From Mycolicibacterium novocastrense (GTDB taxonomy: Bacteria; Actinomycetota; Actinomycetes; Mycobacteriales; Mycobacteriaceae): a DNA stretch of 64,000 nt. Location: positions 62,001 through 126,000 of the forward strand of contig NZ_BCTA01000026.1 of the NCBI RefSeq assembly GCF_001570485.1, written 5' to 3'. Shown here in pieces: positions 1 to 64,000 of this stretch. Under the pieces are notes generated by a model. It was given only the letters and a program-made list of their open reading frames with translations. It did not search any database and was not told the DNA's origin. The translations under genes were made by a program, and so were the position numbers. Position 1 is the stretch's first letter, and every line of letters starts with the position of its first letter.

Positions 1-767
1 GCGGTATGAAGGTCGCGCAGACGTCGAAGCACATGATCTTCGCGGGACCGCCCGGCACGGGGAAGACAACGATCGCTCGCGTCGTCGCCAATATCCTGGC
101 GGGGCTTGGCGTCACCGCCGAACCCAAACTCGTGGAATCCTCCCGCAAGGACTTCGTCGCCGAGTACGAAGGGCAGTCGGCCGTCAAGACCAGCCGCACC
201 ATCGACCGCGCCCTCGGCGGCGTGTTGTTCATCGACGAGGCCTACACCCTGGTGCAGGAACGCGACGGCCGTGCCGACCCGTTCGGCACCGAGGCGCTGG
301 ACACGCTGCTCGCCCGGATGGAGAACGACCGGGACAGGCTGGTGGTGATCATTGCCGGCTACAGCGCCGACATCGACCGCCTTCTGGAATCGAACGACGG
401 TCTGCGCTCGAGATTCGCCACCCGTATCGAGTTCGACTCGTACACCCCCGACGAGATCGTCGAGATCGCCGAAGTCATTGCCCGCGCGAATGATTCGTCG
501 TTGGATGAGCAGGCCGCCAAGCAGGTGCTCGAGGCCGCCACCCTGCTGAGCAGCCGCACACTGAACGGCAAACCCGCGCTCGACATCGCGGGCAACGGCC
601 GCTACGCCCGCCAGCTGGTCGAGGCCGGCGAACAGAACCGTGACATGCGGCTGGCCCGTTCGCTCGACATCGACAGCCTCGGCGACGAACAACTCAGCGA
701 GATCAACGGTGAGGACATGGCCGCCGCCATCGGCGCGGTGCACGCACGTCTGAGCATCGGCGACTAG
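1..767 (+). CDS. eccA1: ESX-1 AAA ATPase EccA1, C-terminal part (cut by window edge)
   Basis: The reading frame is open from the first bases to a TAG at 765-767, so the gene begins upstream and only about 254 C-terminal residues are seen. This is the CbxX/CfxQ-type AAA domain. A Walker A motif GPPGTGKTT lies near the left edge, Walker B is LFIDEAY, and an arginine-rich sensor region follows (RSRFATRI). In ESX-1, EccA is the cytosolic ATPase thought to work with EspG chaperones on PE/PPE and Esp substrates. eccB1 begins 2 nt after the stop, so the two are translated from one message. The in-frame ATG at position 6 lies inside the AAA domain and is not a real start. Identification rests on motifs plus the intact ESX-1 gene order that follows. 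Confidence 0.93.
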
Positions 768-769
768 AC

Positions 770-2245
770 ATGGCGGGATTCCGGCTCACCACCAAGGTGC
801 AGGTCAGCGGTTGGCGCTTCCTGCTGCGCCGCGTCGAGCACGCGATCGTGCGCCGGGACACCCGGATGTTCGACGACCCGTTGCAGTTCTACAGCCGCGC
901 CGTGTCCGCGGGCGTGGTCATCGCGGTGCTCATCTGCCTGGGCGCCGCCCTGCTGGCGTACTTCAAACCGCTCGGGAAGCAAGGGAACGACACGCTTCTC
1001 GTCGATCGCAGCACCAACCAGCTCTACGTGATGCTCCCGGGTAGCGGTCAGTTGCGGCCGGTGTACAACCTGACGTCGGCGCGACTCGTCCTCGGCAACG
1101 CCGGAACCCCGGTGGCGGTGAAATCCGACGAGTTGAACCGCATGCCGAAGGGGCAGTCGATCGGGATCCCCGGCGCGCCCTACGCAACGCCGGTCGGCGC
1201 CGCGAACTCGATGTGGACACTGTGCGACACCGTCACCAAGCCGCAGAGCGTGGCGCCGAACCTGGAGTCGTCGATCATCGTGCGGCCCCTGGTCGCCGAT
1301 GCCTCGGTCGCCCCGATGCGCCCCGACCAGGGCATGTTGGTCTCCTACGAGAACGACACGTGGCTGGTGACCGAAAGCGGCAGACACGACATCGATCTCG
1401 CTGATCGCGCGCTCACCTCGGCGGTCGGCATCCCGGTGACGGCGAGGGCGACGCCGATCTCGCGGGGCCTGTTCAACGCGCTTCCCAACGCGGGTCCGTG
1501 GCGTCTTCCCGACATCCCGTCCTTCGGGGCCCCCAATTCGGTCGGGCTGCCGCCCAACCTCGTGGTGGGCGCGGTGTTCAAGGCGTTGACCGAGGACGGT
1601 GAACAGCATTTCGTGGTGCTGCCCGACGGTGTCGCGCAGATCAACGACACCACCGCCGCTGCGCTGCGCGCGACGAATTCGTTCGGGCTCGTCACACCGC
1701 CGTCGGTGGAGGCCAGTGTGGTCGCGCGGATCCCCGAACACGTCTTCGCCTCACCACTACCCGACAGACCCTTGGAGATCCTGCTGCGCGATGACGCCCC
1801 GACGTTGTGCTGGGCGTGGCAGCGGGAGCCCGGTGATCAGGCGCCGAAGACGACGGTGATCGCGGGGCGGCGACTGCCCATCCCACCATCGGCGATGGGC
1901 ACCGGGATCAAGCAGATCGGCGGTGATGCAACGGTTTACATCGATGGCGGTCAGTATATCCAGTTGCAGTCGCCCGATCCGCGGTACGGCGAGAGCCTCT
2001 ACTACATCGACCCCCAAGGTGTGCGGTACGGGCTGCCGAACGAGGACACCGGCAAGACGCTCGGGCTGACCGGTCCGACCACCGCGCCGTGGCAGGTGGT
2101 GGGACGTCTGGTGGACGGTCCGGTGCTGTCGCAAGAGGCGGCACTGATCGAACACGACACCCTGCCCCCGAACCCCAACCCGCGAAAGATCGGTGGCGAC
2201 TCAACTGCGCAACCGGCCGCGGCCCCGTCCGGAGGCGGCGGATGA
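770..2245 (+). CDS. eccB1: ESX-1 membrane channel component EccB1
   Basis: A 491-aa protein of EccB length. The short cytosolic N-terminus contains the family pattern [16 protein letters not shown]. One transmembrane helix follows at about residues 45-64 ([20 protein letters not shown]), then a long periplasmic domain with two cysteines (WTLCDTV and PTLCWAW), which match the disulfide pair of the family, and a Pro/Gly-rich tail. EccB proteins form the periplasmic face of the ESX core complex with EccC, EccD and EccE. The ATG is 2 nt after eccA1, and the TGA overlaps the ATG of eccCa1 (ATGA), indicating translational coupling. Confidence 0.93.
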
Positions 2246-4473
2246 CCACCAAGAAGTTCACCCCGATCATCAAGCGCGGACCGCGGCTGACACCGGGTGA
2301 GATCAACGTCGCACCGCCCGAAGACCTGGGCGTCGAGATCCCGCCATCGGGCATCCAGAAGGCGCTGCCGTGGGTGATGGGCGGCGGCATGCTCGGCATG
2401 ATCGCGATCATGATCTTCACCGGCATCCGGCAGCTCTCGCCGTACATGCTGATGATGCCGTTGATGATGATCATGGCGACCGTCGGGTTCATGGCAGGGG
2501 GCGGCCCCGGCGGCAAACGCGTTCCCGAAATCAATGCCGACCGTAAGGAATATCTCCGCTACCTGGCCGGGCTCCGCACGCGGGTCACCTCGTCGGCGGC
2601 CGCTCAGGTGACGTTCTTCAACTATCACGCGCCGCACCCAGAGGATCTGCTGTCGCTCATCGGTGGCAACCGCCAGTGGTCCCGGCAGACCAACGCCGAC
2701 TTCTTCGCCGCGACCCGAATCGGACTGGGCACGGAGCCTGCGGTCGACCGACTGCTCAAGCCCGCCGTCGGCGGAGAACTGGCGGGTCCGCAGGGCGCGC
2801 CGCAGCCGCACCTGGAACCCGTGAGCCACATGTGGGTGACGAAGTTCCTGCGCACCCACGGACTCATCCATGACTGCCCGAAACTCCTGCAGCTGCGCAC
2901 GTTTCCGACCATCGCCATCGGCGGCGATCCCGACGGCGCGGCGGGTCTGCTCACGGCCATGGTCTGTCACCTCGCGGTGTTCCACCCGCCGGACCTCCTG
3001 CAGATGCGGGTGCTCATCGACAATCCCGAAGACCCGAACTGGTCCTGGCTCAAGTGGTTACCGCATCTGCAGCATCAGACCGACACGGACGCCGCGGGTC
3101 CCACCCGCATGATCTTCACCCGGCCCGACGGCCTGAGCGACCTGACCGCACGCGGCCCCCACACCGCCGATGCGGCGCCGAGCGGACCCTATGTCGTCGT
3201 CTTCGACCTCACGGGCGGCAAGGCCGGCTTCCCGGTCGACGGCCGGGCCGGCGTCACCGTCATCACGCTCGGCAACCACCGAGGATCGGCGTACCGCATC
3301 CGCGTGGCGGCCGACGGCACCGCCGACGATCGGCTGCCCAATCAGACCTTCCGGCCGATCACCTCGAGGGTCGACCACTTGACGTCGGACCAGGCCGCCC
3401 GCATCGCGCGCAAGCTGGCGGGTTGGTCGATCACCGGCACGATCATCGACAAGAGCGTCCGCGTGCACAAGAAGGTCGCCACCGAGTGGCATCAACTGGT
3501 CGGGGCACAGTCGATCGAGGAGGTGACCCCGGCACGGTGGCGCATGTTCAGCGACACCGACCGCGACCGGTTGCGCATCCCGTTCGGCCATGAACTCAAG
3601 ACCGGCGACATCATGTACCTCGACATCAAGGAGGGCGCCGAGTTCGGCGCCGGCCCGCACGGGATGCTCATCGGCACAACGGGTTCCGGGAAGTCGGAGT
3701 TCCTTCGCACCCTGATCCTCTCGCTGGCCGCCACCCACCACCCCGACCAGGTGAACCTGCTGCTCACCGACTTCAAGGGCGGCTCGACATTCCTGGGTAT
3801 GGAAAAGCTGCCGCACACCGCCGCCGTCGTGACGAACATGGAAGAGGAAGCCGAGCTGGTCAGCCGCATGGGCGAGGTGCTCAGCGGAGAGCTGGACCGC
3901 AGGCAGTCCATCCTGCGCCAGGCCGGTATGCAGGTCGGCGCGGCCGGTGCGCTGTCCGGCGTCGCCGAGTACGAGAAGCATCGCGAACGCGGCGCCGACC
4001 TACCGCCGCTGCCAACCCTTTTCGTCGTCGTCGACGAGTTCGCCGAGCTGCTGCAGAACCATCCCGACTTCATCGCACTGTTCGACCGGATCTGCCGGGT
4101 GGGCCGCTCGCTGCGGGTGCACCTGCTGCTGGCGACGCAGTCGCTGAACACCGGCGGTGTGCGCATCGACAAGCTCGAACCCAACCTCACGTACCGGATC
4201 GCGTTGCGCACGACCAGTTCCGCCGAATCGAAAGCCGTGATCGGCACGCCGGAGGCGCAGTACATCACGAACAAAGAGAGCGGCGTGGGCTTCCTTCGCG
4301 TCGGCATGGAGGACCCCGTCAAGTTCCACAGCGTCTACACCGGTGTCAACTATGTCCCCACATCGGGGCGACAGGACGACGGGGAAGTGAGGCCGCAGGC
4401 CAGACGGCCGAGCCGGCCGCGGATCCGTCCTTTCACCGCGGCGCCGATCCCGGAGACGGCGGTGAGGTCATGA
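2242..4473 (+). CDS. eccCa1: ESX-1 FtsK/SpoIIIE-type ATPase EccCa1
   Basis: 743 aa from the ATG that overlaps the eccB1 stop; an upstream extension to 2089 is open but runs through eccB1. Two membrane helices lie at about residues 38-85, rich in Met and Ile. A central EccC-specific region follows, then an FtsK/SpoIIIE ATPase domain with Walker [10 protein letters not shown] at about 477-485 and Walker [13 protein letters not shown]. In the split ESX-1 EccC this half carries the membrane anchor and ATPase domain 1, and it pairs with EccCb1, which is encoded next with a 4-nt overlap. Together they recognise EsxB and drive export. Confidence 0.94.
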
Positions 4474-6227
4474 GCATCGAACCGGACCAGCGGGTGCTCC
4501 GCGAGGTGGTGCTGGACCAGCTCACCACCGGCGAAGCCCGCGCCTATCGGATGTGGTTGCCGCCGTTGGCCGATCCGACACCGGTCAACGAACTGATCGC
4601 CAACGACCACCAGCGCCAGCCGCTGCGCTTCGGCCTGGGCATCATGGACGAACCGCGCCGGCACCGCCAGGAGGTGTGGGGCATCGACACCTCGTCGGCC
4701 GGCGGCAACATCGCCGTCGGCGGTGCACCACAGACCGGCAAGTCCACCTTCCTGCAGACGCTGATCCTGTCGGCGGCCGCGACGCATACGCCCCGGCAGG
4801 TCCAGTTCTACTGTGTCGACCTCGGCGGCGGCGGGCTGCTCTACCTCGAGGACCTGCCGCATGTCGGCGGCGTCGCGACACGCTCGGAGCCCGACCGGGT
4901 CAACCGGGTCGTCGCCGAGATGAAAGGCGTTCTGCGGCAACGCGAAGCGATGTTCAAACAGTACCGCGTCGGATCGATGGCGGCGTATCGCGAGATGCGC
5001 GACGATGCGAACCACCCGTTGGCGGCCGATCCGTTCGGCGACGTGTTCCTGGTCATCGACGGGTGGCCGGCGTTCGTCGCGGAGTTCGGCGACCTCGAGG
5101 CCGTCGTGCAGGATCTCGCCGGCCAGGGCCTGCAATTCGGTGTGCACACGGTGATCTCCACGCCGCGCTGGACGGAGCTCAAAGCACGCGTGCGCGACTA
5201 CCTGGGCACGAAGATCGAGTTCCGGTTGGGCGATGTCAATGAGACCCAGATCGACCGCATCACCCGCGAGATACCGGCCAACCGACCGGGCCGTGCGGTG
5301 TCGATGGAGAAGCACCACTTGATGATCGGGGTGCCCCGCCTCGACGGTGTGCACAGCGCCGACAACCTCGTCACCGCCATGTCCGACGCGGTTCAGGTGA
5401 TCGCAGCGCGGCACACCGACCAGGCGCCCAAGGTGCGCGTCCTGCCCGAGCGCATCTACCTGCACCACCTGGATCCCAACCCGCCCGGCCCGGACGCCGA
5501 CTACCGCACCCGGTGGACGATCCCGCTGGGACTGCGCGAATCCGACATGGGTGTCGCCTACAACCAGATGCACACCACTCCGCACATGTTGATCTTCGGT
5601 GGCCCCAAGTCGGGTAAAACCCGGATCGCACATGCTGTCGCACAAGCGATTTGCGCTCGCAACAGCCCGGACCAAGTTCGGTTCATGCTGGCCGACTACC
5701 GGTCCGGTCTGCTCGACGCGGTGCCGCAGTCGCATCTGCTGGCAGCGGGCGCCATCAACCGCAACAACGCGAGCCTGGAAGAGGCGATCAAGGCGTTCGC
5801 CATCAACCTGCAGCGCCGCCTTCCGCCTGCGGACCTCACCACGGCCCAGTTGCGCGCCCGGTCCTGGTGGAGCGGGCCGGATGTCGTGCTGCTGGTCGAC
5901 GACTGGCACATGATCGTCGCCGCCAGCGGTGTGGTGCCGCCGATGGCTCCGTTGTTCCCGCTGTTGCCCGCGGCCGCCGATATCGGCCTGCACATCATCG
6001 TCACCTGCCAGATGAGTCAGGCGCACCGCGCCACCATGGACAAGTTCGTCGGAGCCGCGTACGGCGCCGGATCTCCGACGCTGTTCTTGTCGGGGGAGAA
6101 ACAGGAGTTTCCCTCGAGTGAGGTCCGGCTCAAGCGCCGTCCCCCCGGCCAGGGATTTCTGGTCTCACCGGATGGGAAGGAGGTCATCCAGGCGGCTTAT
6201 GTGGACCCCCCAGAAGAAGTTGTGTAA
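4470..6227 (+). CDS. eccCb1: ESX-1 FtsK/SpoIIIE-type ATPase EccCb1
   Basis: 585 aa, soluble, with ATPase domains 2 and 3 of the split EccC. Walker A motifs are [10 protein letters not shown] at about residue 84 and GGPKSGKTR at about residue 377; Walker B-like strands are VFLVIDGW and VVLLVDDWH. In M. tuberculosis this subunit binds the C-terminal signal of EsxB, and the substrate genes follow immediately. The ATG overlaps the eccCa1 stop (ATGA). The 167-nt gap downstream suggests that the PE35 group also has its own promoter. Confidence 0.94.
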
Positions 6228-6394
6228 CGAGCACCCCCGGACCGCCCTTAAGATGATTCGAGACGCGCCAGCAAATTCAGTGGCGATGCGATAGCAAAGA
6301 GGTCGGGGGACCGGTTCCTGGCTGGCGGACAGCGGTGTCCGAGTGTGCACAAGTTCATACGCATTGAATTCATGACCGACGAGGAGATCTGCAA
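6228..6394 (+). promoter_or_regulatory. eccCb1-PE35 intergenic region, probable promoter and leader
   Basis: This is the first sizeable gap in the cluster. It is less GC-rich than its surroundings in places and ends in a good ribosome binding site, GAGGAG at 6381-6386, 8 nt before the PE35 ATG. No convincing -35/-10 pair could be fixed by eye. Its position before PE35-PPE68-esxB-esxA matches where ESX-1 substrate genes are separately transcribed in other mycobacteria. Confidence 0.4.
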
Positions 6395-6688
6395 ATGGAA
6401 CCGTTGATGCACAATCCTGGCGCCGTGGGAGTCGGGGCACAGGTGGTGGCTAACGGCACCCGGGGCCTCGCCGCGGGCACGACGGCGGGTGCTGCGGTGA
6501 CCGCGCTGGTGCCGGCCGGTGCCGACGAAGTGTCGGCGCAGGCGGCGGTCGCGTTCGCCGCCGAGGGCGTGGAAACGCTGGCAATGAACACGTTCGCCCA
6601 GGAAGAGTTGGCTCGAATGGGCGCGGCCGTGATCGAGAGCGCCGGAATCTACACCGCCGTGGACGGCGCCAACGCCGCGACGTTCTGA
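6395..6688 (+). CDS. PE35: PE family protein PE35
   Basis: 97 aa, made almost entirely of the PE domain. The family core VPAGADEVSAQAA is present at about residues 45-57, following the usual N-terminal helix. The N-terminal residues read MEPL where classical PE proteins have their Pro-Glu pair. PE proteins form a helical hairpin that pairs with a PPE partner, and the secretion signal lies at the C-terminal side of the second helix. The PPE partner, PPE68, is encoded 47 nt downstream. A clear GAGGAG ribosome site supports the chosen ATG. Confidence 0.9.
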   Translation: MEPLMHNPGAVGVGAQVVANGTRGLAAGTTAGAAVTALVPAGADEVSAQAAVAFAAEGVETLAMNTFAQEELARMGAAVIESAGIYTAVDGANAATF

Positions 6689-6735
6689 TCGCGGCAGCCA
6701 CCCTTTTATTCGACGGACCAGGGAAGACCTAGACG

Positions 6736-8034
6736 ATGTTCTGGCATGCCATGCCGCCAGAATTCAACACCGCCCGGTTGATGGCCGGCGCCGGAGCGGC
6801 GCCGATGCTGCAGGCCGCCGCGGGGTGGGAGGCGTTGGCGATCTCGCTGGAGACGCAGGCCGACGAACTGGCCGCGAGCCTGGTTTCCCTGACCTCGGTA
6901 TGGAGCGGTGCGGCCAGTGAGCGGGTCGTGGCCGCCACGATGCCGATGGTCGCGTGGCTGCGGACCGTGTCCGCCCAGGCCCAGAAGCGCGCGCTGCAGG
7001 CGACCGCGCAGGCAAACTCCTACAGCCTCGCGATGGCCACCACGCCACCGCTCGCCGAGATCGAGCAGAACCACATCACCCACGCGGTGCTCGAAGCCAC
7101 CAACTTCCTCGGCGTCAACACGGTCCCGATCGGCATCAACGAGTTCGACTACTTCGTCAGGATGTGGAACCAGGCAGCCGGGGCGATGGACGTCTACCAG
7201 GCCGAGACCGCCCTGAACCTGCTCTTCGAACCGATCATGCCACCGAAGCCGATCGTCATTCCCGGTGTGGCCGCCGCAGGCGCGGCCGCCGCGGTCGGGC
7301 ACGCGGCGGCGTCGGCGCCGATGACCGCCATGCGGAACGCCGTGATCACCCAGGTGGGTGTGCAGGCCTCGATGGAGTCGGCGGTGCTGCAGGGAGGACG
7401 CGCGACCGCGCAGATCGGCATGTCGGCCCAGCAGGCCCAGGGTCAGGTCCAGAAATCGGAGAACCTCGCCCAGCGGGCGGCGAGCCCCAATCAGATGACA
7501 CAGCAGGGCATGCAGATGGGCGTGCAGATGGCGTCGCAGCTGGGCTCGACGCTGGCGCAGGTGCCGCAGCAGGGCATGCAGATGGTCATGCAACCGGTGC
7601 AGCAGATGACCCAGCCGTTGCAGCAGGTCACGTCGCTGTTCACCCAGCTCGGCAGCAGTCTGGGCAGCGAGAAGACGCAGGTGGGTCTGGTCGGGGCCAG
7701 CCCGCTGTCGAATCATCCGCTCGCGGGCGGTTCCGGTGCGACCTCCGGCGCCGGCCTCGTGCGTGCCGCGTCGCTGCCCGGTGCCGGCGGGACGATGGCC
7801 CGCACCCCGTTGATGGCCGAACTCATCGGCCAGCCGACCACGGCGTCCGGCGGCGCGGGCGGCGCGGCAGGCGGAAACGGCGCGGGTCTCGCACCGGTCG
7901 GCGCAGGCGGTGGCGGTACCGGACCGATGGGGCACATGGGCCAGCGGGCAAGCAGCGGTGGCAGCAGGAACGGGTTGACGGCGCCGCGGGTCCTACCCCA
8001 GGACCTCGGCGAAGACGAGGACGACGACTGGTGA
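6736..8034 (+). CDS. PPE68: PPE family protein PPE68
   Basis: 432 aa. The PPE domain occupies the first ~175 residues: it begins MFWHAMPPEFNTARL, has a WSGAASE turn (WxG) at about 55, and ends near the WNQAAG segment. The rest is a low-complexity tail rich in Gln, Met, Gly and Ala (repeated QQGMQM units at about 255-290), ending in a very acidic EDEDDDW. The tail is longer than in the 368-aa M. tuberculosis protein. It would be secreted as a heterodimer with PE35 and is encoded directly before esxB. The acidic end may be a recognition element, but that is inference. Confidence 0.92.
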   Translation: MFWHAMPPEFNTARLMAGAGAAPMLQAAAGWEALAISLETQADELAASLVSLTSVWSGAASERVVAATMPMVAWLRTVSAQAQKRALQATAQANSYSLAMATTPPLAEIEQNHITHAVLEATNFLGVNTVPIGINEFDYFVRMWNQAAGAMDVYQAETALNLLFEPIMPPKPIVIPGVAAAGAAAAVGHAAASAPMTAMRNAVITQVGVQASMESAVLQGGRATAQIGMSAQQAQGQVQKSENLAQRAASPNQMTQQGMQMGVQMASQLGSTLAQVPQQGMQMVMQPVQQMTQPLQQVTSLFTQLGSSLGSEKTQVGLVGASPLSNHPLAGGSGATSGAGLVRAASLPGAGGTMARTPLMAELIGQPTTASGGAGGAAGGNGAGLAPVGAGGGGTGPMGHMGQRASSGGSRNGLTAPRVLPQDLGEDEDDDW

Positions 8035-8119
8035 TCGTCCACCAAGACTTCCCGGTCACCCGACCGGAAAGACTCGCCATCGATGGTGAGGACAGAGGAA
8101 GAGAGAAAGAGTATCCAGC

Positions 8120-8419
8120 ATGGCAATGAATACCGACGTTGCTGTCCTCGCCAAGGAGGCAGCGAACTTCGAACGGATCAGTGGGGAACTGCAGGCCGTG
8201 ATCCGCTACGTGGAGGCGACGGCCGGCTCCCTGCATGTCCAGATGCAGGGTGACGCCGGTACGGCAGCCCAGCACGCCCTGTTGCGTTTCCAGGAGGCGG
8301 CCGATCGTCAGGTCCAGACGCTGACCGACATCTCGGCCAACATCCACACCGCCGGCGTTCAGTATGCCGCGACCGACGACGACGGGGCATCCACGCTGTC
8401 GACGGCAATGCAGTTCTGA
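8120..8419 (+). CDS. esxB: ESX-1 secreted protein EsxB (CFP-10)
   Basis: 99 aa, the usual WXG100 length. It is helical and keeps the C-terminal export signal YxxxD (YAATD at about 82-86) followed by a flexible tail ending AMQF, closely like CFP-10. The central turn has no Trp: the sequence reads MQGDAGTAA where other members have WXG, a departure also seen in some EsxB proteins. It pairs 1:1 with EsxA, and its tail is what EccCb1 recognises. An A/G-rich ribosome site (GAGGAAGAGAG) precedes the ATG. Confidence 0.95.
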   Translation: MAMNTDVAVLAKEAANFERISGELQAVIRYVEATAGSLHVQMQGDAGTAAQHALLRFQEAADRQVQTLTDISANIHTAGVQYAATDDDGASTLSTAMQF

Positions 8420-8446
8420 CCCACTGACACGAACGGAGTACATGAC

Positions 8447-8746
8447 ATGACTGAGAAGGTTTACAACTACGCCGCGATCGACGGTTCGTCATCCGAGTTG
8501 AGCGCCGCCGTCGCCCAGACCGAAGGTCTGCTCACAGAGGGCAAGGGGTCCCTCACCGCACTGGCGGCCGTCTGGGGCGGCGCCAGCTCCGAGGCTTACC
8601 AGGCCGTCCAAATGCGTTGGGATACCGCATCGGCGGAGCTCAACGCCGCACTGAAGAATCTTGCCGCCACCATCCAGGAGGCCGGCGGCACCGGGGGAAC
8701 CATGTTCCAGGCGGACAGGCTCATCGAGAGCTCGTTCGGAGCTTGA
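8447..8746 (+). CDS. esxA: ESX-1 secreted protein EsxA (ESAT-6)
   Basis: 99 aa, WXG100 family, with the WGG motif (WXG) at about residues 43-45 between two predicted helices. It lies 27 nt after esxB, the standard esxBA pair, and forms a heterodimer with EsxB. EsxA is the effector linked to membrane damage in pathogenic species and to ESX-1 function, including effects on DNA transfer, in saprophytic ones. A strong hairpin follows the gene, see 8751-8800. Confidence 0.95.
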   Translation: MTEKVYNYAAIDGSSSELSAAVAQTEGLLTEGKGSLTALAAVWGGASSEAYQAVQMRWDTASAELNAALKNLAATIQEAGGTGGTMFQADRLIESSFGA

Positions 8747-8750
8747 CGCT

Positions 8751-8800
8751 GCACGCGGGTGGGCAAGCTCGTCCTTCGGGGGGTCTTGCCCACCTCGTGC
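8751..8800 (+). terminator. Hairpin between esxA and espI
   Basis: A 10-bp perfect stem (8758-8767 with 8785-8794, GGTGGGCAAG and its complement) is extended by an outer 5-bp stem, GCACG (8751-8755) with CGTGC (8796-8800), around a 17-nt loop. It starts 5 nt after the esxA stop. There is no T tract, as is common in mycobacteria. It could end or attenuate transcription, or protect the esxBA message 3' end. Confidence 0.6.
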
Positions 8801-8829
8801 GTTGAATCACTGACTGAAGAGAGGTACCC

Positions 8830-10227
8830 ATGTCGGCAGACTATGACCGGCTTTTCCACTCCGCGGGAGACGCTGTCCAGACAGCCGACGACGACGTAGT
8901 GGATCGCGACGATGCCACCGGATCGAAGCCGTCCGCACCGGCGCCCGCAGCGACACCGCCGCCCATCGGCCAGGCTCCCGTCGAGATGACGGGGCCCACG
9001 GTGCCCGTCACACAGACCAAGGTGGGTCAGGCGCCGCCGCCGCAGCCGAACGAGATCACCACGCAGATGCCGGCCGCACGGTCGGCAACGCCTCCGCCAC
9101 AACCGAATTCGATGATGAGGGTGCCGATGAGCGGTGCGCCGGCGGGCGCGCGGTTCGAGCAGGCGCGCTCGGCGCCGCCACAGATGCCGCGGCCGGCGAC
9201 CGCCCCTGCACCCAGCCAGCATTTCGCAGAGCCCCAGCCCGAGACGAGCGGAGCCTTCGTAGCGCCGGCTCAGACATCGGCTGCCACCATCGGCAATCAC
9301 CGCGCGATCGACGCCCTCTCCCATGTGGGGGTGAAGTCGGCGGTGAAGATGCCGTCACAGCGGGGCTGGCGGCACCTGCTCTACTTGCTGACGCGTATCA
9401 ATCTCGGCCTGTCGCCGGATGAGCTCTACGAGATGGAGCTACACAGCCGAATACGGCGGAATGCCAGGGATTCCTACCAAATCGGGGTGTTCGGGCTCAA
9501 GGGTGGCGTCGGCAAGACCGCCGTGACCGTCGCCCTGGGTTCGGCGATGAGCAAGGTGCGGGGGGACCGGATCCTGGCCGTCGACGCCGATCCCGACGGC
9601 GGCAACCTCGCCGACCGTGCCGGACGCCAGTCCGCGGCCACCGTGGCGGATCTTCTCTCCGACAAGGATCTGGCGCGCTACAACGACATCCGCGCTTACA
9701 CCAGCATGAACGCGGCGAACCTCGAGGTGCTCTCCAGCGAGGAGTACAGCGGAGCGCGTCGCGAGTTCAACGACGAGGACTGGAAGGGCGTGACGAACAT
9801 CGTGTCGCGCTATTACAACCTCGTTCTCGCCGACTGCGGCGCGGGGCTGTTTCAGCCCGCTGCCCGCGGTGTCCTGTCGACGGTCTCGGGGTTGGTCATC
9901 GTCGCGAGTGCCTCCATCGACGGTGCGCGGCAGGCTGCGATGACCATGGACTGGTTGCGGCAGAACGGATACCAGGATCTGCTGAGCCGGTCGTGCGTGG
10001 TGATCAACCACACCGTGCCGGGTAAGCCGAACATCGACGTCGAAGACCTCGTCGCACAGTTCGAGCGCCATGTTCCACCGGGGCGGGTGGTCGTGTTGCC
10101 GTACGACAAGCACATCGCGGCGGGAACCGAGATTCAGCTGGACTTGCTGGGCAAGGCATTCCGTCGGCGCACCATCGAGTTGGCCGCCGCCCTGTCCGAC
10201 GACTTCGACAGGCTCGAACGGCGGTGA
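8830..10227 (+). CDS. espI: ESX-1 associated MinD/ParA-type ATPase EspI
   Basis: 465 aa. The first ~150 residues are disordered and rich in Pro, Ala, Gln and Thr. A SIMIBI-class ATPase of MinD/ParA type follows, with a deviant Walker A FGLKGGVGKT at about 220-229 and the DADPDGG motif shortly after. M. tuberculosis EspI is longer (about 666 aa), and the difference looks to lie in the Pro-rich part. EspI is reported to damp ESX-1 secretion when ATP is low in M. tuberculosis. The stop overlaps the eccD1 GTG start (GTGA), so the two are translationally coupled. Confidence 0.87.
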   Translation: MSADYDRLFHSAGDAVQTADDDVVDRDDATGSKPSAPAPAATPPPIGQAPVEMTGPTVPVTQTKVGQAPPPQPNEITTQMPAARSATPPPQPNSMMRVPMSGAPAGARFEQARSAPPQMPRPATAPAPSQHFAEPQPETSGAFVAPAQTSAATIGNHRAIDALSHVGVKSAVKMPSQRGWRHLLYLLTRINLGLSPDELYEMELHSRIRRNARDSYQIGVFGLKGGVGKTAVTVALGSAMSKVRGDRILAVDADPDGGNLADRAGRQSAATVADLLSDKDLARYNDIRAYTSMNAANLEVLSSEEYSGARREFNDEDWKGVTNIVSRYYNLVLADCGAGLFQPAARGVLSTVSGLVIVASASIDGARQAAMTMDWLRQNGYQDLLSRSCVVINHTVPGKPNIDVEDLVAQFERHVPPGRVVVLPYDKHIAAGTEIQLDLLGKAFRRRTIELAAALSDDFDRLERR

Positions 10228-11750
10228 CCTCCACGGCCGCAGCACCATCCGCGTCGGGCGTCACGCCCGGGCGGCCGTCTACCACACGGGTCACGATCCT
10301 GACCGGCCGTCGCATGACCGATCTGGTGCTGCCCGCGGCGGCGCCCATCGAGACCTACATCGACGAGACGGTGGCCGTGTTGGCCGACCTTCTCGAGGAC
10401 ACCCCGAAGGACGTGCTCGGCGGCTTCGACTTCAAGGCGCAGGGGGTATGGGCCTTCGCGAGGCCCGGCGCTCCACCGTTGAAGTTCAACGAATCCCTGG
10501 ACGACGCCGGGGTTGTCGACGGGTCGCTGCTGACGTTGGTGTCGGTCAGCCGCACCGAGCGTTATCGGCCCCTCGTCGAGGACGTCATCGACGCGATCGC
10601 CGTTCTGGACGAGTCGCCGGAGTTCGACCGGTCCGCGTTGAACCGCTTTGTCGGGGTGGCGATTCCGCTCGTGTCGATCGTCATGACCGTGATGGTGTTG
10701 CTGGCGTGGTCGCGGGCCGGACACGACTGGTGGTGGGCGGTCGCGCTCGGTGTGCTGGGGTTGGGTCTGCTCGGCGGCAGTGCGCTGGCGACCAACCGCT
10801 ACCGCAACATCGACCTCGCGGAGAGCCTGCTGATTGCGGCGCTACCTACCCTTGCGGGGGCGGTGGCCCTGGCGGTGCCGTTACCGCGCGGCGCCGCCGG
10901 ACTGGGTGCGCCGCAGATCGCGGGCGCCGCCGCGGTGGTGTTGTTGCTGACGCTGGCCACCCGGGGTGGGCCGCGCCGACGCGCGGAGTTGGCGTCGTTT
11001 CTGGCGGTGACGTCGATCGCGGCGACGGGGGCGGCGATCGCGTTCGGCTACGGCTGGCAGCACTGGGTGCCCGCTGGAGCGCTCGCGTTCGGTTTGATCG
11101 TGGTCACCAACGCGGCCAAACTGACCGTCGCGGTTGCCCGCATCGCGCTGCCACCGATACCCGCACCGGGTGAGACCGTTTCCAACGACGAACTGCTCGA
11201 CCCGGTCGCGGCGTCCGGGAGCGAGGAGGAGTCGCCGACCTGGCAGGCCATCATCGCGTCGGTTCCCGATTCCGCTGCGCGCCTGCACGAGCGCAGCCAG
11301 TTGGCCAGGCGGCTGCTCATCGGGTTCATCGCGGCGGGAGCGCTGGTGCTGTCGGTCGGCGCGATCACCGTTGTGACACAAGGCCACTTCTTCGTGCACA
11401 GTATGATCGTCGCTGGGCTGACCGCGGTGATCTGTGGCTTCCGGTCTCGTCTCTACGCCGAAAGATGGTGTGCCTGGGCGTTGTTGACGGCTGTCGTGGC
11501 CATTCCGACTGGTGTGATGGTTCGGTTGTGCCTCTGGTATCCGGACAAGTCGTGGCTGGTGCTGGCCGTCTACGCGCTCGCGGGGACCATCGCGCTGATC
11601 GTCGTCGGGGCCACCGCGGGCGTGCACCGGATCTCGCCGGTCACCAAACGCATTCTCGAACTGCTCGACGGCGCGGCGATCGCGGCCGTGATCCCGATGC
11701 TGCTGTGGATCGCGGGCGTGTACGACCTGCTGCGCAATCTGCGCTTCTAG
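10224..11750 (+). CDS. eccD1: ESX-1 membrane channel component EccD1
   Basis: 508 aa, GTG start overlapping the espI stop. An N-terminal ubiquitin-like domain (about residues 20-105) is followed by about eleven hydrophobic helices between residue 140 and the end, the hallmark of EccD, which forms the bulk of the ESX inner-membrane pore. It ends 10 nt from the stop of a convergently transcribed kinase gene. In M. tuberculosis espJ, espK, espL, espB, eccE1 and mycP1 follow eccD1; none is seen here. Confidence 0.93.
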   Translation: MTSTAAAPSASGVTPGRPSTTRVTILTGRRMTDLVLPAAAPIETYIDETVAVLADLLEDTPKDVLGGFDFKAQGVWAFARPGAPPLKFNESLDDAGVVDGSLLTLVSVSRTERYRPLVEDVIDAIAVLDESPEFDRSALNRFVGVAIPLVSIVMTVMVLLAWSRAGHDWWWAVALGVLGLGLLGGSALATNRYRNIDLAESLLIAALPTLAGAVALAVPLPRGAAGLGAPQIAGAAAVVLLLTLATRGGPRRRAELASFLAVTSIAATGAAIAFGYGWQHWVPAGALAFGLIVVTNAAKLTVAVARIALPPIPAPGETVSNDELLDPVAASGSEEESPTWQAIIASVPDSAARLHERSQLARRLLIGFIAAGALVLSVGAITVVTQGHFFVHSMIVAGLTAVICGFRSRLYAERWCAWALLTAVVAIPTGVMVRLCLWYPDKSWLVLAVYALAGTIALIVVGATAGVHRISPVTKRILELLDGAAIAAVIPMLLWIAGVYDLLRNLRF

Positions 11751-11760
11751 AAGCGCGAGA

Positions 11761-13785
11761 TCATTGCACTTCGCGGGCCAGTGCCGGTGCGAAGTTGGCG
11801 TCGAGATACCGGCTTGCGAGGTAACCCCCGGCGCCGGTGAGCGCGGCGATGGTGTCGGCTTCATCCACCACGACCATCTTTCCCTGATAGCCGAGGAAAG
11901 GCCTGGGTAAGCCCTCGAACCCGCCTCCGCCGGCCCGGTTGTCGGTGCGGATGACCACGAGTACGTCGGTTTCGATGCGGTAGACACCGGTGGGGTCGGG
12001 CATGGGCCGCGTGTCGCCGGTGTCGGTTCCGGCGCGGACGAGCTCCTGGCTGTAGCGCAGTCCGAGCGCCTCGAGGTAGTCGGCGGCTGTGGACGGGGTC
12101 AGCATCTGCGACACCCCCGTATCCGCGTTGATCACTGCTGCGACGGATTTGCCGATCCACGATGGGTTCTGATTCTTCAGATCGTCCTGCTGCGAACGGA
12201 TGTCGTTGATGAGTTCTCTGGCCTTCGCCTCGTAGCCGAGGATCTCACTGATCCAGACCAGCCGGTTCTGCCACGTCCATTGTTCGGCCGCTTGGTCTTT
12301 CGGCCTGGTCACCGTTGGCGCGATGGCGGCGAGTTTGTCGTAGGTGGCCTGGTCGATGGGGCCGGTGGCAATGATGGCGTCGGGCGCCGCGTCGGCGACC
12401 GCGGCGGTGTTGGTGAATCCGGTCAGCACGGTCGGATCACCGGTCAGTGCCGACTTCTCCCAGCTCGGCAGCGCGCTGGTCGAAGAGCCGATCACCACGG
12501 GTTGCACACCCAGGGACAGCACGGCATCGCCGTCACCGGGGCTCACCGCTGCCACCCGTTGCGGACGAGAGGTGAGTTCGGTGGCGCCGTATTGGTGGGT
12601 GAATGTCTGTGCCTGGTAGGCCGGTTCGTCCGGCCCGCGATCCCACAGCACCACACCGGTGACGCTTGCGGCGACAACGAGCACCGCGACGGCGGCGGCG
12701 ATGAAAGCCCTTTTTCGGCGGCGACTGAGTCGGCCGCCTCCACGTCCGCGCTGCGCGGGGTGTATCGGTGGTGGGTGCTGTGGTGGCGCCCAACCGCTCG
12801 GATAGGTGATCGCATCCGAAGCGCGCGGCGGCCCACCGGGCGTCGGGTACCCCGGCGGTGGGCCGATCGGCTGACCACCGGTGGGGACCGGTGGCCCCCA
12901 CTCGGCCGGCGGTCGCGTGGGGGCTGGTGTGGTCCTCAATTGCACGGTTGTGTCGTCGAGGGCCGCGGCGGCGGCCGCTGCGAGGTCGCCGGCGTTCTGG
13001 AAGCGGTGGTTCGGATCCTTGGCCATCGCTTTGGCGATGACCGCGTCGATCGCCGGCGGCGCGTGGGGTATCCGGTCGGTGACCTTCGGAGGCGGCGCCG
13101 ACAGGTGGCCGGCCACCGTCGCCCCGACGTCGGCGCCCGGGCGGGCGAACGGGGTTTGACCGGTGAGCATCGTGTACAGGCTGCAACCCAGGGCGTAGAT
13201 GTCGGCGCGGTGGTCGGCGCGTTCGCCGGTGAGGGTTTCAGGTGCGGCGTAGGCGATCGAGGCCATCACCATACCGGTCTGCGTCAGCCCCGCCGCCTCA
13301 TCGCTACGCTTGGCTATTCCGAAGTCTGCCAGGAAGATTCGTTGATCGTTGGCCGCCAGCAGAAAGTTCGCGGGCTTGACGTCACGGTGGAGTAAGCCGC
13401 GCTGGTGGGCATAGTCGAGCGCGTCGGCCACCGCTGCGGTGATGCGCAGCGCGCGCGCCGGCGTCATGCGTCCGGCCTTCAGCTCGCGGTGCGCATCGCT
13501 GCCATCGACGTACTGCATGGCGATCCACAGGTGTCCATCGGGGGTTTCGCCACGGTTGTAGACCGACACGATGTGGGGGTGATCCAGTGTTGCGGCCAAC
13601 TCGGCCTCGCGAAGAAACCGGTCGCGAAAGTGCTTGTCCAAAGACAGGTCTGACGACAACACCTTGAGAGCGTCCGAGCGTGGCAGGGTGGGGTGGGCGG
13701 CGCGATATACCGTGCCCATACCGCCCCTGCCGAGAACCGCTTCGATACGGTAACCGGCCACTGTTGAGCCCACGCCGAGCGCCAT
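11761..13785 (-). CDS. Receptor Ser/Thr protein kinase with extracytoplasmic substrate-binding (FecB-like) domain
   Basis: 674 aa. The kinase domain spans about residues 12-270: Gly-rich loop GRGGMGTVY at 19-27, ATP lysine K41, catalytic loop HRDVKPAN at 133-140 with D135, DFG at 154-156, activation-loop threonines T168 and T170, then APE. A Pro-rich juxtamembrane stretch (290-345) leads to one transmembrane helix at about 359-381. The outer half, about 393-674, has the layout of iron-siderophore or cobalamin periplasmic binding proteins: a P-x-RVAAVSPGDGDAVLSLGV opening, an alternating alpha/beta pattern and a long connecting helix. All catalytic residues are present, so it should be active. 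The ATG has a GAGGGAA ribosome site. The family assignment of the outer domain is by eye and the ligand is unknown. Confidence 0.85.
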   Translation of the reverse strand: MALGVGSTVAGYRIEAVLGRGGMGTVYRAAHPTLPRSDALKVLSSDLSLDKHFRDRFLREAELAATLDHPHIVSVYNRGETPDGHLWIAMQYVDGSDAHRELKAGRMTPARALRITAAVADALDYAHQRGLLHRDVKPANFLLAANDQRIFLADFGIAKRSDEAAGLTQTGMVMASIAYAAPETLTGERADHRADIYALGCSLYTMLTGQTPFARPGADVGATVAGHLSAPPPKVTDRIPHAPPAIDAVIAKAMAKDPNHRFQNAGDLAAAAAAALDDTTVQLRTTPAPTRPPAEWGPPVPTGGQPIGPPPGYPTPGGPPRASDAITYPSGWAPPQHPPPIHPAQRGRGGGRLSRRRKRAFIAAAVAVLVVAASVTGVVLWDRGPDEPAYQAQTFTHQYGATELTSRPQRVAAVSPGDGDAVLSLGVQPVVIGSSTSALPSWEKSALTGDPTVLTGFTNTAAVADAAPDAIIATGPIDQATYDKLAAIAPTVTRPKDQAAEQWTWQNRLVWISEILGYEAKARELINDIRSQQDDLKNQNPSWIGKSVAAVINADTGVSQMLTPSTAADYLEALGLRYSQELVRAGTDTGDTRPMPDPTGVYRIETDVLVVIRTDNRAGGGGFEGLPRPFLGYQGKMVVVDEADTIAALTGAGGYLASRYLDANFAPALAREVQ

Positions 13786-13856
13786 CTGTATGTTCCCTCG
13801 CTATGTTCGGTTCAGCGTATTCTCCGGCCGTGGACCGGTCGCTGGAGCCGGCCCGC

Positions 13857-15143
13857 TCACGCGGCCGTCAGCATGACGTATTGCGCGGCGGTCAACTGAT
13901 GAGCATCGGTCGGCTGCGGTGAGGCCGCTTCGATGACATACCGGTCGGCGACTGCGAAGCACGTGACGTAGGTGCTGAGTTGCGCCTCGCGCCGGATGCA
14001 GCGCGAATCGGGCATGTTCGGGACGGATGCGACCGCCTGGCCTTTCGCGTCTGTCAACTCGGTCGCGAACTGCTCGAGCATGTTGGCAGCCGATTGCTCG
14101 TCGCGGACGCGGTACACCGCGGCTCTACCCCTGGACCACACATCCATTCCGGTGTCGGCGAACAACTCCGCCGAAGTCTGCGGGAACGTCTGGAAGTGCG
14201 GAGCGGCGTGCGGACCGTAGGTCTGGTTCACACCGGGAGGCGGGTTCTCCTTGATTTCTGGAACCGTACGCGCCAAGACTCCGCTCGCATCCACCGGGAG
14301 ATTGGCGAGCTCCGATACTGCGGTAGGTGTGAACGCGTCGATCGCTGCGATCTGCTGATCCAGCGTCTTGGCGACCATGTCGGCGGTCGGGTCCACCCCG
14401 TCAGGGGATTCCGCCGACTGAACGAGCACGAACGGCCCGTGCGCCGTATAGGCGTTGACGTTGGTTTCCATGATGGGTGAACCCAATTGAGGGAGGTCGT
14501 ACGTGGAGGCGCGAGTCTCGGGGTGCTCGCGCACGGAGACGGGTCGGGCTTGGGGCACGTAGTCCATGAGGTCGGGCTGCAATGTGATGTCGCCGAACTC
14601 GGCGGCCGCGGCTGCGGCTGCCTGGGGATCGGGGAACCGCAACACCGCGTTGACGAGGCTTGCGCGGTCGGGCTCGGTGCGCCGGGCCGAGCTGAAACCC
14701 GTGACGAAGTTGTGCTTTGCCGCGGCCGCCGCGACCTTTTCGGGCAGCAGCATCTTGAGCGCCGCAACGTCTTTCACGATGCTGGTCGGCATGACAAAGT
14801 GCGAGAGTTCGGGGTTGACCTCCCACGGCCCGACGACGTGGTCGGCCATCCGCCCGGCCTCGATCAGCCCGCCCTTTGCCGGACTGCCTGCGACACCCAT
14901 GGGAGGGACGGGTAGCGTGGCGTAATTGCCGGTGTCGAGCAGAGCCACGTCGACCGAGGGCCCCGATGATTCCCCCGGTGGCCGCTGCGCCGTTCCGTCC
15001 ACCACGGCGGTGCACGCTGTGGCGGTCAGCAGCGCAGCCACCAGGCCCGCGCCGAACGCCGCACGGCGCGACCGATGCGCCAGTAGCGCGCTGAAGGTGG
15101 CACTGGATGGGCCCGCTGTCGGTCGGTGCGGGAAGAACCTCAT
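13857..15143 (-). CDS. DUF7373-like secreted lipoprotein
   Basis: 428 aa from the ATG at 15143; a longer frame to 15194 is open but lacks support. A -10 hexamer (15151-15156) lies 7 nt upstream, so this ATG fits a leaderless transcript. A basic N-terminus and hydrophobic segment lead to a lipobox-like LLTATAC at about residue 44, after which Cys would be acylated and the protein anchored outside the membrane. The body resembles the mycobacterial DUF7373 lipoproteins, with two related halves and a cysteine pair near the C-terminus (SRCIR and VTCFA). Function is unknown. It lies between the kinase and the PknH-like sensor lipoprotein on the same strand. Confidence 0.75.
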   Translation of the reverse strand: MRFFPHRPTAGPSSATFSALLAHRSRRAAFGAGLVAALLTATACTAVVDGTAQRPPGESSGPSVDVALLDTGNYATLPVPPMGVAGSPAKGGLIEAGRMADHVVGPWEVNPELSHFVMPTSIVKDVAALKMLLPEKVAAAAAKHNFVTGFSSARRTEPDRASLVNAVLRFPDPQAAAAAAAEFGDITLQPDLMDYVPQARPVSVREHPETRASTYDLPQLGSPIMETNVNAYTAHGPFVLVQSAESPDGVDPTADMVAKTLDQQIAAIDAFTPTAVSELANLPVDASGVLARTVPEIKENPPPGVNQTYGPHAAPHFQTFPQTSAELFADTGMDVWSRGRAAVYRVRDEQSAANMLEQFATELTDAKGQAVASVPNMPDSRCIRREAQLSTYVTCFAVADRYVIEAASPQPTDAHQLTAAQYVMLTAA

Positions 15144-15150
15144 AAGCCGT

Positions 15151-15156
15151 ACATTA
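15151..15156 (-). promoter_or_regulatory. -10 hexamer of the DUF7373-like lipoprotein gene (leaderless)
   Basis: On the minus strand the hexamer reads TAATGT and ends 7 nt before the ATG at 15143, placing the likely transcript start at or next to the start codon. Confidence 0.55.
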
Positions 15157-15227
15157 GCGGCACATGTGCCGTACGACGCGCTCGATCGCCTCACTGCGAC
15201 CGACCGCTGCGGTATGCGGTGACGAGG

Positions 15228-15962
15228 CTACGACGGCACTTTGGCCAGTATGCGATCGGTGAGCGTGTTGGCCGGGGCCGTGCTGTCACCGTCGGTGCAG
15301 ACGACGACATCGACAAGCACGTTGGCCCGGTGTGCGACCACGTGGTGACAGTTGCGTGGCAGCCCGTCGCGCTGGAAGGTCGTGCCGATGCGGTCGGGCC
15401 CGGTGGTGACCGGATAGGGCACCCAACGCTGGACGTTGTCGGGGCCGAGCTCGATGAAGAAGATGTCGCCGTCGGGGCAGTTGCGCCATTCGTGTTCGAT
15501 GATCCACATCGCCTCACCTTGACCCGTGATGTCGGCGGGGTTTTCGAAGACGGCAACCATCTGTGTGACCGCCTGTCCCTGCGTACCGCGATTGGCATTG
15601 CCCACCACGGTCGGCTTCTTCGCCCAGACCCCGGTCTCGCCGGCCAACGCGCGCGATCGGCACGGCCACGGCTCGATGTCCACGTTCGACCGCTGCGCCT
15701 CGGTGTAGGCCTGCGTTTCGACGAGATCGGTGTCGCCGATGATGGCGCCGAGTTCGCTGCGTTTGAGCAGCAAGTCGCCTCCCGCTGCCGCCGGCACCAG
15801 CGTCGGTGTCGGCGTGGCGGTAGTCGTCGAGGGGGTCGCTGGCGCCGATTGCGTTGTCGGCACGGGGCTTTCGGCCCGTCCGGCATCCCCGTCGACGGTA
15901 GCCGAGCACCCGGCCAACACCACGACCGCACACACGGCCACACCGGCGTGGATGGATCCCAT
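15228..15962 (-). CDS. Lipoprotein with PknH-like extracellular sensor domain
   Basis: 244 aa. A signal peptide ends in the lipobox VLAGC at about residues 15-19, followed by a Thr/Pro-rich linker (about 30-55). A globular domain follows with four cysteines (PWPCRS, RNCPDG, RNCHHV, VVCTD), the pattern of the PknH C-terminal sensor domain with its two disulfides. Family members such as LppH, LprH and LpqQ are free-standing lipoproteins carrying the same fold. The ATG has a good GAAGGGAA ribosome site. It lies 30 nt downstream of the membrane-anchored protein with the same domain, so the two are likely co-transcribed and may be paralogues. Confidence 0.8.
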   Translation of the reverse strand: MGSIHAGVAVCAVVVLAGCSATVDGDAGRAESPVPTTQSAPATPSTTTATPTPTLVPAAAGGDLLLKRSELGAIIGDTDLVETQAYTEAQRSNVDIEPWPCRSRALAGETGVWAKKPTVVGNANRGTQGQAVTQMVAVFENPADITGQGEAMWIIEHEWRNCPDGDIFFIELGPDNVQRWVPYPVTTGPDRIGTTFQRDGLPRNCHHVVAHRANVLVDVVVCTDGDSTAPANTLTDRILAKVPS

Positions 15963-15992
15963 TGCTGCGTTCCCTTCAGATCATCGGTCGGG

Positions 15993-17168
15993 TTATGGCG
16001 CCGGGGCGATCTTGTCTGCGATCGCTCTTGCGATCGAGAGCCCCGCGCTGCCGACGGTCGGCGAGCACGCACGGACATCGACGACCACGTTGCCCCGCAC
16101 GGTCATATCGCGCTCACACTGCTGACCGGCGGTCTTCGAGGTCGTGGGAATGATCATCACCGACAGGATGTCGCCGGTGAACGCCGGGACGCCGATGTCG
16201 GCCTCGGTGACACCGCCGTACTCGTACCTGATGTGTTCGGATTTGCAGACATTCCACGCAACACCTTGTGCGATGTAGAACTCCTTGGCCGAGGTCGTAT
16301 CGGGGAACGAGACGACGGCCTGCACGACCTTGTGCGTCGGGTCGGCGTTTATCCCCTGCACGGCCACGCCGGTGAAACCCGATCCGCGGTAGGTGACCTC
16401 GTAGGCGGGACCCCATGCGCCGGTGCAGCGTTCAGGCGTGGCGGCGCCGGGCAGCAGTCGGTGTACGACCGGCCCGGCTGCCATGCCGGGGGCGTTCATC
16501 CGTTGGCTCACCTGCTCGGGGGGCAGCAGCAGTCCGGGCAGCGCTTCCACGGCGAGGACCGGCCCGGGTGGCGGTGGTGGCGGCGCAGCCGGGGGCTGCG
16601 GCGGCGCGGCGGTCGGGGTGGCAGGCACGGTGGTGGTGGGACCAGCGGGCACCTGCGCCGGACTGGTCGGGGGCCCGTCGTCGGAGGAGCTGTCGTTCCC
16701 GCCGCTGACCGCGACGAGCACGATGACCAGAACGACGACGAGGGCTGCGGCACCGCCGATGACCCACCAGCGATGCTTCGAAACCCGTTCCGCCAGTGTG
16801 GGTTTCACCACGGGATTGATGGCCGGCGGGCGCTGAAATGCGGCGGGTCCGGGCACCGGCTGCTGGTAGGGCGCAGCGTACCCGCCCGGTCCGGGCTGGT
16901 GGGGTGGCGCGGCCCAAGGCGTAGGCCCGGCCGGGCCCGACGAAACCGGCGGAGGACCGCTCGGAGGAGCGGACGACGGGGGTCGCTGCTGTGAGCGGAG
17001 GAATTGCGCTGCGTCCAAGGTGGTTTCCTCGTGGAAGCCGCGTGGCCTCGCCGGGGTGGGCCGGGTGGCCTCCTCCTCCGGCGGCGTCTGTGCCGGCGGG
17101 TTCTGACCGATCGGCCAGTCCGTCGTCTCCTCACCGCGAGGCCCGCTGTCCGGGTCGTTCGCGTTCAT
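15993..17168 (-). CDS. Membrane-anchored PknH-like sensor domain protein
   Basis: 391 aa. A cytosolic N-terminus of about 130 residues is rich in Pro and Gly and carries a short acidic EETTLDA motif (T49, T50). A transmembrane helix lies at about 134-154 and a Pro-rich linker at 165-205. The outer domain has four cysteines (PERCTG, WNVCKS, QQCERD, VRACSP), as in the PknH extracellular sensor. There is no kinase domain, so it looks like a receptor that keeps only the outer sensor and a phosphorylatable tail. The ATG follows a GAGGGGCGG ribosome site. The 284-nt gap upstream is shared with the divergent FHA-HTH gene. Confidence 0.78.
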   Translation of the reverse strand: MNANDPDSGPRGEETTDWPIGQNPPAQTPPEEEATRPTPARPRGFHEETTLDAAQFLRSQQRPPSSAPPSGPPPVSSGPAGPTPWAAPPHQPGPGGYAAPYQQPVPGPAAFQRPPAINPVVKPTLAERVSKHRWWVIGGAAALVVVLVIVLVAVSGGNDSSSDDGPPTSPAQVPAGPTTTVPATPTAAPPQPPAAPPPPPPGPVLAVEALPGLLLPPEQVSQRMNAPGMAAGPVVHRLLPGAATPERCTGAWGPAYEVTYRGSGFTGVAVQGINADPTHKVVQAVVSFPDTTSAKEFYIAQGVAWNVCKSEHIRYEYGGVTEADIGVPAFTGDILSVMIIPTTSKTAGQQCERDMTVRGNVVVDVRACSPTVGSAGLSIARAIADKIAPAP

Positions 17169-17452
17169 ATCCGCCCCTCACCATTCGGTGTTCTGCGCCC
17201 ACTACGTCGGTCGGTCCACACGGGCTGGGCCAACCCAAAAATCATCGCATGAACCATCGCACCGCCAGTGCACAAATTTCTCCGGCTCGGGTGCCCACTG
17301 CGAAGAATGGCGGCTTCAGCAGCGTGAACAGCGGGATACGATGGGCACACATCGTTGCTGGATTCGCGGCGAAACCATAGCGTCGAGGCGTCAAACGATC
17401 GCATTGGCGTCCCTTCGCTGACCACCCCCAGCGAGCTGTGCGAGGAGGCTTC
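17169..17452. promoter_or_regulatory. Divergent promoter region between sensor gene and FHA-HTH regulator
   Basis: A 284-nt non-coding stretch, the largest in this half of the window, with a lower GC content in its middle (about 17220-17400) than the flanking genes. It holds the ribosome sites of both divergent genes (AGGAGG at 17443-17448 on the plus strand). No operator repeat was clear by eye. The FHA-HTH protein is a plausible regulator of this region. Confidence 0.5.
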
Positions 17453-18619
17453 ATGGATGAGGGAAGACCAACGGTCCTCGGCGCGACAACCGGGGATCTG
17501 CCCTCCCTGGTGATCACGGTCGCCGGCAGCGACTACACCGCACACCCCGGTGATGGAGTGGTCACGATCGGGCGCGAATTACCCGCGCAGATCCGCGTCA
17601 GCGAGCCGGGGATCTCCCGCACGCATGTCCGGATCGAACCCGCAGGCGACCACTGGAACCTTGTCGACTGCGGTAGCAGAAACGGCACATATGTCGGAGG
17701 ACAGCGCGTCGATTCCGTCGTCCTCGACCGCGAGGTCAGCGCATATCTGGGCAACCCCGAAGGCATCTTGGTTCGGGTGAGCCCTCGGCCGCGCACGCCA
17801 GCCGCCGGGACCGAGACGTTCGAAGGCCCGCCCACCGACGAGCAGGAACGCGACGACGCGGACGCCACCGAGCGCTCCACTGACGACCCAGCCGACGATC
17901 CCGGCGATCAACCCGATCCCGACATCGCGCGCGCAGGGGCCGCCGTGGCAGCGCGGCGTGAGGAACTGGGGCTGTCTCAGCGCAAACTCACCGACGACCA
18001 CGTCATCAGCCAAAGCGTGCTGGTCAAGTTCGAGCGCGGCAGGCATTGGCCACGCGAACGCACTCGCGCCAAGATCGAGGAGTACTTGCATTGGGCGCCG
18101 GGGACACTCGCGCGGATCAGGGCGGGGGAGCCGGTTCCCGAGGAAGACACCACCGAGGCGATCACGCCGACCGTTCAGGTGGCGATTGCCATCGACGCGG
18201 CCGACATCGCGCTGCGCGGAATCTATGCGCGGGCCGCGCTGCTGCCCATGGGCGACGACCCGCGTTTCGCCGGTGAAGCGGCCGCGCTGCTGGCCGAACT
18301 GCGCCGCCTGGAGACATCGCTGACCAACGCCGCGCGGACCGCCACCGGCCGGCCCGAGCTGGCGATCACGCTGGGTGAGGTTCGGCGGGCGTACACCGAT
18401 CTCGTGCGGCGCGCCGCGGCCGCCCCGACGGCGACACTCGGTCAGCGGCTCTACATGGCCCGCCACCATCGCCAGCTGACGGTGCAGGAAGCCGCCAATG
18501 CCGCCGGCGTATCGGCATCCGACGTCACCAATGCAGAGTCCGAAAGCGCGGTGCCTGATCCGGTCGCGGCGACCCTGCAGCGGTTCGTCGACATGCTCGA
18601 GCGGCCCGCAGAGCGGTGA
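17453..18619 (+). CDS. FHA domain protein with two HTH (XRE-like) segments
   Basis: 388 aa from ATG 17453, chosen because AGGAGG lies 4 nt upstream; a GTG at 17438 overlaps that site. The FHA domain (about residues 20-105) keeps the phosphothreonine-binding signature: GRE, SRTHVRI and SRNGTYV. An acidic, disordered linker follows (about 110-160). Then come an XRE-type helix-turn-helix (RREELGLSQRKL, with SVLVKFERG) and, near the C-terminus, a second related one (RQLTVQEAANAAGVSASDV). A protein that reads phosphothreonine and binds DNA is a natural output for the receptor kinase encoded about 4 kb away. The functional link is inference from context. Confidence 0.8.
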   Translation: MDEGRPTVLGATTGDLPSLVITVAGSDYTAHPGDGVVTIGRELPAQIRVSEPGISRTHVRIEPAGDHWNLVDCGSRNGTYVGGQRVDSVVLDREVSAYLGNPEGILVRVSPRPRTPAAGTETFEGPPTDEQERDDADATERSTDDPADDPGDQPDPDIARAGAAVAARREELGLSQRKLTDDHVISQSVLVKFERGRHWPRERTRAKIEEYLHWAPGTLARIRAGEPVPEEDTTEAITPTVQVAIAIDAADIALRGIYARAALLPMGDDPRFAGEAAALLAELRRLETSLTNAARTATGRPELAITLGEVRRAYTDLVRRAAAAPTATLGQRLYMARHHRQLTVQEAANAAGVSASDVTNAESESAVPDPVAATLQRFVDMLERPAER

Positions 18620-18709
18620 CGGGGCGTAGGCCGCCCAAATTGGTGTCGGGAGGCCCCTTCCAGCGCCGTTAGCATCAGATCGACAAGGCTGCAGGCCGAA
18701 AGGGAGGCC

Positions 18710-20188
18710 ATGAGGGTTACCGGTGAAGCGCGGCGCGGTCGCCGTGGGTGGTTGCCGGCCGCGGTATTGGCCGCGGTCAGCGCCGTGGTGCTCTCCGGCT
18801 GCTCGGAGGTGAAGGGGCAGGCGGTGTCGAGCCTGTACAACCCCAACACCGTGGGCGGACTGACCGTCGCCGACGGCCCGAGCGGCCTGCGACCCGATGC
18901 GGGTGAGCCCACCGGTGAGGTCCGCTACAGCGATGACGGACCCGTGGACCGGATGGCGCTGTTGGCGGTCAACGATCTCGTCGAGTACTGGGAGAAGCAC
19001 TACAGCGAGGCGCTGGACGGGACGTTCGAACCGGTCGAGAACCTCGCCTCTTACGACTCCGAGGACCCGCTCGGCCCGGTGTTGTGCGGTCAGATCCTCT
19101 ACGAGTCACCCAACGCGTTCTTCTGCCCCCGCAGCGACCTGATCGCTTGGGACCGAGGGGTTTTGGTGCCCACCGGCCAGAAGTTCTTCGGCGACATGTC
19201 GGTTGCGGCGCTGATCGCCCACGAGTACGGCCACGCAGTGCAGAACATGGCAGGCCTGGTCGACCGCACCGTCCCCACCATTGTTCGCGAACAGCAAGCC
19301 GACTGCTTCGCCGGCAGCTACACCCGCTGGGTCGCCGAGGGATCGTCGCCACGCTTCCAGATGAACACGGGCGACGGGCTGAACAGGGTGCTCGCCGGCG
19401 TCATCACCATCCGCGACCCGATCCTGACCCCCGAGGACGTCGAGATGATCGAAGGCGGACACGGCACCGCGCTGGATCGTGTCAGCGCATTCCAAACGGG
19501 GTTCGTCGATGGCCTCTCAGCCTGCGCGGCAATCGATTTGGACTCGATCGAACAAAGTAGAGCCGGCCTGCCGATCGTTCTCGATGTCGATGACAGCGGC
19601 GCGCTGCAGACCGGTGAGGCTCCGCTCGACGAGGAGCTGATCAAGACGGTGATCGAGGCCCTCAACCTGCAGTTCACCCCCGCGCAGCCGCCCACGTTGT
19701 CGATGCAGCCGGCGCAGTCGTGTGCGGATGCCAAGGTGACCGAGCCGGTGTCGTATTGCCCTGCGACCAACACCATTTCGGTGGATCTGCCGAAACTGCA
19801 GGCATTGGGCACTCAAGCAGATACCGCGGAGGGCGTGCTCGTCCAGGGTGACAACACCGCGATCTCGGTGCTCACCTCTCGCTATGCGCTCGCGTTGCAA
19901 CACCAGCGACAGGCCGACCTTGACTCGGCTGCGTCCGCCTTGAGGACCGCCTGCCTGACCGGGGTGGCGCAGCACGGGATGATCTCCGAGGTCGAGCTGC
20001 CGTCGGGCGCCACCATCATGTTGACCGCGGGCGACCTCGACGAGGCGGTCGCCGGGCTGTTGAACAACGGCTTGGCGGCAAGCGATGTCAACGGCAACAC
20101 CGTCATGGCTGGCTTCACGCGCATCATGGCCTTCCGGTCGGGTCTGACGAAGCCAGACGCCGACGCCTGTTACACCCGCTTCCCGTGA
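18710..20188 (+). CDS. lpqM: Lipoprotein zinc metalloprotease, LpqM-like
   Basis: 492 aa. A signal peptide with lipobox VLSGC (about residues 27-31) predicts a membrane-anchored exported protein. The zinc-binding motif HEYGH is at about 171-175, with a conserved REQQADCFAG about 20 residues later supplying a likely third ligand. This layout fits the neutral zinc metallopeptidase family (PF04228-like) and mycobacterial LpqM in length and motifs. LpqM was reported to be required for conjugal DNA transfer in M. smegmatis. A -10-like TAGCAT (18670-18675) and the AGGGAGG site at 18701-18707 support the start. It could be a paralogue rather than the LpqM orthologue. Confidence 0.75.
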   Translation: MRVTGEARRGRRGWLPAAVLAAVSAVVLSGCSEVKGQAVSSLYNPNTVGGLTVADGPSGLRPDAGEPTGEVRYSDDGPVDRMALLAVNDLVEYWEKHYSEALDGTFEPVENLASYDSEDPLGPVLCGQILYESPNAFFCPRSDLIAWDRGVLVPTGQKFFGDMSVAALIAHEYGHAVQNMAGLVDRTVPTIVREQQADCFAGSYTRWVAEGSSPRFQMNTGDGLNRVLAGVITIRDPILTPEDVEMIEGGHGTALDRVSAFQTGFVDGLSACAAIDLDSIEQSRAGLPIVLDVDDSGALQTGEAPLDEELIKTVIEALNLQFTPAQPPTLSMQPAQSCADAKVTEPVSYCPATNTISVDLPKLQALGTQADTAEGVLVQGDNTAISVLTSRYALALQHQRQADLDSAASALRTACLTGVAQHGMISEVELPSGATIMLTAGDLDEAVAGLLNNGLAASDVNGNTVMAGFTRIMAFRSGLTKPDADACYTRFP

Positions 20189-20200
20189 ATCGCTCGGCGC

Positions 20201-21013
20201 TCAACTCCACTGGGTTGTGGGGCGTTCCCGGCGCACACCATCCACGGTGACGTCGACGCGCTCGTCGAAAAAGCAGATGCGGTCGCGGACGCGTTCGCCG
20301 TCGGGCAGCGGATCGCGGTACGTCCACGCGGCGTCGGGCGGCCCGTCGGGAACCGAGAAGTACGACGCCCGGCCCTTGTACGCGCAGTAGGAGATGGTGT
20401 CGCTGTCGACGAGGTCGGCGACGACGTCCTCGCGCGGCAGGTAGTACCGCACCGGCAGATGCGTCTCGAACAGCAGCAGCGGGCGCGTGGACTCCGCGAG
20501 CAGCTGGCCGTGCGATTCGATGCGGACGTGGCGGCTGCTCGTCAGGATGTCGATGCGGTGGTACGGGTCGTGCGGATGGCTGACGATCGGCTCGTCCTCC
20601 TCGTGCCACTCGAACGCGCCGAAGTCCAGCACCGCATAGCCGGCGAGGTCGGGATCCTCGGGTTGGAAGGCCGCTGCGGGTGCCGTCTCCTCGCCGGCGA
20701 TGACGTCGAACTCGGCGCCGGGACACGAATGGGTGCCGAACGGAACCGTCGGATCGAGCACGGCGCGGTCGATGCCGGGACGATCCGCGTCGTCGTCGCC
20801 GGACTCGGCGCCCGCGGGCACCAACTGCCCGGCGAGGTCGGTGAGCGGGACCGCGTACGTCGGCAGGATCCGGCGTGGTTCCCACACCAGCAGGGCGTCA
20901 CACGTGTCGACGAGGGGTTCACCGGCCAGGGCTACGCGAATCCGCTTCGGCGTCGGTTCGTATCGCAGGGCGTCGAGGCTTCCGCGCAGGAGGTCGGCCA
21001 TCCGAACGGCCAT
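20201..21013 (-). CDS. DUF427 domain protein
   Basis: 270 aa. The C-terminal half has the DUF427 pattern: RVRIESHGQLLAEST, then ETHLPVRYYLPREDV, then SYCAYKGRASYFSV. The N-terminal half looks like a diverged copy of the same fold. Function is not established. The ATG at 21013 has a GAGGTG ribosome site. It starts 29 nt after the acyl-CoA dehydrogenase stop on the same strand, so the pair is probably an operon. It converges on lpqM with a 12-nt gap. Confidence 0.8.
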   Translation of the reverse strand: MAVRMADLLRGSLDALRYEPTPKRIRVALAGEPLVDTCDALLVWEPRRILPTYAVPLTDLAGQLVPAGAESGDDDADRPGIDRAVLDPTVPFGTHSCPGAEFDVIAGEETAPAAAFQPEDPDLAGYAVLDFGAFEWHEEDEPIVSHPHDPYHRIDILTSSRHVRIESHGQLLAESTRPLLLFETHLPVRYYLPREDVVADLVDSDTISYCAYKGRASYFSVPDGPPDAAWTYRDPLPDGERVRDRICFFDERVDVTVDGVRRERPTTQWS

Positions 21014-21042
21014 CGGGCACCTCTTGTCTGCTTATCTGCGAG

Positions 21043-22425
21043 TCATTTACGCGGCGGGCGCAATACGTTCATCGCCAACCGCATTATCGGCGCGGGCACC
21101 CGATCCTTGGCCGACAGCGCGGCGTCGGCGGCCCGGCCCCGCAGCGGCGTGCCGCGACCGAACATCCTGTTGAACGGGCCGCCGGTGGGTTCGAGGTCGA
21201 AGTGCAGCGGAGGCTTTCCGTCGGCGGCGCCGAGCGCATTGGCGATGACGACCCGCTGAATCTCGCTGGTGCCCTCGAAGATGGTGTACAGCTTGGCATC
21301 CCGATACCACTTCTCGACGGGATGATCCTTGATGTAGCCCCAGCCGCCCATTGTCTGAATGGCGCGCTCGGTGGCGCGGACCGCGACCTCGCTGGCCGCC
21401 AGCTTGGACATCGAGCCCTCGCCGCGTTCAAACGGGACACCGCTGGCAGCCATCCACGACGCCCGCCAGGTGAGCAGGCGGGCGCCGTCGAGCGTGGTCG
21501 CCAGTTCGGCGAGCGGGAACGCGATGCCCTGATTGTCGATGATCGGGGCGCCGAACGCCTCCCGCCGGTTGGCGTACTCCGTGGCGTATTCCAGTGCCGC
21601 CCGGGCGATTCCGAGCGCCTGAGCGGCGACCATCGGCCGCGTCTGCTCAAAAGTGCCGAGCGTCGCCGAACCCGAGTGCTTGGCCCCTTCGACGGCCTCG
21701 CGGGCCTTGCCGAGCTTGTAGTCGAGTTTCTCCTGGCCGCCGAGCAGGTTCTCGCCGGGGATGCGCACGCTGTTGAACTTCAACTCCGCGGTGTGCGAGG
21801 CACGGCAGCCGAGCTTGTCGAGTTTGCGGACCATTTCCAGTCCCGGGGTACCGCCGGGGACGATGAACAGCGCCTGGCCCTTGTGGCCGAGCTCCTGGTC
21901 GACGACGGCGTTGACGACGTGGACGTTGGCGATGCCCCCGTTGCCGATCCACATCTTGTGTCCGTCGATGATCCAGTCTTCACCGTCGCGGCGGGCCGTG
22001 GTGCGCAGGTTGCGAACGTCGCTCCCGCCCTCGGGCTCCGAGATCGCCAGCGCCGCCAACTTGAGATCACCTGGCGTGCCGAAGCATTCGGGTGCCCACT
22101 GCAGCATCTGTTCGGGTGAGGCGGCCTGGCCGATGGCCGACAGCGCGAGCGCCGGCATCACCACGGCCAGGCCGATGCCCGCGCATCCCCAGAACAGCTC
22201 CTCCATGAACATCGGCAGGGAGAGCCCGGTCGGGTCGCCGATCAGGTCGCGGTAGAACAGGGGACTGTAGAAGCCGCGGGCGGCGGCCTCCTCGAGAACC
22301 GGCCAGGGGAACTCCTGGCGCTGGTCGTAGTCAAGCGCTACGGGACGGATGCACTGCTCGGCGAATTCGTGGGTCCGTCGCGCCAGGTCGTGCTGCGCCT
22401 CCGTGGGCGTCAGGTCGAAAGCCAC
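21043..22425 (-). CDS. Acyl-CoA dehydrogenase (FadE family)
   Basis: 460 aa, FAD enzyme of the acyl-CoA dehydrogenase superfamily, which introduces the alpha-beta double bond in acyl-CoA. Visible motifs are the flavin-contacting ALAISEPEGGSD, the middle-domain WIGNGGIANVHVV, the RREAFGAPIID region, and the C-terminal YTIFEGTSEIQRVVIA with the usual catalytic-base Glu. The C-terminal extension of about 50 basic residues is longer than in short-chain enzymes. Substrate cannot be deduced. DUF427 follows in the same transcript. Confidence 0.9.
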   Translation of the reverse strand: MAFDLTPTEAQHDLARRTHEFAEQCIRPVALDYDQRQEFPWPVLEEAAARGFYSPLFYRDLIGDPTGLSLPMFMEELFWGCAGIGLAVVMPALALSAIGQAASPEQMLQWAPECFGTPGDLKLAALAISEPEGGSDVRNLRTTARRDGEDWIIDGHKMWIGNGGIANVHVVNAVVDQELGHKGQALFIVPGGTPGLEMVRKLDKLGCRASHTAELKFNSVRIPGENLLGGQEKLDYKLGKAREAVEGAKHSGSATLGTFEQTRPMVAAQALGIARAALEYATEYANRREAFGAPIIDNQGIAFPLAELATTLDGARLLTWRASWMAASGVPFERGEGSMSKLAASEVAVRATERAIQTMGGWGYIKDHPVEKWYRDAKLYTIFEGTSEIQRVVIANALGAADGKPPLHFDLEPTGGPFNRMFGRGTPLRGRAADAALSAKDRVPAPIMRLAMNVLRPPRK

Positions 22426-22480
22426 GACAGTGTGTTAGCCGCGCTTCGGCAATCCGAAACACTTGTTCGCTGAAATGGAC

Positions 22481-22514
22481 GGCCCCCGGATGCCAGGGGG
22501 TGCATCCGGGGGCC
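22481..22514 (-). terminator. Strong hairpin terminator after small secreted protein gene
   Basis: A perfect 13-bp inverted repeat (22481-22493 with 22502-22514, GGCCCCCGGATGC and its complement) around an 8-nt loop. It lies 16 nt past the stop of the minus-strand gene at 22530, before the next minus-strand gene. It lacks a clear T run, as mycobacterial terminators often do. Confidence 0.75.
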
Positions 22515-22529
22515 TGTCTCGCGGGGTGG

Positions 22530-22829
22530 CTACTTGACGTCCAGGTAGATCGTCTTGTTGATCACCCGGGTGTTGCGGTCACCGCCGACGCCCAGGCTGT
22601 CGGTCTGGGTGTAGGTCTGACCGGGGCGCACCGCCACCACCGACGCCTTGTCCAGCGGGGCGTTGCCGATGCGGTTCACGACCACGTGGTAGCCCTGCGA
22701 TTCCAGCTCGCTGATGGTCTGCTGCGCGTTTCCGGGTCCGGACGGTGCGGCCGCGACGGGCGAGGCCAGTCCGATCAGGGCGGCGGCAAAGGCGCTAGCG
22801 GCGACGGTAGCGATACCAAACTTCTTCAT
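22530..22829 (-). CDS. Small secreted protein, 99 aa
   Basis: Start taken at ATG 22829 (MKKFG), where a signal peptide begins and a GAAGG ribosome site precedes it; the frame is open to 23129 but that extension looks like non-coding sequence. The Sec signal runs to about residue 28 (SPVAAAPSG, AxA cleavage). The mature part of about 70 residues reads like a small conserved mycobacterial exported domain: QQTISELESQGYHVVVNRIG, then TVYLDVK-like strands. Function is unknown. No cysteines are seen. Confidence 0.8.
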   Translation of the reverse strand: MKKFGIATVAASAFAAALIGLASPVAAAPSGPGNAQQTISELESQGYHVVVNRIGNAPLDKASVVAVRPGQTYTQTDSLGVGGDRNTRVINKTIYLDVK

Positions 22830-23088
22830 TTGGGAGCCTTCTTCGGTTGTTCGTTTCGTATCCGAGCCGTGGCATGTGTCGCGGTTCGTAGCTGCAGCTG
22901 ATCTTGGAAACCGCGTGGTCAAAGGTTTTAATTCCGATGGCAGAAATTGATTGCCGGATGGCAGGAATCGTGCCGAGGGACCGCCGATCGCCCAGGTTCG
23001 GGTGTCCGAATTGGCCCGCCGCGGACGCGTGTGAGCGGTGGTGTCGGCGGTCGCGGACAACCCGCATTCAGCGGCGGCGCTTCGAACG

Positions 23089-23094
23089 TATGAT
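23089..23094 (+). promoter_or_regulatory. -10 hexamer, leaderless start of the 102-aa protein gene
   Basis: TATGAT, followed by 6 nt and the ATG at 23101. No ribosome site precedes this ATG, which fits a leaderless message. Confidence 0.6.
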
Positions 23095-23100
23095 CGAACA

Positions 23101-23409
23101 ATGGGTGAGCTGAAGGGCATCGGGTACAACGGGCAACCCGTTCAGCAAGCCTTCCGGCGGGTCGATCCGCCGATCGCCGTGCTCGTCGACCTGGCCGCGG
23201 TCTTTCCCCGCGAGCCGCACGCCGTCGGCGGCTACAACCCGGCCGGTCTGCAGATGCATGCGGTGGTCGAAGGGCGACTGACGTGCTGGGGGTTGTGCGA
23301 GCAGGGCTGCTGGTGGGGGTGGGTCACCTACGAGATCGCCTACGGCGCGCGCCGCAAACCCGTCACGCACTGGATCCCCGCTTGGACGCTCAAGCCCAAG
23401 GCGGAGTAG
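23101..23409 (+). CDS. Conserved hypothetical protein, 102 aa
   Basis: I do not recognise the family. The ATG at 23101 is chosen because of the -10 hexamer directly upstream; a frame open back to 23038 overlaps that promoter. The protein is rich in Trp, Gly and Cys in its second half (TCWGLCEQGCWWGWVTYEI) and has a central hydrophobic strand pair. It has no signal peptide or membrane segment. The pattern suggests a small beta-rich cytosolic protein. It is a single gene between oppositely oriented neighbours. Confidence 0.65.
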   Translation: MGELKGIGYNGQPVQQAFRRVDPPIAVLVDLAAVFPREPHAVGGYNPAGLQMHAVVEGRLTCWGLCEQGCWWGWVTYEIAYGARRKPVTHWIPAWTLKPKAE

Positions 23410-23478
23410 CGGCGGCGTCGATGGGCAACGCGTCGAGGGCCTTCGCACCCTCCCACGATCGGTAGACCCAGCTCATCG

Positions 23479-23748
23479 CTACGACGCGGCCTGACCGAGC
23501 CGCCGCTGCGCCTCTCCGGGGGAGATTCGCAAACGCCGAGCCACGTCCCGAGGCGTCGCGCCCCGATCGAGGAGCAGCCGGCCGAACAGCCGTTGTTCGA
23601 GTGCCGCCGCTTGGTGGTCGAGCTTGTCGAGCTGGTCGATCAGCGCGTACAGCTCGGTACGTGTCAGACCGTCGAGCCGGAGGGCCGCGAGCTCTCGGTA
23701 CAGCGACTCCAGCGCGGTGAGCACTTCGGAGATTGGATTCGAACGCAT
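23479..23748 (-). CDS. Short DUF222/13E12-like protein (N-terminal type fragment)
   Basis: 89 aa from ATG 23748. The sequence looks like the helical N-terminal part of the DUF222 (13E12 repeat) proteins that usually carry a C-terminal HNH nuclease: a Leu-rich helix with LTRTELYALIDQLDKLDHQ, then a helix-turn-helix-like TPRDVARRLRISPGEAQRRL. No HNH part follows, since the frame stops at 23479. It may be a remnant of such a gene or a free-standing DNA-binding protein. It is divergent from the pirin gene, with a 99-nt shared gap. Confidence 0.55.
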   Translation of the reverse strand: MRSNPISEVLTALESLYRELAALRLDGLTRTELYALIDQLDKLDHQAAALEQRLFGRLLLDRGATPRDVARRLRISPGEAQRRLGQAAS

Positions 23749-23847
23749 GTACGAAAGGCTAGCGCGCGGGTACGACAAGCCGCCCTGGCGACAGGTCCGA
23801 TGCGCCGGCCGGGGAATGAATCGGACCTCAGTCCGGTTAACCAGAGT

Positions 23848-24816
23848 ATGCCTGCGATTACCGCCGATACGCTCACGCTTCCCCGCATCGCCGCGGCCGG
23901 ACCGTCCGACACCGACCGCCCCGTTCGGTCGATCACCACGGGCCCGCGCGGCTTCGAAGGCGAGGGTTTCCCCGTCGTCCGCGCCTTCGCCGGAGTCTCG
24001 GCCGCCGAGCTCGATCCGTTCGTTCACATGGACCAGATGGGTGAGGTGGAGTACGAACCGGGAGAGCCGCGAGGCACCGACTGGCATCCGCACCGCGGGT
24101 TCGAAACCGTCACCTACATGATCGACGGCCGATTCGCGCACCAGGACTCCCACGGCGGCGGCGGGCTGATCACCGACGGCGCCACCCAATGGATGACCGC
24201 CGGCTCGGGAATCCTGCACATCGAGACGCCACCCGCCGAGCTCGTCGAGAGCGGCGGCATGTTCCACGGCATCCAGCTGTGGGTCAACCTGCCCCGCAAG
24301 GACAAGTTCGCGACGCCGAGATACCAGGCGATCGAAGGCGGCCAGGTCACGCTGTTGTCGTCCGACGACGGCGGCGCGCTGGTGAGGGTCGTTGCCGGTG
24401 ACATCGGCGGCCACGTCGGCCCCGGGGCGACGCATACTCCGATCACGTTGGCGCACAGCTCGATTCAGCCCGGAGCCCGGCTTGACCTGCCGTGGAGGCG
24501 CGACTTCAACGCGCTGGTCTACGTGTTGTCCGGGCGCGGAACGGTCGGCCCCGTGGCACACCCGATCCAGCAGGGGCAGCTGGCGGTGCTCGGCCCCGGT
24601 GACCGGATCCGAGTGCAAGCAGACCGGAGCCAGGACGCTCACCGTCCCGCCCTTGAAGTGCTGATCCTGGGCGGTCTTCCGATTCGCGAACCCGTGTTCC
24701 AGTACGGACCTTTCGTGATGAACAGCAAGTCCGAGCTGATCGAGGCGCTCGAGGATTACCAGGCCGGCAAGTTCGGCCAGATCCCTCCGAACGCCCTCAT
24801 GCCTCACCGCCCTTAG
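23848..24816 (+). CDS. Pirin family protein
   Basis: 322 aa from ATG 23848; the frame is open upstream but overlaps the divergent small gene. Pirin bicupin motifs are clear: DPFVHMDQMGEVEY, HPHRGFETVTYMIDGR, then GDIQWMTAGSGI-like (TQWMTAGSGILHIE) with the metal-ligand His and Glu residues. The second cupin spans about 165-260, with an ALVYVLSGRGTVG strand. Pirins bind Fe or Ni and act as quercetinases or redox-responsive cofactors. The 3' end overlaps the convergent FUSC gene by 20 nt. Confidence 0.88.
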   Translation: MPAITADTLTLPRIAAAGPSDTDRPVRSITTGPRGFEGEGFPVVRAFAGVSAAELDPFVHMDQMGEVEYEPGEPRGTDWHPHRGFETVTYMIDGRFAHQDSHGGGGLITDGATQWMTAGSGILHIETPPAELVESGGMFHGIQLWVNLPRKDKFATPRYQAIEGGQVTLLSSDDGGALVRVVAGDIGGHVGPGATHTPITLAHSSIQPGARLDLPWRRDFNALVYVLSGRGTVGPVAHPIQQGQLAVLGPGDRIRVQADRSQDAHRPALEVLILGGLPIREPVFQYGPFVMNSKSELIEALEDYQAGKFGQIPPNALMPHRP

Positions 24817-26965
24817 TCGAGGGAGCGGGGGCGGGCTTGGGATAGAGCAGGTTCAACGCCCCGAGATGGGCGGCGACGGCCACCAACGGCATTGCCGCGG
24901 ATACCGCGAGATCGTCGTCGGTGGCCTCGGCCCGCAGGGACGTCACGAAGTCGTCGCTGAGCGGCGGTGGGGAATGGACCGTACCGCCGGTGACCCTCGC
25001 GCAGATCGCCTCGGCGTGGGTTTCGAGCACCTGCCTGGTCTGCGGATAAATCCCGTGCGGCGGGGGAACGACGTCGGCGATCAGTTCGGCGGCGGCGCGG
25101 AGCCTGACGGCCCGGTTTGCCGATCGCACCGCGGGCCCGCGGATATCGGTCGGGCCGCTACTCTCTGAAAGGAACTGTCGCACTGCGTCATCCACGGTCC
25201 GCGTCGCCCGTAGCGCCTGCTGGCTCAGCGCGAGCACCCGATCGGTGGCCTCCTCCGACGCCCCGCGGGTCACCCTCAGCACCGCCGCCTTGAGGAATGT
25301 CGCGCCAACGGCGAACGCGTCGTCGATGGCCCGCCCCAGCCGGTTACCCACACCCCGTGGCCACAACAGGACCGACACGACCACTCCCACGAGCGCGCCG
25401 ACCACGACGTCCTCGACGCGTATGAGGCCGACGCTCCAACCCGTCGGCGCAATCAGGTTGAAGATGATCAGCACCATCATCGTGAAGGCGGCCTGCCCGG
25501 CGATGAAGGACGCGACCTCCGGAACGAAGGCCGATCCGAAAGCCACCAACGGCAACAGCATCCACATGACGACCGGATCGACGCCGACGAGCTCGATGAG
25601 CCCGACACCCAACAGAAATCCGAGCGCGGTACCGGCGACGGCCCGTAGCATCCGTGTTCCGGTGGTCAGCGCGCTGCTGCGCAGTACCGACATCGCTCCG
25701 AGTACGACCCAGAATCCGTGCTCGAGGGGGAACAGGTGGGTGACGGCGACGGCCAGCGCCAACCCGAGGCCCGTGCGGATGCTGTTGCGCAACACCACCG
25801 CCCGGGTGGCCAGGAACCCACGGGTGATCGCAGCGACGGCGGTGGTCTCGGGCATCACCCAGTCCGCGGTCCCCGTCTTGGGAAGGCCACGGCCCAGCAC
25901 CCGGGCCCACACGGGGCGGGCGTCGGCGGCCGCGGCATTGCGGATGATGCGGCCGGTGACCCCGACCGTCGCCGAGAACGTGCGTCGCCCAAGGAGGTTG
26001 CGGCCCACGGCGATCGCGTCCGCGTCGTCGGAGGATGCGAGGATCTCGAGGATGTCCTCCCGGTAGCGGCCCTGGGCGATCTCGCGGAGTTCGGTGAGCG
26101 CCGCGTCCAGGTCGGCGGTGCGGGCGGCGCGGGTCGAGACGTCGGAGATCTGCAGTACGGCAGCCGAATCCCGCAACACCCGAATCAGCGGGTATTTCAT
26201 CTCGCCGAGGAGTCGCCCCGTCCCGTCGGTGATCCGGTCCGACAGCCAACCGAGGTCGTCGACCACCCGGACCAGGGCGCGGCTGCCCGCGGTGAGCGCG
26301 ACGGGTCGGTAGTCGGCACCCAGGAACGTCTCCCACAGATGGTTCATCGCCCGGGTCACGTTCTTGGCCGGAGTGGTGCCCTGCAGACAGTCGGCCAGCC
26401 GGTCGCACACGCGCGCGGCGCCGCTGCGCAGCTCGTCGTGATGGCGCGGCGGCAGCAGGAACAGGGCGGCGGGCACACAGAACACGAGCGCGATGAACCA
26501 GCCGAGCAGCCGATCGGGGATGGGCCCGGCGGGAGTACACGCGGGCAGCACGAACGTCATCAGCGTGGCGCGCTGCCCGGCGGCGATGATCTCGCTGAGC
26601 ACCCCCGAGAACGTGACCACCACCCCGAGGACGAACATCGCCGCGACGCTGAGCCACGGATGCGGTGCCACCAGGGTGCCGAGCGTGATCAGGACGGCGC
26701 CGTTGACGGCCAGCCCGAGGTAGGCCAGCGCGCGCGCCGGCCGGTTTCCCGGGAAGTCGACCAGGATCAGCAGCGCGACCGAACCGAAGATCGTGATCAT
26801 CGGCGTCTGGGTCCCACCGCCGACCGCGAAGCTCACCGCGGCCGCGATCGGCAACACGATGGCTGCCCGGATCGCACGGCGCAGCGCGTCGAGTTCGGGA
26901 TCGCGCCGTCGCAGGCGGTCCTCCGCGTGGCGCCACACCGGGGCGACGACTTCAGTGAGCGACAA
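24797..26965 (-). CDS. FUSC family (fusaric acid resistance-like) membrane protein
   Basis: About 722 aa. It is built of two similar halves, each with about five to six membrane helices followed by a helical cytosolic domain: residues ~30-180 membrane, ~185-330 soluble, ~390-540 membrane, ~550-720 soluble. This is the FUSC/YccS layout linked to aromatic-acid or drug efflux. The start is uncertain. An ATG at 27049 is in frame but its 28 extra Arg-rich residues overlap the upstream TetR gene out of frame, so a TTG at 26965 just past the TetR stop is preferred. A GTG slightly further in is also possible. The neighbouring TetR is the likely regulator. Confidence 0.8.
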   Translation of the reverse strand: MSLTEVVAPVWRHAEDRLRRRDPELDALRRAIRAAIVLPIAAAVSFAVGGGTQTPMITIFGSVALLILVDFPGNRPARALAYLGLAVNGAVLITLGTLVAPHPWLSVAAMFVLGVVVTFSGVLSEIIAAGQRATLMTFVLPACTPAGPIPDRLLGWFIALVFCVPAALFLLPPRHHDELRSGAARVCDRLADCLQGTTPAKNVTRAMNHLWETFLGADYRPVALTAGSRALVRVVDDLGWLSDRITDGTGRLLGEMKYPLIRVLRDSAAVLQISDVSTRAARTADLDAALTELREIAQGRYREDILEILASSDDADAIAVGRNLLGRRTFSATVGVTGRIIRNAAAADARPVWARVLGRGLPKTGTADWVMPETTAVAAITRGFLATRAVVLRNSIRTGLGLALAVAVTHLFPLEHGFWVVLGAMSVLRSSALTTGTRMLRAVAGTALGFLLGVGLIELVGVDPVVMWMLLPLVAFGSAFVPEVASFIAGQAAFTMMVLIIFNLIAPTGWSVGLIRVEDVVVGALVGVVVSVLLWPRGVGNRLGRAIDDAFAVGATFLKAAVLRVTRGASEEATDRVLALSQQALRATRTVDDAVRQFLSESSGPTDIRGPAVRSANRAVRLRAAAELIADVVPPPHGIYPQTRQVLETHAEAICARVTGGTVHSPPPLSDDFVTSLRAEATDDDLAVSAAMPLVAVAAHLGALNLLYPKPAPAPSTKGGEA

Positions 26966-26979
26966 CCCCGCTGCCCGCG

Positions 26980-27546
26980 CTAATCGACGTCGGGGACCGA
27001 CGCGAACCGACCGTCGTCGAGCGCCTCGCGCAATTCCCCGGAGATCCACCGCAACCCCTCGGGGTCGCGCGGCAACGTCGTCTGCTCATAACCGACGAAG
27101 ACGTAGCTCGCGCATTCGGCGAACAGCTGCGCCTGCCTCTTGTGCTGCAGGATTTCGAACGCCGATTCGTACAAGATGTCGAAGCGCTGCTGATCGACCG
27201 CGACCTGCACCTCGTGCACGTGCGGGTCCAGCGCACTCCACACCCGGATGGCGGATTCCGCGCTGTGCGGCACGTCGAGGGCGGATTCGAACAGGGCGTC
27301 GATGCGCCGCCGCGGGTCGGGCTCGGCGCGCACCGCTTCGATCACCCGCACGGTGCGCTCCTGCGTCCAGTGCGCGAGCAGCTCCCTGGTGTAGGCGGGC
27401 CAGTTCGGGAAGTAGTGGTAGAACGACCCGGTCGTCACGCCGAGGCGTTGACAGACCTCCGCGAGCTTCAGACCGCCGTATCCCAGATCGGACAGGATCT
27501 CGATACCCACGTCGAAGTAACCGTCCCGCGATACGACGCTCCCCAT
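26980..27546 (-). CDS. TetR family transcriptional regulator
   Basis: 188 aa from ATG 27546. The N-terminal helix-turn-helix reads LKLAEVCQRLGVTTGSFYHYF, preceded by a YFDVGIEILSDLGY first helix. The frame is open for another 105 codons upstream, but a -10 hexamer 7 nt before this ATG and the normal TetR size fix the start. It lies just upstream of the FUSC gene on the same strand, so it likely regulates that transporter and itself. The C-terminal ligand domain is of ordinary length. Confidence 0.87.
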   Translation of the reverse strand: MGSVVSRDGYFDVGIEILSDLGYGGLKLAEVCQRLGVTTGSFYHYFPNWPAYTRELLAHWTQERTVRVIEAVRAEPDPRRRIDALFESALDVPHSAESAIRVWSALDPHVHEVQVAVDQQRFDILYESAFEILQHKRQAQLFAECASYVFVGYEQTTLPRDPEGLRWISGELREALDDGRFASVPDVD

Positions 27547-27553
27547 TACCTGG

Positions 27554-27559
27554 ACATTA
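27554..27559 (-). promoter_or_regulatory. -10 hexamer, leaderless start of the TetR gene
   Basis: TAATGT on the minus strand, 7 nt before the ATG at 27546. A short TTAG-TT-CTAA dyad overlaps it and could be a half-sized operator. Confidence 0.5.
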
Positions 27560-27673
27560 GTTCTAAGGTGGGCCGATTCTCTACGTCGAATTTCTCGGCG
27601 GCGAAAACCGCAATTTGCTGATAAAAGGCAGGTCGGAACCCCGGGGAAGCTGACGACTGAAGGACCACGTGAC

Positions 27674-28327
27674 GTGTGGCACAATTTGACCGTGCCGCAT
27701 ACGGCGAGTAGAGGTCCGGGTCGTCCTCCCGCAGCGAAGGCTGCCGAGACGCGTGAGCGCATCATAGGAGCCGCGCGCGAGGTTTTCAGCGAACTCGGAT
27801 ACGACGCCGCCACCTTCCAGGCGATCGCGATTCGCGCGGATCTGACCCGCCCCGCGATCAACCACTATTTCGCCAACAAGCAGGTTCTATGGCGCGAAGT
27901 CGTGCAGCAGACCAACGCCGCGATAGTCAGCGCGGGGAAAGCGCGCGCACAAGACGAAACCAGTCTGCTCGCCAGATTGTCGGCCTACTTCACCGCAGCG
28001 ATGCAGGCTGACTCCGAAGATCGTTCGGCCGCAGCATTTTTGGTGACGTCGGTGCTGGAGGCGCAGCGCCATCCGGAGCTCAGCGACGAGGAGCACGATT
28101 CGCTCAAGCACTCGCGCGAGTTCGTGGCCTGGGCGGTCAACGACGCGATCGCGCGCGGCGAGCTCACCACCGACACCGAGGTCGACTCGCTCGTCGAGAT
28201 GCTGGTCGCGGTCATGTGGGGCATGGGTTTCTACGCCGGATTCGTCGGCAGCCACGACGAGCTCAAAGCGGTGGTCCGCCAGTTCGAGCTGCTGATGTCC
28301 AACAACCTGTGGCGTCTGCAGACCTGA
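27674..28327 (+). CDS. TetR family transcriptional regulator
   Basis: 217 aa from GTG 27674, or 211 aa from GTG 27692. The N-terminal tail is basic (SRGPGRPPAAKA), then the helix-turn-helix reads FQAIAIRADLTRPAINHYF. The C-terminal domain has aromatic-rich helices typical of TetR ligand pockets. It is divergent from the other TetR gene at 27546 with a 127-nt gap, and is followed after 63 nt by a methyltransferase gene. Ligand is unknown. Confidence 0.86.
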   Translation: MWHNLTVPHTASRGPGRPPAAKAAETRERIIGAAREVFSELGYDAATFQAIAIRADLTRPAINHYFANKQVLWREVVQQTNAAIVSAGKARAQDETSLLARLSAYFTAAMQADSEDRSAAAFLVTSVLEAQRHPELSDEEHDSLKHSREFVAWAVNDAIARGELTTDTEVDSLVEMLVAVMWGMGFYAGFVGSHDELKAVVRQFELLMSNNLWRLQT

Positions 28328-29326
<999 letters not shown>

Positions 29327-29355
29327 TCTACCGCGCGTCGGGCACCGAAGCTCGC

Positions 29356-29416
29356 GCGAGCGACCGCGTTTGTACGCTGATTCGCGGCGTGTCGAGGGAC
29401 GAACACGGTCGCTCGC
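29356..29416. repeat. Imperfect inverted repeat in intergenic region
   Basis: Arms of 15 nt, 29356-29370 and 29402-29416, match at 14 positions (GCGAGCGACCGCGTT against the complement of AACACGGTCGCTCGC), with a 31-nt middle containing GTACGC and a second small dyad (TTCGCGG). It lies 30 nt after the methyltransferase stop and 100 nt before the aldehyde dehydrogenase. It could be a terminator or one copy of a dispersed palindromic element. Confidence 0.55.
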
Positions 29417-29518
29417 CCGATTGCGCGGGGTCCACGTACAAGGAGTGAGAGAGGCCTTCTGGGCGGCCCAACCGGTTGGTTAGGATCGGGGCATTCCTCG
29501 GGTCAGGAAGGACTCCCC

Positions 29519-30919
29519 ATGACCACCGATATCGCCACGTCGGCACAAGCCACCGAAGACATCCCCAGCATCGTGCGCCGCCTGCGCGACACCTTCAAAA
29601 CCGGCCGCACGCGGGATATCGAGTGGCGCATACGCCAGCTCAAGGCGATCGAACGCCTCGCCGTCGAGAACGAGGAGGCCATCGCCGCCGCGCTCGAACA
29701 GGATCTGGGGCGCAACCGCTTCGAGGCGTGGCTGGCCGACATCGCGAGCACCGCGGGTGAGGCCAAGGACGCCGCGAAGAACGTCAAGAAGTGGACCAAG
29801 CGCCGCTACCGGCTGCTGGAGATGTCGCAGCTGCCCGGCCGCGGCTGGGTCGAGTACGAGCCGTTCGGCACGGTGCTGGTCATCGGCGCGTGGAACTTCC
29901 CGTTCGTGTTGACGCTCGGCCCGGCGATCGGGGCGATCGCGGCGGGCAACACCGTGGTCCTCAAGCCCTCGGAGGTCTGTCCGGCATCGTCGGCGCTGAT
30001 GGCCGAACTGGTGCCGCGCTACCTCGATTCCGACGCGGTCGCGGTGGTCGAGGGCGACGGCTCGGTCAGCCAGGAGCTCATCGCGCAGGGGTTCGACCAC
30101 ATCTGCTTCACCGGCGGCACCGAGATCGGCCGCAAGGTCTACGAGGGCGCCGCACCGCATCTGACGCCGGTCACGCTCGAACTCGGCGGCAAGAGCCCGG
30201 TGATCGTCTCCGCCGATGCCGACATCGACGTCGCGGCCAAGCGCATCGCGTGGACCAAGCTGATCAACTCCGGGCAGATCTGCATCGCGCCCGATTACGT
30301 GCTGGCCGACGCGAAGATCCGCGACAAGCTGGTCGACAAGATCAAAGAGGCGGTGACGACGTTCGAGTCGGAAAACCCCGACGGCAAGCGCATTGTCAAC
30401 GAACGGCACTTCGGGCGGCTGACCGAAGCGTTGGCCGCGACCAAGGGTGAGGTGGTCGTCGGTGGCGGTTCGGACGCATCGAAGATCAGCATCCAGCCGA
30501 CCGTCGTCGTCGATCCCGACCCGGCGGAACCGTTGATGACCGACGAGATCTTCGGCCCGATCCTGCCGGTGGTGACGGTCCAATCACTCGACGACGCAAT
30601 CAGTTTCGTCAATTCCCGGCCCAAGCCGCTGGCGGCCTACCTGTTCACCAAGACCAAGAGCATCAGGGAACGGGTGATCAAGGAGGTGCCCGCGGGCGGG
30701 ATGGTGGTCAACCACCTGCTGTTCCACTTCGCCACCAACAAGCTGCCCTTCGGCGGCGTCGGCCCCTCGGGTATGGGCGCCTACCACGGCAAGTACGGCT
30801 TCGAGCAGTTCAGTCACAAGAAGACCGTGATGACCAAGCCGACCCGACCCGATGTCGGTGCGTTCATCTATCCCCCGTATACAGAGAAGGCGCTGAAGCT
30901 CGCCAAACGCCTGTTCTAG
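29519..30919 (+). CDS. Aldehyde dehydrogenase (Rv0147-like)
   Basis: 466 aa, NAD(P)-dependent aldehyde dehydrogenase of the class 3-like fatty aldehyde group. Motifs: NAD-binding VIGAWNFPF and FTGGTEIGR, catalytic Glu in TLELGGKSP, and catalytic Cys at about residue 255 in SGQICIAPDY. The C-terminus ends with a basic-hydrophobic segment (KALKLAKRLF), as in membrane-associated fatty aldehyde dehydrogenases. AAGGA lies before the ATG. Its position matches Rv0147 of M. tuberculosis, and an SDR gene follows as there. Confidence 0.9.
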   Translation: MTTDIATSAQATEDIPSIVRRLRDTFKTGRTRDIEWRIRQLKAIERLAVENEEAIAAALEQDLGRNRFEAWLADIASTAGEAKDAAKNVKKWTKRRYRLLEMSQLPGRGWVEYEPFGTVLVIGAWNFPFVLTLGPAIGAIAAGNTVVLKPSEVCPASSALMAELVPRYLDSDAVAVVEGDGSVSQELIAQGFDHICFTGGTEIGRKVYEGAAPHLTPVTLELGGKSPVIVSADADIDVAAKRIAWTKLINSGQICIAPDYVLADAKIRDKLVDKIKEAVTTFESENPDGKRIVNERHFGRLTEALAATKGEVVVGGGSDASKISIQPTVVVDPDPAEPLMTDEIFGPILPVVTVQSLDDAISFVNSRPKPLAAYLFTKTKSIRERVIKEVPAGGMVVNHLLFHFATNKLPFGGVGPSGMGAYHGKYGFEQFSHKKTVMTKPTRPDVGAFIYPPYTEKALKLAKRLF

Positions 30920-30980
30920 CGGTTCCGGTGGCGCCCGGCGCATCTGATCCGAAACCGCAGAATGTTCAGAAAGGAACCCC

Positions 30981-31844
30981 ATGCCAGGAGTGCAGGATCG
31001 CGTCATCGTCGTCACCGGGGCCGGAGGTGGGCTCGGGCGCGAATACGCGTTGACGCTCGCCAAGGAAGGCGCCAGCGTCGTCGTCAACGACCTCGGCGGT
31101 GCTCGTGACGGCACCGGCGCCGGCCACAACATGGCCGACCAGGTCGTCGCGGAGATCAAGGACGCCGGTGGCCGGGCGGTGGCCAATTACGACTCGGTCG
31201 CCGAGTCCGAGGGTGCCGAGAACATCATCAAGACCGCTCTCGACGAGTTCGGCAAGATCGACGGCGTGGTCTCCAATGCGGGCATCCTGCGCGACGGCAC
31301 GTTCCACAAGATGACGTTCGAGAACTGGGACGCGGTGCTCAAGGTGCACCTCTACGGCGGCTACAACGTGATCCGCGCGGCCTGGCCGCATTTCCGGGAG
31401 AACAGCTTCGGGCGCATCGTCGTGGCCACCTCGACCAGCGGCCTGTTCGGCAACTTCGGCCAGGCCAACTACGGCGCCGCCAAGCTCGGCCTCGTCGGCC
31501 TGATCAACACGCTGGCCCAGGAGGGCGCGAAGTACAACATCAAGGCCAACGCGGTCGCCCCGATCGCGGCCACCCGGATGACGCAGGACATCCTGCCGCC
31601 GGAGGTGTTCGAGAAACTGACGCCGGAATATGTTGCGCCGGTGGTGGCCTACCTGATGACCGAGGAACTGCCCGACACCGCCTCGGTGTTCATCGTCGGC
31701 GGCGGCAAGGTCCAGCGCACCGCGCTGTTCCAGAACGAGGGCATCACCTTCTCCGAGGTTCCCTCTGTCGACGACATCGCCGCGAAGTGGGGCGAGATCA
31801 CCGATCTGTCGGCGGCGCAGCGGGCGACGTTCAGCCTCGGCTGA
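30981..31844 (+). CDS. Short-chain dehydrogenase, Rv0148-like (hydroxyacyl-CoA dehydrogenase type)
   Basis: 287 aa. The Rossmann NAD(P) motif TGAGGGLGRE is near residue 12, followed by VVNDLGG, the SNAGIL strand, and the catalytic set Ser (ATSTSG), Tyr and Lys (YGAAK). The insertion DLGGARDGTG marks the subgroup related to the dehydrogenase part of peroxisomal multifunctional enzyme type 2, so a 3-hydroxyacyl-CoA dehydrogenase role is likely. A quinone-oxidoreductase-like gene starts 5 nt downstream, as in M. tuberculosis. Confidence 0.9.
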   Translation: MPGVQDRVIVVTGAGGGLGREYALTLAKEGASVVVNDLGGARDGTGAGHNMADQVVAEIKDAGGRAVANYDSVAESEGAENIIKTALDEFGKIDGVVSNAGILRDGTFHKMTFENWDAVLKVHLYGGYNVIRAAWPHFRENSFGRIVVATSTSGLFGNFGQANYGAAKLGLVGLINTLAQEGAKYNIKANAVAPIAATRMTQDILPPEVFEKLTPEYVAPVVAYLMTEELPDTASVFIVGGGKVQRTALFQNEGITFSEVPSVDDIAAKWGEITDLSAAQRATFSLG

Positions 31845-31849
31845 GTTCG

Positions 31850-32810
31850 ATGAAAGCGCTTGTCGCGCAGGAACTCACCGGCCCCGCCGGACTGGTCTAC
31901 ACCGACGTCGATGATGTCGGCGGCGAGGATGTTGTTGTCGTCGACGTCGGTGCGGCCGGGGTCAGCTTCCCCGACCTGTTGCTGCTGCGCGGCGAATACC
32001 AGCTGCGGCTCGAGCCACCGTTCGTCCCCGGCATGGAGGTCGCCGGGGTGGTGCGCTCGGCGCCGTACGAGTCGGAATACCAGCCCGGGCAACGGGTGAC
32101 GGCGCTGTCCATGCTCGGCGGATGGGCCGAGCAGGTGGCGGTCTCGCCCGACAACCTGACGCCCACCCCGGACGGCCTCGACGACGCGCAAGCCGTTGCG
32201 CTGCTGGGTAACTACCAGACGATGTACTTCGCGCTGGCCAAGCGCGGTGCGCTGCGGCCAGGTGAGACGGTGCTGGTGCTCGGATCGGCGGGCGGCATCG
32301 GGGTGGCGAGCATCCATCGCGAAGGCGTTGGGCGCCAGGGTTATCGCGTTGGTGCACCGGCCGCATGCCATGGAGTTCGTCGAGTCGCTCGGCGCCGACG
32401 TCGTGCTGCCGTTGACCGACGGGTGGTTGAAGGCGGTCAAGGAGGCGACCGACGGCCGCGGCGTCGATCTGGTGGTCGACCCGATCGGCGGTGACGCGTT
32501 CGACGATGCGATCCGCGCGCTCGCCGTGGAGGGTCGGCTGCTGGTGATCGGCTTTGCCGCGGGCGGTATTCCGACGGTGAAGGTGAACCGGTTGTTGCTG
32601 CGCAACGTCGCGGTGATCGGTGTGGGCTACGGCGAGTACGTGAACCGCAAGCCCGGTTCGCAGTCGGTGTTCGAGTTCGGCGTGGCACAACTCGTCGAGG
32701 CCGGTCTTCGCCCGCCGCCGCCCATGCGCTATCCGCTGTCGAAGGGCACCGACGCGTTGCAGGCACTCGCCGACGGCGGGGTGCTGGGCAAGGTCGTGCT
32801 GGAGCCGTAG
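31850..32810 (+). pseudogene. Quinone oxidoreductase (Rv0149-like), broken by a frameshift
   Basis: A zinc-independent medium-chain dehydrogenase/quinone reductase split over two frames. The first part runs from ATG 31850 to about 32311 with the substrate half and the NADPH loop VLGSAGGIGVASI. The frame then goes wrong and turns into Arg-rich sequence ending at 32494. The second part, in another frame, resumes at once with AKALGARVIALVHRP and runs intact to the stop at 32808-32810. The break falls in CATCCATCGC (32311-32320); comparison with the expected SIQIAK suggests loss of 2 nt. Either a recent mutation or a sequencing error. The remainder looks unaltered. Confidence 0.85.
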
Positions 32811-33517
32811 TGGCGCCGCGCGCGTTGGCGTTCGACACGTTCGGCACGGTGGTCGACTGGCGGTCGAGCATCATCCGCGAGCTCGAGGAGTTCGGCAGCG
32901 ACCTTGGCGTGCACCGGGACTGGGCCGGGATCGCCGACGATTGGCGGGCCGGCTATCCGCCCGCCATGGATCGGGTGCGCCGCGGCGAGCTGCCGTGGAC
33001 CAACATCGACGGCCTGCACCGCATGATCCTCGTCGAGCTGCTGGAGGCGGCGGGCATCGAGGGCGTCGACGATGCCGCCGTCGACCATCTCAACCGGGCC
33101 TGGCACCGCCTGGACCCGTGGCCCGACGCTGTCGAGGGTCTCACCCGATTGAAGGCCCGCTACCTCATCACGACGCTGTCCAACGGCAACGTCTCGCTGC
33201 TGACGAACATGGCCAAGCGGGCGGGACTGCCGTGGGACTGCGTGATCTCCGCCGAGCTGTTCCGCCATTACAAACCCGATCCCGAGGCGTACCTCGGATG
33301 CGCCGAGCTGCTCGACGTCGCGCCCGGCGAGCTGATGCTGGTGGCCGCGCACGCCAGCGATCTGCGCGGGGCCAAGCGCGCGGGCCTGATGACGGCCTAC
33401 GTGGATCGGCCGCTGGAATACGGAGCCGGCCGACGCCGCCCGTCGAAGATCGAAGACGGTGAATTCGACGTCATGGCAGCAGATTTCGTCGATCTGGCCG
33501 ACCAGCTCGGGGCGTAG
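32810..33517 (+). CDS. HAD family hydrolase, haloacid dehalogenase type II-like
   Basis: 235 aa, GTG start overlapping the upstream stop (TAGTG). HAD motif I is FDTFGTVVDW with the nucleophile Asp at about residue 9, motif II TLSNGN, motif III lysine in HYKPDPEAY, and an acidic loop near AAHASDLRGAK. The SNGN and DxFGT patterns are those of L-2-haloacid dehalogenases, but a true dehalogenase role cannot be claimed, since many family members are phosphatases. Overlap with the upstream gene suggests an operon. Confidence 0.82.
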   Translation: MAPRALAFDTFGTVVDWRSSIIRELEEFGSDLGVHRDWAGIADDWRAGYPPAMDRVRRGELPWTNIDGLHRMILVELLEAAGIEGVDDAAVDHLNRAWHRLDPWPDAVEGLTRLKARYLITTLSNGNVSLLTNMAKRAGLPWDCVISAELFRHYKPDPEAYLGCAELLDVAPGELMLVAAHASDLRGAKRAGLMTAYVDRPLEYGAGRRRPSKIEDGEFDVMAADFVDLADQLGA

Positions 33518-33527
33518 CGCAGTGGGG

Positions 33528-33574
33528 ATTTGTGAGTGAAAACGCTCGCACAGCGAACGGAATCACTCACAAGT
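33528..33574. repeat. Inverted repeat after the HAD gene
   Basis: A perfect 10-bp dyad, TTGTGAGTGA at 33530-33539 and its complement at 33563-33572, with one more matching pair outside (33528 and 33574). The 23-nt middle starts with AAAACGC. It sits 12 nt after the HAD stop and just before the -10 of the next gene, so it could be a terminator, an operator or a dispersed repeat. Confidence 0.5.
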
Positions 33575-33582
33575 CGCGGGGG

Positions 33583-33588
33583 TAGCGT
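33583..33588 (+). promoter_or_regulatory. -10 hexamer, leaderless start of a methyltransferase gene
   Basis: TAGCGT followed by 6 nt and the GTG at 33595. No ribosome site is present before the GTG. Confidence 0.55.
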
Positions 33589-33594
33589 GGAAGC

Positions 33595-34338
33595 GTGACC
33601 GATGCATCCTCGCTGCCGCCGGCGCTGCGCCGGGCGGTCGAGCTGTTCGCCGAACCGCCGACGCGCCTCGATCTGCGCGACGGCTACCTTGACCTGCTCG
33701 ACGACGCGGCATCGCCGAACCAGGCTCCGCCCGAGAACAAGGGTCTGATCCAGGCCGTGTGGGCCTCTGGTCCGGGGTCGATGTTCTACGACTACGCGCA
33801 GGGCTTCGCCCGCAGATTCGTGGGCGCATGGCAGTTGCCGATCGAGTGGCTCGACATCCCGAAGGGCGGTGTCGCGCTCGACATCGGAAGCGGGCCGGGC
33901 AACGTGACCGCCTCGCTGGCCCGCGCGGCCGGATCCGACGGGCTGGCGCTGGGCATCGACATTTCCAGACCGATGCTGGCGCGGGCCGTCAGCGCACAGG
34001 CCGGGCCCAACGTCGGATTCCTGCGCGCGGACGCCCAGCGGTTGCCGTTCCGGGACGCGACCGTCGACGCGGTGACATCGCTGGCGGTGGTGCAGCTGAT
34101 CCCCGAGCCCGCCTCGGCGGTGGCCGAGATGCACCGGGTGCTGCGGCCCGGCGGACGGATCGCCATCATGGTGCCGACCGTCGGCAGCGTGCCCCCGCCG
34201 TTGCGATGGTTGTCGCGGGGCGGGGCGCGCTTCTTCGCCGAGGACGAACTGGGCGACCTGTTCGAACAACGCGGATTCGAGCGCGTGCGCACCAAGACCA
34301 TCGGCAACATGCAGTGGGTGCGGGCCCAGCACCCGTAA
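33595..34338 (+). CDS. Class I SAM-dependent methyltransferase
   Basis: 247 aa, GTG start. The SAM motif I is ALDIGSGPGNVTASL at about residues 98-112, then GIDISRPML, DAQRLPF (motif II region) and HRVLRPGGRIAIM. This is the UbiE/methyltransferase-11 fold, with an N-terminal extension of about 90 residues that is probably a lid or substrate domain. Substrate is unknown. Its TAA stop forms the first bases of the -10 hexamer of the following gene. Confidence 0.85.
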   Translation: MTDASSLPPALRRAVELFAEPPTRLDLRDGYLDLLDDAASPNQAPPENKGLIQAVWASGPGSMFYDYAQGFARRFVGAWQLPIEWLDIPKGGVALDIGSGPGNVTASLARAAGSDGLALGIDISRPMLARAVSAQAGPNVGFLRADAQRLPFRDATVDAVTSLAVVQLIPEPASAVAEMHRVLRPGGRIAIMVPTVGSVPPPLRWLSRGGARFFAEDELGDLFEQRGFERVRTKTIGNMQWVRAQHP

Positions 34339-34341
34339 ATT
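34336..34341 (+). promoter_or_regulatory. -10 hexamer built on the upstream stop codon (DUF456 gene)
   Basis: TAAATT: its first three bases are the TAA stop of the methyltransferase, and 6 nt later comes the ATG at 34348. Fits a leaderless promoter packed into the gene boundary. Confidence 0.5.
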
Positions 34342-34347
34342 CGACGC

Positions 34348-34833
34348 ATGAGCGCCGGTGGGATCGTGCTTGTCGCGTTGGCCATCGCGGTCGGCATCGT
34401 CGGCATCGTGGTGCCGCTGCTTCCCGGCACGCTGCTGGTGTTCGGGGCGATCGCGGTGTGGGCCGTCGTCGAGAGCGAGCCCACCGCGTGGGTGACGCTG
34501 GCCGTGGCGACGGTGCTGCTCGGCGCAGCGGCGCTGATCAAGTACACGTGGCCGGTGCGGCGGATGCGCGAGGCCGATGTGCGCACCCCGAGCCTGTTGG
34601 CGGGCGGGGTGCTCGGCGTGATCGGTTTCTTCGTGATTCCCGTTCTGGGGCTGGCGATCGGTTTCGTACTGGGTGTCTATCTCGCCGAACTCACCAACCG
34701 CCACGACCGGCGCGCGGCGTGGACGTCGACGAAGCACGCGCTCAAGGGCGTCGCCCTGTCGGTCGGCGTCGAAATGGCCGGAGCGCTGCTCGCCACCGTC
34801 GTTTGGGTCATCGGGGTGTACCTGACGCAGTAG
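34348..34833 (+). CDS. DUF456 family membrane protein
   Basis: 161 aa with about four to five hydrophobic helices: residues 4-38, 46-65, 82-115 and 138-158. A glycine-rich GIVGIVVPLLPGTLLV start and GFFVIPVLGLAIGFVLGVYLAE are typical of DUF456, a small integral membrane family of unknown function. It lies 9 nt after the methyltransferase stop, with its own -10 hexamer overlapping that stop. Confidence 0.82.
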   Translation: MSAGGIVLVALAIAVGIVGIVVPLLPGTLLVFGAIAVWAVVESEPTAWVTLAVATVLLGAAALIKYTWPVRRMREADVRTPSLLAGGVLGVIGFFVIPVLGLAIGFVLGVYLAELTNRHDRRAAWTSTKHALKGVALSVGVEMAGALLATVVWVIGVYLTQ

Positions 34834-34836
34834 CTT
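34831..34836 (+). promoter_or_regulatory. -10 hexamer built on the upstream stop codon (LLM oxidoreductase gene)
   Basis: TAGCTT: its first three bases are the TAG stop of the DUF456 gene, with 6 nt to the ATG at 34843. Same arrangement as at 34336-34341. Confidence 0.5.
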
Positions 34837-34842
34837 GCAGGC

Positions 34843-36006
34843 ATGGCCAAGCTGCGTTTCGGATACTTCATCGCACCGTTCCACCGCGCCGGCACCAACC
34901 CGACGCTCGCGTTGCAGCGCGACCTCGAGCTCATCGAGCACCTCGACGCGCTGGGCTTCGACGAGGCGTGGATCGGCGAACACCATTCGGCGGGAAGCGA
35001 GATCATCAGTTCGCCCGAAGTGTTCATTGCGGCGGCCGCGCAGCGTGCCAAGCGGATCCGGTTCGGCACCGGGGTCATCTCGCTGGCGTATCACAATCCG
35101 CTGTGGGCGGCCGACCGGCTGATGCTGCTCGACCACCTCACCCACGGCCGCATCATCGGCGGCATGGGGCCCGGTTCGCTGCCCACCGACTCGGCGATGA
35201 TCGGCCTGACGCCCACCGACACCCGCGAACTCCTGGAGACCAACCTCGACATCGTGGTGCGGTTGCTCAAGGGCGAAACGGTCTCGGCCAAGACCGCCAC
35301 CCACGAACTCCACGACGCCAGGCTGCAACTGGCGCCTTATGCGGAGGACGGCATCCCACTGGCCGTCGCGGCGGTGGCCTCGCCGACCGGTGCGCGGCTG
35401 GCCGGCAAGCACGGGATCGGGCTGCTGTCGATCGGGGCGACGCTGGTCGTCGAGGGATTCGACGCGCTCGCGCACCACTGGGGCATCGCCGAGGAACGCG
35501 CGGCCGCGTTCGGCACCACGGTCGATCGCCGCAACTGGTCGCTGGTGTGCCCCATGCACATCGCCGAAACCGAGGAGCAGGCACGCGCCGACGTCCGCTT
35601 CGGCATCGAGCACTGGTACCGATACTTCCAGAAGGTCGCGGCGTTCCCGCAGATGGAGGTGCCCGGCGAGAACATCGACGAGGTCGTCGACATCATCAAC
35701 GGCGCAGGCGCCGGCGTCATCGGAACGCCGGAACAAGCCCGCGCCCAGGTGCAGCGGCTGTGGGACCAGTCCGGCGGCTTCGGGTGCATGCTGCAGATGG
35801 GGCATGAATGGGCCAACCCGGCCGCCACCAAGCGCTCGGCGGAGCTGTTCGCCGCCGAGGTCATACCGCACTTCCAGGGTCAGGCCCAGCCGACGCTCGA
35901 CGCCGCGGAGCGCGCCCGCGATGTGCGCCAGGAGCTGGCCCAGACGCAGCTGTCCGCGATCGAGCACATGAATCAGAAGTACGAGGCCGAAAAAGGCGGG
36001 AAGTGA
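34843..36006 (+). CDS. LLM class flavin-dependent oxidoreductase (limonene monooxygenase-like)
   Basis: 387 aa, luciferase-like TIM-barrel monooxygenase. Motifs include FGYFIAPFHRAG at the start, WIGEHHS, RIRFGTGVISLAYHNPL, and the flavin-contacting LDHLTHGRIIGGMGPGS. Length and pattern are close to limonene 1,2-monooxygenase (LimB) and related two-component FMN enzymes. Use of FMN rather than F420 is likely from this similarity but not proven. Oxidised substrate is unknown. It converges on ptpB with a 7-nt gap. Confidence 0.85.
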   Translation: MAKLRFGYFIAPFHRAGTNPTLALQRDLELIEHLDALGFDEAWIGEHHSAGSEIISSPEVFIAAAAQRAKRIRFGTGVISLAYHNPLWAADRLMLLDHLTHGRIIGGMGPGSLPTDSAMIGLTPTDTRELLETNLDIVVRLLKGETVSAKTATHELHDARLQLAPYAEDGIPLAVAAVASPTGARLAGKHGIGLLSIGATLVVEGFDALAHHWGIAEERAAAFGTTVDRRNWSLVCPMHIAETEEQARADVRFGIEHWYRYFQKVAAFPQMEVPGENIDEVVDIINGAGAGVIGTPEQARAQVQRLWDQSGGFGCMLQMGHEWANPAATKRSAELFAAEVIPHFQGQAQPTLDAAERARDVRQELAQTQLSAIEHMNQKYEAEKGGK

Positions 36007-36013
36007 CGGCGTT

Positions 36014-36817
36014 TCAGCCGAGCAGGACGGCGCGCAGGCGCACGACCTCGTCGTCGGTGACGCCGGCGGCTTCGAGGTAGCCCCGCACCGAGCCGTAGTT
36101 CTCGACGATCGAACGTCGCGCGGTCTCGAGGTAGTCCTCGCGCACACCGAGGACCTCTTCTGTGAGTCGCGCCTCGGCGAAGGTGACGATCTCGTCGGTG
36201 GCGTCCTCGGACCGGTTGCGGATGGACTCGAGGATGCTCTCGCGCAGCTGCGACACCGCCTCGTTGCTGCGAAGGAAGTCGGCCACGATGGCGTCGCGCT
36301 CCACACCGACCGCCTCGAGCACCGTCGCGACCGTGAAGCCCGTGCGGTCCTTACCCGCGAAGCAGTGCGCGATGACCGGGCGTTGCCCGGCGAGCATCGA
36401 AATCACCTGGCGCACGGCCAGGTGCGCACCGGGCAGCGTGGGGAACTTCTGGTACTCCTCGGTCATGAACCGCCCCGCGGCCACCGCCACGTCCTCGTCA
36501 TCGGGTTTCTCGGTCATCATGCGCTGGAAGCTCTGCTCATGTGGGGCCTCGGCGCCGGGCTTGGCCAGCTCGTGAAACGGCAGCCGGTGTATCGCGACGC
36601 CATCGGGCACCCGTCCGGGCCCGCGCCGCTCGACCTCACGATCCGAGCGCAGATCGGCGACATCGGTGATGTTCAAGCGGCGCAACAGCTCCCGGCCGGT
36701 CTCGTCCAGACCGCTCAGCTCGCTCGACCGGAAGAACTGCCCGGGTCTGATGCCGGTCTCCTCGGCGATGTCGCGGAAGTTCCACGCCCCTGACAGGGCG
36801 TCGGGGTTGCCCGCCAC
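36014..36817 (-). CDS. ptpB: Protein tyrosine phosphatase PtpB
   Basis: 267 aa. The P-loop HCFAGKDRTG at about residues 151-160 gives Cys152 and Arg158, the CxxGKDR variant typical of mycobacterial PtpB and related dual or phosphoinositide phosphatases. The N-terminal NFRDIAE and FFRSSEL motifs also fit. In M. tuberculosis PtpB (Rv0153c) is secreted and acts on host phosphoinositides and phosphoproteins; in a saprophyte the natural target is open. GTG start directly after the fadE2 stop (no gap), so co-transcribed with it, as in M. tuberculosis. Confidence 0.9.
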   Translation of the reverse strand: MAGNPDALSGAWNFRDIAEETGIRPGQFFRSSELSGLDETGRELLRRLNITDVADLRSDREVERRGPGRVPDGVAIHRLPFHELAKPGAEAPHEQSFQRMMTEKPDDEDVAVAAGRFMTEEYQKFPTLPGAHLAVRQVISMLAGQRPVIAHCFAGKDRTGFTVATVLEAVGVERDAIVADFLRSNEAVSQLRESILESIRNRSEDATDEIVTFAEARLTEEVLGVREDYLETARRSIVENYGSVRGYLEAAGVTDDEVVRLRAVLLG

Positions 36818-38086
36818 CTACCGAGCCCCGCCCGTCGCCGCGGGGCCGCCAGTCGCCGCCGTCGCGAAAGCGCTTTTCTCCCTGCCCAGTTCGGCGCGGG
36901 CGATGGTCCGCATGTGCACCTCGTCGGGCCCGTCGAACAGCCGCATCGCGCGGTGCCAGGCGTAGAGCCGCGCCAACGGCACATCGTCACAGATTCCCAT
37001 GCCTCCGTGCACCTGAATGGCGCGGTCGATGACGTCGCACGCCATCTGCGGGGCCACCGCCTTGATCTGCGCGACCAGGACCTGCGCGTCCTTGCTCTTG
37101 TTGCCCTGCTGATCGATGGTCCACGCCGCCTTGTGGCACAACAGGCGGGCCTGGTCGATCTGGTTGCGCGACTTGGCAATCGACTCGCGCACCACACCCT
37201 GCTCGGACAGCGGCTTGCCGAACGCCACCCGCTTCTGCACCCGGTCGATCATCAGCGCCAGCGCCCGCTCGGCGGCGCCGATCGCGCGCATGCAGTGGTG
37301 GATCCGGCCGGGGCCCAGGCGGGCCTGGGCGATCGCGAACCCGCTGCCCTCTTCGTGGAGCAGGTTCTCGGCGGGCACCCGCGCGTTGTCGAAGACGATC
37401 TCGCAATGCCCGTGCTGATCCTGCCAGCCGAACACCGGCAGCGAACGCTGGATGTCGACGCCCGGGGTGTCGGTGGGCACCAGGATCATCGACTGCTGCT
37501 GGTGGCTGGCCGCATCCGGATTGGTCCGGCCCATCACGATCATGATCTTGCAGCGCGGATCGGCCGCGCCGGTGATCCACCACTTGCGACCGTTGATGAC
37601 GTAGTCGTCCCCGTCGCGCAGCATCGTCGTCTCGATGTTGCGGGCATCGCTGGAGGCGACCGCGGGTTCGGTCATCGCGAACGCGCTGCGGATCTCGCCG
37701 GCCAGCAGCGGTTCGAGCCACTGCTTGCGCTGCTGCTCATTGGCGAACAGGTGCAGCGTCTCCATGTTGCCGGTGTCGGGGGCCGCGCAGTTGGTGACCT
37801 CGGGCGCGATCTCCATGCTCCAGCCGGTCAGCTCGGCCAGTTGCGCGTACTCGAGGTTGGTCAGACCGGACTCGGCGGGCAAAAACAGGTTCCACAGCCC
37901 GCGTTCCTTGGCGAGCTTCTTGAGCTCCTCGACGATCGGCGGGACGGTGTGGTCCTTCGGACCCGCCTCTTCGCGGTAGCGGTGGTACTCGGCTTCGGCG
38001 GGGAAGACGAATTCCGTCATGAAATCGCCCAGGCGCTGGTGGTAGTCGGAGGCCTTGGCCGACATCGCGAAGTCCATGCCCGCCAC
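36818..38086 (-). CDS. fadE2: Acyl-CoA dehydrogenase FadE2
   Basis: 422 aa, acyl-CoA dehydrogenase of the ACAD10/11-like subgroup. Motifs: SAFAMTEPAVASSDARN, the middle-domain YVINGRKWWITGA, R-VAFGKPLSEQGV, and the C-terminal WHRAMRLFDGPDEVHMRTIA, where the Asp-Gly replaces the usual Glu-Gly, as in that subgroup. A C-terminal Ala/Gly/Thr tail is extra. It is directly upstream of ptpB, matching the Rv0154c-Rv0153c pair. Substrate chain length cannot be told. Confidence 0.9.
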   Translation of the reverse strand: MAGMDFAMSAKASDYHQRLGDFMTEFVFPAEAEYHRYREEAGPKDHTVPPIVEELKKLAKERGLWNLFLPAESGLTNLEYAQLAELTGWSMEIAPEVTNCAAPDTGNMETLHLFANEQQRKQWLEPLLAGEIRSAFAMTEPAVASSDARNIETTMLRDGDDYVINGRKWWITGAADPRCKIMIVMGRTNPDAASHQQQSMILVPTDTPGVDIQRSLPVFGWQDQHGHCEIVFDNARVPAENLLHEEGSGFAIAQARLGPGRIHHCMRAIGAAERALALMIDRVQKRVAFGKPLSEQGVVRESIAKSRNQIDQARLLCHKAAWTIDQQGNKSKDAQVLVAQIKAVAPQMACDVIDRAIQVHGGMGICDDVPLARLYAWHRAMRLFDGPDEVHMRTIARAELGREKSAFATAATGGPAATGGAR

Positions 38087-38100
38087 GATATGTCACCTCC

Positions 38101-38355
38101 TCAGACGGGTTTGTGCTGCGTCGGGCTTTGCCCGGACTCCCACTTGGCCTCCAGGCTGCGGGTCACCCGGGCGCCCGCGGCGTACTCGAGCTGAAACGTC
38201 GTACCGTCGTCGAGCTCGTAGGTGATGACGGCAGTGCCGTCGTTGACGTCCTTGTGCACCACCTTGCAGGGGACGGATTCGGCGCCCCGGTCGACGAGGA
38301 CGATGTCGCCGGGCGTGACGTCCTCGATGCGGTCGTTCTCGGAGATGTTCGACAT
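38101..38355 (-). CDS. Conserved hypothetical protein, 84 aa
   Basis: Start taken at ATG 38355 (MSNISEN); the frame is open to 38418 but the added Arg-rich residues look non-coding. A compact beta-rich domain is seen: VTPGDIVLVDRGAES, then CKVVHKDVNDGTAVITYELDDGTTFQLEY, resembling SH3-like small domains. No signal peptide. Function is unknown. It ends 14 nt before the fadE2 start on the same strand, so it is likely the first gene of the fadE2-ptpB operon. Confidence 0.7.
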   Translation of the reverse strand: MSNISENDRIEDVTPGDIVLVDRGAESVPCKVVHKDVNDGTAVITYELDDGTTFQLEYAAGARVTRSLEAKWESGQSPTQHKPV

Positions 38356-38571
38356 CCATCGACCGTAGCAACGTCGTAGTCGCGACGGTGCGCGCGCTCT
38401 TCGATGACTGCGTCCCACCGGGCCCCGAAATACGCTGACAGCGAACCTATTTCAGGGTGGCGGTGTGGCCACAATCACGTTCGTTTAGCTTGCCTTCGCA
38501 TCGAGAAAGGTCGAGTACCGAGTAGGTAATCTGGACTGAATCCAAACTAAGCGATAAGGATGGTGCTCGCG
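38356..38571 (+). promoter_or_regulatory. Upstream region of ahpC
   Basis: A 216-nt gap between the divergent 84-aa gene and ahpC, less GC-rich in its right half (38490-38560). AAGGATGG at about 38556-38563 is the ribosome site, 8 nt before the ATG. No oxyR gene is present here, unlike the divergent oxyR-ahpC arrangement of several mycobacteria. No clear OxyR-type dyad was found, only a GATAAG half-site just before the ribosome site. Confidence 0.4.
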
Positions 38572-39159
38572 ATGGCATTGTTGACAATCGGTGACCAGTT
38601 CCCCCGGTACGACATGGCGGCGGTGGTCGGCGGTGACCTCTCTGAGGTCGATGCCAAGCAGCCCGACGACAATTTCACCCGCGTGACCAGCGAGGACCAC
38701 GAGGGCAAGTGGCGGATCGTCTTCTTCTGGCCGAAGGACTTCACCTTCGTGTGCCCGACGGAGATCGCCACGTTCGGCAAGCTCAACGACGACTTCGAGG
38801 ACCGCGACGCGAAGGTCATCGGCGTGTCGGTCGACAACGAGTTCGTCCACTTCCAGTGGCGCGCCCAGCACGAGGACCTCAAGAAGCTGCCGTCCCCGAT
38901 GGCTTCGGACCTCAAGCGTGAGCTCTCGCTGGCGACCGGTGTGCTCAACGCCGACGGCGTGGCCGACCGGGCGACGTTCATCATCGACCCGAACAACGAG
39001 ATCCAGTTCGTGTCGGTGACCGCCGGGTCCGTGGGCCGCAACGTCGACGAGGTGCTGCGGGTGCTCGACGCGCTGCAGTCCGACGAGCTGTGCGCCTGCA
39101 ACTGGAAGAAGGGCGATCCCACGATCAAGCCGGCCGAGCTGCTGGCAGAGGCGGTGTGA
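38572..39159 (+). CDS. ahpC: Alkyl hydroperoxide reductase AhpC
   Basis: 195 aa from ATG 38572, exactly the length of M. tuberculosis AhpC; four extra upstream codons to 38560 would overlap the ribosome site. Peroxidatic Cys61 lies in FTFVCPTE, and resolving cysteines near residue 174 and 176 in ELCACNWKK give the three-cysteine arrangement of mycobacterial AhpC. It reduces peroxides and peroxynitrite using AhpD as electron donor. ahpD starts 2 nt after the stop. Confidence 0.96.
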
Positions 39160-39161
39160 CC

Positions 39162-39695
39162 ATGAGCATCGACAACATCAAGGAAGCGCTGCCGGAGTAC
39201 GCCAAGGATCTGAAGCTGAACTTCGGCAGCATCGTCAAGAGCACCGAGCTGTCCGAGGAGCAGCTGTGGGGCGCCCTGGTGGCGACCGCCGCGGCGACCA
39301 AGAACGAGCGACTCCTGCGCGAGATCGCCGAGGACGCCCTGGACATCCTCAGCCAGGAGGCCTACAACGCCGCTCTCGGCGCGGCCGCGATCATGGGGAT
39401 GAACAACTTCTTCTACCGCACGAAGGGCCAGCTCGACGGCGCCTATGACGACCTGCGTGCCGGGTTGCGGATGAACATCATCGGCAACCCCGGTGTCGCC
39501 AAGGAGGATTTCGAGCTGTGGTCGCTGGCGGTGTCGGCGATCAACGGATGCGGCCACTGTGTCGCCGCGCACGAGAAGACCCTGCGCGATGCCGACGTGT
39601 CGCGCACGGTGATCTTCGAGGCGATCCGGTTGGCCTCGATCGTCTCCGGCGTCGGCCAGGCGTTGCAGACCGCCGAGGTGCTGACCTCGGTCTGA
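39162..39695 (+). CDS. ahpD: Alkyl hydroperoxide reductase partner AhpD
   Basis: 177 aa, identical in length to M. tuberculosis AhpD. The redox motif CGHC is at residues 130-133, with a downstream His in the family proton-relay pattern (CVAAHEKTL). AhpD passes electrons from the lipoamide of dihydrolipoamide systems to AhpC. Overlap of function and the 2-nt gap show one operon with ahpC, closed by a strong hairpin at 39708-39736. Confidence 0.96.
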
Positions 39696-39707
39696 TCGCA
39701 TACATGA

Positions 39708-39736
39708 AGCGGGGGCACCGAATCGGTGCCCCCGCT
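39708..39736. terminator. Bidirectional hairpin terminator between ahpD and a convergent small gene
   Basis: A perfect 14-bp inverted repeat, AGCGGGGGCACCGA at 39708-39721 with its complement at 39723-39736, followed by CTTGTG. It lies 12 nt after the ahpD stop and 13 nt before the stop of the minus-strand secreted protein gene, so it can serve both transcripts. Confidence 0.85.
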
Positions 39737-39749
39737 CTTGTGTCTGGAC

Positions 39750-39992
39750 TCAGCGGTAGTAGCCCGGCTCCTCGACGTGGATGTGGTCGATGCGGTGGCC
39801 GTGGGTCCCCGACTGAACCGACGGAGCGTGGACGTTGGGCGTCGCGACGATGCCCGGTCGCGGGGTGTTGTCGGGGGTGTAGGTCCCTGCGCTGGCGGCT
39901 CCGGCGAAACCGAGTGCCCCGCCGAGGATCCCGGCTGCGAGGACCGGCAGCGCGACGAAACGGGCGAGGCGGCGATTGGTGTTGGTGGTCAT
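39750..39992 (-). CDS. Small secreted protein with His-rich C-terminus, 80 aa
   Basis: Start at ATG 39992 with an AAAGGAG ribosome site 8 nt upstream. A Sec signal peptide runs to about residue 35 (GFAGAASAGT). The mature peptide is only about 45 residues and ends with HGHRIDHIHVEEPGYYR, four histidines in ten residues. Function is unknown; metal binding is possible but only suggested by composition. The frame continues upstream to 41204, but that part is antisense to the two-component genes and is not coding. Confidence 0.7.
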   Translation of the reverse strand: MTTNTNRRLARFVALPVLAAGILGGALGFAGAASAGTYTPDNTPRPGIVATPNVHAPSVQSGTHGHRIDHIHVEEPGYYR

Positions 39993-40169
39993 TTCGAATC
40001 TCCTTTGATTCCTGGTTCTGTGTTCTTGACCACCGGGATGTTCCGGCGATGACTCAAGAGTGCTGCAACACCAGCTCGCTGTATGTGGGGCGACCGGCCC
40101 TCGGACGGGATGAATCTCATGTCCTCCAAATGGAGGAGGCGGTCGGCCCGCTGTGCCAAGCTGACACCC

Positions 40170-40823
40170 GTGGTGAGCGGCACGGCCGGTGAGAAGGTCC
40201 GGGTGGTGGTGGGCGACGACCACCCGATGTTTCGCGACGGCGTGGTCCGCGCGCTGGTCTCCAGCGGACAGATCGAGGTGGTGGCCGAGGCAGACGACGG
40301 CGTCGCCGCGCTCGAAGCGATCCGCTCGCATACCCCCCAGGTGGCGCTGCTGGACTATCGCATGCCGGGCATGGACGGGTCGGAGGTGGCGGCCGCGGTC
40401 ATTCGGGACGAACTGCCCACCCGGGTGTTGCTCATCTCGGCGCACGACGAGTCCGCGATCGTCTACCAGGCGCTGCAGAACGGCGCGGCGGGATTCCTGC
40501 CCAAGGAGTCCACTCGATCGGAACTCGTCACTGCGGTGCTCGACTGCGCCAAGGGCCGAGATGTCGTCGCACCCAGTCTGGCCGCCGGCCTGGCCGGTGA
40601 GATTCGCAAGCGCTCCGAACCCAGCGGGCCGACGCTGAGCCCGAGGGAACGCGAGGTGCTCAGGCTGATCGCGTCCGGTACCAGCATCCCGGCGATGGCC
40701 AAGCAGTTGTTCCTCGCGCCGTCGACGGTGAAGACCCACGTGCAGCGGCTCTACGAGAAGCTCGGGGTCAACGACCGCGGCGCAGCCGTCGCCGAGGCGA
40801 TGCGCCGCAAGCTGCTGGACTGA
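40170..40823 (+). CDS. NarL/LuxR-type response regulator
   Basis: 217 aa from GTG 40170 (GTG 40173 is equally possible); an ATG at 40083 in frame adds an unlikely basic leader. The receiver domain has the acidic pair GDDHPMFRDG, phosphoacceptor Asp62 in LLDYRMPGMDG, Thr/Ser LLISAHDE and Lys in GFLPKES. A LuxR helix-turn-helix follows at about 150-210 (LSPREREVLRLIASGTSIPA, then STVKTHVQRLYEKLGV). Its partner kinase starts 7 nt downstream. Regulator before sensor is the less common order. Confidence 0.9.
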   Translation: MVSGTAGEKVRVVVGDDHPMFRDGVVRALVSSGQIEVVAEADDGVAALEAIRSHTPQVALLDYRMPGMDGSEVAAAVIRDELPTRVLLISAHDESAIVYQALQNGAAGFLPKESTRSELVTAVLDCAKGRDVVAPSLAAGLAGEIRKRSEPSGPTLSPREREVLRLIASGTSIPAMAKQLFLAPSTVKTHVQRLYEKLGVNDRGAAVAEAMRRKLLD

Positions 40824-40830
40824 CGCCGTC

Positions 40831-42011
40831 GTGTTGGACCGGATCGCGAGCTTCTTCGCCGAGGAACCCGTGCGCGTTTCGGCGGTGCTGAGGCTGCCGC
40901 TGCTCGCGCTGATCGGTGTGCTGGTGGCGATCTGGGAGGTCGACCACTGGCTGCCGGGCCTGTACGCGGCGGTGCTCGGGGTATGGGCGGTCGCGGCGGT
41001 GCTCTGGCTTGTCGCGGTCCTGCGCGGCCCGGTGCCCTGGTGGGGCGGCTGGGCCTCCACCGGCGTCGACGTCCTGATGATCCTGGTGCTGTGTCTGGTG
41101 TCGGGTGGCGCCACCGCCGCTCTGCTTCCGGTCTTCTTCCTCCTGCCCATCGCGGTGGCGTTCCAGGACCGGCCGCTGTTGACCGCGCTGCTCGGAATCG
41201 GCACGGCGACGGCCTATCTCGGTGCGTGGGTGGTGTACTCGAAACGCGACGACACGGTCGGGTTGCCGAACGTCGTCTACACCCATTTCGGCTTCCTGCT
41301 GTGGGGGTCGCTGGCGATGACCGCACTGTGCGTGGTGCTGGTCCGTCGCCAGGCCCGGGTGGCGAAGCTGCAGGCGGTACGGCGGCAACTGGTTTCCGAG
41401 GCGATGCAGGCCGACGAGCGCCACAACCGGGAGGTCGCCGAGAATCTGCACGACGGTCCGCTGCAGACGCTGCTCGCGGCGCGTCTCGACCTCGACGAAC
41501 TTCAGGAGAACAACGGCGATCCCGCGCTGGAGGCGGTCCGCGACGCGTTACAGCAGACCGCCGCGGCGCTGCGCTCGACGGTGACCCAGCTGCACCCTCA
41601 GGTGCTGGCCCAACTGGGTCTCACCCCGGCGGTACGAGAGCTGTTGCGGCAGTTCGAATCCCGCGGTCACTATGAGATCGAGGTGGATCTCGACGACGTC
41701 GGCAAACCCGAATCGCAGCAGTTGCTCTACCGGGCGGCCCGGGAACTGCTCGCCAACATCCACAAGCACGCGGACGCGACAACCGTGCGGGTCGGTTTGG
41801 CGCGCCGAGGGGACCGGGTCGTGCTGACGGTCTCCGACGACGGCAAGGGCTTCGCCCCGGCGATCGTCGAGCAGTACGTCGCCGACGGTCATATCGGCCT
41901 GGGCTCACTGCTGGCCCGGTTCGACGCGATGGGCGGGTCGCTGCAGGTGAATTCGGCGGAGGGTTACGGCACGCAGGTCACGGTCACCTCACCGCCCGAA
42001 CCACGCGCCGA

Positions 42012-42015
<4 letters not shown>
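40831..42015 (+). CDS. Sensor histidine kinase, NarX/DegS type
   Basis: 394 aa, GTG start 7 nt after the response regulator. About five to six membrane helices fill residues 18-170 with short loops, so stimuli are probably sensed in the membrane. The dimerisation region contains the HisKA_3 box with phosphoacceptor His207 in ENLHDGPLQTL. The ATPase domain has N (ELLANIHKHA) and G (DDGKGF, GLGSLLAR) boxes. It should phosphorylate the NarL-type regulator encoded upstream. The stop overlaps the convergent acyl-CoA dehydrogenase stop by 4 nt. Confidence 0.9.
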
Positions 42016-43151
<1,136 letters not shown>

Positions 43152-43220
43152 CCGATGGCCTCCTGGTTGTGCGGAATCGACACAACGATAGGCGGGCCCC
43201 GTCACGTGGCAGACGCGACG

Positions 43221-44171
43221 TCAGTCGCTGCGTCTCCACCAGGCGGCGAAGTACAGCACCATCGCGCCGGTCAGCGCCAGCAGCACCCACAACACCAGGA
43301 CCTGATCGATCCACGCGCCCGGCGGAGGAGCGCCGGGCATGAAGTTGCGGATCGGGATGATCGCGAACAGCGACGCGGCGTACCAGGTGCCGAACGGCGG
43401 CAGGAAGTTACGCCGCCCCCGCAGCATCTCGATCGACACGAAGAGGGCCAGCGCGGGCAGGGTGATCAACACCAGGCACAGGCCGACATCGAAGGCGAGC
43501 GGTCCCTTCGCGCGCTTCAACGTCACCGTCTCGTAGTCGCCGTCGCGGGCGGACTGGGTGGCCGGTCCGCTGCGCGTGCTGGTGATGTCCCACCCGTCGA
43601 GCCCGCCGGTCACCACGACCCGTGCGGGCTCGAACGTGCGGTCGTCACCGCTTCCGATGAGCACGTCGGCTCCCAGAGCCCCGACGGTGTACGAGTCGAA
43701 CGGCCACTTGTCCGGGTCGCCCTTCGCGGACAGCGTGGCGCTGATTTCGGCGGGCAGCTGGCCCTTGGGGGTCTGCAGGTCCTGGATGTCGATGTTGACC
43801 TCATTGATGAACAGCCGCACCGCGATATCGGTGTTGACCACGTTGAGGTCGTTGTTCATGTGGTCGTCGGACGGGAAGACGACGACCTTGACGTCGATCT
43901 CGTTGGCGACCGTGTGCAGTTCCGACAGGGTGACCTGGACGATGTTGTCGTCACTGGTGCCGAGATCGGGAGGCCCCAGGGATACGGGCTCGCCGGAGAG
44001 ATAGTGATACCCGACCAGCGACGCGATGTAGACGACCAGGATGATCAGCACGGTGGCGATGTCGTTGATCCGTGTGCGTCTGCGACTGGGGGACCTCGGC
44101 GCCCGGTCTGCTGGCCCGGTCGAGGCTTCGGGCACCGTCGAGTGTTCGGGCACCTTCGAGTCTTCCGGCAC
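43221..44171 (-). CDS. DUF4436 family membrane protein
   Basis: 316 aa, GTG start at 44171 (the exact start is uncertain in the repetitive E/S/T/V leader, residues 1-20). One membrane helix lies at about 38-58, then an extracytoplasmic beta-rich domain of about 150 residues, and three helices near the C-terminus (about 225-310), matching DUF4436 proteins of mycobacteria. The outer domain carries no cysteines. Function is unknown. It is divergent from pntAa with 114 nt between the starts. Confidence 0.8.
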   Translation of the reverse strand: MPEDSKVPEHSTVPEASTGPADRAPRSPSRRRTRINDIATVLIILVVYIASLVGYHYLSGEPVSLGPPDLGTSDDNIVQVTLSELHTVANEIDVKVVVFPSDDHMNNDLNVVNTDIAVRLFINEVNIDIQDLQTPKGQLPAEISATLSAKGDPDKWPFDSYTVGALGADVLIGSGDDRTFEPARVVVTGGLDGWDITSTRSGPATQSARDGDYETVTLKRAKGPLAFDVGLCLVLITLPALALFVSIEMLRGRRNFLPPFGTWYAASLFAIIPIRNFMPGAPPPGAWIDQVLVLWVLLALTGAMVLYFAAWWRRSD

Positions 44172-44285
44172 CTTCGGGATGCTAGTTCGCGCGGCAGCCG
44201 TTTCCGGTGCGCCGTGCCGGTGGAAATCCGCGACTGGCCGTACCGATTTAGATGTGACCAGCGGTTGCGGTTAAGGTGTTCCGTC

Positions 44286-45401
44286 ATGACAGAGCAGACG
44301 CATGCTGATGTCGCCGAGGGGACGGGCCCGACGGTCGGGGTGGTGCGCGAATCAGGAGCCGACGAGCGCCGTGTCGCGCTGGTGCCCAAGGCCGTCGCCT
44401 CGCTGGTGAAAAGTGGTGTCGCCGTCGTCGTGGAATCCGGCGCGGGCGAGCGGGCGCTTCTGCCCGACGACCTCTACACCGGCGCGGGCGCGACGATCGG
44501 TGACGCCTGGGCCGCCGACGTCGTGGTCAAGGTCGCGCCGCCGACCGCCGCGGAGGTCGCCCGGCTCACGAGCGGCCAGACGTTGATCGGCTTCCTCGCT
44601 CCGCGCAACGACGACAACCAGATCGCCGCCCTGAAGTCGGCGGGTGTGCGAGCCTTCGCCGTCGAGGCGATCCCGCGCATCTCGCGCGCCCAGGTGATGG
44701 ACGCGCTGTCGTCACAAGCCAACGTCGCGGGCTACAAGGCCGTGCTGCTGGCAGCCTCGGAGTCGACGCGGTTCTTCCCGATGCTCACCACCGCCGCCGG
44801 CACCGTGAAGCCGGCGTCCGTGCTCGTGCTCGGCGTCGGCGTGGCCGGCCTGCAGGCGCTGGCCACCGCCAAGCGGCTCGGCGCGCGCACCACCGGCTAC
44901 GACGTGCGCCCCGAGGTGGCCGATCAGGTCCGCTCGGTCGGCGCGCAGTGGCTCGAGCTGGGTATCGAGGCCGCCGGTGAGGGCGGCTACGCCCGCGAGC
45001 TGTCCGAAGAGGAACGCGCGCAACAGCAGAAGGAACTCGAGCAGGCGATCACCGGCTTCGACGTCGTGATCACCACCGCGCTGGTGCCCGGTCGGCCGGC
45101 GCCCCGGTTGGTGACCGCGGCCGCGGTCGAGGGGATGAAGCCGGGCAGCGTGGTCGTCGACCTCGCCGGCGAGACGGGCGGCAACTGCGAGCTCACCGAG
45201 CCGGGGCAGACCGTGGTCCGCCACGGCGTCACGATCGCCTCACCGCTGAACCTTCCCGCCACCATGCCCGAACACGCCAGCGAGCTGTATTCCAAGAACC
45301 TCACCTCGCTGCTGGACCTGCTGATCAGCGACGGCAAGCTGATGCCCGATTTCGACGACGAGGTGGTGGCGGCCTCCTGCGTCACCCGGGGAGAGAACTG
45401 A
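44286..45401 (+). CDS. pntAa: NAD(P) transhydrogenase subunit alpha, soluble part PntAa
   Basis: 371 aa from ATG 44286; the same frame is open far upstream but only by chance, antisense to other genes. It is the NAD(H)-binding domain I of proton-translocating transhydrogenase, alanine-dehydrogenase-like: VRESGADERRVALVPKAV, GVGVAGLQALATAKRLGARTTGYD Rossmann loop, SRAQVMDALSSQANVAGYKAV. A TAAGGT hexamer 8 nt before the ATG suggests a very short leader. In this split form PntAa, PntAb and PntB are separate, with overlapping genes. Confidence 0.93.
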   Translation: MTEQTHADVAEGTGPTVGVVRESGADERRVALVPKAVASLVKSGVAVVVESGAGERALLPDDLYTGAGATIGDAWAADVVVKVAPPTAAEVARLTSGQTLIGFLAPRNDDNQIAALKSAGVRAFAVEAIPRISRAQVMDALSSQANVAGYKAVLLAASESTRFFPMLTTAAGTVKPASVLVLGVGVAGLQALATAKRLGARTTGYDVRPEVADQVRSVGAQWLELGIEAAGEGGYARELSEEERAQQQKELEQAITGFDVVITTALVPGRPAPRLVTAAAVEGMKPGSVVVDLAGETGGNCELTEPGQTVVRHGVTIASPLNLPATMPEHASELYSKNLTSLLDLLISDGKLMPDFDDEVVAASCVTRGEN

Positions 45402-45739
45402 TGTACGACAATCTGCTGGCCAACCTCGCGATCCTGGTGCTCGCCGGGTTCGTCGGGTTCGCCGTGATCTCCAAGGTGCCCAACACCTTGCACACACCGT
45501 TGATGTCGGGCACCAACGCCATCCACGGCATCGTGGTGCTCGGTGCGCTGATCGTGCTGGGCGATCTGCCCGCCGACGCGCCCTGGGGTGTGCGCACCAT
45601 CGCGTTCGTGGCGTTGATCTTCGGCACGCTCAACGTGATCGGCGGCTTCCTGGTCACCGACCGGATGCTGGGGATGTTCAAGGGGCGAAGGCCCGATCCC
45701 AAGGCAGTCGAGACGACGGAAGCGGCGGCTGACAAGTGA
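45401..45739 (+). CDS. pntAb: NAD(P) transhydrogenase subunit alpha, membrane part PntAb
   Basis: 112 aa with three to four membrane helices, the short domain IIa segment that in many bacteria is fused to PntA. VPNTLHTPLMSGTNAIHGIV is the typical loop and helix. The ATG shares its first base with the pntAa TGA, and its stop overlaps the pntB GTG, so all three subunits are made from one message. Confidence 0.93.
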   Translation: MYDNLLANLAILVLAGFVGFAVISKVPNTLHTPLMSGTNAIHGIVVLGALIVLGDLPADAPWGVRTIAFVALIFGTLNVIGGFLVTDRMLGMFKGRRPDPKAVETTEAAADK

Positions 45740-47169
45740 ACTATCTCGTCACAGTCCTCTATATCGTCGCGTTCTCACTGTTCATTCTCGGCCTGTCCGG
45801 GCTGACCGGGCCCAAGACCGCGGTGCGGGGCAACTGGATCGCCGCCACCGGTATGGCCATCGCCGTGATCGCCACGCTGATCAAGGTGCGCGACACCGCG
45901 CCGATCAACTGGGTGCTGATCGTGGCCGGATTGGCGCTCGGCGTGATTCTCGGTGTGCCGCCGGCCAAGAAGACCAAGATGACGGCGATGCCGCAGTTGG
46001 TGGCGCTGTTCAACGGCGTCGGCGGCGGCACCGTTGCGTTGATCGCGTGGGCGGAGTTCATCGAGACCGACGGCTTCGCGCATTTCACGCCCGACCAGCA
46101 TCCGACGGTGGCGCTGGTGGGCGGGTCGCTGCTCGCCGCGATCATCGGCTCGGTGTCGTTCTGGGGTTCGCTGGTGGCCTTCCTCAAACTGCAGGAGTCG
46201 ATCCCGAAGAACGTCGAGAAGCGACTTGTCGCCTCGGCGAAGCTGTTTCAGGCCGCCAATGTGCTGCTGCTGCTCGGTGCGACCGCCGCAGCCATCTACA
46301 TCGGGCTCAACGCGGGAACCGGCAGCCCGGGCTGGACGATCGCGCTTGTCCTCGTGTTCGCCGGCCTGATGGGCCTGTTCGTGGTGTTCCCGATCGGCGG
46401 CGCGGACATGCCGGTCGTCATCTCCTTGCTCAACGCGCTGACCGGATTGTCGGCTGCCGCAGCGGGTCTGGCGTTGGACAACACCGCGATGATCGTCGCG
46501 GGCATGATCGTCGGCGCATCCGGTTCGATCCTGACCAACCTGATGGCCGTGGCGATGAACCGGTCGATCCCGGCGATCGTGTTCGGTTCCTTCGGCGGCG
46601 GCGCCGACGCGGTGGCGGGTCCGGGGGGCGACCAGGGCACCGTGAAGGCGACCTCGGCCGCGGACGCGGCGATTCAGATGGCGTATGCCAACCAGGTGAT
46701 CGTCGTCCCCGGTTATGGGCTGGCTGTCGCGCAGGCCCAGCACACCGTCAAGGAGATGGCCGACCTGCTGGAGAGCAAAGGCGTCGAGGTGAAGTACGCC
46801 ATCCATCCCGTCGCCGGCCGCATGCCGGGGCACATGAACGTGCTGCTGGCGGAGGCCGACGTCGAGTACGACTCGATGAAGGAGATGGACGACATCAACG
46901 GCGAATTCGGCCGCACCGACGTCACTTTGGTCATCGGCGCCAACGACGTCACCAATCCGGCCGCGCGCAACGACCCCTCGAGTCCGATTCACGGCATGCC
47001 GATCCTCAACGTCGACGAGTCCCGGTCGGTGATCGTGCTCAAGCGGTCGATGAACGCGGGCTACGCGGGCATCGAGAACCCGCTGTTCTTCCTCGACCAG
47101 ACCTCGATGCTGTTCGGGGACGCCAAGAAGTCGGTCACCTCGGTGATCGAGGAACTCAAGGCGCTCTAG
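45736..47169 (+). CDS. pntB: NAD(P) transhydrogenase subunit beta PntB
   Basis: 477 aa, GTG start overlapping the pntAb stop. About eight to nine membrane helices (residues 5-270) are followed by the NADP(H)-binding domain III, about 300-477: VIVVPGYGLAVAQAQH, HPVAGRMPGHMNVLLAEA, GANDVTNPAARNDPSSPI and KRSMNAGYAGIENPLF. The complex couples hydride transfer between NADH and NADP+ to proton flow, supplying NADPH. Gene order matches Rv0155-Rv0157. Confidence 0.94.
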   Translation: MNYLVTVLYIVAFSLFILGLSGLTGPKTAVRGNWIAATGMAIAVIATLIKVRDTAPINWVLIVAGLALGVILGVPPAKKTKMTAMPQLVALFNGVGGGTVALIAWAEFIETDGFAHFTPDQHPTVALVGGSLLAAIIGSVSFWGSLVAFLKLQESIPKNVEKRLVASAKLFQAANVLLLLGATAAAIYIGLNAGTGSPGWTIALVLVFAGLMGLFVVFPIGGADMPVVISLLNALTGLSAAAAGLALDNTAMIVAGMIVGASGSILTNLMAVAMNRSIPAIVFGSFGGGADAVAGPGGDQGTVKATSAADAAIQMAYANQVIVVPGYGLAVAQAQHTVKEMADLLESKGVEVKYAIHPVAGRMPGHMNVLLAEADVEYDSMKEMDDINGEFGRTDVTLVIGANDVTNPAARNDPSSPIHGMPILNVDESRSVIVLKRSMNAGYAGIENPLFFLDQTSMLFGDAKKSVTSVIEELKAL

Positions 47170-47184
47170 TCGACCGGCCGGCCG

Positions 47185-47190
47185 TAAGCT
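47185..47190 (+). promoter_or_regulatory. -10 hexamer, leaderless start of the DUF3159 gene
   Basis: TAAGCT, 7 nt before the GTG at 47198 and 15 nt after the pntB stop. Confidence 0.5.
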
Positions 47191-47197
47191 CGGGCGG

Positions 47198-47815
47198 GTG
47201 ACGCAGGGACGTTCGCCGGTCGAGGTCTTGCTGGCCCGTGCGGGTGGCGTCCGCGGGCTGATCTGCTCCGCGCTGCCGGTCGCGGTGTTCGCCGTGTCGT
47301 CGCCGACGCTCGGCCTTCCGGTGGCCACCGGGGCCGCCGTGGGCGCCGCGGCGCTCATAGCGGCTTGGCAGCTGCTGCAACGAGGTTCGATACGGCCCGC
47401 CCTGTTCGGCTTCGCCGGGGTGGCGGTTTGTGCCGCCCTGGCATTGATGACCGGCCGCGCCAAGGACTTCTATCTTCCGGGCATCTGGATGTACCTGGGC
47501 CTGGCGATCGCGTTCACGATGTCGCTGGTGGTGCGGCGTCCGCTGGTGGGAGTGGTGTGGGCGTGGATCACCGGACGTGACGGCGCCTGGCGGCGGGTGC
47601 GGCGCGTGCGCCTGGCCTTCGACATCGCCACCGCGGTGATGGCCGCCGCCTCGTGGTCGCGCTTCGCGGTGCAGTTCTACCTCTACGACACCGACCGGGA
47701 GGGACTGCTCGCGGTGGCGCGCGTCGCGATGGGTTGGCCGATCTTCGTGGTCACCTCCTCGGTGATCTACCTCGCGATCCGTACGGCGCTGCGTACGCTG
47801 TCGCGCGCCGCTTGA
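47198..47815 (+). CDS. DUF3159 family membrane protein
   Basis: 205 aa, GTG start. Five or six hydrophobic helices are arranged in pairs, with the charged GRAKDFYLPGIW and RRPLVGVVWAWITGRDGAWRR segments typical of DUF3159, an actinobacterial integral membrane family of unknown function. A promoter-like hexamer separates it from pntB. Confidence 0.83.
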   Translation: MTQGRSPVEVLLARAGGVRGLICSALPVAVFAVSSPTLGLPVATGAAVGAAALIAAWQLLQRGSIRPALFGFAGVAVCAALALMTGRAKDFYLPGIWMYLGLAIAFTMSLVVRRPLVGVVWAWITGRDGAWRRVRRVRLAFDIATAVMAAASWSRFAVQFYLYDTDREGLLAVARVAMGWPIFVVTSSVIYLAIRTALRTLSRAA

Positions 47816-47858
47816 CGCCGAGCGGTTCAGCCGGCGACGCGCGGGTAATCCGGACGGC

Positions 47859-48386
47859 ATGGACATGCACGCCCTTCTTCAGATCCCCGAATCGGCCGAC
47901 TCTCTCGACGCGGTCGCGGACCGGATGGCCGATGCCGTCGACCGGGTGCTCGGCGACGGCGCGCTGGCACAGGGTCTGCGCGGTTCGTGGCTGGGCCACC
48001 CCACACATCCGCTGATGATCACCCTGCCCATCGGCGCGTGGATGTCGTCGATGGTGCTGGATCTGGTGTTCAAGGACCGCGACGCCGCGCGGCAGCTCAT
48101 CGCGATCGGGTTGGCCGCCACACCGCCCGCTGTGCTGGCCGGGCTCGCGGAATTCCCGACGCTGGGCAAGCGGCAGCGACGGGTCGGACTCCTGCACGCG
48201 GCGGGCAACACGGTCGCGGCGGTGTCGTTCTGGGTGGCCTATCGGAAGTACAAGCGAGGCAAGGTGGGTGCGGCGCGCGCGTTCAGCGTGCTGGGGTTGA
48301 CCGCGGTCTCAGTGGGCGGCGCGCTCGGCGGACATCTGTCCTACGCCCAGGGTGCGGGTGTGCACCGCTGGCAGTTGACGGCTTAA
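47859..48386 (+). CDS. DUF2231 family membrane protein
   Basis: 175 aa with about four membrane helices. The family mark GHPTHPLMITLPIGAW, with two histidines at the start of the first helix, is present at about residues 47-62, as in DUF2231 proteins, which may hold metal or heme; this is not shown for this protein. A second His lies in RRVGLLHAAGN and a third in GGHLSYAQG. Its stop overlaps the stop of a small minus-strand gene. Confidence 0.83.
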   Translation: MDMHALLQIPESADSLDAVADRMADAVDRVLGDGALAQGLRGSWLGHPTHPLMITLPIGAWMSSMVLDLVFKDRDAARQLIAIGLAATPPAVLAGLAEFPTLGKRQRRVGLLHAAGNTVAAVSFWVAYRKYKRGKVGAARAFSVLGLTAVSVGGALGGHLSYAQGAGVHRWQLTA

Positions 48387-48493
48387 ACCGGAGGGTAGGC
48401 CGGTGGGGGGTAGACGCCGCGAAGAATCCAGGCGAACCAGTTCGCTCCGTACTCCAGCTCGTCGCTCGCGTCATAGTCCGGATTCGGATCCAT
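48383..48493 (-). CDS. Small conserved protein, 36 aa
   Basis: The frame runs from ATG 48493 to TAA at 48383. An AGAGGTGA ribosome site lies 5 nt before the ATG. The acidic start MDPNPDYDASDELEYGANW is followed by FAWILRGVYPPPAYPP. The position, between the pnt operon and a TetR gene, matches the small gene annotated Rv0157A in M. tuberculosis. Tail-to-tail overlap with the DUF2231 gene is 3 nt. It is likely a soluble peptide or a partner peptide. Confidence 0.6.
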   Translation of the reverse strand: MDPNPDYDASDELEYGANWFAWILRGVYPPPAYPPV

Positions 48494-48631
48494 GGGGTCA
48501 CCTCTCGAGTACGGGCCGGTTATGAGGGAAGTCTAGACCCGCCTTGCGGCCGGCGACACCCCCAACACCTACACTGCCAACCAGTTGATTGACACCCGGA
48601 CGAGGTTCCGGCCTGCATATAGTGAGTCGCC

Positions 48632-49315
48632 ATGCCCTCTTCGGACGCCGCCACCACGAACGGGAGGACCCGTCGCGACGAATTGCTGGCCGTCGCGACC
48701 AAGCTCTTCGCCGCGCGCGGCTACCACGGCACCCGGATGGACGATGTCGCCGATGCGGTCGGCCTGAACAAGGCGACGGTTTACCACTACTACGCCAGCA
48801 AGTCGCTGATCCTCTACGACATCTACAAGGGCGCGGCCGACTTCACCGTCGATGCGCTGCACGACGACCCCTCGGCGTCGGCCCGCGAGACGATCTATCA
48901 CTTCACCCGCCGGCTGCTGGTCGGCATCGCCAGCGACATCGAACGCGCGGCCGTCTACTTCCAGGAGGGCCCCTACATCGGTGAGTGGTTCACCGAGGAC
49001 CAGGTGGCCTATATCCGGGAGAAGGAGGCGCAGGTCTACGAACACGTGCGCGACGTCATCGACCGCGGCATCGCCAGCGGCGAGTTCTACGACTGCGATT
49101 CGCACGTGCTCGCCCTCGGCTACATCGGCATGACGTTGGGTGCCTACCGCTGGCTGCGGCCGCACGGCAGGCGCACCGCACAGGAGATCGCGGTCGAGTT
49201 CAGCACGGCGCTGTTGCGCGGCCTGATCCGCGACGAGTCGGTGCGGGCGGAGTCGCCATTGGGTATCGAGGTCGATGCGCTGCCCGGTGAACCCGACACC
49301 GCCACCGCACCGTGA
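48632..49315 (+). CDS. TetR family regulator (Rv0158-like)
   Basis: 227 aa. The helix-turn-helix is MDDVADAVGLNKATVYHYYAS. The ligand domain is aromatic-rich (FQEGPYIGEWFTEDQVAYI), with the length of TetR members that control fatty-acid or CoA-thioester genes. A TATAGT hexamer 8 nt before the ATG gives a very short leader. The next gene, an acyl-CoA dehydrogenase, overlaps by 4 nt (GTGA), so the regulator is co-transcribed with its likely target. Position matches Rv0158. Confidence 0.87.
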   Translation: MPSSDAATTNGRTRRDELLAVATKLFAARGYHGTRMDDVADAVGLNKATVYHYYASKSLILYDIYKGAADFTVDALHDDPSASARETIYHFTRRLLVGIASDIERAAVYFQEGPYIGEWFTEDQVAYIREKEAQVYEHVRDVIDRGIASGEFYDCDSHVLALGYIGMTLGAYRWLRPHGRRTAQEIAVEFSTALLRGLIRDESVRAESPLGIEVDALPGEPDTATAP

Positions 49316-51108
49316 AATCGCTACTGCTGTCGCGTCGCGACCTCGATTTCCTGCTCTACGAGTGGTTGCGGGTCGAGGAGCTGACCGAGCGCGAGCGGTT
49401 CGCCGAGCACTCCCGCGAGACCTTCGACGCGGTGCTGGAGCTGTGTGAGCAATTGGCGACGCGGTACTTCGCTCCGCACAACAAGAAGAGCGACGCCAAC
49501 GAACCCACCTTCGACGGTGAGAAGGTCACCGTCATCCCCGAGGTCAAGGAGGCCTGGGACGCGTTCGCCGAGGCCGACCTGATCGCGATGTCGATGGAGC
49601 ACCGGCTCGGCGGCGCGCAGCTTCCCGCGACCGTGGCGCAGGCCGCCTTCGCCTGGTTCTCGGCGGCCAACCTCAGTACGACTGGTTATCTCATGCTGAC
49701 GATGGCCAACGCCAACCTGCTGGCCCGGTTCGGGACCGGCGAGCAGGTCGAGCGGTTCGTCAAACCGATGCTCGCAGGCCGCTTCTCGGGCACCATGGCG
49801 TTGTCGGAGACTCAGGCGGGTTCGTCGTTGGCCGACATCGTCACCCGCGCCGAACCGCAGGAGGACGGCACCTTCCGGCTGTTCGGGTCCAAGATGTGGA
49901 TTTCGGGCGCCGAACACGAACTGACCGACAACATCGTCAACCTGGTGCTCGCCAAGATTCCGGGCGGACCACCGGGAACCAAGGGCATCTCGTTGTTCAT
50001 CGTGCCCAAGTACCTGCCCACCGGCGACGGTGCGGTCGGTGAGCGCAACGACGTCGTACTGGCCGGGTTGAACCACAAGATGGGCCAACGCGGCATCACG
50101 AACACGGTGCTGAACCTCGGCGAGGGTGCGTACACACCCGGCGGGAAGCCGGGCGCGGTCGGATACCTGGTCGGTGAACCGCACCGCGGCATCGCCTACA
50201 TGTTCACGATGATGAACGAGGCGCGCCTCGGCGTGGGGATGGGTGCGGTGGCGCTCGGTTACACCGGCTATCTGAAGTCGGTGCAGTACGCCCGCGAGCG
50301 CCCACAGGGGCGCCCGATCAGCGGCAAGGACCCGTCGACGCCTCAGGTGCCGATCATCGAACACGCCGATGTCAAGCGGATGTTGTTGGCGCAGAAGGCC
50401 TATGCCGAAGGCGGGCTTGCGCTGCTGCTGTACTGCGCCAAGCTCGTCGACCTCCAGCACAGCTCGGCCTCCGATGAGGAGCGGGACAGCGTCACCCTGC
50501 TTCTCGAGATGCTGACACCGGTCGGCAAGAGCTGGCCGTCGCAATGGTGTCTGGAGGCCAACAGCCTGGCGATCCAGGTGCACGGCGGGTATGGCTACAC
50601 CCGCGAATACGACGTCGAGCAGCATTACCGCGACAACCGGCTCAATCCGATCCACGAGGGGACGCACGGCATCCAGAGCCTGGACCTGTTGGGCCGCAAG
50701 GTCCCCGCGCGCGGTGGTGCGGGGTTGGCGGCTTTGGGTGCGGCGATCGGGCGCACCGTCGCCGAGGCGGGCCCGCTGGGCGGCCGGATCGCCGAACACG
50801 CAGGACTGTTGGACGCGGCATGGCAGCGCCTCACCGCGGTCACCGCTGAGATGTTCGGCTCCGGGGACGTCGAGGCCGCGATGGCCAACAGCGTGATCTA
50901 CCTCGAGGCGTTCGGCCACATCGTCGTCGCCTGGATCTGGCTGCAGCAGGAGATCGCCGCGCACGGACGCAGCGGGGACTTCTATGAGGGCAAGCGCCAA
51001 GCCGGCCGCTACTTCTTCCGGTACGAACTGCCCAAGACCGCACCACAACTCGACCTGCTCGCCAGCTTGGACCGCACCACGATGGACATGCGCGACAGGT
51101 GGTTCTGA
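49312..51108 (+). CDS. Acyl-CoA dehydrogenase, DmdC-like long form
   Basis: 598 aa, GTG start overlapping the TetR stop. It is longer than ordinary acyl-CoA dehydrogenases, with an N-terminal lead and a C-terminal helical domain of about 120 residues, as in DmdC-type 3-methylmercaptopropionyl-CoA dehydrogenases and their relatives. Motifs: GTMALSETQAGSSLADI, KMWISGAEHEL, MNEARLGVG, and the catalytic IHEGTHGIQSLDLLGRKV. A role with short branched or thio-acyl-CoA substrates is possible; the substrate is not shown. It ends 4 nt before the convergent alcohol dehydrogenase stop. Confidence 0.87.
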   Translation: MKSLLLSRRDLDFLLYEWLRVEELTERERFAEHSRETFDAVLELCEQLATRYFAPHNKKSDANEPTFDGEKVTVIPEVKEAWDAFAEADLIAMSMEHRLGGAQLPATVAQAAFAWFSAANLSTTGYLMLTMANANLLARFGTGEQVERFVKPMLAGRFSGTMALSETQAGSSLADIVTRAEPQEDGTFRLFGSKMWISGAEHELTDNIVNLVLAKIPGGPPGTKGISLFIVPKYLPTGDGAVGERNDVVLAGLNHKMGQRGITNTVLNLGEGAYTPGGKPGAVGYLVGEPHRGIAYMFTMMNEARLGVGMGAVALGYTGYLKSVQYARERPQGRPISGKDPSTPQVPIIEHADVKRMLLAQKAYAEGGLALLLYCAKLVDLQHSSASDEERDSVTLLLEMLTPVGKSWPSQWCLEANSLAIQVHGGYGYTREYDVEQHYRDNRLNPIHEGTHGIQSLDLLGRKVPARGGAGLAALGAAIGRTVAEAGPLGGRIAEHAGLLDAAWQRLTAVTAEMFGSGDVEAAMANSVIYLEAFGHIVVAWIWLQQEIAAHGRSGDFYEGKRQAGRYFFRYELPKTAPQLDLLASLDRTTMDMRDRWF

Positions 51109-51111
51109 CGT

Positions 51112-52218
51112 TCAGTCGAAGCGGATGACCTGACGCACGGCTCGGCCGTCGGCCAATTCGTCCATGCCGGAATTGATTTCGTCGAGTGCGATCGTCGACG
51201 ACACCAAAGACTCCACCGGCAACCGTCGCGCGCGCCACAGCTCGACGAAGTGGGGGATCTCTCGGGCGGGCACCGCTGAACCGAGGTAGCTGCCGATCAG
51301 TGAGCGTCCCTCGGCGACGAAACCCAACGGCGACAACGACACCCGTGCATCCGGCCGGGGCAGGCCGACCGTCACCGTGCGCCCGCCCGGCGCGGTGAGC
51401 TCCACCGCGGTCTCCAGGGCGCTCGGATGACCGACGGCCTCGATCACGACGGCGGCTTTGAACCCGCTGTCCCGGGCCTCTTGCGGGGTGTAGGCGTCGT
51501 GCACCCCGAGGCGGCGGGCCCGCTCGAGTTTGTCGGGTAGCTGGTCGATGCCCACCACGCGGACGTCCTCGGCGGCCAGTGCGGTCAGCGCAGCGGCCAT
51601 CCCGACACCGCCGAGCCCGACGATGGCCACGGTGTCGCCCGGGCGTGGCCGGCCGGCGTTGATCACCGCGCCGCCGCCGGTGAGCACCGCACAGCCCAGC
51701 AGCGACGCCACCACCGCGGGAACGTCGTCGGGCACCGGCACGACGGAACGCCGGTCGACGACCGCGTGGGTGGCGAAACCGGAGACGCCGAGGTGGTGGT
51801 GGACCGGTTCGCCGTCCCGCGACAACCGGCGTTGGCCGGTCATCAGCGTGCCCGCCCCGTTCGCTGCCGAGCCCGGCTCGCAGGGGGTCAGACCGTCCGT
51901 CGCGCAGGCCCGACATTCACCGCACCGGGGCAGGAAGGTCATCACCACCCGTGTCCCGGTTGCGACGTCGGATCCGCCCGCGCCGATCTCTTCGACGACG
52001 CCGGCCGCCTCGTGGCCGAGGAGCATGGGCACGGGCCGCACGCGGTTGCCGTCGACGACCGACAGGTCGGAGTGGCACAGACCCGCGGCCTCCACCCGCA
52101 CCAGCAGTTCGCCCGGTCCGGGCGCGGCGAGGTCGAGTTCGCCGACCGTCAGGGGTTTGGACGCGGCGTACGGCCGCGGACGGCCGATCTCTTCCAGAAC
52201 GGCGCCGCGGATCCTCAT
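51112..52218 (-). CDS. Zinc-dependent alcohol dehydrogenase (AdhE1-like)
   Basis: 368 aa from ATG 52218; a frame open to 52503 overlaps the divergent gene. Catalytic zinc ligands are in CHSDLS and GHEAAG; the structural zinc has four Cys (PRCGECRACATDGLTPC); the NAD-binding loop is GLGGVGMAAAL. MRIRGAVLEE is the typical start of class III-like alcohol dehydrogenases. It resembles M. tuberculosis AdhE1 (Rv0162c), which has the same place in that gene order. It is divergent from the hydrolase-LuxR gene, with only 57 nt between the starts. Confidence 0.86.
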   Translation of the reverse strand: MRIRGAVLEEIGRPRPYAASKPLTVGELDLAAPGPGELLVRVEAAGLCHSDLSVVDGNRVRPVPMLLGHEAAGVVEEIGAGGSDVATGTRVVMTFLPRCGECRACATDGLTPCEPGSAANGAGTLMTGQRRLSRDGEPVHHHLGVSGFATHAVVDRRSVVPVPDDVPAVVASLLGCAVLTGGGAVINAGRPRPGDTVAIVGLGGVGMAAALTALAAEDVRVVGIDQLPDKLERARRLGVHDAYTPQEARDSGFKAAVVIEAVGHPSALETAVELTAPGGRTVTVGLPRPDARVSLSPLGFVAEGRSLIGSYLGSAVPAREIPHFVELWRARRLPVESLVSSTIALDEINSGMDELADGRAVRQVIRFD

Positions 52219-52263
52219 GGATGCAGTCTGCCGCGAGCCGACGATCCCCGAGTCGATTCGGAT

Positions 52264-52269
52264 TACGCT
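52264..52269 (+). promoter_or_regulatory. -10 hexamer, leaderless start of the hydrolase-LuxR gene
   Basis: TACGCT, followed by 6 nt and the GTG at 52276. It lies in the 57-nt gap between two divergent starts. Confidence 0.55.
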
Positions 52270-52275
52270 GCTCGA

Positions 52276-53319
52276 GTGCTGGCACGGTCCGAGATCCGGT
52301 TTCTGCCTGTGGGCGAACGCCGCATCGCCTACGAAGTGCGCGGCAGTGGCCCACCGCTGATCGCTCCGGCGTGGTGGGTCAGCCATCTCGAACTCGACTG
52401 GCAGAACAGCGACTTTCGTCGCTTCTGGGAGGGAATCGCCGACGGATACACGTTGATCCGCTACGACCGGCTCGGAGTCGGCATGTCCGACCGCACGTTG
52501 CACGATGCCGATCTGAATCTCGACAACGAGGTCGCGACGCTGCGCTCACTCATCGACGAGCTGGGGCTCGAGCACGTTTCGCTCATCGGGGGCTCATCGG
52601 GGAGTTGCACGGCAATCGCGTTTGCCGCGACGTTCCCCGAGTGTGTCGAGCGGTTGGTGTTGTACGGGTCGTATTCGGATGGAACGCAACTCACGGCGCC
52701 GGGCGTCGGTGAGGCGATATCGGCTGCGATACAGGCACATTGGGGCCTGGGATCACGTCTTCTGGGTGACATCTTCCTCGGCAGGGCCGACGCTGACGAG
52801 CACGAGCGTTTCGTCCGGCTACAGCGCGAGGCGGCGACGGCCGAGACCGCCGCTGCCGTGTTGGCCCTCGTCTATCGCCTCGATGTTCGAGCCCATCTCG
52901 CGCGTGTCCACGCGCCAACGGTGGTGGTGCATCGCCGAGACGACCGTGCGGTGCCGTACCGGCTCGGGCGCGAGGTGGCCGCCGCAATTCCGGGTGCCAC
53001 GTTCATTCCGCTCAAAGGAAGCGCGCACTTCCCGTGGCACGGGGATGCCGAATCCGTCGTTCGCGCGTGCCGCGAAACACTGGCCACGACACCGCATCCG
53101 CCAGCGCGTCACGCGAGTAGCCAGGAGCAGGTGTTGTCGTCTCGCGAGCGCGAGATTCTGGCTTGCATCGCGCGCGGTCTCAGCGACCGCGAGATCGCCG
53201 AAGATCTCGTCCTGAGCCCGCACACCGTGCACCGCCACGTCGCGAACATCCGCCGCAAGCTGGGCCGCACCTCACGCACTGCCGCCGTCGCGGAAGCCGC
53301 GCGACTGGGACTGCTGTGA
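52276..53319 (+). CDS. Alpha/beta hydrolase fused to LuxR-type HTH
   Basis: 347 aa from GTG 52276. The first ~260 residues are an alpha/beta hydrolase with nucleophile elbow GGSSG at about 104-108, an Asp in HRRDDRAVPY and a His in GSAHFPWHG, so the whole catalytic triad is present. A LuxR helix-turn-helix follows at about 283-340: LSSREREILACIARGLSDRE, then HTVHRHVANIRRKLG. It may be a regulator that senses a small ester or lactone with a hydrolase fold and binds DNA. Whether it still hydrolyses anything is open. It is divergent from the alcohol dehydrogenase gene, a likely target. Confidence 0.85.
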   Translation: MLARSEIRFLPVGERRIAYEVRGSGPPLIAPAWWVSHLELDWQNSDFRRFWEGIADGYTLIRYDRLGVGMSDRTLHDADLNLDNEVATLRSLIDELGLEHVSLIGGSSGSCTAIAFAATFPECVERLVLYGSYSDGTQLTAPGVGEAISAAIQAHWGLGSRLLGDIFLGRADADEHERFVRLQREAATAETAAAVLALVYRLDVRAHLARVHAPTVVVHRRDDRAVPYRLGREVAAAIPGATFIPLKGSAHFPWHGDAESVVRACRETLATTPHPPARHASSQEQVLSSREREILACIARGLSDREIAEDLVLSPHTVHRHVANIRRKLGRTSRTAAVAEAARLGLL

Positions 53320-53387
53320 GGTAGCCGAAAGGGGCCATCTGCAGAAGATGGCCGCATCGGGCGATGCGTGCGTGACGTTCCCACTCC

Positions 53388-53393
53388 TACGTT
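53388..53393 (+). promoter_or_regulatory. -10 hexamer, leaderless start of a methyltransferase gene
   Basis: TACGTT, 6 nt before the ATG at 53400. Confidence 0.55.
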
Positions 53394-53399
53394 TGCGCC

Positions 53400-54089
53400 A
53401 TGACCGAAGTCGCCGATATCCAGTCGAGCAGCGAACTCCGCGGAAAGCCGCAATCCGCCGCGTGGCTGCGGATCTTCGCTCTGGCGTACGACCCCTTGCT
53501 GTGGCTGGGTGAGACCGCAGGCATGCGTCGCAGGCGCGCCGCGCTGCTGGCCGATGCCTACGGCCGCGTCGTCGAGATCGGCGCCGGAACCGGACTGAAC
53601 GTTGCGCACTATCCGGCGGCGGTCACCGAGCTGGTGCTCACCGAACCCGAGCCGGGGATGCGCAGGAAGCTCTCGCGTCGTATACGCCGGCACGGTTCTG
53701 CCACAAGGGTTGTCGACGCCAAAGCAGAGCACCTACCATTCGCCGACGCGTCGGTGCACACCGTCGTCTCCACGCTCGCCCTGTGCACGGTCGACGAGCC
53801 TGAGCGTGTGTTGCGCGAGATTGCACGCGTGCTCCGGCCCGACGGGCAGCTGCTGTTCATCGAGCACGTGCGCGCAAGCTCGCGATTTCTGGCCGCGTGC
53901 CAGGACAGACTCGCCGAACCGTGGCGTCACTTCGCCGGTGGCTGCCGTTGCAACCGCGACACCGTCGGGCACCTACGCGCCTGCGGCTTCACGGTGTCGG
54001 CCCAACACGCCGTCTGGCGCGCCATGCCGGCGATCGTCCACCCCCTGGCCATGGGACGTGCGACACGAACCGATCTCGTCCAGGAATAG
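53400..54089 (+). CDS. Class I SAM-dependent methyltransferase
   Basis: 229 aa. SAM motif I is VVEIGAGTGLNVAHYP at about residues 57-72, with the acidic LTEPEPGMRRKL second strand, AEHLPFADASVHTVVSTLALCTV and VLRPDGQLLFIEHVRA. This is the UbiE/menaquinone-like methyltransferase-11 group. The C-terminal part has a CQDRLAEPWRHFAGGCRCNRD segment seen in phospholipid or thiol methyltransferase relatives. Substrate is unknown. Confidence 0.85.
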   Translation: MTEVADIQSSSELRGKPQSAAWLRIFALAYDPLLWLGETAGMRRRRAALLADAYGRVVEIGAGTGLNVAHYPAAVTELVLTEPEPGMRRKLSRRIRRHGSATRVVDAKAEHLPFADASVHTVVSTLALCTVDEPERVLREIARVLRPDGQLLFIEHVRASSRFLAACQDRLAEPWRHFAGGCRCNRDTVGHLRACGFTVSAQHAVWRAMPAIVHPLAMGRATRTDLVQE

Positions 54090-54141
54090 GGATGCGTTTG
54101 CGAGCGCACCCTGCAAGTAGCGGCCCTGCAAGACTGGTGGC

Positions 54142-54582
54142 ATGGCCGAACAGGCGCACACCGGTGCCGACTTTCCGGTGCACTGGCCGGTGACCACCAG
54201 GTGGGCCGACAACGACATGTTCGGGCATCTCAACAACGCGGTGTACTACGCGTTGTTCGACTCGGCGATCAACGGCTGGATCAACACCAGCGTCGGGATC
54301 GACCCGCTGACCGTGCCGTGGTTGGGTGTGGTCGCCGAATCGGGGTGCCGATATCTGGCGGAGCTGCGGTTCCCCGAACCGCTCACGGTCGGCCTTGCGG
54401 TCAGTCGTCTGGGCACCAGCAGCGTCACCTACCGGTTGGGGCTCTGGCAGCACGACGGCCCGACCGCCGCGGTGGGGCACTGGGTCCATGTCTATGTCGA
54501 CCGGGAAAATCGGCGGCCGGTACCGATCCCGGGGCCGATCCGCGAGCTGCTGGAATCGGCGCGCGTGGACCATCAGGCGTAG
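54142..54582 (+). CDS. Acyl-CoA thioesterase, 4HBT hotdog family (Rv0163-like)
   Basis: 146 aa, single hotdog domain. The signature TTRWADNDMFGHLNNAVYYALFD with the catalytic Asp is at about residues 18-40, as in 4-hydroxybenzoyl-CoA thioesterases and YbgC-type enzymes. It would hydrolyse an acyl-CoA; which one is not shown. The following SRPBCC gene has its own -10 just after this stop. Order matches Rv0163-Rv0164. Confidence 0.88.
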   Translation: MAEQAHTGADFPVHWPVTTRWADNDMFGHLNNAVYYALFDSAINGWINTSVGIDPLTVPWLGVVAESGCRYLAELRFPEPLTVGLAVSRLGTSSVTYRLGLWQHDGPTAAVGHWVHVYVDRENRRPVPIPGPIRELLESARVDHQA

Positions 54583-54586
54583 TAGA

Positions 54587-54592
54587 TATGCT
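54587..54592 (+). promoter_or_regulatory. -10 hexamer, leaderless start of the SRPBCC gene
   Basis: TATGCT, 6 nt before the ATG at 54599 and 4 nt after the thioesterase TAG. Confidence 0.55.
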
Positions 54593-54598
54593 CGTCGG

Positions 54599-55039
54599 AT
54601 GCCGCTCGTGAGCAAAACCGTCGAGGTGGCGGCCTCCGCCGACGCGATCATGGGAATCGTCGCCGACTTCGAGGCCTACCCCCAGTGGAACGAAGAGATC
54701 AAAGGGTGCTGGGTGCTGGCCCGGTACAACGACGGCCGGCCCAGCCAGTTGCGCCTCGACGTCGTCGTGCAGGGACAGGCGGGCACCTTCATCACCGCGG
54801 TCTACTACCCGGGCGAGAACCAGATCTTCACCGTCCTGCAGCAGGGCGATCACTTCGAGAAGCAGGAGCAGAAGTTCTCGGTCGTAGCCCTCGGGGCGAC
54901 ATCGCTGCTGACCGTCGACCTCGACGTCGAGACCAAGCTGCCCATTCCGAAGCCGATGGTGAAGAAGGCGATCGGGGACACGCTGGACTACCTGGCCGAC
55001 AACCTCAAGGCCCGCGCCGAACAGCTGGCCTCCACGTAG
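54599..55039 (+). CDS. SRPBCC family protein (TB18.5/Rv0164-like)
   Basis: 146 aa from ATG 54599, just after a -10 hexamer; the frame extends upstream into the thioesterase gene by chance. The START-like SRPBCC fold is seen: SKTVEVAASADAIMGIVADFEAYPQWNEEI at the start, a middle beta-sheet, and a long C-terminal helix (KKAIGDTLDYLADNLKARAEQ). Members bind hydrophobic ligands; the ligand here is unknown. The same position as Rv0164 (TB18.5). Confidence 0.85.
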   Translation: MPLVSKTVEVAASADAIMGIVADFEAYPQWNEEIKGCWVLARYNDGRPSQLRLDVVVQGQAGTFITAVYYPGENQIFTVLQQGDHFEKQEQKFSVVALGATSLLTVDLDVETKLPIPKPMVKKAIGDTLDYLADNLKARAEQLAST

Positions 55040-55049
55040 GGCCGGTTCG

Positions 55050-55388
55050 TCAATCGGGCAGCGCATCCAGCCACTTCTCGAAGTCGCGGCCGGCGAGCAT
55101 GTCGGCTTCCGCCCGCAGATCCATCACTCGTTTGCGAATCCGGTCCGCGGTCGAGCGCGGCGTGTGGCCCGGTCCGTAGAGTCCGCGCCGCAGCCGCCGC
55201 ACCCGGCCGTGGGCAATCTCCCAGCGCAAGGCATCGGAGATCCACTTGGGAGCCGGTCCGGGTAGCGCGAAGTTGTAGTAGTCGATCGCGTCGATCAGGT
55301 CCGTGATGGTCGTCGGGCCGTGCTGGGACAGATAGAACGTCAGCACGTACCGCAGTTCGACGCCGTAGATGTGCCGTTTCCTGGTCAT
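55050..55388 (-). CDS. Conserved hypothetical protein, 112 aa
   Basis: Start at ATG 55388 (MTRKRH), or a GTG two codons earlier at 55394. The pattern is of a winged-helix-like domain: VELRYVLTFYLSQHGPTTITDLIDAID, then PKWISDALRWEIAHGRVRRLRRGLY, a wing with Arg-rich end. It could bind DNA or be a PadR-like partial domain; I do not recognise the family firmly. The 239 nt upstream hold the palindromes and repeats listed at 55503-55588. Confidence 0.6.
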   Translation of the reverse strand: MTRKRHIYGVELRYVLTFYLSQHGPTTITDLIDAIDYYNFALPGPAPKWISDALRWEIAHGRVRRLRRGLYGPGHTPRSTADRIRKRVMDLRAEADMLAGRDFEKWLDALPD

Positions 55389-55502
55389 GGCCACGAATGT
55401 GCCGCGGGCGACCGACAGTTTCCGTCCACCGCGTCACATCATCCCCAGGCAGTCACGGGCGTTTGCGCCACCGACCATTCGCGAAGGTGCCCACCTCACA
55501 GC

Positions 55503-55588
55503 GAAAAACTCGCTGGCAGCGAATTATTCGCTGATAGCCGGGCACTGGATGAAGTGGTGGGCAGCAGCTCGACGAAGTGGTGGGCAGC
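55503..55588. repeat. Palindrome pair and 15-bp direct repeats upstream of a hypothetical gene
   Basis: A perfect 17-nt palindrome, CAGCGAATTATTCGCTG, occupies 55517-55533 (8-bp arms, 1-nt centre); just before it is an AGCGA-TCGCT dyad of the same core. Then the sequence GAAGTGGTGGGCAGC occurs twice, at 55551-55565 and 55574-55588, 23 nt apart. The palindrome looks like an operator and the direct repeats are unexplained. The region is between the end of mce1R and a minus-strand hypothetical gene. Confidence 0.6.
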
Positions 55589-55633
55589 GGGCCGTATTAA
55601 CGGACGGGTGCCCGGCGCCAGGGGGCGGAAGCC

Positions 55634-56326
55634 TCAGCTCCACAACCCCGTCTCGTCGAGCCGCGCGATCAGCCGCTGGGCCCCGTCGGTGAACTCGCCG
55701 GCGGTCAGCGCGACGACGGTATCGACGTCGCGTCGGCGTAGCGCCGCAGTGAGCTCGCGGTGGGTCGCCACCGCCGAAACTCCCCACTGCGGATCGCCCG
55801 CGTAGATCTTTCCGGGCAGATAGCGCGCGACGTGGAGAAGAAACCAGGCCAGCTTGATCCGGCCGGTCGCCCGGTTGAAGGCACGGTGGAAGACGAACTC
55901 CGCGGCGGCGATCTCCTCGACGTCGTGGCGCGCGACCGCCAGCTCCAACTCGTCGTTGAGCCGGTCCAACTCGTCGATCTCGTCGATGGTGATGCGCTCT
56001 GCGGCCGTGGCCGCCAGCTCCCGCGCGATGGTCGCCTGCAGCCAAAAAATGTCCTCGACGTCGGAACGTGACAGCGGCACCACCACGTGACCGCGGTGCG
56101 GTTCGAGCGCAACCATGCCTTCGCCCCGCAGCGTGCGCAGCGCCTCGCGTACCGGGGTGATGCTCACCCCGAGCGCGGCGGCGGTCTCATCGAGCCTGAT
56201 GAAGGTGCCCGGCCGCAGCACGCCGGTCATGATGTCGGCACGCAGACGCGCCGCGACCTCGTCGGACAGTTGTTCACGCCGTACCCTCCGCCGCGGCCTC
56301 GTGGGCCGTGCGGTCGGTGCGTTCAC
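55634..56326 (-). CDS. mce1R: GntR family repressor Mce1R
   Basis: 230 aa from GTG 56326, chosen because it begins NAPT like the M. tuberculosis protein and has a GGAGA site 6 nt upstream; the frame is open to 56428. The winged helix reads LSDEVAARLRADIMTGVLRPGTFI, then TAAALGVSITPVREALRTLRGEGMV. The FadR/VanR-type all-helical ligand domain follows (about 100-230). In M. tuberculosis Mce1R represses the divergent fadD5-mce1 operon in response to fatty-acid ligands. The gap to fadD5 is 83 nt. Confidence 0.9.
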   Translation of the reverse strand: MNAPTARPTRPRRRVRREQLSDEVAARLRADIMTGVLRPGTFIRLDETAAALGVSITPVREALRTLRGEGMVALEPHRGHVVVPLSRSDVEDIFWLQATIARELAATAAERITIDEIDELDRLNDELELAVARHDVEEIAAAEFVFHRAFNRATGRIKLAWFLLHVARYLPGKIYAGDPQWGVSAVATHRELTAALRRRDVDTVVALTAGEFTDGAQRLIARLDETGLWS

Positions 56327-56365
56327 TGTGTTCTCCGGTGCGATCTGGCCATGGTTGACGAGGGC

Positions 56366-56394
56366 TTGTACCCGAGCGGCCGAGGCCATAGTGT
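56366..56394 (+). promoter_or_regulatory. Probable mce1 operon promoter
   Basis: A -35-like TTGTAC at 56366-56371 and a -10-like TAGTGT at 56389-56394 are separated by 17 nt, with the fadD5 ATG 15 nt after the -10. It lies between the divergent mce1R and fadD5 genes, where Mce1R is known to act in M. tuberculosis. Confidence 0.45.
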
Positions 56395-56409
56395 GACCGG
56401 GGCAACACC

Positions 56410-58131
56410 ATGTTTGATCAAATGTCAAACGCGCGCAACCCCGAGATCTGGAGCAAGCAGCAGTTGAGTTCCCTCCCGCCGCCGGACCCCGACCCCACCA
56501 CGCAGCCGTACCTCGCTCGCAGGCAGAACTGGACGAATCAGCTGGCCCGCCACGCGTTGATGCAGCCGGACGCCACCGCGCTGCGCCACCTCGGCAAGAC
56601 CACGACCTGGCGTGAGCTCGACGAGCGGGTGAACGCGCTGGCCGGCGCGTTGAGTCGCCGCGGGGTGAGCTTCGGTGACCGGGTGCTGATCCTGATGCTC
56701 AACCGCACCGAGTACGTCGAGGCCTTCCTGGCGGTCAACAAGCTCGGCGCGGTCGCGGTTCCGGTCAACTTCCGCATGACCCCGCCCGAGATCGCGTTCC
56801 TGGTCGGTGACTGCCAGGCCAAGGTCGTCATCACCGAGGCGGTGTTGGCCAACGTCGCCACCGCGGTGCGAGACATCGACTCGACGCTGACCACCGTCAT
56901 CGTCGCCGGCGGCGCCACCGAGAACGACGTGATCGGCTACGACGACCTGATCGCCGAGTCCGGTGCGCCGGCGCCGGTCGTCGACATCCCCAACGACTCC
57001 CCGGCGCTGATCATGTACACCTCCGGCACCACGGGTCGGCCCAAGGGCGCGGTGCTCACCCACACCAACATCGCCGGGCAGGCGCTGACGTTCCTGTTCA
57101 CCAACGGCGCCGACATCAACCACGACGTCGGGTTCATCGGCGTGCCGATGTTCCACATCGCCGGCATCGGCAACATGATCCCGGGCCTGCTGCTGGGCAG
57201 ACCGACGGTCATCTACCCGTTGGGCGCGTTCAACCCGGACGAGCTGCTCGACGTCCTCGAAGCCGAGCAGGTGACCGGGATCTTTTTGGTGCCCGCACAG
57301 TGGCAGGCGGTGTGCGCCGCCCAGCGGGCACGGCCCCGTCAGCTGCGGCTGCGGGTGCTGTCCTGGGGCGCCGCGCCGGCGTCGGACACCCTGCTGCGCC
57401 AGATGGCCGAGACCTTCCCCGGCACGCAGATCCTGGCCGCGTTCGGCCAGACGGAGATGTCGCCGGTGACCTGCATGCTGTTGGGTGAGGATGCGATCCG
57501 CAAACTCGGATCGGTCGGCAAGGTGATCCCGACGGTGGCGGCGCGTGTCGTCGACGAGGACATGAACGATGTTCCGGTCGGTCAGGTCGGCGAGATCGTC
57601 TATCGTGCACCGACTCTCATGGCCGGCTACTGGAACAATCCCCAGGCCACCGCGGAAGCGTTCGCCGGCGGCTGGTTCCACTCCGGCGATCTCGTCCGTC
57701 AGGACGAGGAGGGCTATGTCTGGGTGGTCGACCGCAAGAAGGACATGATCATCTCGGGCGGAGAGAACATCTACTGTGCCGAGGTGGAGAACGCGCTCGC
57801 CGCGCACCCCGCGATCGCGGAGGTCGCCGTCATCGGCCGCCCGGATGAGAAGTGGGGCGAGGTCCCCGTGGCCGTTGTCGCGCTGGATGCCGCTCTCAGC
57901 GCGGCCGAGCAGACCCATCTCGACCTGCGCGAGCTCGACACGTTCCTCGACGAGCGCCTCGCCCGGTACAAGCACCCGAAGGCCGTCGAGGTCGTTGATG
58001 CGTTGCCGCGCAACCCCGCCGGCAAAGTCCTGAAAACCGAACTCCGCGCACGGTTTGGGGCCGCGAAGCCGGTTGACGCCGCTGAAAGCAGCTCCGAAGG
58101 TACGGTTTCTGCTGCGCCACAGCCGAATTAG
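56410..58131 (+). CDS. fadD5: Fatty-acid-CoA ligase FadD5
   Basis: 573 aa (569 aa if the second ATG at 56422 is used). AMP-binding signature YTSGTTGRPKGAV, followed by the FGQTEMS A5 motif and the C-terminal GWFHSGDLV, DRKKDMIISGGENIY and KVLKTELR motifs. It activates fatty acids to acyl-CoA. It is the first gene of the mce1 operon, as in M. tuberculosis, and links lipid uptake by the Mce1 transporter to activation. A palindrome (56413-56422) lies inside the start. Confidence 0.93.
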   Translation: MFDQMSNARNPEIWSKQQLSSLPPPDPDPTTQPYLARRQNWTNQLARHALMQPDATALRHLGKTTTWRELDERVNALAGALSRRGVSFGDRVLILMLNRTEYVEAFLAVNKLGAVAVPVNFRMTPPEIAFLVGDCQAKVVITEAVLANVATAVRDIDSTLTTVIVAGGATENDVIGYDDLIAESGAPAPVVDIPNDSPALIMYTSGTTGRPKGAVLTHTNIAGQALTFLFTNGADINHDVGFIGVPMFHIAGIGNMIPGLLLGRPTVIYPLGAFNPDELLDVLEAEQVTGIFLVPAQWQAVCAAQRARPRQLRLRVLSWGAAPASDTLLRQMAETFPGTQILAAFGQTEMSPVTCMLLGEDAIRKLGSVGKVIPTVAARVVDEDMNDVPVGQVGEIVYRAPTLMAGYWNNPQATAEAFAGGWFHSGDLVRQDEEGYVWVVDRKKDMIISGGENIYCAEVENALAAHPAIAEVAVIGRPDEKWGEVPVAVVALDAALSAAEQTHLDLRELDTFLDERLARYKHPKAVEVVDALPRNPAGKVLKTELRARFGAAKPVDAAESSSEGTVSAAPQPN

Positions 58132-58343
58132 AGAACGGAATCGGGTTTGCTAACGGTTACAGGCACAATCCGGCCGATGCCCTGCACGGCGGGAATCGCA
58201 TCGGGTACATTCCTGTGGTCTGTCTTACTACCGACCGGTAGCGAGACGGGGATAACAACAATCAGGTCGGGGCAAGGAGGGGTCGTGCGACAGGGGCTGC
58301 CGGTGCACCGCGACAGTCGCCGTTGCGCCACGGGAGCACACTG
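58132..58343 (+). promoter_or_regulatory. fadD5-yrbE1A intergenic region with operator-like dyad
   Basis: A 212-nt gap within the mce1 operon. At 58228-58241 it holds CTACCG-AC-CGGTAG, a 6-bp inverted repeat on a 2-nt centre, typical in shape of TetR-type operators. A possible internal promoter would allow yrbE1A-mce1 transcription separate from fadD5; no clear -35/-10 was fixed. Confidence 0.5.
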
Positions 58344-59141
58344 GTGACGGCGTCGACCGGCGTTGTCGGTTACGTACGCGATCAGGTCAGACCCGGCCTG
58401 GAAGCGGTCGGCGGCTTCGTGCGCATGTGCGTTCTCGTCGGTAAAGCACTGCTCAGGCCGCCGTTCCAGTGGCGCGAGTTCATCCTGCAGAGCTGGTTTC
58501 TGATGCGGGTGGCGTTCCTGCCGACGCTGGCGGTCTCCATCCCGCTGACCGTGCTCCTGATCTTCACGCTCAACATCCTGCTGGCCGAGTTCGGCGCCGC
58601 CGACGTCTCCGGTGCGGGGGCGGCCATCGGCGCCGTCACGCAGCTCGGGCCATTGGTCACGGTGCTCGTGGTCGCCGGCGCGGGCTCGACCGCCATCTGC
58701 GCAGACCTGGGAGCACGCACCATCCGCGAGGAGATCGACGCGCTCGAGGTCCTCGGCATCGACCCGATCCACCGCCTGGTGGTGCCCCGCGTCGTCGCCT
58801 CCACCTTCGTCGCGCTGCTGCTCAACGGCGCGGTGATCACGGTCGGCCTCGTCGGTGGCTTCATCTTCGGCGTATACCTGCAGAACGTATCGGCAGGCGC
58901 GTACGTCTCGACGCTGACCCTGATCACCGGACTGCCCGAGGTCGTCATCTCGATCATCAAAGCCATGACGTTCGGCCTGATCGCCGGCCTGGTCGGCTGC
59001 TACCGCGGCCTGACCGTCGCCGGCGGCGCGAAGGGCGTCGGCACCGCGGTCAACGAGACCCTGGTGCTCTGCGTCATCGCGCTGTTCGCGGTCAACGTGG
59101 TCCTGACCACGATCGGTGTCCGGTTCGGAACAGGGAGCTGA
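58344..59141 (+). CDS. yrbE1A: Mce1 transporter permease YrbE1A
   Basis: 265 aa from GTG 58344, the same length as M. tuberculosis YrbE1A; upstream in-frame codons to 58323 are not needed. MlaE/YrbE family permease with five to six helices and the cytosolic coupling motif REEIDALEVLGIDP. With YrbE1B it forms the membrane channel of the Mce1 lipid importer, powered by the MceG ATPase encoded elsewhere. yrbE1B starts 1 nt after the stop. Confidence 0.94.
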   Translation: MTASTGVVGYVRDQVRPGLEAVGGFVRMCVLVGKALLRPPFQWREFILQSWFLMRVAFLPTLAVSIPLTVLLIFTLNILLAEFGAADVSGAGAAIGAVTQLGPLVTVLVVAGAGSTAICADLGARTIREEIDALEVLGIDPIHRLVVPRVVASTFVALLLNGAVITVGLVGGFIFGVYLQNVSAGAYVSTLTLITGLPEVVISIIKAMTFGLIAGLVGCYRGLTVAGGAKGVGTAVNETLVLCVIALFAVNVVLTTIGVRFGTGS

Positions 59142-59142
59142 C

Positions 59143-60012
59143 GTGTCGACGACAACGGTCCTGCGTTCTCGGTTTCCGCGGGCGTACGAGCGCACCAAAG
59201 GTGTGGCCAGCGCACCCGCACGGTTCCTAGACAGCGTCGGGCACGTCGCGTGGTTCGTCATCACCTCTGTCGGGTCGATCGGCCACGCACTGCGCTACTA
59301 CCGCAAGGAGACACTGCGCCTGATCGCCGAGATCGGCATGGGCACGGGCGCGATGGCCGTGATCGGCGGCACGGTCGCCATCGTCGGCTTCGTGACACTG
59401 TCCGGTTCGTCGCTGGTCGCGATCCAGGGCTTCGCCTCGCTCGGCAACATCGGTGTCGAGGCGTTCACCGGCTTCTTCGCCGCGCTGATCAATGTGCGCA
59501 TCGCCGCTCCGGTCGTCGCGGGTCAGGCGCTGGCCGCCACCGTCGGCGCGGGCGCCACCGCCGAGCTGGGCGCCATGCGCATCAGCGAGGAGATCGACGC
59601 GCTCGAGGTGATGGGCATCAAGTCGATCTCGTACCTGGTGTCGACCCGGATCATGGCGGGCTTCATCGTGATCATCCCGCTGTACGCGATGGCGATCATC
59701 ATGAGCTTCCTGTCCGCACAGGTGACCACCACGTTCTTCTACGGCCAGTCGATCGGCACCTACGAGCACTACTTCCGAACGTTCCTGCGTCCCGACGACG
59801 TCTTCTGGTCGTTCATCCAGGCAGTGATCATCTCGGTCATCGTGATGCTCAACCACTGCTACTACGGCTACTTCGCCAGCGGCGGCCCGGTCGGCGTCGG
59901 CGAGGCCGTCGGTCGCTCGATGCGCGCCTCGCTGGTGGCGATCGTCTGCGTGGTCCTGTTCGCCTCGTTGGCGCTCTACGGCGTCGACCCGAACTTCAAC
60001 CTGACGGTGTAG
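59143..60012 (+). CDS. yrbE1B: Mce1 transporter permease YrbE1B
   Basis: 289 aa from GTG 59143, the same length as its M. tuberculosis counterpart. MlaE family, with helices through residues ~60-285 and the EQ-loop-like motif SEEIDALEVMGIKSI. It is the second permease of the Mce1 complex. mce1A follows after 4 nt. Confidence 0.94.
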   Translation: MSTTTVLRSRFPRAYERTKGVASAPARFLDSVGHVAWFVITSVGSIGHALRYYRKETLRLIAEIGMGTGAMAVIGGTVAIVGFVTLSGSSLVAIQGFASLGNIGVEAFTGFFAALINVRIAAPVVAGQALAATVGAGATAELGAMRISEEIDALEVMGIKSISYLVSTRIMAGFIVIIPLYAMAIIMSFLSAQVTTTFFYGQSIGTYEHYFRTFLRPDDVFWSFIQAVIISVIVMLNHCYYGYFASGGPVGVGEAVGRSMRASLVAIVCVVLFASLALYGVDPNFNLTV

Positions 60013-60016
60013 CGCC

Positions 60017-61228
60017 ATGACCGCCCCACTGAACAATCCCCGCACCCCGCCGTACAAGCTGGCCGGTTTGGTGCTGAGCCTGCTGGCAGTCGTCGGGCTG
60101 GTGCTGGTGTACATGCAGTTCCGCGGCGACTTCCTGCCGCGCGAACAGCTGACGATCATCTCCGCGCGGTCGGGCCTGTCCATGGATCCCGGCGCCAAGG
60201 TCACCTACAACGGCGTCGAGATCGGCCGGGTGGCGGACGTGGAAGCGGTCAACGTCGGCGGTGAGCCGAGGGCCAAGATCCTCCTCGACGTGGATCCGAA
60301 GTACCTCGAGCTGATCCCGAAGAACGTCGATGCCAGCATCGATGCGACCACCGTCTTCGGCAACAAGTACATCAACTTCTCGTCACCGGAAAACCCGACA
60401 CCGCAACGCATCACGTCGTCGGACGTGATCGACGTGACCACGGTGACAACGGAGTTCAACACCTTGTTCGAAACGGTCGTGTCGCTCTCCGAGCAGGTCG
60501 ACCCGATCAAGCTGAACCAGACTCTGAGCGCAACGGCGGAGGCGCTCGACGGGCTGGGCGATCGCTTCGGCCAGTCGATCATCAACGGCAACGAGATCCT
60601 CACCGACGTCAACGCCAGGATGCCCGAACTCGCGCGGGACAACCGGCTGCTGGCCGACCTCGGCGAGGTGTACGCCGACGCGGCGCCCGACCTGTTCGAC
60701 GGACTGGAGAACGCCGTCACCACCGCCCGCACGCTCAACGAGCAGCAGGGCAACATCGACCAGGCCCTGATGGCAGCCGTCGGATTCGGCAACACCGGTG
60801 CGGACATCTTCGAGCGCAGTGCGCCGTACCTGATTCGCGGCACCGAAGACCTTCTGACGACATCGAAGACGCTCGACGAGTACAGCCCTGCGCTGTTCTG
60901 CACCATTCGAAATTTTCACGACGTGGAGCCAAAAGTCGCTGCATCCCTTGGCGGCAACGGGTATTCGCTGCAGACCCTGTCCACCATTGAAGGCGCCGGT
61001 AACCCCTATGTGTATCCGGACAACCTGCCGCGGGTGAACGCGCGCGGTGGCCCCGAGGGCCGGCCGGGCTGCTGGCAGCCGATCACGCGCGACCTGTATC
61101 CCGCGCCGTATCTTGTGGCGGACACGGGTGTTTCGATCGCGCCGTACAACCACTTCGAGTTGGGCCAACCGATCCTGATCGAATACGTCTGGGGTCGCCA
61201 AATCGGGGAGAACACGATCAACCCATGA
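60017..61228 (+). CDS. mce1A: Mce1 substrate-binding protein Mce1A
   Basis: 403 aa. An N-terminal membrane anchor (about residues 14-33) precedes the MCE/MlaD domain (about 40-125, GLSMDPGAKVTYNGVEIGRV) and a long helical barrel region (about 130-290), then a compact C-terminal domain with two Cys (ALFCTIR and GCWQ). M. tuberculosis Mce1A has 454 aa; the difference is at the C-terminus, where the tail is shorter. Mce1A-F form the periplasmic tunnel for fatty and mycolic acids. Confidence 0.93.
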   Translation: MTAPLNNPRTPPYKLAGLVLSLLAVVGLVLVYMQFRGDFLPREQLTIISARSGLSMDPGAKVTYNGVEIGRVADVEAVNVGGEPRAKILLDVDPKYLELIPKNVDASIDATTVFGNKYINFSSPENPTPQRITSSDVIDVTTVTTEFNTLFETVVSLSEQVDPIKLNQTLSATAEALDGLGDRFGQSIINGNEILTDVNARMPELARDNRLLADLGEVYADAAPDLFDGLENAVTTARTLNEQQGNIDQALMAAVGFGNTGADIFERSAPYLIRGTEDLLTTSKTLDEYSPALFCTIRNFHDVEPKVAASLGGNGYSLQTLSTIEGAGNPYVYPDNLPRVNARGGPEGRPGCWQPITRDLYPAPYLVADTGVSIAPYNHFELGQPILIEYVWGRQIGENTINP

Positions 61229-62256
61229 AAATCACCGGTACCGCAATCAAGCTCGGCGCCTTCTCACTGGTGCTGTTGCTCTTCACCGCGATCATCGTGG
61301 TGGTGTTCGGACAGGTGCGCTTCGACCGCACCACCAGCTACTCGGCGATCTTCTCGAGCGCCAGCGGGCTACGCGCCGGCCAGTTCGTCCGCGCGTCGGG
61401 CGTCGAGGTCGGCAAGGTTGACAGCGTCGAGTTGGTCAACGGCGGATCGCAGGCGAAGGTCGAATTCAATGTCGACCGATCGCTGCCGATGTTCGAGGGC
61501 ACCACCGCCTCGGTGCGGTACCTGAACCTCATCGGCGACCGCTATCTGGAACTCAAGCGGGGTGACAGCGACAAGCGGCTGCCCAGCGGCGCAACGATCC
61601 CGCTCGAGCAGACCCAGCCCGCACTGGATCTCGACGCGCTGATCGGCGGCTTCCGGCCGGTGTTCCGCGCGCTGGACCCGGAGAAGGTCAACACCATCGC
61701 CGAGTCGATCATCACGGTCTTCCAGGGCCAGGGCGGCACGATCAACGACATCCTGGACCAGACCGCCTCGCTCACATCGGCGCTGGCCGACCGCGACCAG
61801 GCGATCGGCGAGGTGATCCGCAACCTGAACACCGTGCTGGACACCACGGTCAAGCATCAGGCCGAGTTCGACCAGACCGTGCAGGATTTCGAGAAGCTGA
61901 TCACCGGCTTGAAGAACCGCGCGGATCCGATCGCCACCTCGGTCGGGGATATCAGCGACGCGGCGGGCACGGTCGCCGACCTGCTCGCCGACAACCGGCC
62001 GCTGCTGCAGAGCACCGTCGGACATCTCGAGGTCATCCAGCAACCGCTGATCGATCAGAAGGACGAGCTCAACGACTTGCTCACCAGGCTGCCCACCGCG
62101 TTCAAGATCATCGGCAGGGCCGGCGGTATCTACGGCGACTTCTTCAACTTCTACGCCTGCGATATCTCCTTGCGGCTCAACGGCCTTCAGCCGGGTGGGC
62201 CGGTCCGGACCGTCAAACTCTTCAGTCAGCCGTCGGGTAGGTGCACACCGCAATGA
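61225..62256 (+). CDS. mce1B: Mce1 substrate-binding protein Mce1B
   Basis: 343 aa, ATG overlapping the mce1A stop by 4 nt. An N-terminal anchor (about 8-28), MCE domain (about 35-115, GLRAGQFVRASGVEVGKVDSV) and helical region (about 130-290) with a conserved C-terminal FNFYACDISLRL segment. Its stop overlaps the mce1C ATG (ATGA). Confidence 0.93.
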   Translation: MKITGTAIKLGAFSLVLLLFTAIIVVVFGQVRFDRTTSYSAIFSSASGLRAGQFVRASGVEVGKVDSVELVNGGSQAKVEFNVDRSLPMFEGTTASVRYLNLIGDRYLELKRGDSDKRLPSGATIPLEQTQPALDLDALIGGFRPVFRALDPEKVNTIAESIITVFQGQGGTINDILDQTASLTSALADRDQAIGEVIRNLNTVLDTTVKHQAEFDQTVQDFEKLITGLKNRADPIATSVGDISDAAGTVADLLADNRPLLQSTVGHLEVIQQPLIDQKDELNDLLTRLPTAFKIIGRAGGIYGDFFNFYACDISLRLNGLQPGGPVRTVKLFSQPSGRCTPQ

Positions 62257-63827
62257 GGACGCTCGAAGGGTCGAACCGGGTCCGTGGCGGGTTGATGGGA
62301 ATCATCATCCTGATCATCGTCATCGGCGTGGGACAGAGCTTCGCCAGTGTCCCGATGCTTTTCGCATCGCCCACCTACTATGCGTACTTCTCTGACACCG
62401 GTGGCATCGGCACGGGCGACAAGGTGCGCATCGCTGGCGTGGACGTCGGCGATGTGCGCAGCATGGAGATCGAGGGCGACAAGGTCAAGATCGGCTTCGG
62501 GCTTGGCGGGACGCAGATCGGCACCGACAGCCGCGCCGCCATCCGCACCGACACCATTCTCGGACGCCGCACCATGGAGATCGAGCCACGCGGTTCGGAA
62601 CCGTTGCGCGCGAACGGCGTTCTGCCACTCGGCCAGACGACGACGCCGTACCAGATCTACGACGCGTTCTTCGACGTGACGAAGGCCGCCTCGGATTGGG
62701 ACACCCAGACCGTGAAGCGTTCGCTGAACGTGCTCTCGGAGACCATCGACCAGACCTATCCACACCTGAGCGCCGCGCTCGACGGGGTGGCCCGGTTCTC
62801 CGACACCATCGGCAAGCGCGACGAGGACATCAAGAAGCTGCTGAGCAACGCCAACAAAATCGCGGGCATCCTGGGCAGCCGCAGTGAACAGATCAACCAA
62901 TTGCTGGTCAACGCCCAGACCTTGCTCGGCGCGATCAATGAGCGCCAGTACGCGGTGAGCATGCTGCTCGAGCGCGTCGGCTCGTTCTCCGAACAGGTCA
63001 AGGGCTTGATCGACGACAACCCGAACCTCAACCGGGTGCTCGAACAACTCCGCGTGGTCAGCGGCGTGCTGGTCGACCGCAAGTACGACCTGATGGACAC
63101 CCTGACCACGGTCGCAAGCTTCGTGGCGTCGCTCGGTGAAGCGGTCGCTTCGGGCCCGTACTTCAAGGTCATGCTGGTCAACCTGCTGCCGGGCCAGATC
63201 CTGCAGCCGTTCGTGGACGCCGCCTTCAAGAAGCGCGGTATCGACCCGCAGAAGTTCTGGCGCGACGCGGGCCTGCCCGCCTGGCGGTTCCCGGACCCGA
63301 ACGCGCAGGGCTTCGAGAACGGCGCCCCGCCGCCGGGACCGGCCGTGCTCGAAGGCACCCCCGAGAACCCGGGACCCGGTGTGCTGAAGGGCTCACCGTG
63401 CTCGTACACGCCGCCGGCCGACGGTCTGCCGACACCAGGCGACCCGCTGCCCTGCGCGGATCTGTCCGTGGGGCCGTTCGGCGGTCCCGCGTACGGGCCA
63501 CCCAATGTGGCGACCTCTGACCCGAATGTGCACGGCCCGCAGCCGTCTCCGGGCGTGCCGGCCGCGGCGATTCCGGGTCAGATCTCGCCGCCGGTGCCGG
63601 GTGCGGACATGCCGCTGCCGCCGGCCCCGCCAGGAGCGCGCACAGTGCCGGTCGGGCCGCAACCGCCGCTGCCGCCGGATTTCACGCCGGGCATCGCACC
63701 GTTGCCACCGGCGTTGCCCGCGCCGGCGGTCCCGGGCCCCGGTCAGCAGCTGCCACCCGCCAACACGCCACCGCTGCCGGGGAACCCACCGTTCCTGCCG
63801 CCACTCTCTCAGGGACAGGGGGGCTGA
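62253..63827 (+). CDS. mce1C: Mce1 substrate-binding protein Mce1C
   Basis: 524 aa from ATG 62253, coupled to mce1B (ATGA). Anchor at about 16-34, MCE domain at about 45-115 (GTGDKVRIAGVDVGDV), helical region at about 130-300. The last ~160 residues are extremely rich in Pro, Gly and Ala, likely an extended arm through the cell wall. M. tuberculosis Mce1C is of similar length (about 515 aa). Confidence 0.92.
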   Translation: MRTLEGSNRVRGGLMGIIILIIVIGVGQSFASVPMLFASPTYYAYFSDTGGIGTGDKVRIAGVDVGDVRSMEIEGDKVKIGFGLGGTQIGTDSRAAIRTDTILGRRTMEIEPRGSEPLRANGVLPLGQTTTPYQIYDAFFDVTKAASDWDTQTVKRSLNVLSETIDQTYPHLSAALDGVARFSDTIGKRDEDIKKLLSNANKIAGILGSRSEQINQLLVNAQTLLGAINERQYAVSMLLERVGSFSEQVKGLIDDNPNLNRVLEQLRVVSGVLVDRKYDLMDTLTTVASFVASLGEAVASGPYFKVMLVNLLPGQILQPFVDAAFKKRGIDPQKFWRDAGLPAWRFPDPNAQGFENGAPPPGPAVLEGTPENPGPGVLKGSPCSYTPPADGLPTPGDPLPCADLSVGPFGGPAYGPPNVATSDPNVHGPQPSPGVPAAAIPGQISPPVPGADMPLPPAPPGARTVPVGPQPPLPPDFTPGIAPLPPALPAPAVPGPGQQLPPANTPPLPGNPPFLPPLSQGQGG

Positions 63828-63830
63828 TCG

Positions 63831-64000
63831 ATGACAACGATCTTCAACATCCGAAACCTGAAGTTGCCCAAGGTTTCCCGGGTGACCGTCATCATCGGCG
63901 CGCTGGTCGTGGTGCTGGCGTTGGTGGCCGCCTTCGTCGGGTACAACCTGTACAAGAAGCTGACCACCAACACCGTCGTCGCCTATTTCACCGACACGCT
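63831..64000 (+). CDS. mce1D: Mce1 substrate-binding protein Mce1D, N-terminal part (cut by window edge)
   Basis: The ATG at 63831 lies 3 nt after the mce1C stop. The 56 visible codons give a basic start (NIRNLKLPKVSR), one membrane anchor (VTVIIGALVVVLALVAAFVG) and the first strand of an MCE domain (TVVAYFTDT). The gene runs out of the window. Identity follows from the operon order. Confidence 0.88.
   Translation, partial: MTTIFNIRNLKLPKVSRVTVIIGALVVVLALVAAFVGYNLYKKLTTNTVVAYFTDT

Follow-up and report, generated by a model that had tools for sequence, protein, structure and literature searches.

What does a receptor kinase sense when its outer half has the fold of a haem- or siderophore-binding protein, and to what does it report when its gene lies end to end with a type VII secretion locus? 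The question is raised by a minus-strand gene in the 64,000-nucleotide stretch of Mycolicibacterium novocastrense DNA analysed here (the window; Table 1). The answer we favour, with a probability of roughly 0.45, is that the gene encodes a one-pass membrane Ser/Thr kinase with a whole binding-protein fold that lacks the N-lobe transporter-docking glutamate, and that this protein is likely a ligand sensor, probably acting through an EspM-like regulator with an FHA domain on type VII secretion genes.

Table 1. Features of the kinase gene and its surroundings, in window coordinates
Feature	Position	Strand	Basis or remark
eccB, then two FtsK/SpoIIIE-domain genes at the eccCa and eccCb places	770..6227	+	Pfam
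PPE protein	6736..8034	+	Pfam
Two 99-aa ORFs at the esxB/esxA place	8120..8746	+	Place and size alone
espI	8830..10227	+	Family match; EspI N-terminal model 34.2 vs cut-off 30
eccD, convergent with the kinase gene, stops 10 bp apart	10224..11750	+	Family match
Receptor kinase gene, 674 aa	11761..13785	-	ORF list and Pfam
Outer FecB2/FhuD-fold sensor domain, residues 391-674	11764..12615	-	Pfam and predicted fold
R613-T614-D615, strand end before Gly-rich loop; kinase-family specific	11941..11949	-	Alignment and predicted secondary structure
A461 (domain position 71), where PiaA has its N-lobe permease-docking glutamate (Glu119)	12403..12405	-	Alignment
Single membrane helix region, residues 357-384	12634..12717	-	Sequence
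Pro-rich linker, residues 285-356	12718..12933	-	Sequence
Hanks-type kinase domain, residues 12-262	13000..13752	-	Pfam; catalytic residues intact
Activation-loop T168-Q-T170	13276..13284	-	Candidate autophosphorylation and FHA-docking site
DUF7373 protein (PF24088/PF24092), N-terminal domain predicted with PknH sensor fold	13857..15194	-	Pfam and fold prediction
PknH_C (PF14032) protein with LAGC, presumably lipobox-like	15228..15962	-	Pfam
PknH_C protein without kinase domain; hydrophobic stretch before PknH_C part	15993..17168	-	Pfam; first gene of the apparent operon
269-bp divergent intergenic region	17169..17437	.	ORF list
EspM-like regulator, FHA and two HTH domains	17438..18619	+	Pfam and EspM model

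The N-terminal part of the protein is a Hanks-type kinase: a Pfam scan gives Pkinase at 1.2e-43 over residues 12-262, and K41, E60, HRD, K137, N140 and DFG are unchanged in 31/31 aligned sequences. In the activation loop T168 is present in all 31 and T170 in 25. The solved chains nearest to this part are 7naa, then PknE and PknB. RRRKR stands just before the sole hydrophobic segment (residues ~357-384), so that by the positive-inside rule, used here to orient the segment, the C-terminal 284 residues should lie outside the cell. These match Peripla_BP_2 (PF01497) over residues 411-577 (1.9e-11; 44.3 bits against a cut-off of 27.5), and structure prediction gives a complete, full-length class III binding-protein fold. 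Pfam, alignment and fold prediction thus bear out what had been proposed from the letters of the sequence, namely a complete kinase, one membrane helix and an outer domain of the FecB/BtuF class. Both domains occur together on 115 of 120 relatives among the matches listed. The protein is set apart from the familiar mycobacterial receptor types: the Pfam scan found no PASTA domain in it, the PASTA kinase model of PknB type (NF033483) reaches 279.7 bits against a cut-off of 450 and covers the kinase part only, and the PF14032 sensor of PknH lies not on the kinase chain but on two separate neighbours.

The sequence-only reading knew of no characterised kinase with such a sensor, and our search of the open-licence literature likewise turned up no account of a receptor kinase with PF01497. 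In databases such proteins are already entered as serine/threonine-protein kinase, a substrate-binding half being given in some entries; annotation thus knows the sequence class, which as far as we have seen is apparently undescribed in print. There are nevertheless relatives in design, which that reading did not mention, any more than it did the operon, the EspM-like regulator or the ESX linkage described below. In the GlnH-GlnX-PknG system a mycobacterial Ser/Thr kinase has been suggested to take its cue from a solute-binding protein (PMC6069109), but there the binder is one for amino acids and three proteins are involved, whereas here binding-protein fold and kinase form one chain. Two further kinases, one of Streptomyces bearing a Gln/Glu-binding domain and one of Nostoc bearing an ANF-receptor domain, are fusions of a Ser/Thr kinase to a solute-binding domain as here; the binding-protein families are different ones, none being PF01497 in the portion of that paper available (PMC1262709).

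Does the outer domain still serve transport? Two glutamates with a salt-bridge role hold class III binding proteins to their permeases, the proposed pairs being Glu119/Glu262 in PiaA and Glu74/Glu202 in BtuF (PMC3741162). In the numbering of the sensor domain (add 390 for the full-protein position) these PiaA residues map to positions 71 and 208. An acid at position 71 is found in 1/30 kinase-family outer domains (L034) as against 25/27 stand-alone binding proteins (Fisher 8.6e-13, a value that ignores shared ancestry). At the C-lobe site the difference is less complete, with any acid at 208-210 in 11/30 kinase domains and 25/27 stand-alone proteins, and an acid at 209 in 4/30 and 21/27, respectively. 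The kinase of the window has Ala at the N-lobe site and Pro-Thr-Gly at 208-210. The stand-alone set was picked by likeness to the sensor, without regard to transporter genes, and comprises two proteins of the same genome, five from Pseudonocardia/Actinomadura and 20 picked among the stand-alone matches listed; two further PF01497 matches of the same genome (L001, L005) were left out as they gave no profile hit.

Among the 21 neighbouring ORFs scanned (770 to 31841) there is no ABC permease or ATPase family. With the N-lobe docking acid gone and no permease among these ORFs, we reject a working transport protein, and a remnant is rejected too, the fold being predicted whole and 65/284 positions being at least 90% conserved in 30 sequences. 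In an unrooted tree a single branch (99/99) sets the 30 kinase-family domains apart; one stand-alone row, L002, has a very long branch and lies nearest to them. The closest known counterparts are FecB2/MhuP (Rv0265c) and further class III binders of iron carriers (PF01497), from which the present domain differs in being fused to a kinase via a membrane helix and in the loss of the N-lobe docking acid. Because that glutamate is lost from a fold otherwise predicted whole, the protein is likely to sense a ligand and to pass the signal on through phosphorylation.

At 18 positions one residue is found in at least 27 of the 30 kinase domains and in no more than 2 of the 27 stand-alone proteins (Q3, A23, G27, T103, W113, W121, S175, Y180, Y188, R223, T224, D225, G230, G231, P237, G245, D251 and L271, in domain numbering). 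W505 of the full protein is invariant, and W442 and W503 are kept in 28/30 and 29/30. When cleft loops are defined from the predicted secondary-structure string rather than from coordinates, positions at least 90% conserved in the kinase family make up 17/45 of them against 48/239 elsewhere (p 0.010), and in the stand-alone set 1/45 against 30/239. The class conserved at 95% or more is also richer in the kinase family's cleft loops (p 0.041); strict invariants, counted by eye, are not (6/45 against 30/239 elsewhere). A possible match of R223 to a ligand arginine of CeuE was discarded, the CeuE numbering behind it being uncertain.

A second genus of the same family, with three kinases in which both Pkinase and PF01497 score above their cut-offs, allows this cleft to be followed further. 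The outer domains of these three show 31-32% identity and their kinase parts 50-51%; none has an acid at 71 or 208-210. All three keep G27, D28, P50, W52, W113, W115, R223-T224-D225, G229, G231, G232, G235, P237 and D251. On the other side of the account, many places conserved among the mycobacterial kinases differ in them, namely 30 (Glu for Asp), 38, 39, 88, 103, 121 (Tyr/Phe/Phe), 180, 188, 230 (Asn), 245 and 271. We read these alignments as a single conserved cleft core, common to both genera and unlike that of transport proteins. Since partly kinase-specific residues (Arg-Thr-Asp, Gly-rich loop, Trp, Asp) are retained in the predicted cleft loops, some ligand for the outer domain stays likely, and the domain looks like a sensor with a ligand of its own. 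These observations bear on an alternative that dispenses with a small ligand altogether, in which the binding-protein fold is a docking surface for products of the upstream genes, DUF7373 or PknH_C, these being the true sensors. We regard it as unlikely: residues at least 90% conserved are enriched in the predicted cleft loops, and the three kinases from outside the genus keep the core set with no DUF7373 gene beside them in the stretches read.

A ligand sensor with a cleft of its own must also be weighed against the sensor that the sequence-only reading had in mind, one that reads siderophore, haem or corrinoid directly. In its iron form, with ferri-siderophore or haem bound in the cleft and iron reported to the kinase, this has the fold on its side, the nearest folds of the outer domain being the haem/siderophore binders FecB2/MhuP, PiaA, SirA, HtsA and FecB, and W505, W442 and W503 could pack on a ring. 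The pocket itself speaks against it, if not decisively. The FecB2 pocket residues Tyr39, Trp58 and Phe59 (PMC10553834) map to domain positions 26, 45 and 46, which are aromatic in 0/30 kinase domains and in 23, 23 and 18 of the 27 stand-alone proteins; the Tyr39 place is Pro in 26, Ser in 3 and Arg in 1, and the window kinase has Pro and Ser at the Tyr39 and Trp58 places. Set against FecB2/MhuP, the kinase family thus has these two places replaced and carries kinase-specific residues of its own (R613-T614-D615, W503, W511, D641). Haem binding by FecB2 and FecB is micromolar, and in FecB2 the changes Tyr39Ser, Trp58Ser and Arg184Ser lower haem affinity only 1.5-, 1.4- and 1.2-fold (Table 2 of PMC10553834), so that loss of Tyr39 and Trp58 is compatible with haem binding. 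In SirA an Arg of the N-lobe corresponds by sequence to position 87, a place held by Ile, Leu, Val or Met in 30/30; this argument is weakened by the absence of such an Arg from FecB and FecB2 too (PMC10553834). No iron-uptake family was found among the neighbouring ORFs scanned. On balance an iron sensor seems decidedly improbable. As to the pocket in homologues, which the sequence-only reading had taken as one touchstone, the residues known from iron-carrier pockets are lost while the partly kinase-specific set of the cleft loops is kept.

If the outer domain receives a ligand, the gene neighbourhood suggests where the signal may go. On the minus strand two PknH_C genes, the DUF7373 gene and the kinase gene follow one another with gaps of 30, 33 and 71 bp, in what appears to be one operon, with three PknH-sensor-type proteins encoded upstream of the kinase. 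No sigma-70-type promoter match was found in 17169-17437, and a promoter/terminator scan of 11700-17500 gave nothing above shuffled controls. The two PknH_C (PF14032) proteins of 15228-17168, which have no kinase domains, represent a split-off PknH-type sensor layout; in two close relatives an extra PknH_C gene lies between the kinase gene and eccD (L007:10906-11484, L008:10720-11397). On the other side of the kinase gene, eccB, eccC-type ATPases, PPE, espI and eccD stand in the order of an ESX-1 locus, with esxA/esxB assigned by place.

The regulator divergent from the operon has an N-terminal FHA domain (2.1e-13) followed by C-terminal HTH_3 and HTH_31 domains (Pfam), and it keeps G45-R46, S60-x-x-H63 and N82, which we take to be the FHA consensus residues. 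The EspM model NF052403 covers it at full length (E 3.8e-91) with 305.7 bits, under the curated cut-off of 550. Its likeness to EspM thus lies in an FHA-then-HTH order over the whole model and a place beside an ESX-1 locus; it differs in scoring under the cut-off, in standing on the kinase side, and in that a second, FHA-less EspM is encoded at the same ESX-1 locus (C26:56852-57595, ~4.4 kb before the window). The EspM of M. smegmatis is FHA-less as well (PMC7002343). EspM is a repressor of whiB6, and control through its FHA domain has been suggested (PMC7002343, PMC11005418); in the available portions of these two papers no partner or kinase for that domain is named. A second parallel is offered by PknH and EmbR: pknH adjoins embR, and EmbR is phosphorylated by way of its own FHA domain (PMC7785237). 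Here too a receptor kinase is encoded near an FHA-bearing transcription factor, with PknH_C sensors in the same apparent operon, but these are on separate proteins, the kinase carries a PF01497 sensor and the regulator is EspM-like.

A pathway can be sketched from these parallels. The cleft, with R613-T614-D615, the Gly-rich loop and W503/W505, would bind either a polar ligand from outside the cell or a PknH-type protein made from one of the upstream genes, and binding there may alter how the kinase dimerises and autophosphorylates in trans at T168/T170. The EspM-like regulator could then dock on the phosphothreonine through its FHA domain, a step modelled on PknH and EmbR, and its HTH part would alter expression of the operon as well as of ESX genes close by, at the level of transcription. 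Everything from the signal at the outer domain onwards is something we infer by analogy. A bolder version is possible, if somewhat doubtful: a ligand-gated type VII secretion switch in which a retooled iron-carrier-binding sensor and detached PknH-type sensors would control the kinase, and an EspM paralogue that sets ESX expression would recognise the autophosphorylated form through its FHA domain. If true, such a switch would supply the kinase input so far lacking for EspM proteins with an FHA domain, and the kinase, linked as it is to the gene of an FHA regulator and to ESX genes, is already a concrete candidate partner for the EspM FHA domain. How bacterial Ser/Thr kinases are activated is an outstanding question (PMC6069109), one that a foldable sensor of binding-protein type makes approachable by a plain ligand screen. 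The case would further illustrate the making of a receptor from a transport protein, with the fold kept, transporter docking lost and the cleft rebuilt.

Is the linkage itself more than chance? In 71 loci from 68 genomes, counted by match of the kinase class, a DUF7373 gene lies within 5 kb in at least 62 (0.34 expected, from 2.65 per genome), on the same strand in 62/62 (52 upstream, 10 downstream). At least 46 of the 71 have an EspM-like gene no more than 15 kb away (0.86 expected), and eccD is within 15 kb in at least 17 and within 30 kb in at least 22 (1.6 and 3.1 expected); all are lower bounds, and the counts are not independent because the loci share ancestry. Among the matches listed, 25/71 loci are without an EspM-like gene and 54/71 without eccD within 15 kb, contig ends and the limits of the listing accounting for only some of these, so neither neighbour is obligatory. 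Also to be set against the favoured reading are the regulator's score under the EspM cut-off, the second EspM at the same ESX-1 locus, the lack of a DUF7373 gene in the stretches read around the kinases outside the genus, and the acid that 11/30 kinase domains retain at 208-210. In the other genus, one strand of L060:1-6269 carries the tail of eccD, a subtilase gene (PF00082) at the mycP place, eccE (PF11203) and then the kinase gene; in L061 and L062 the contig ends too soon upstream for ESX linkage to be judged. Because it is thus repeated in another genus, the ESX link is unlikely to be an accident, and this eccD-mycP-eccE-kinase run is the best sign of it. That we have here a general envelope kinase hitch-hiking with ESX loci, with substrates unrelated to secretion and the EspM-like gene an unrelated neighbour, is a long shot: mycobacterial kinases do have many substrates (PMC6213207) and, among the matches listed, 49/71 loci are without eccD within 30 kb, but eccD linkage at 15 kb is about ten times over chance and recurs outside the genus, where a kinase gene comes directly after eccD-mycP-eccE.

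The family is restricted in distribution. Matches of the kinase class occur in 68/297 genomes of the genus (counted by eye), with E values of 3e-135 to 1e-68; below them, leaving aside a second piece in G056, matches resume at 6e-34 with the stand-alone proteins. The open frame is shorter than 600 aa in four of the 68 (G015, G268, G166 and G056). Across the order, 14/397 genomes match at E<=1e-45, in 2/85 genera. A scan of genome contigs limited to two peptide patterns gave 34 loci, 29 of them mycobacterial with the kinase part directly upstream in 29/29, and five in which the sensor part alone matched; in 26 of the 29 the DUF7373 gene of the window has a tblastn match beside the kinase, the exceptions being L013, L025 and L026.

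Three genomes (G096, G117, G214) hold two kinase copies, and one kinase of the family (L021) is on a plasmid record of Mycolicibacterium frederiksbergense. After the EspM-like gene, at 18710-20188, comes a gene for a putative neutral zinc metallopeptidase (PF04228), and the pair is kept in L006, L007, L008, L022, L027, L033 and L034. The sole other DUF7373 match of the genome (G000:C26:48632-49225) has an FHA gene ~1.9 kb away and two kinase genes at a distance of 7 kb, which we take, by place and size, to be the fhaA and pknA/pknB cluster.
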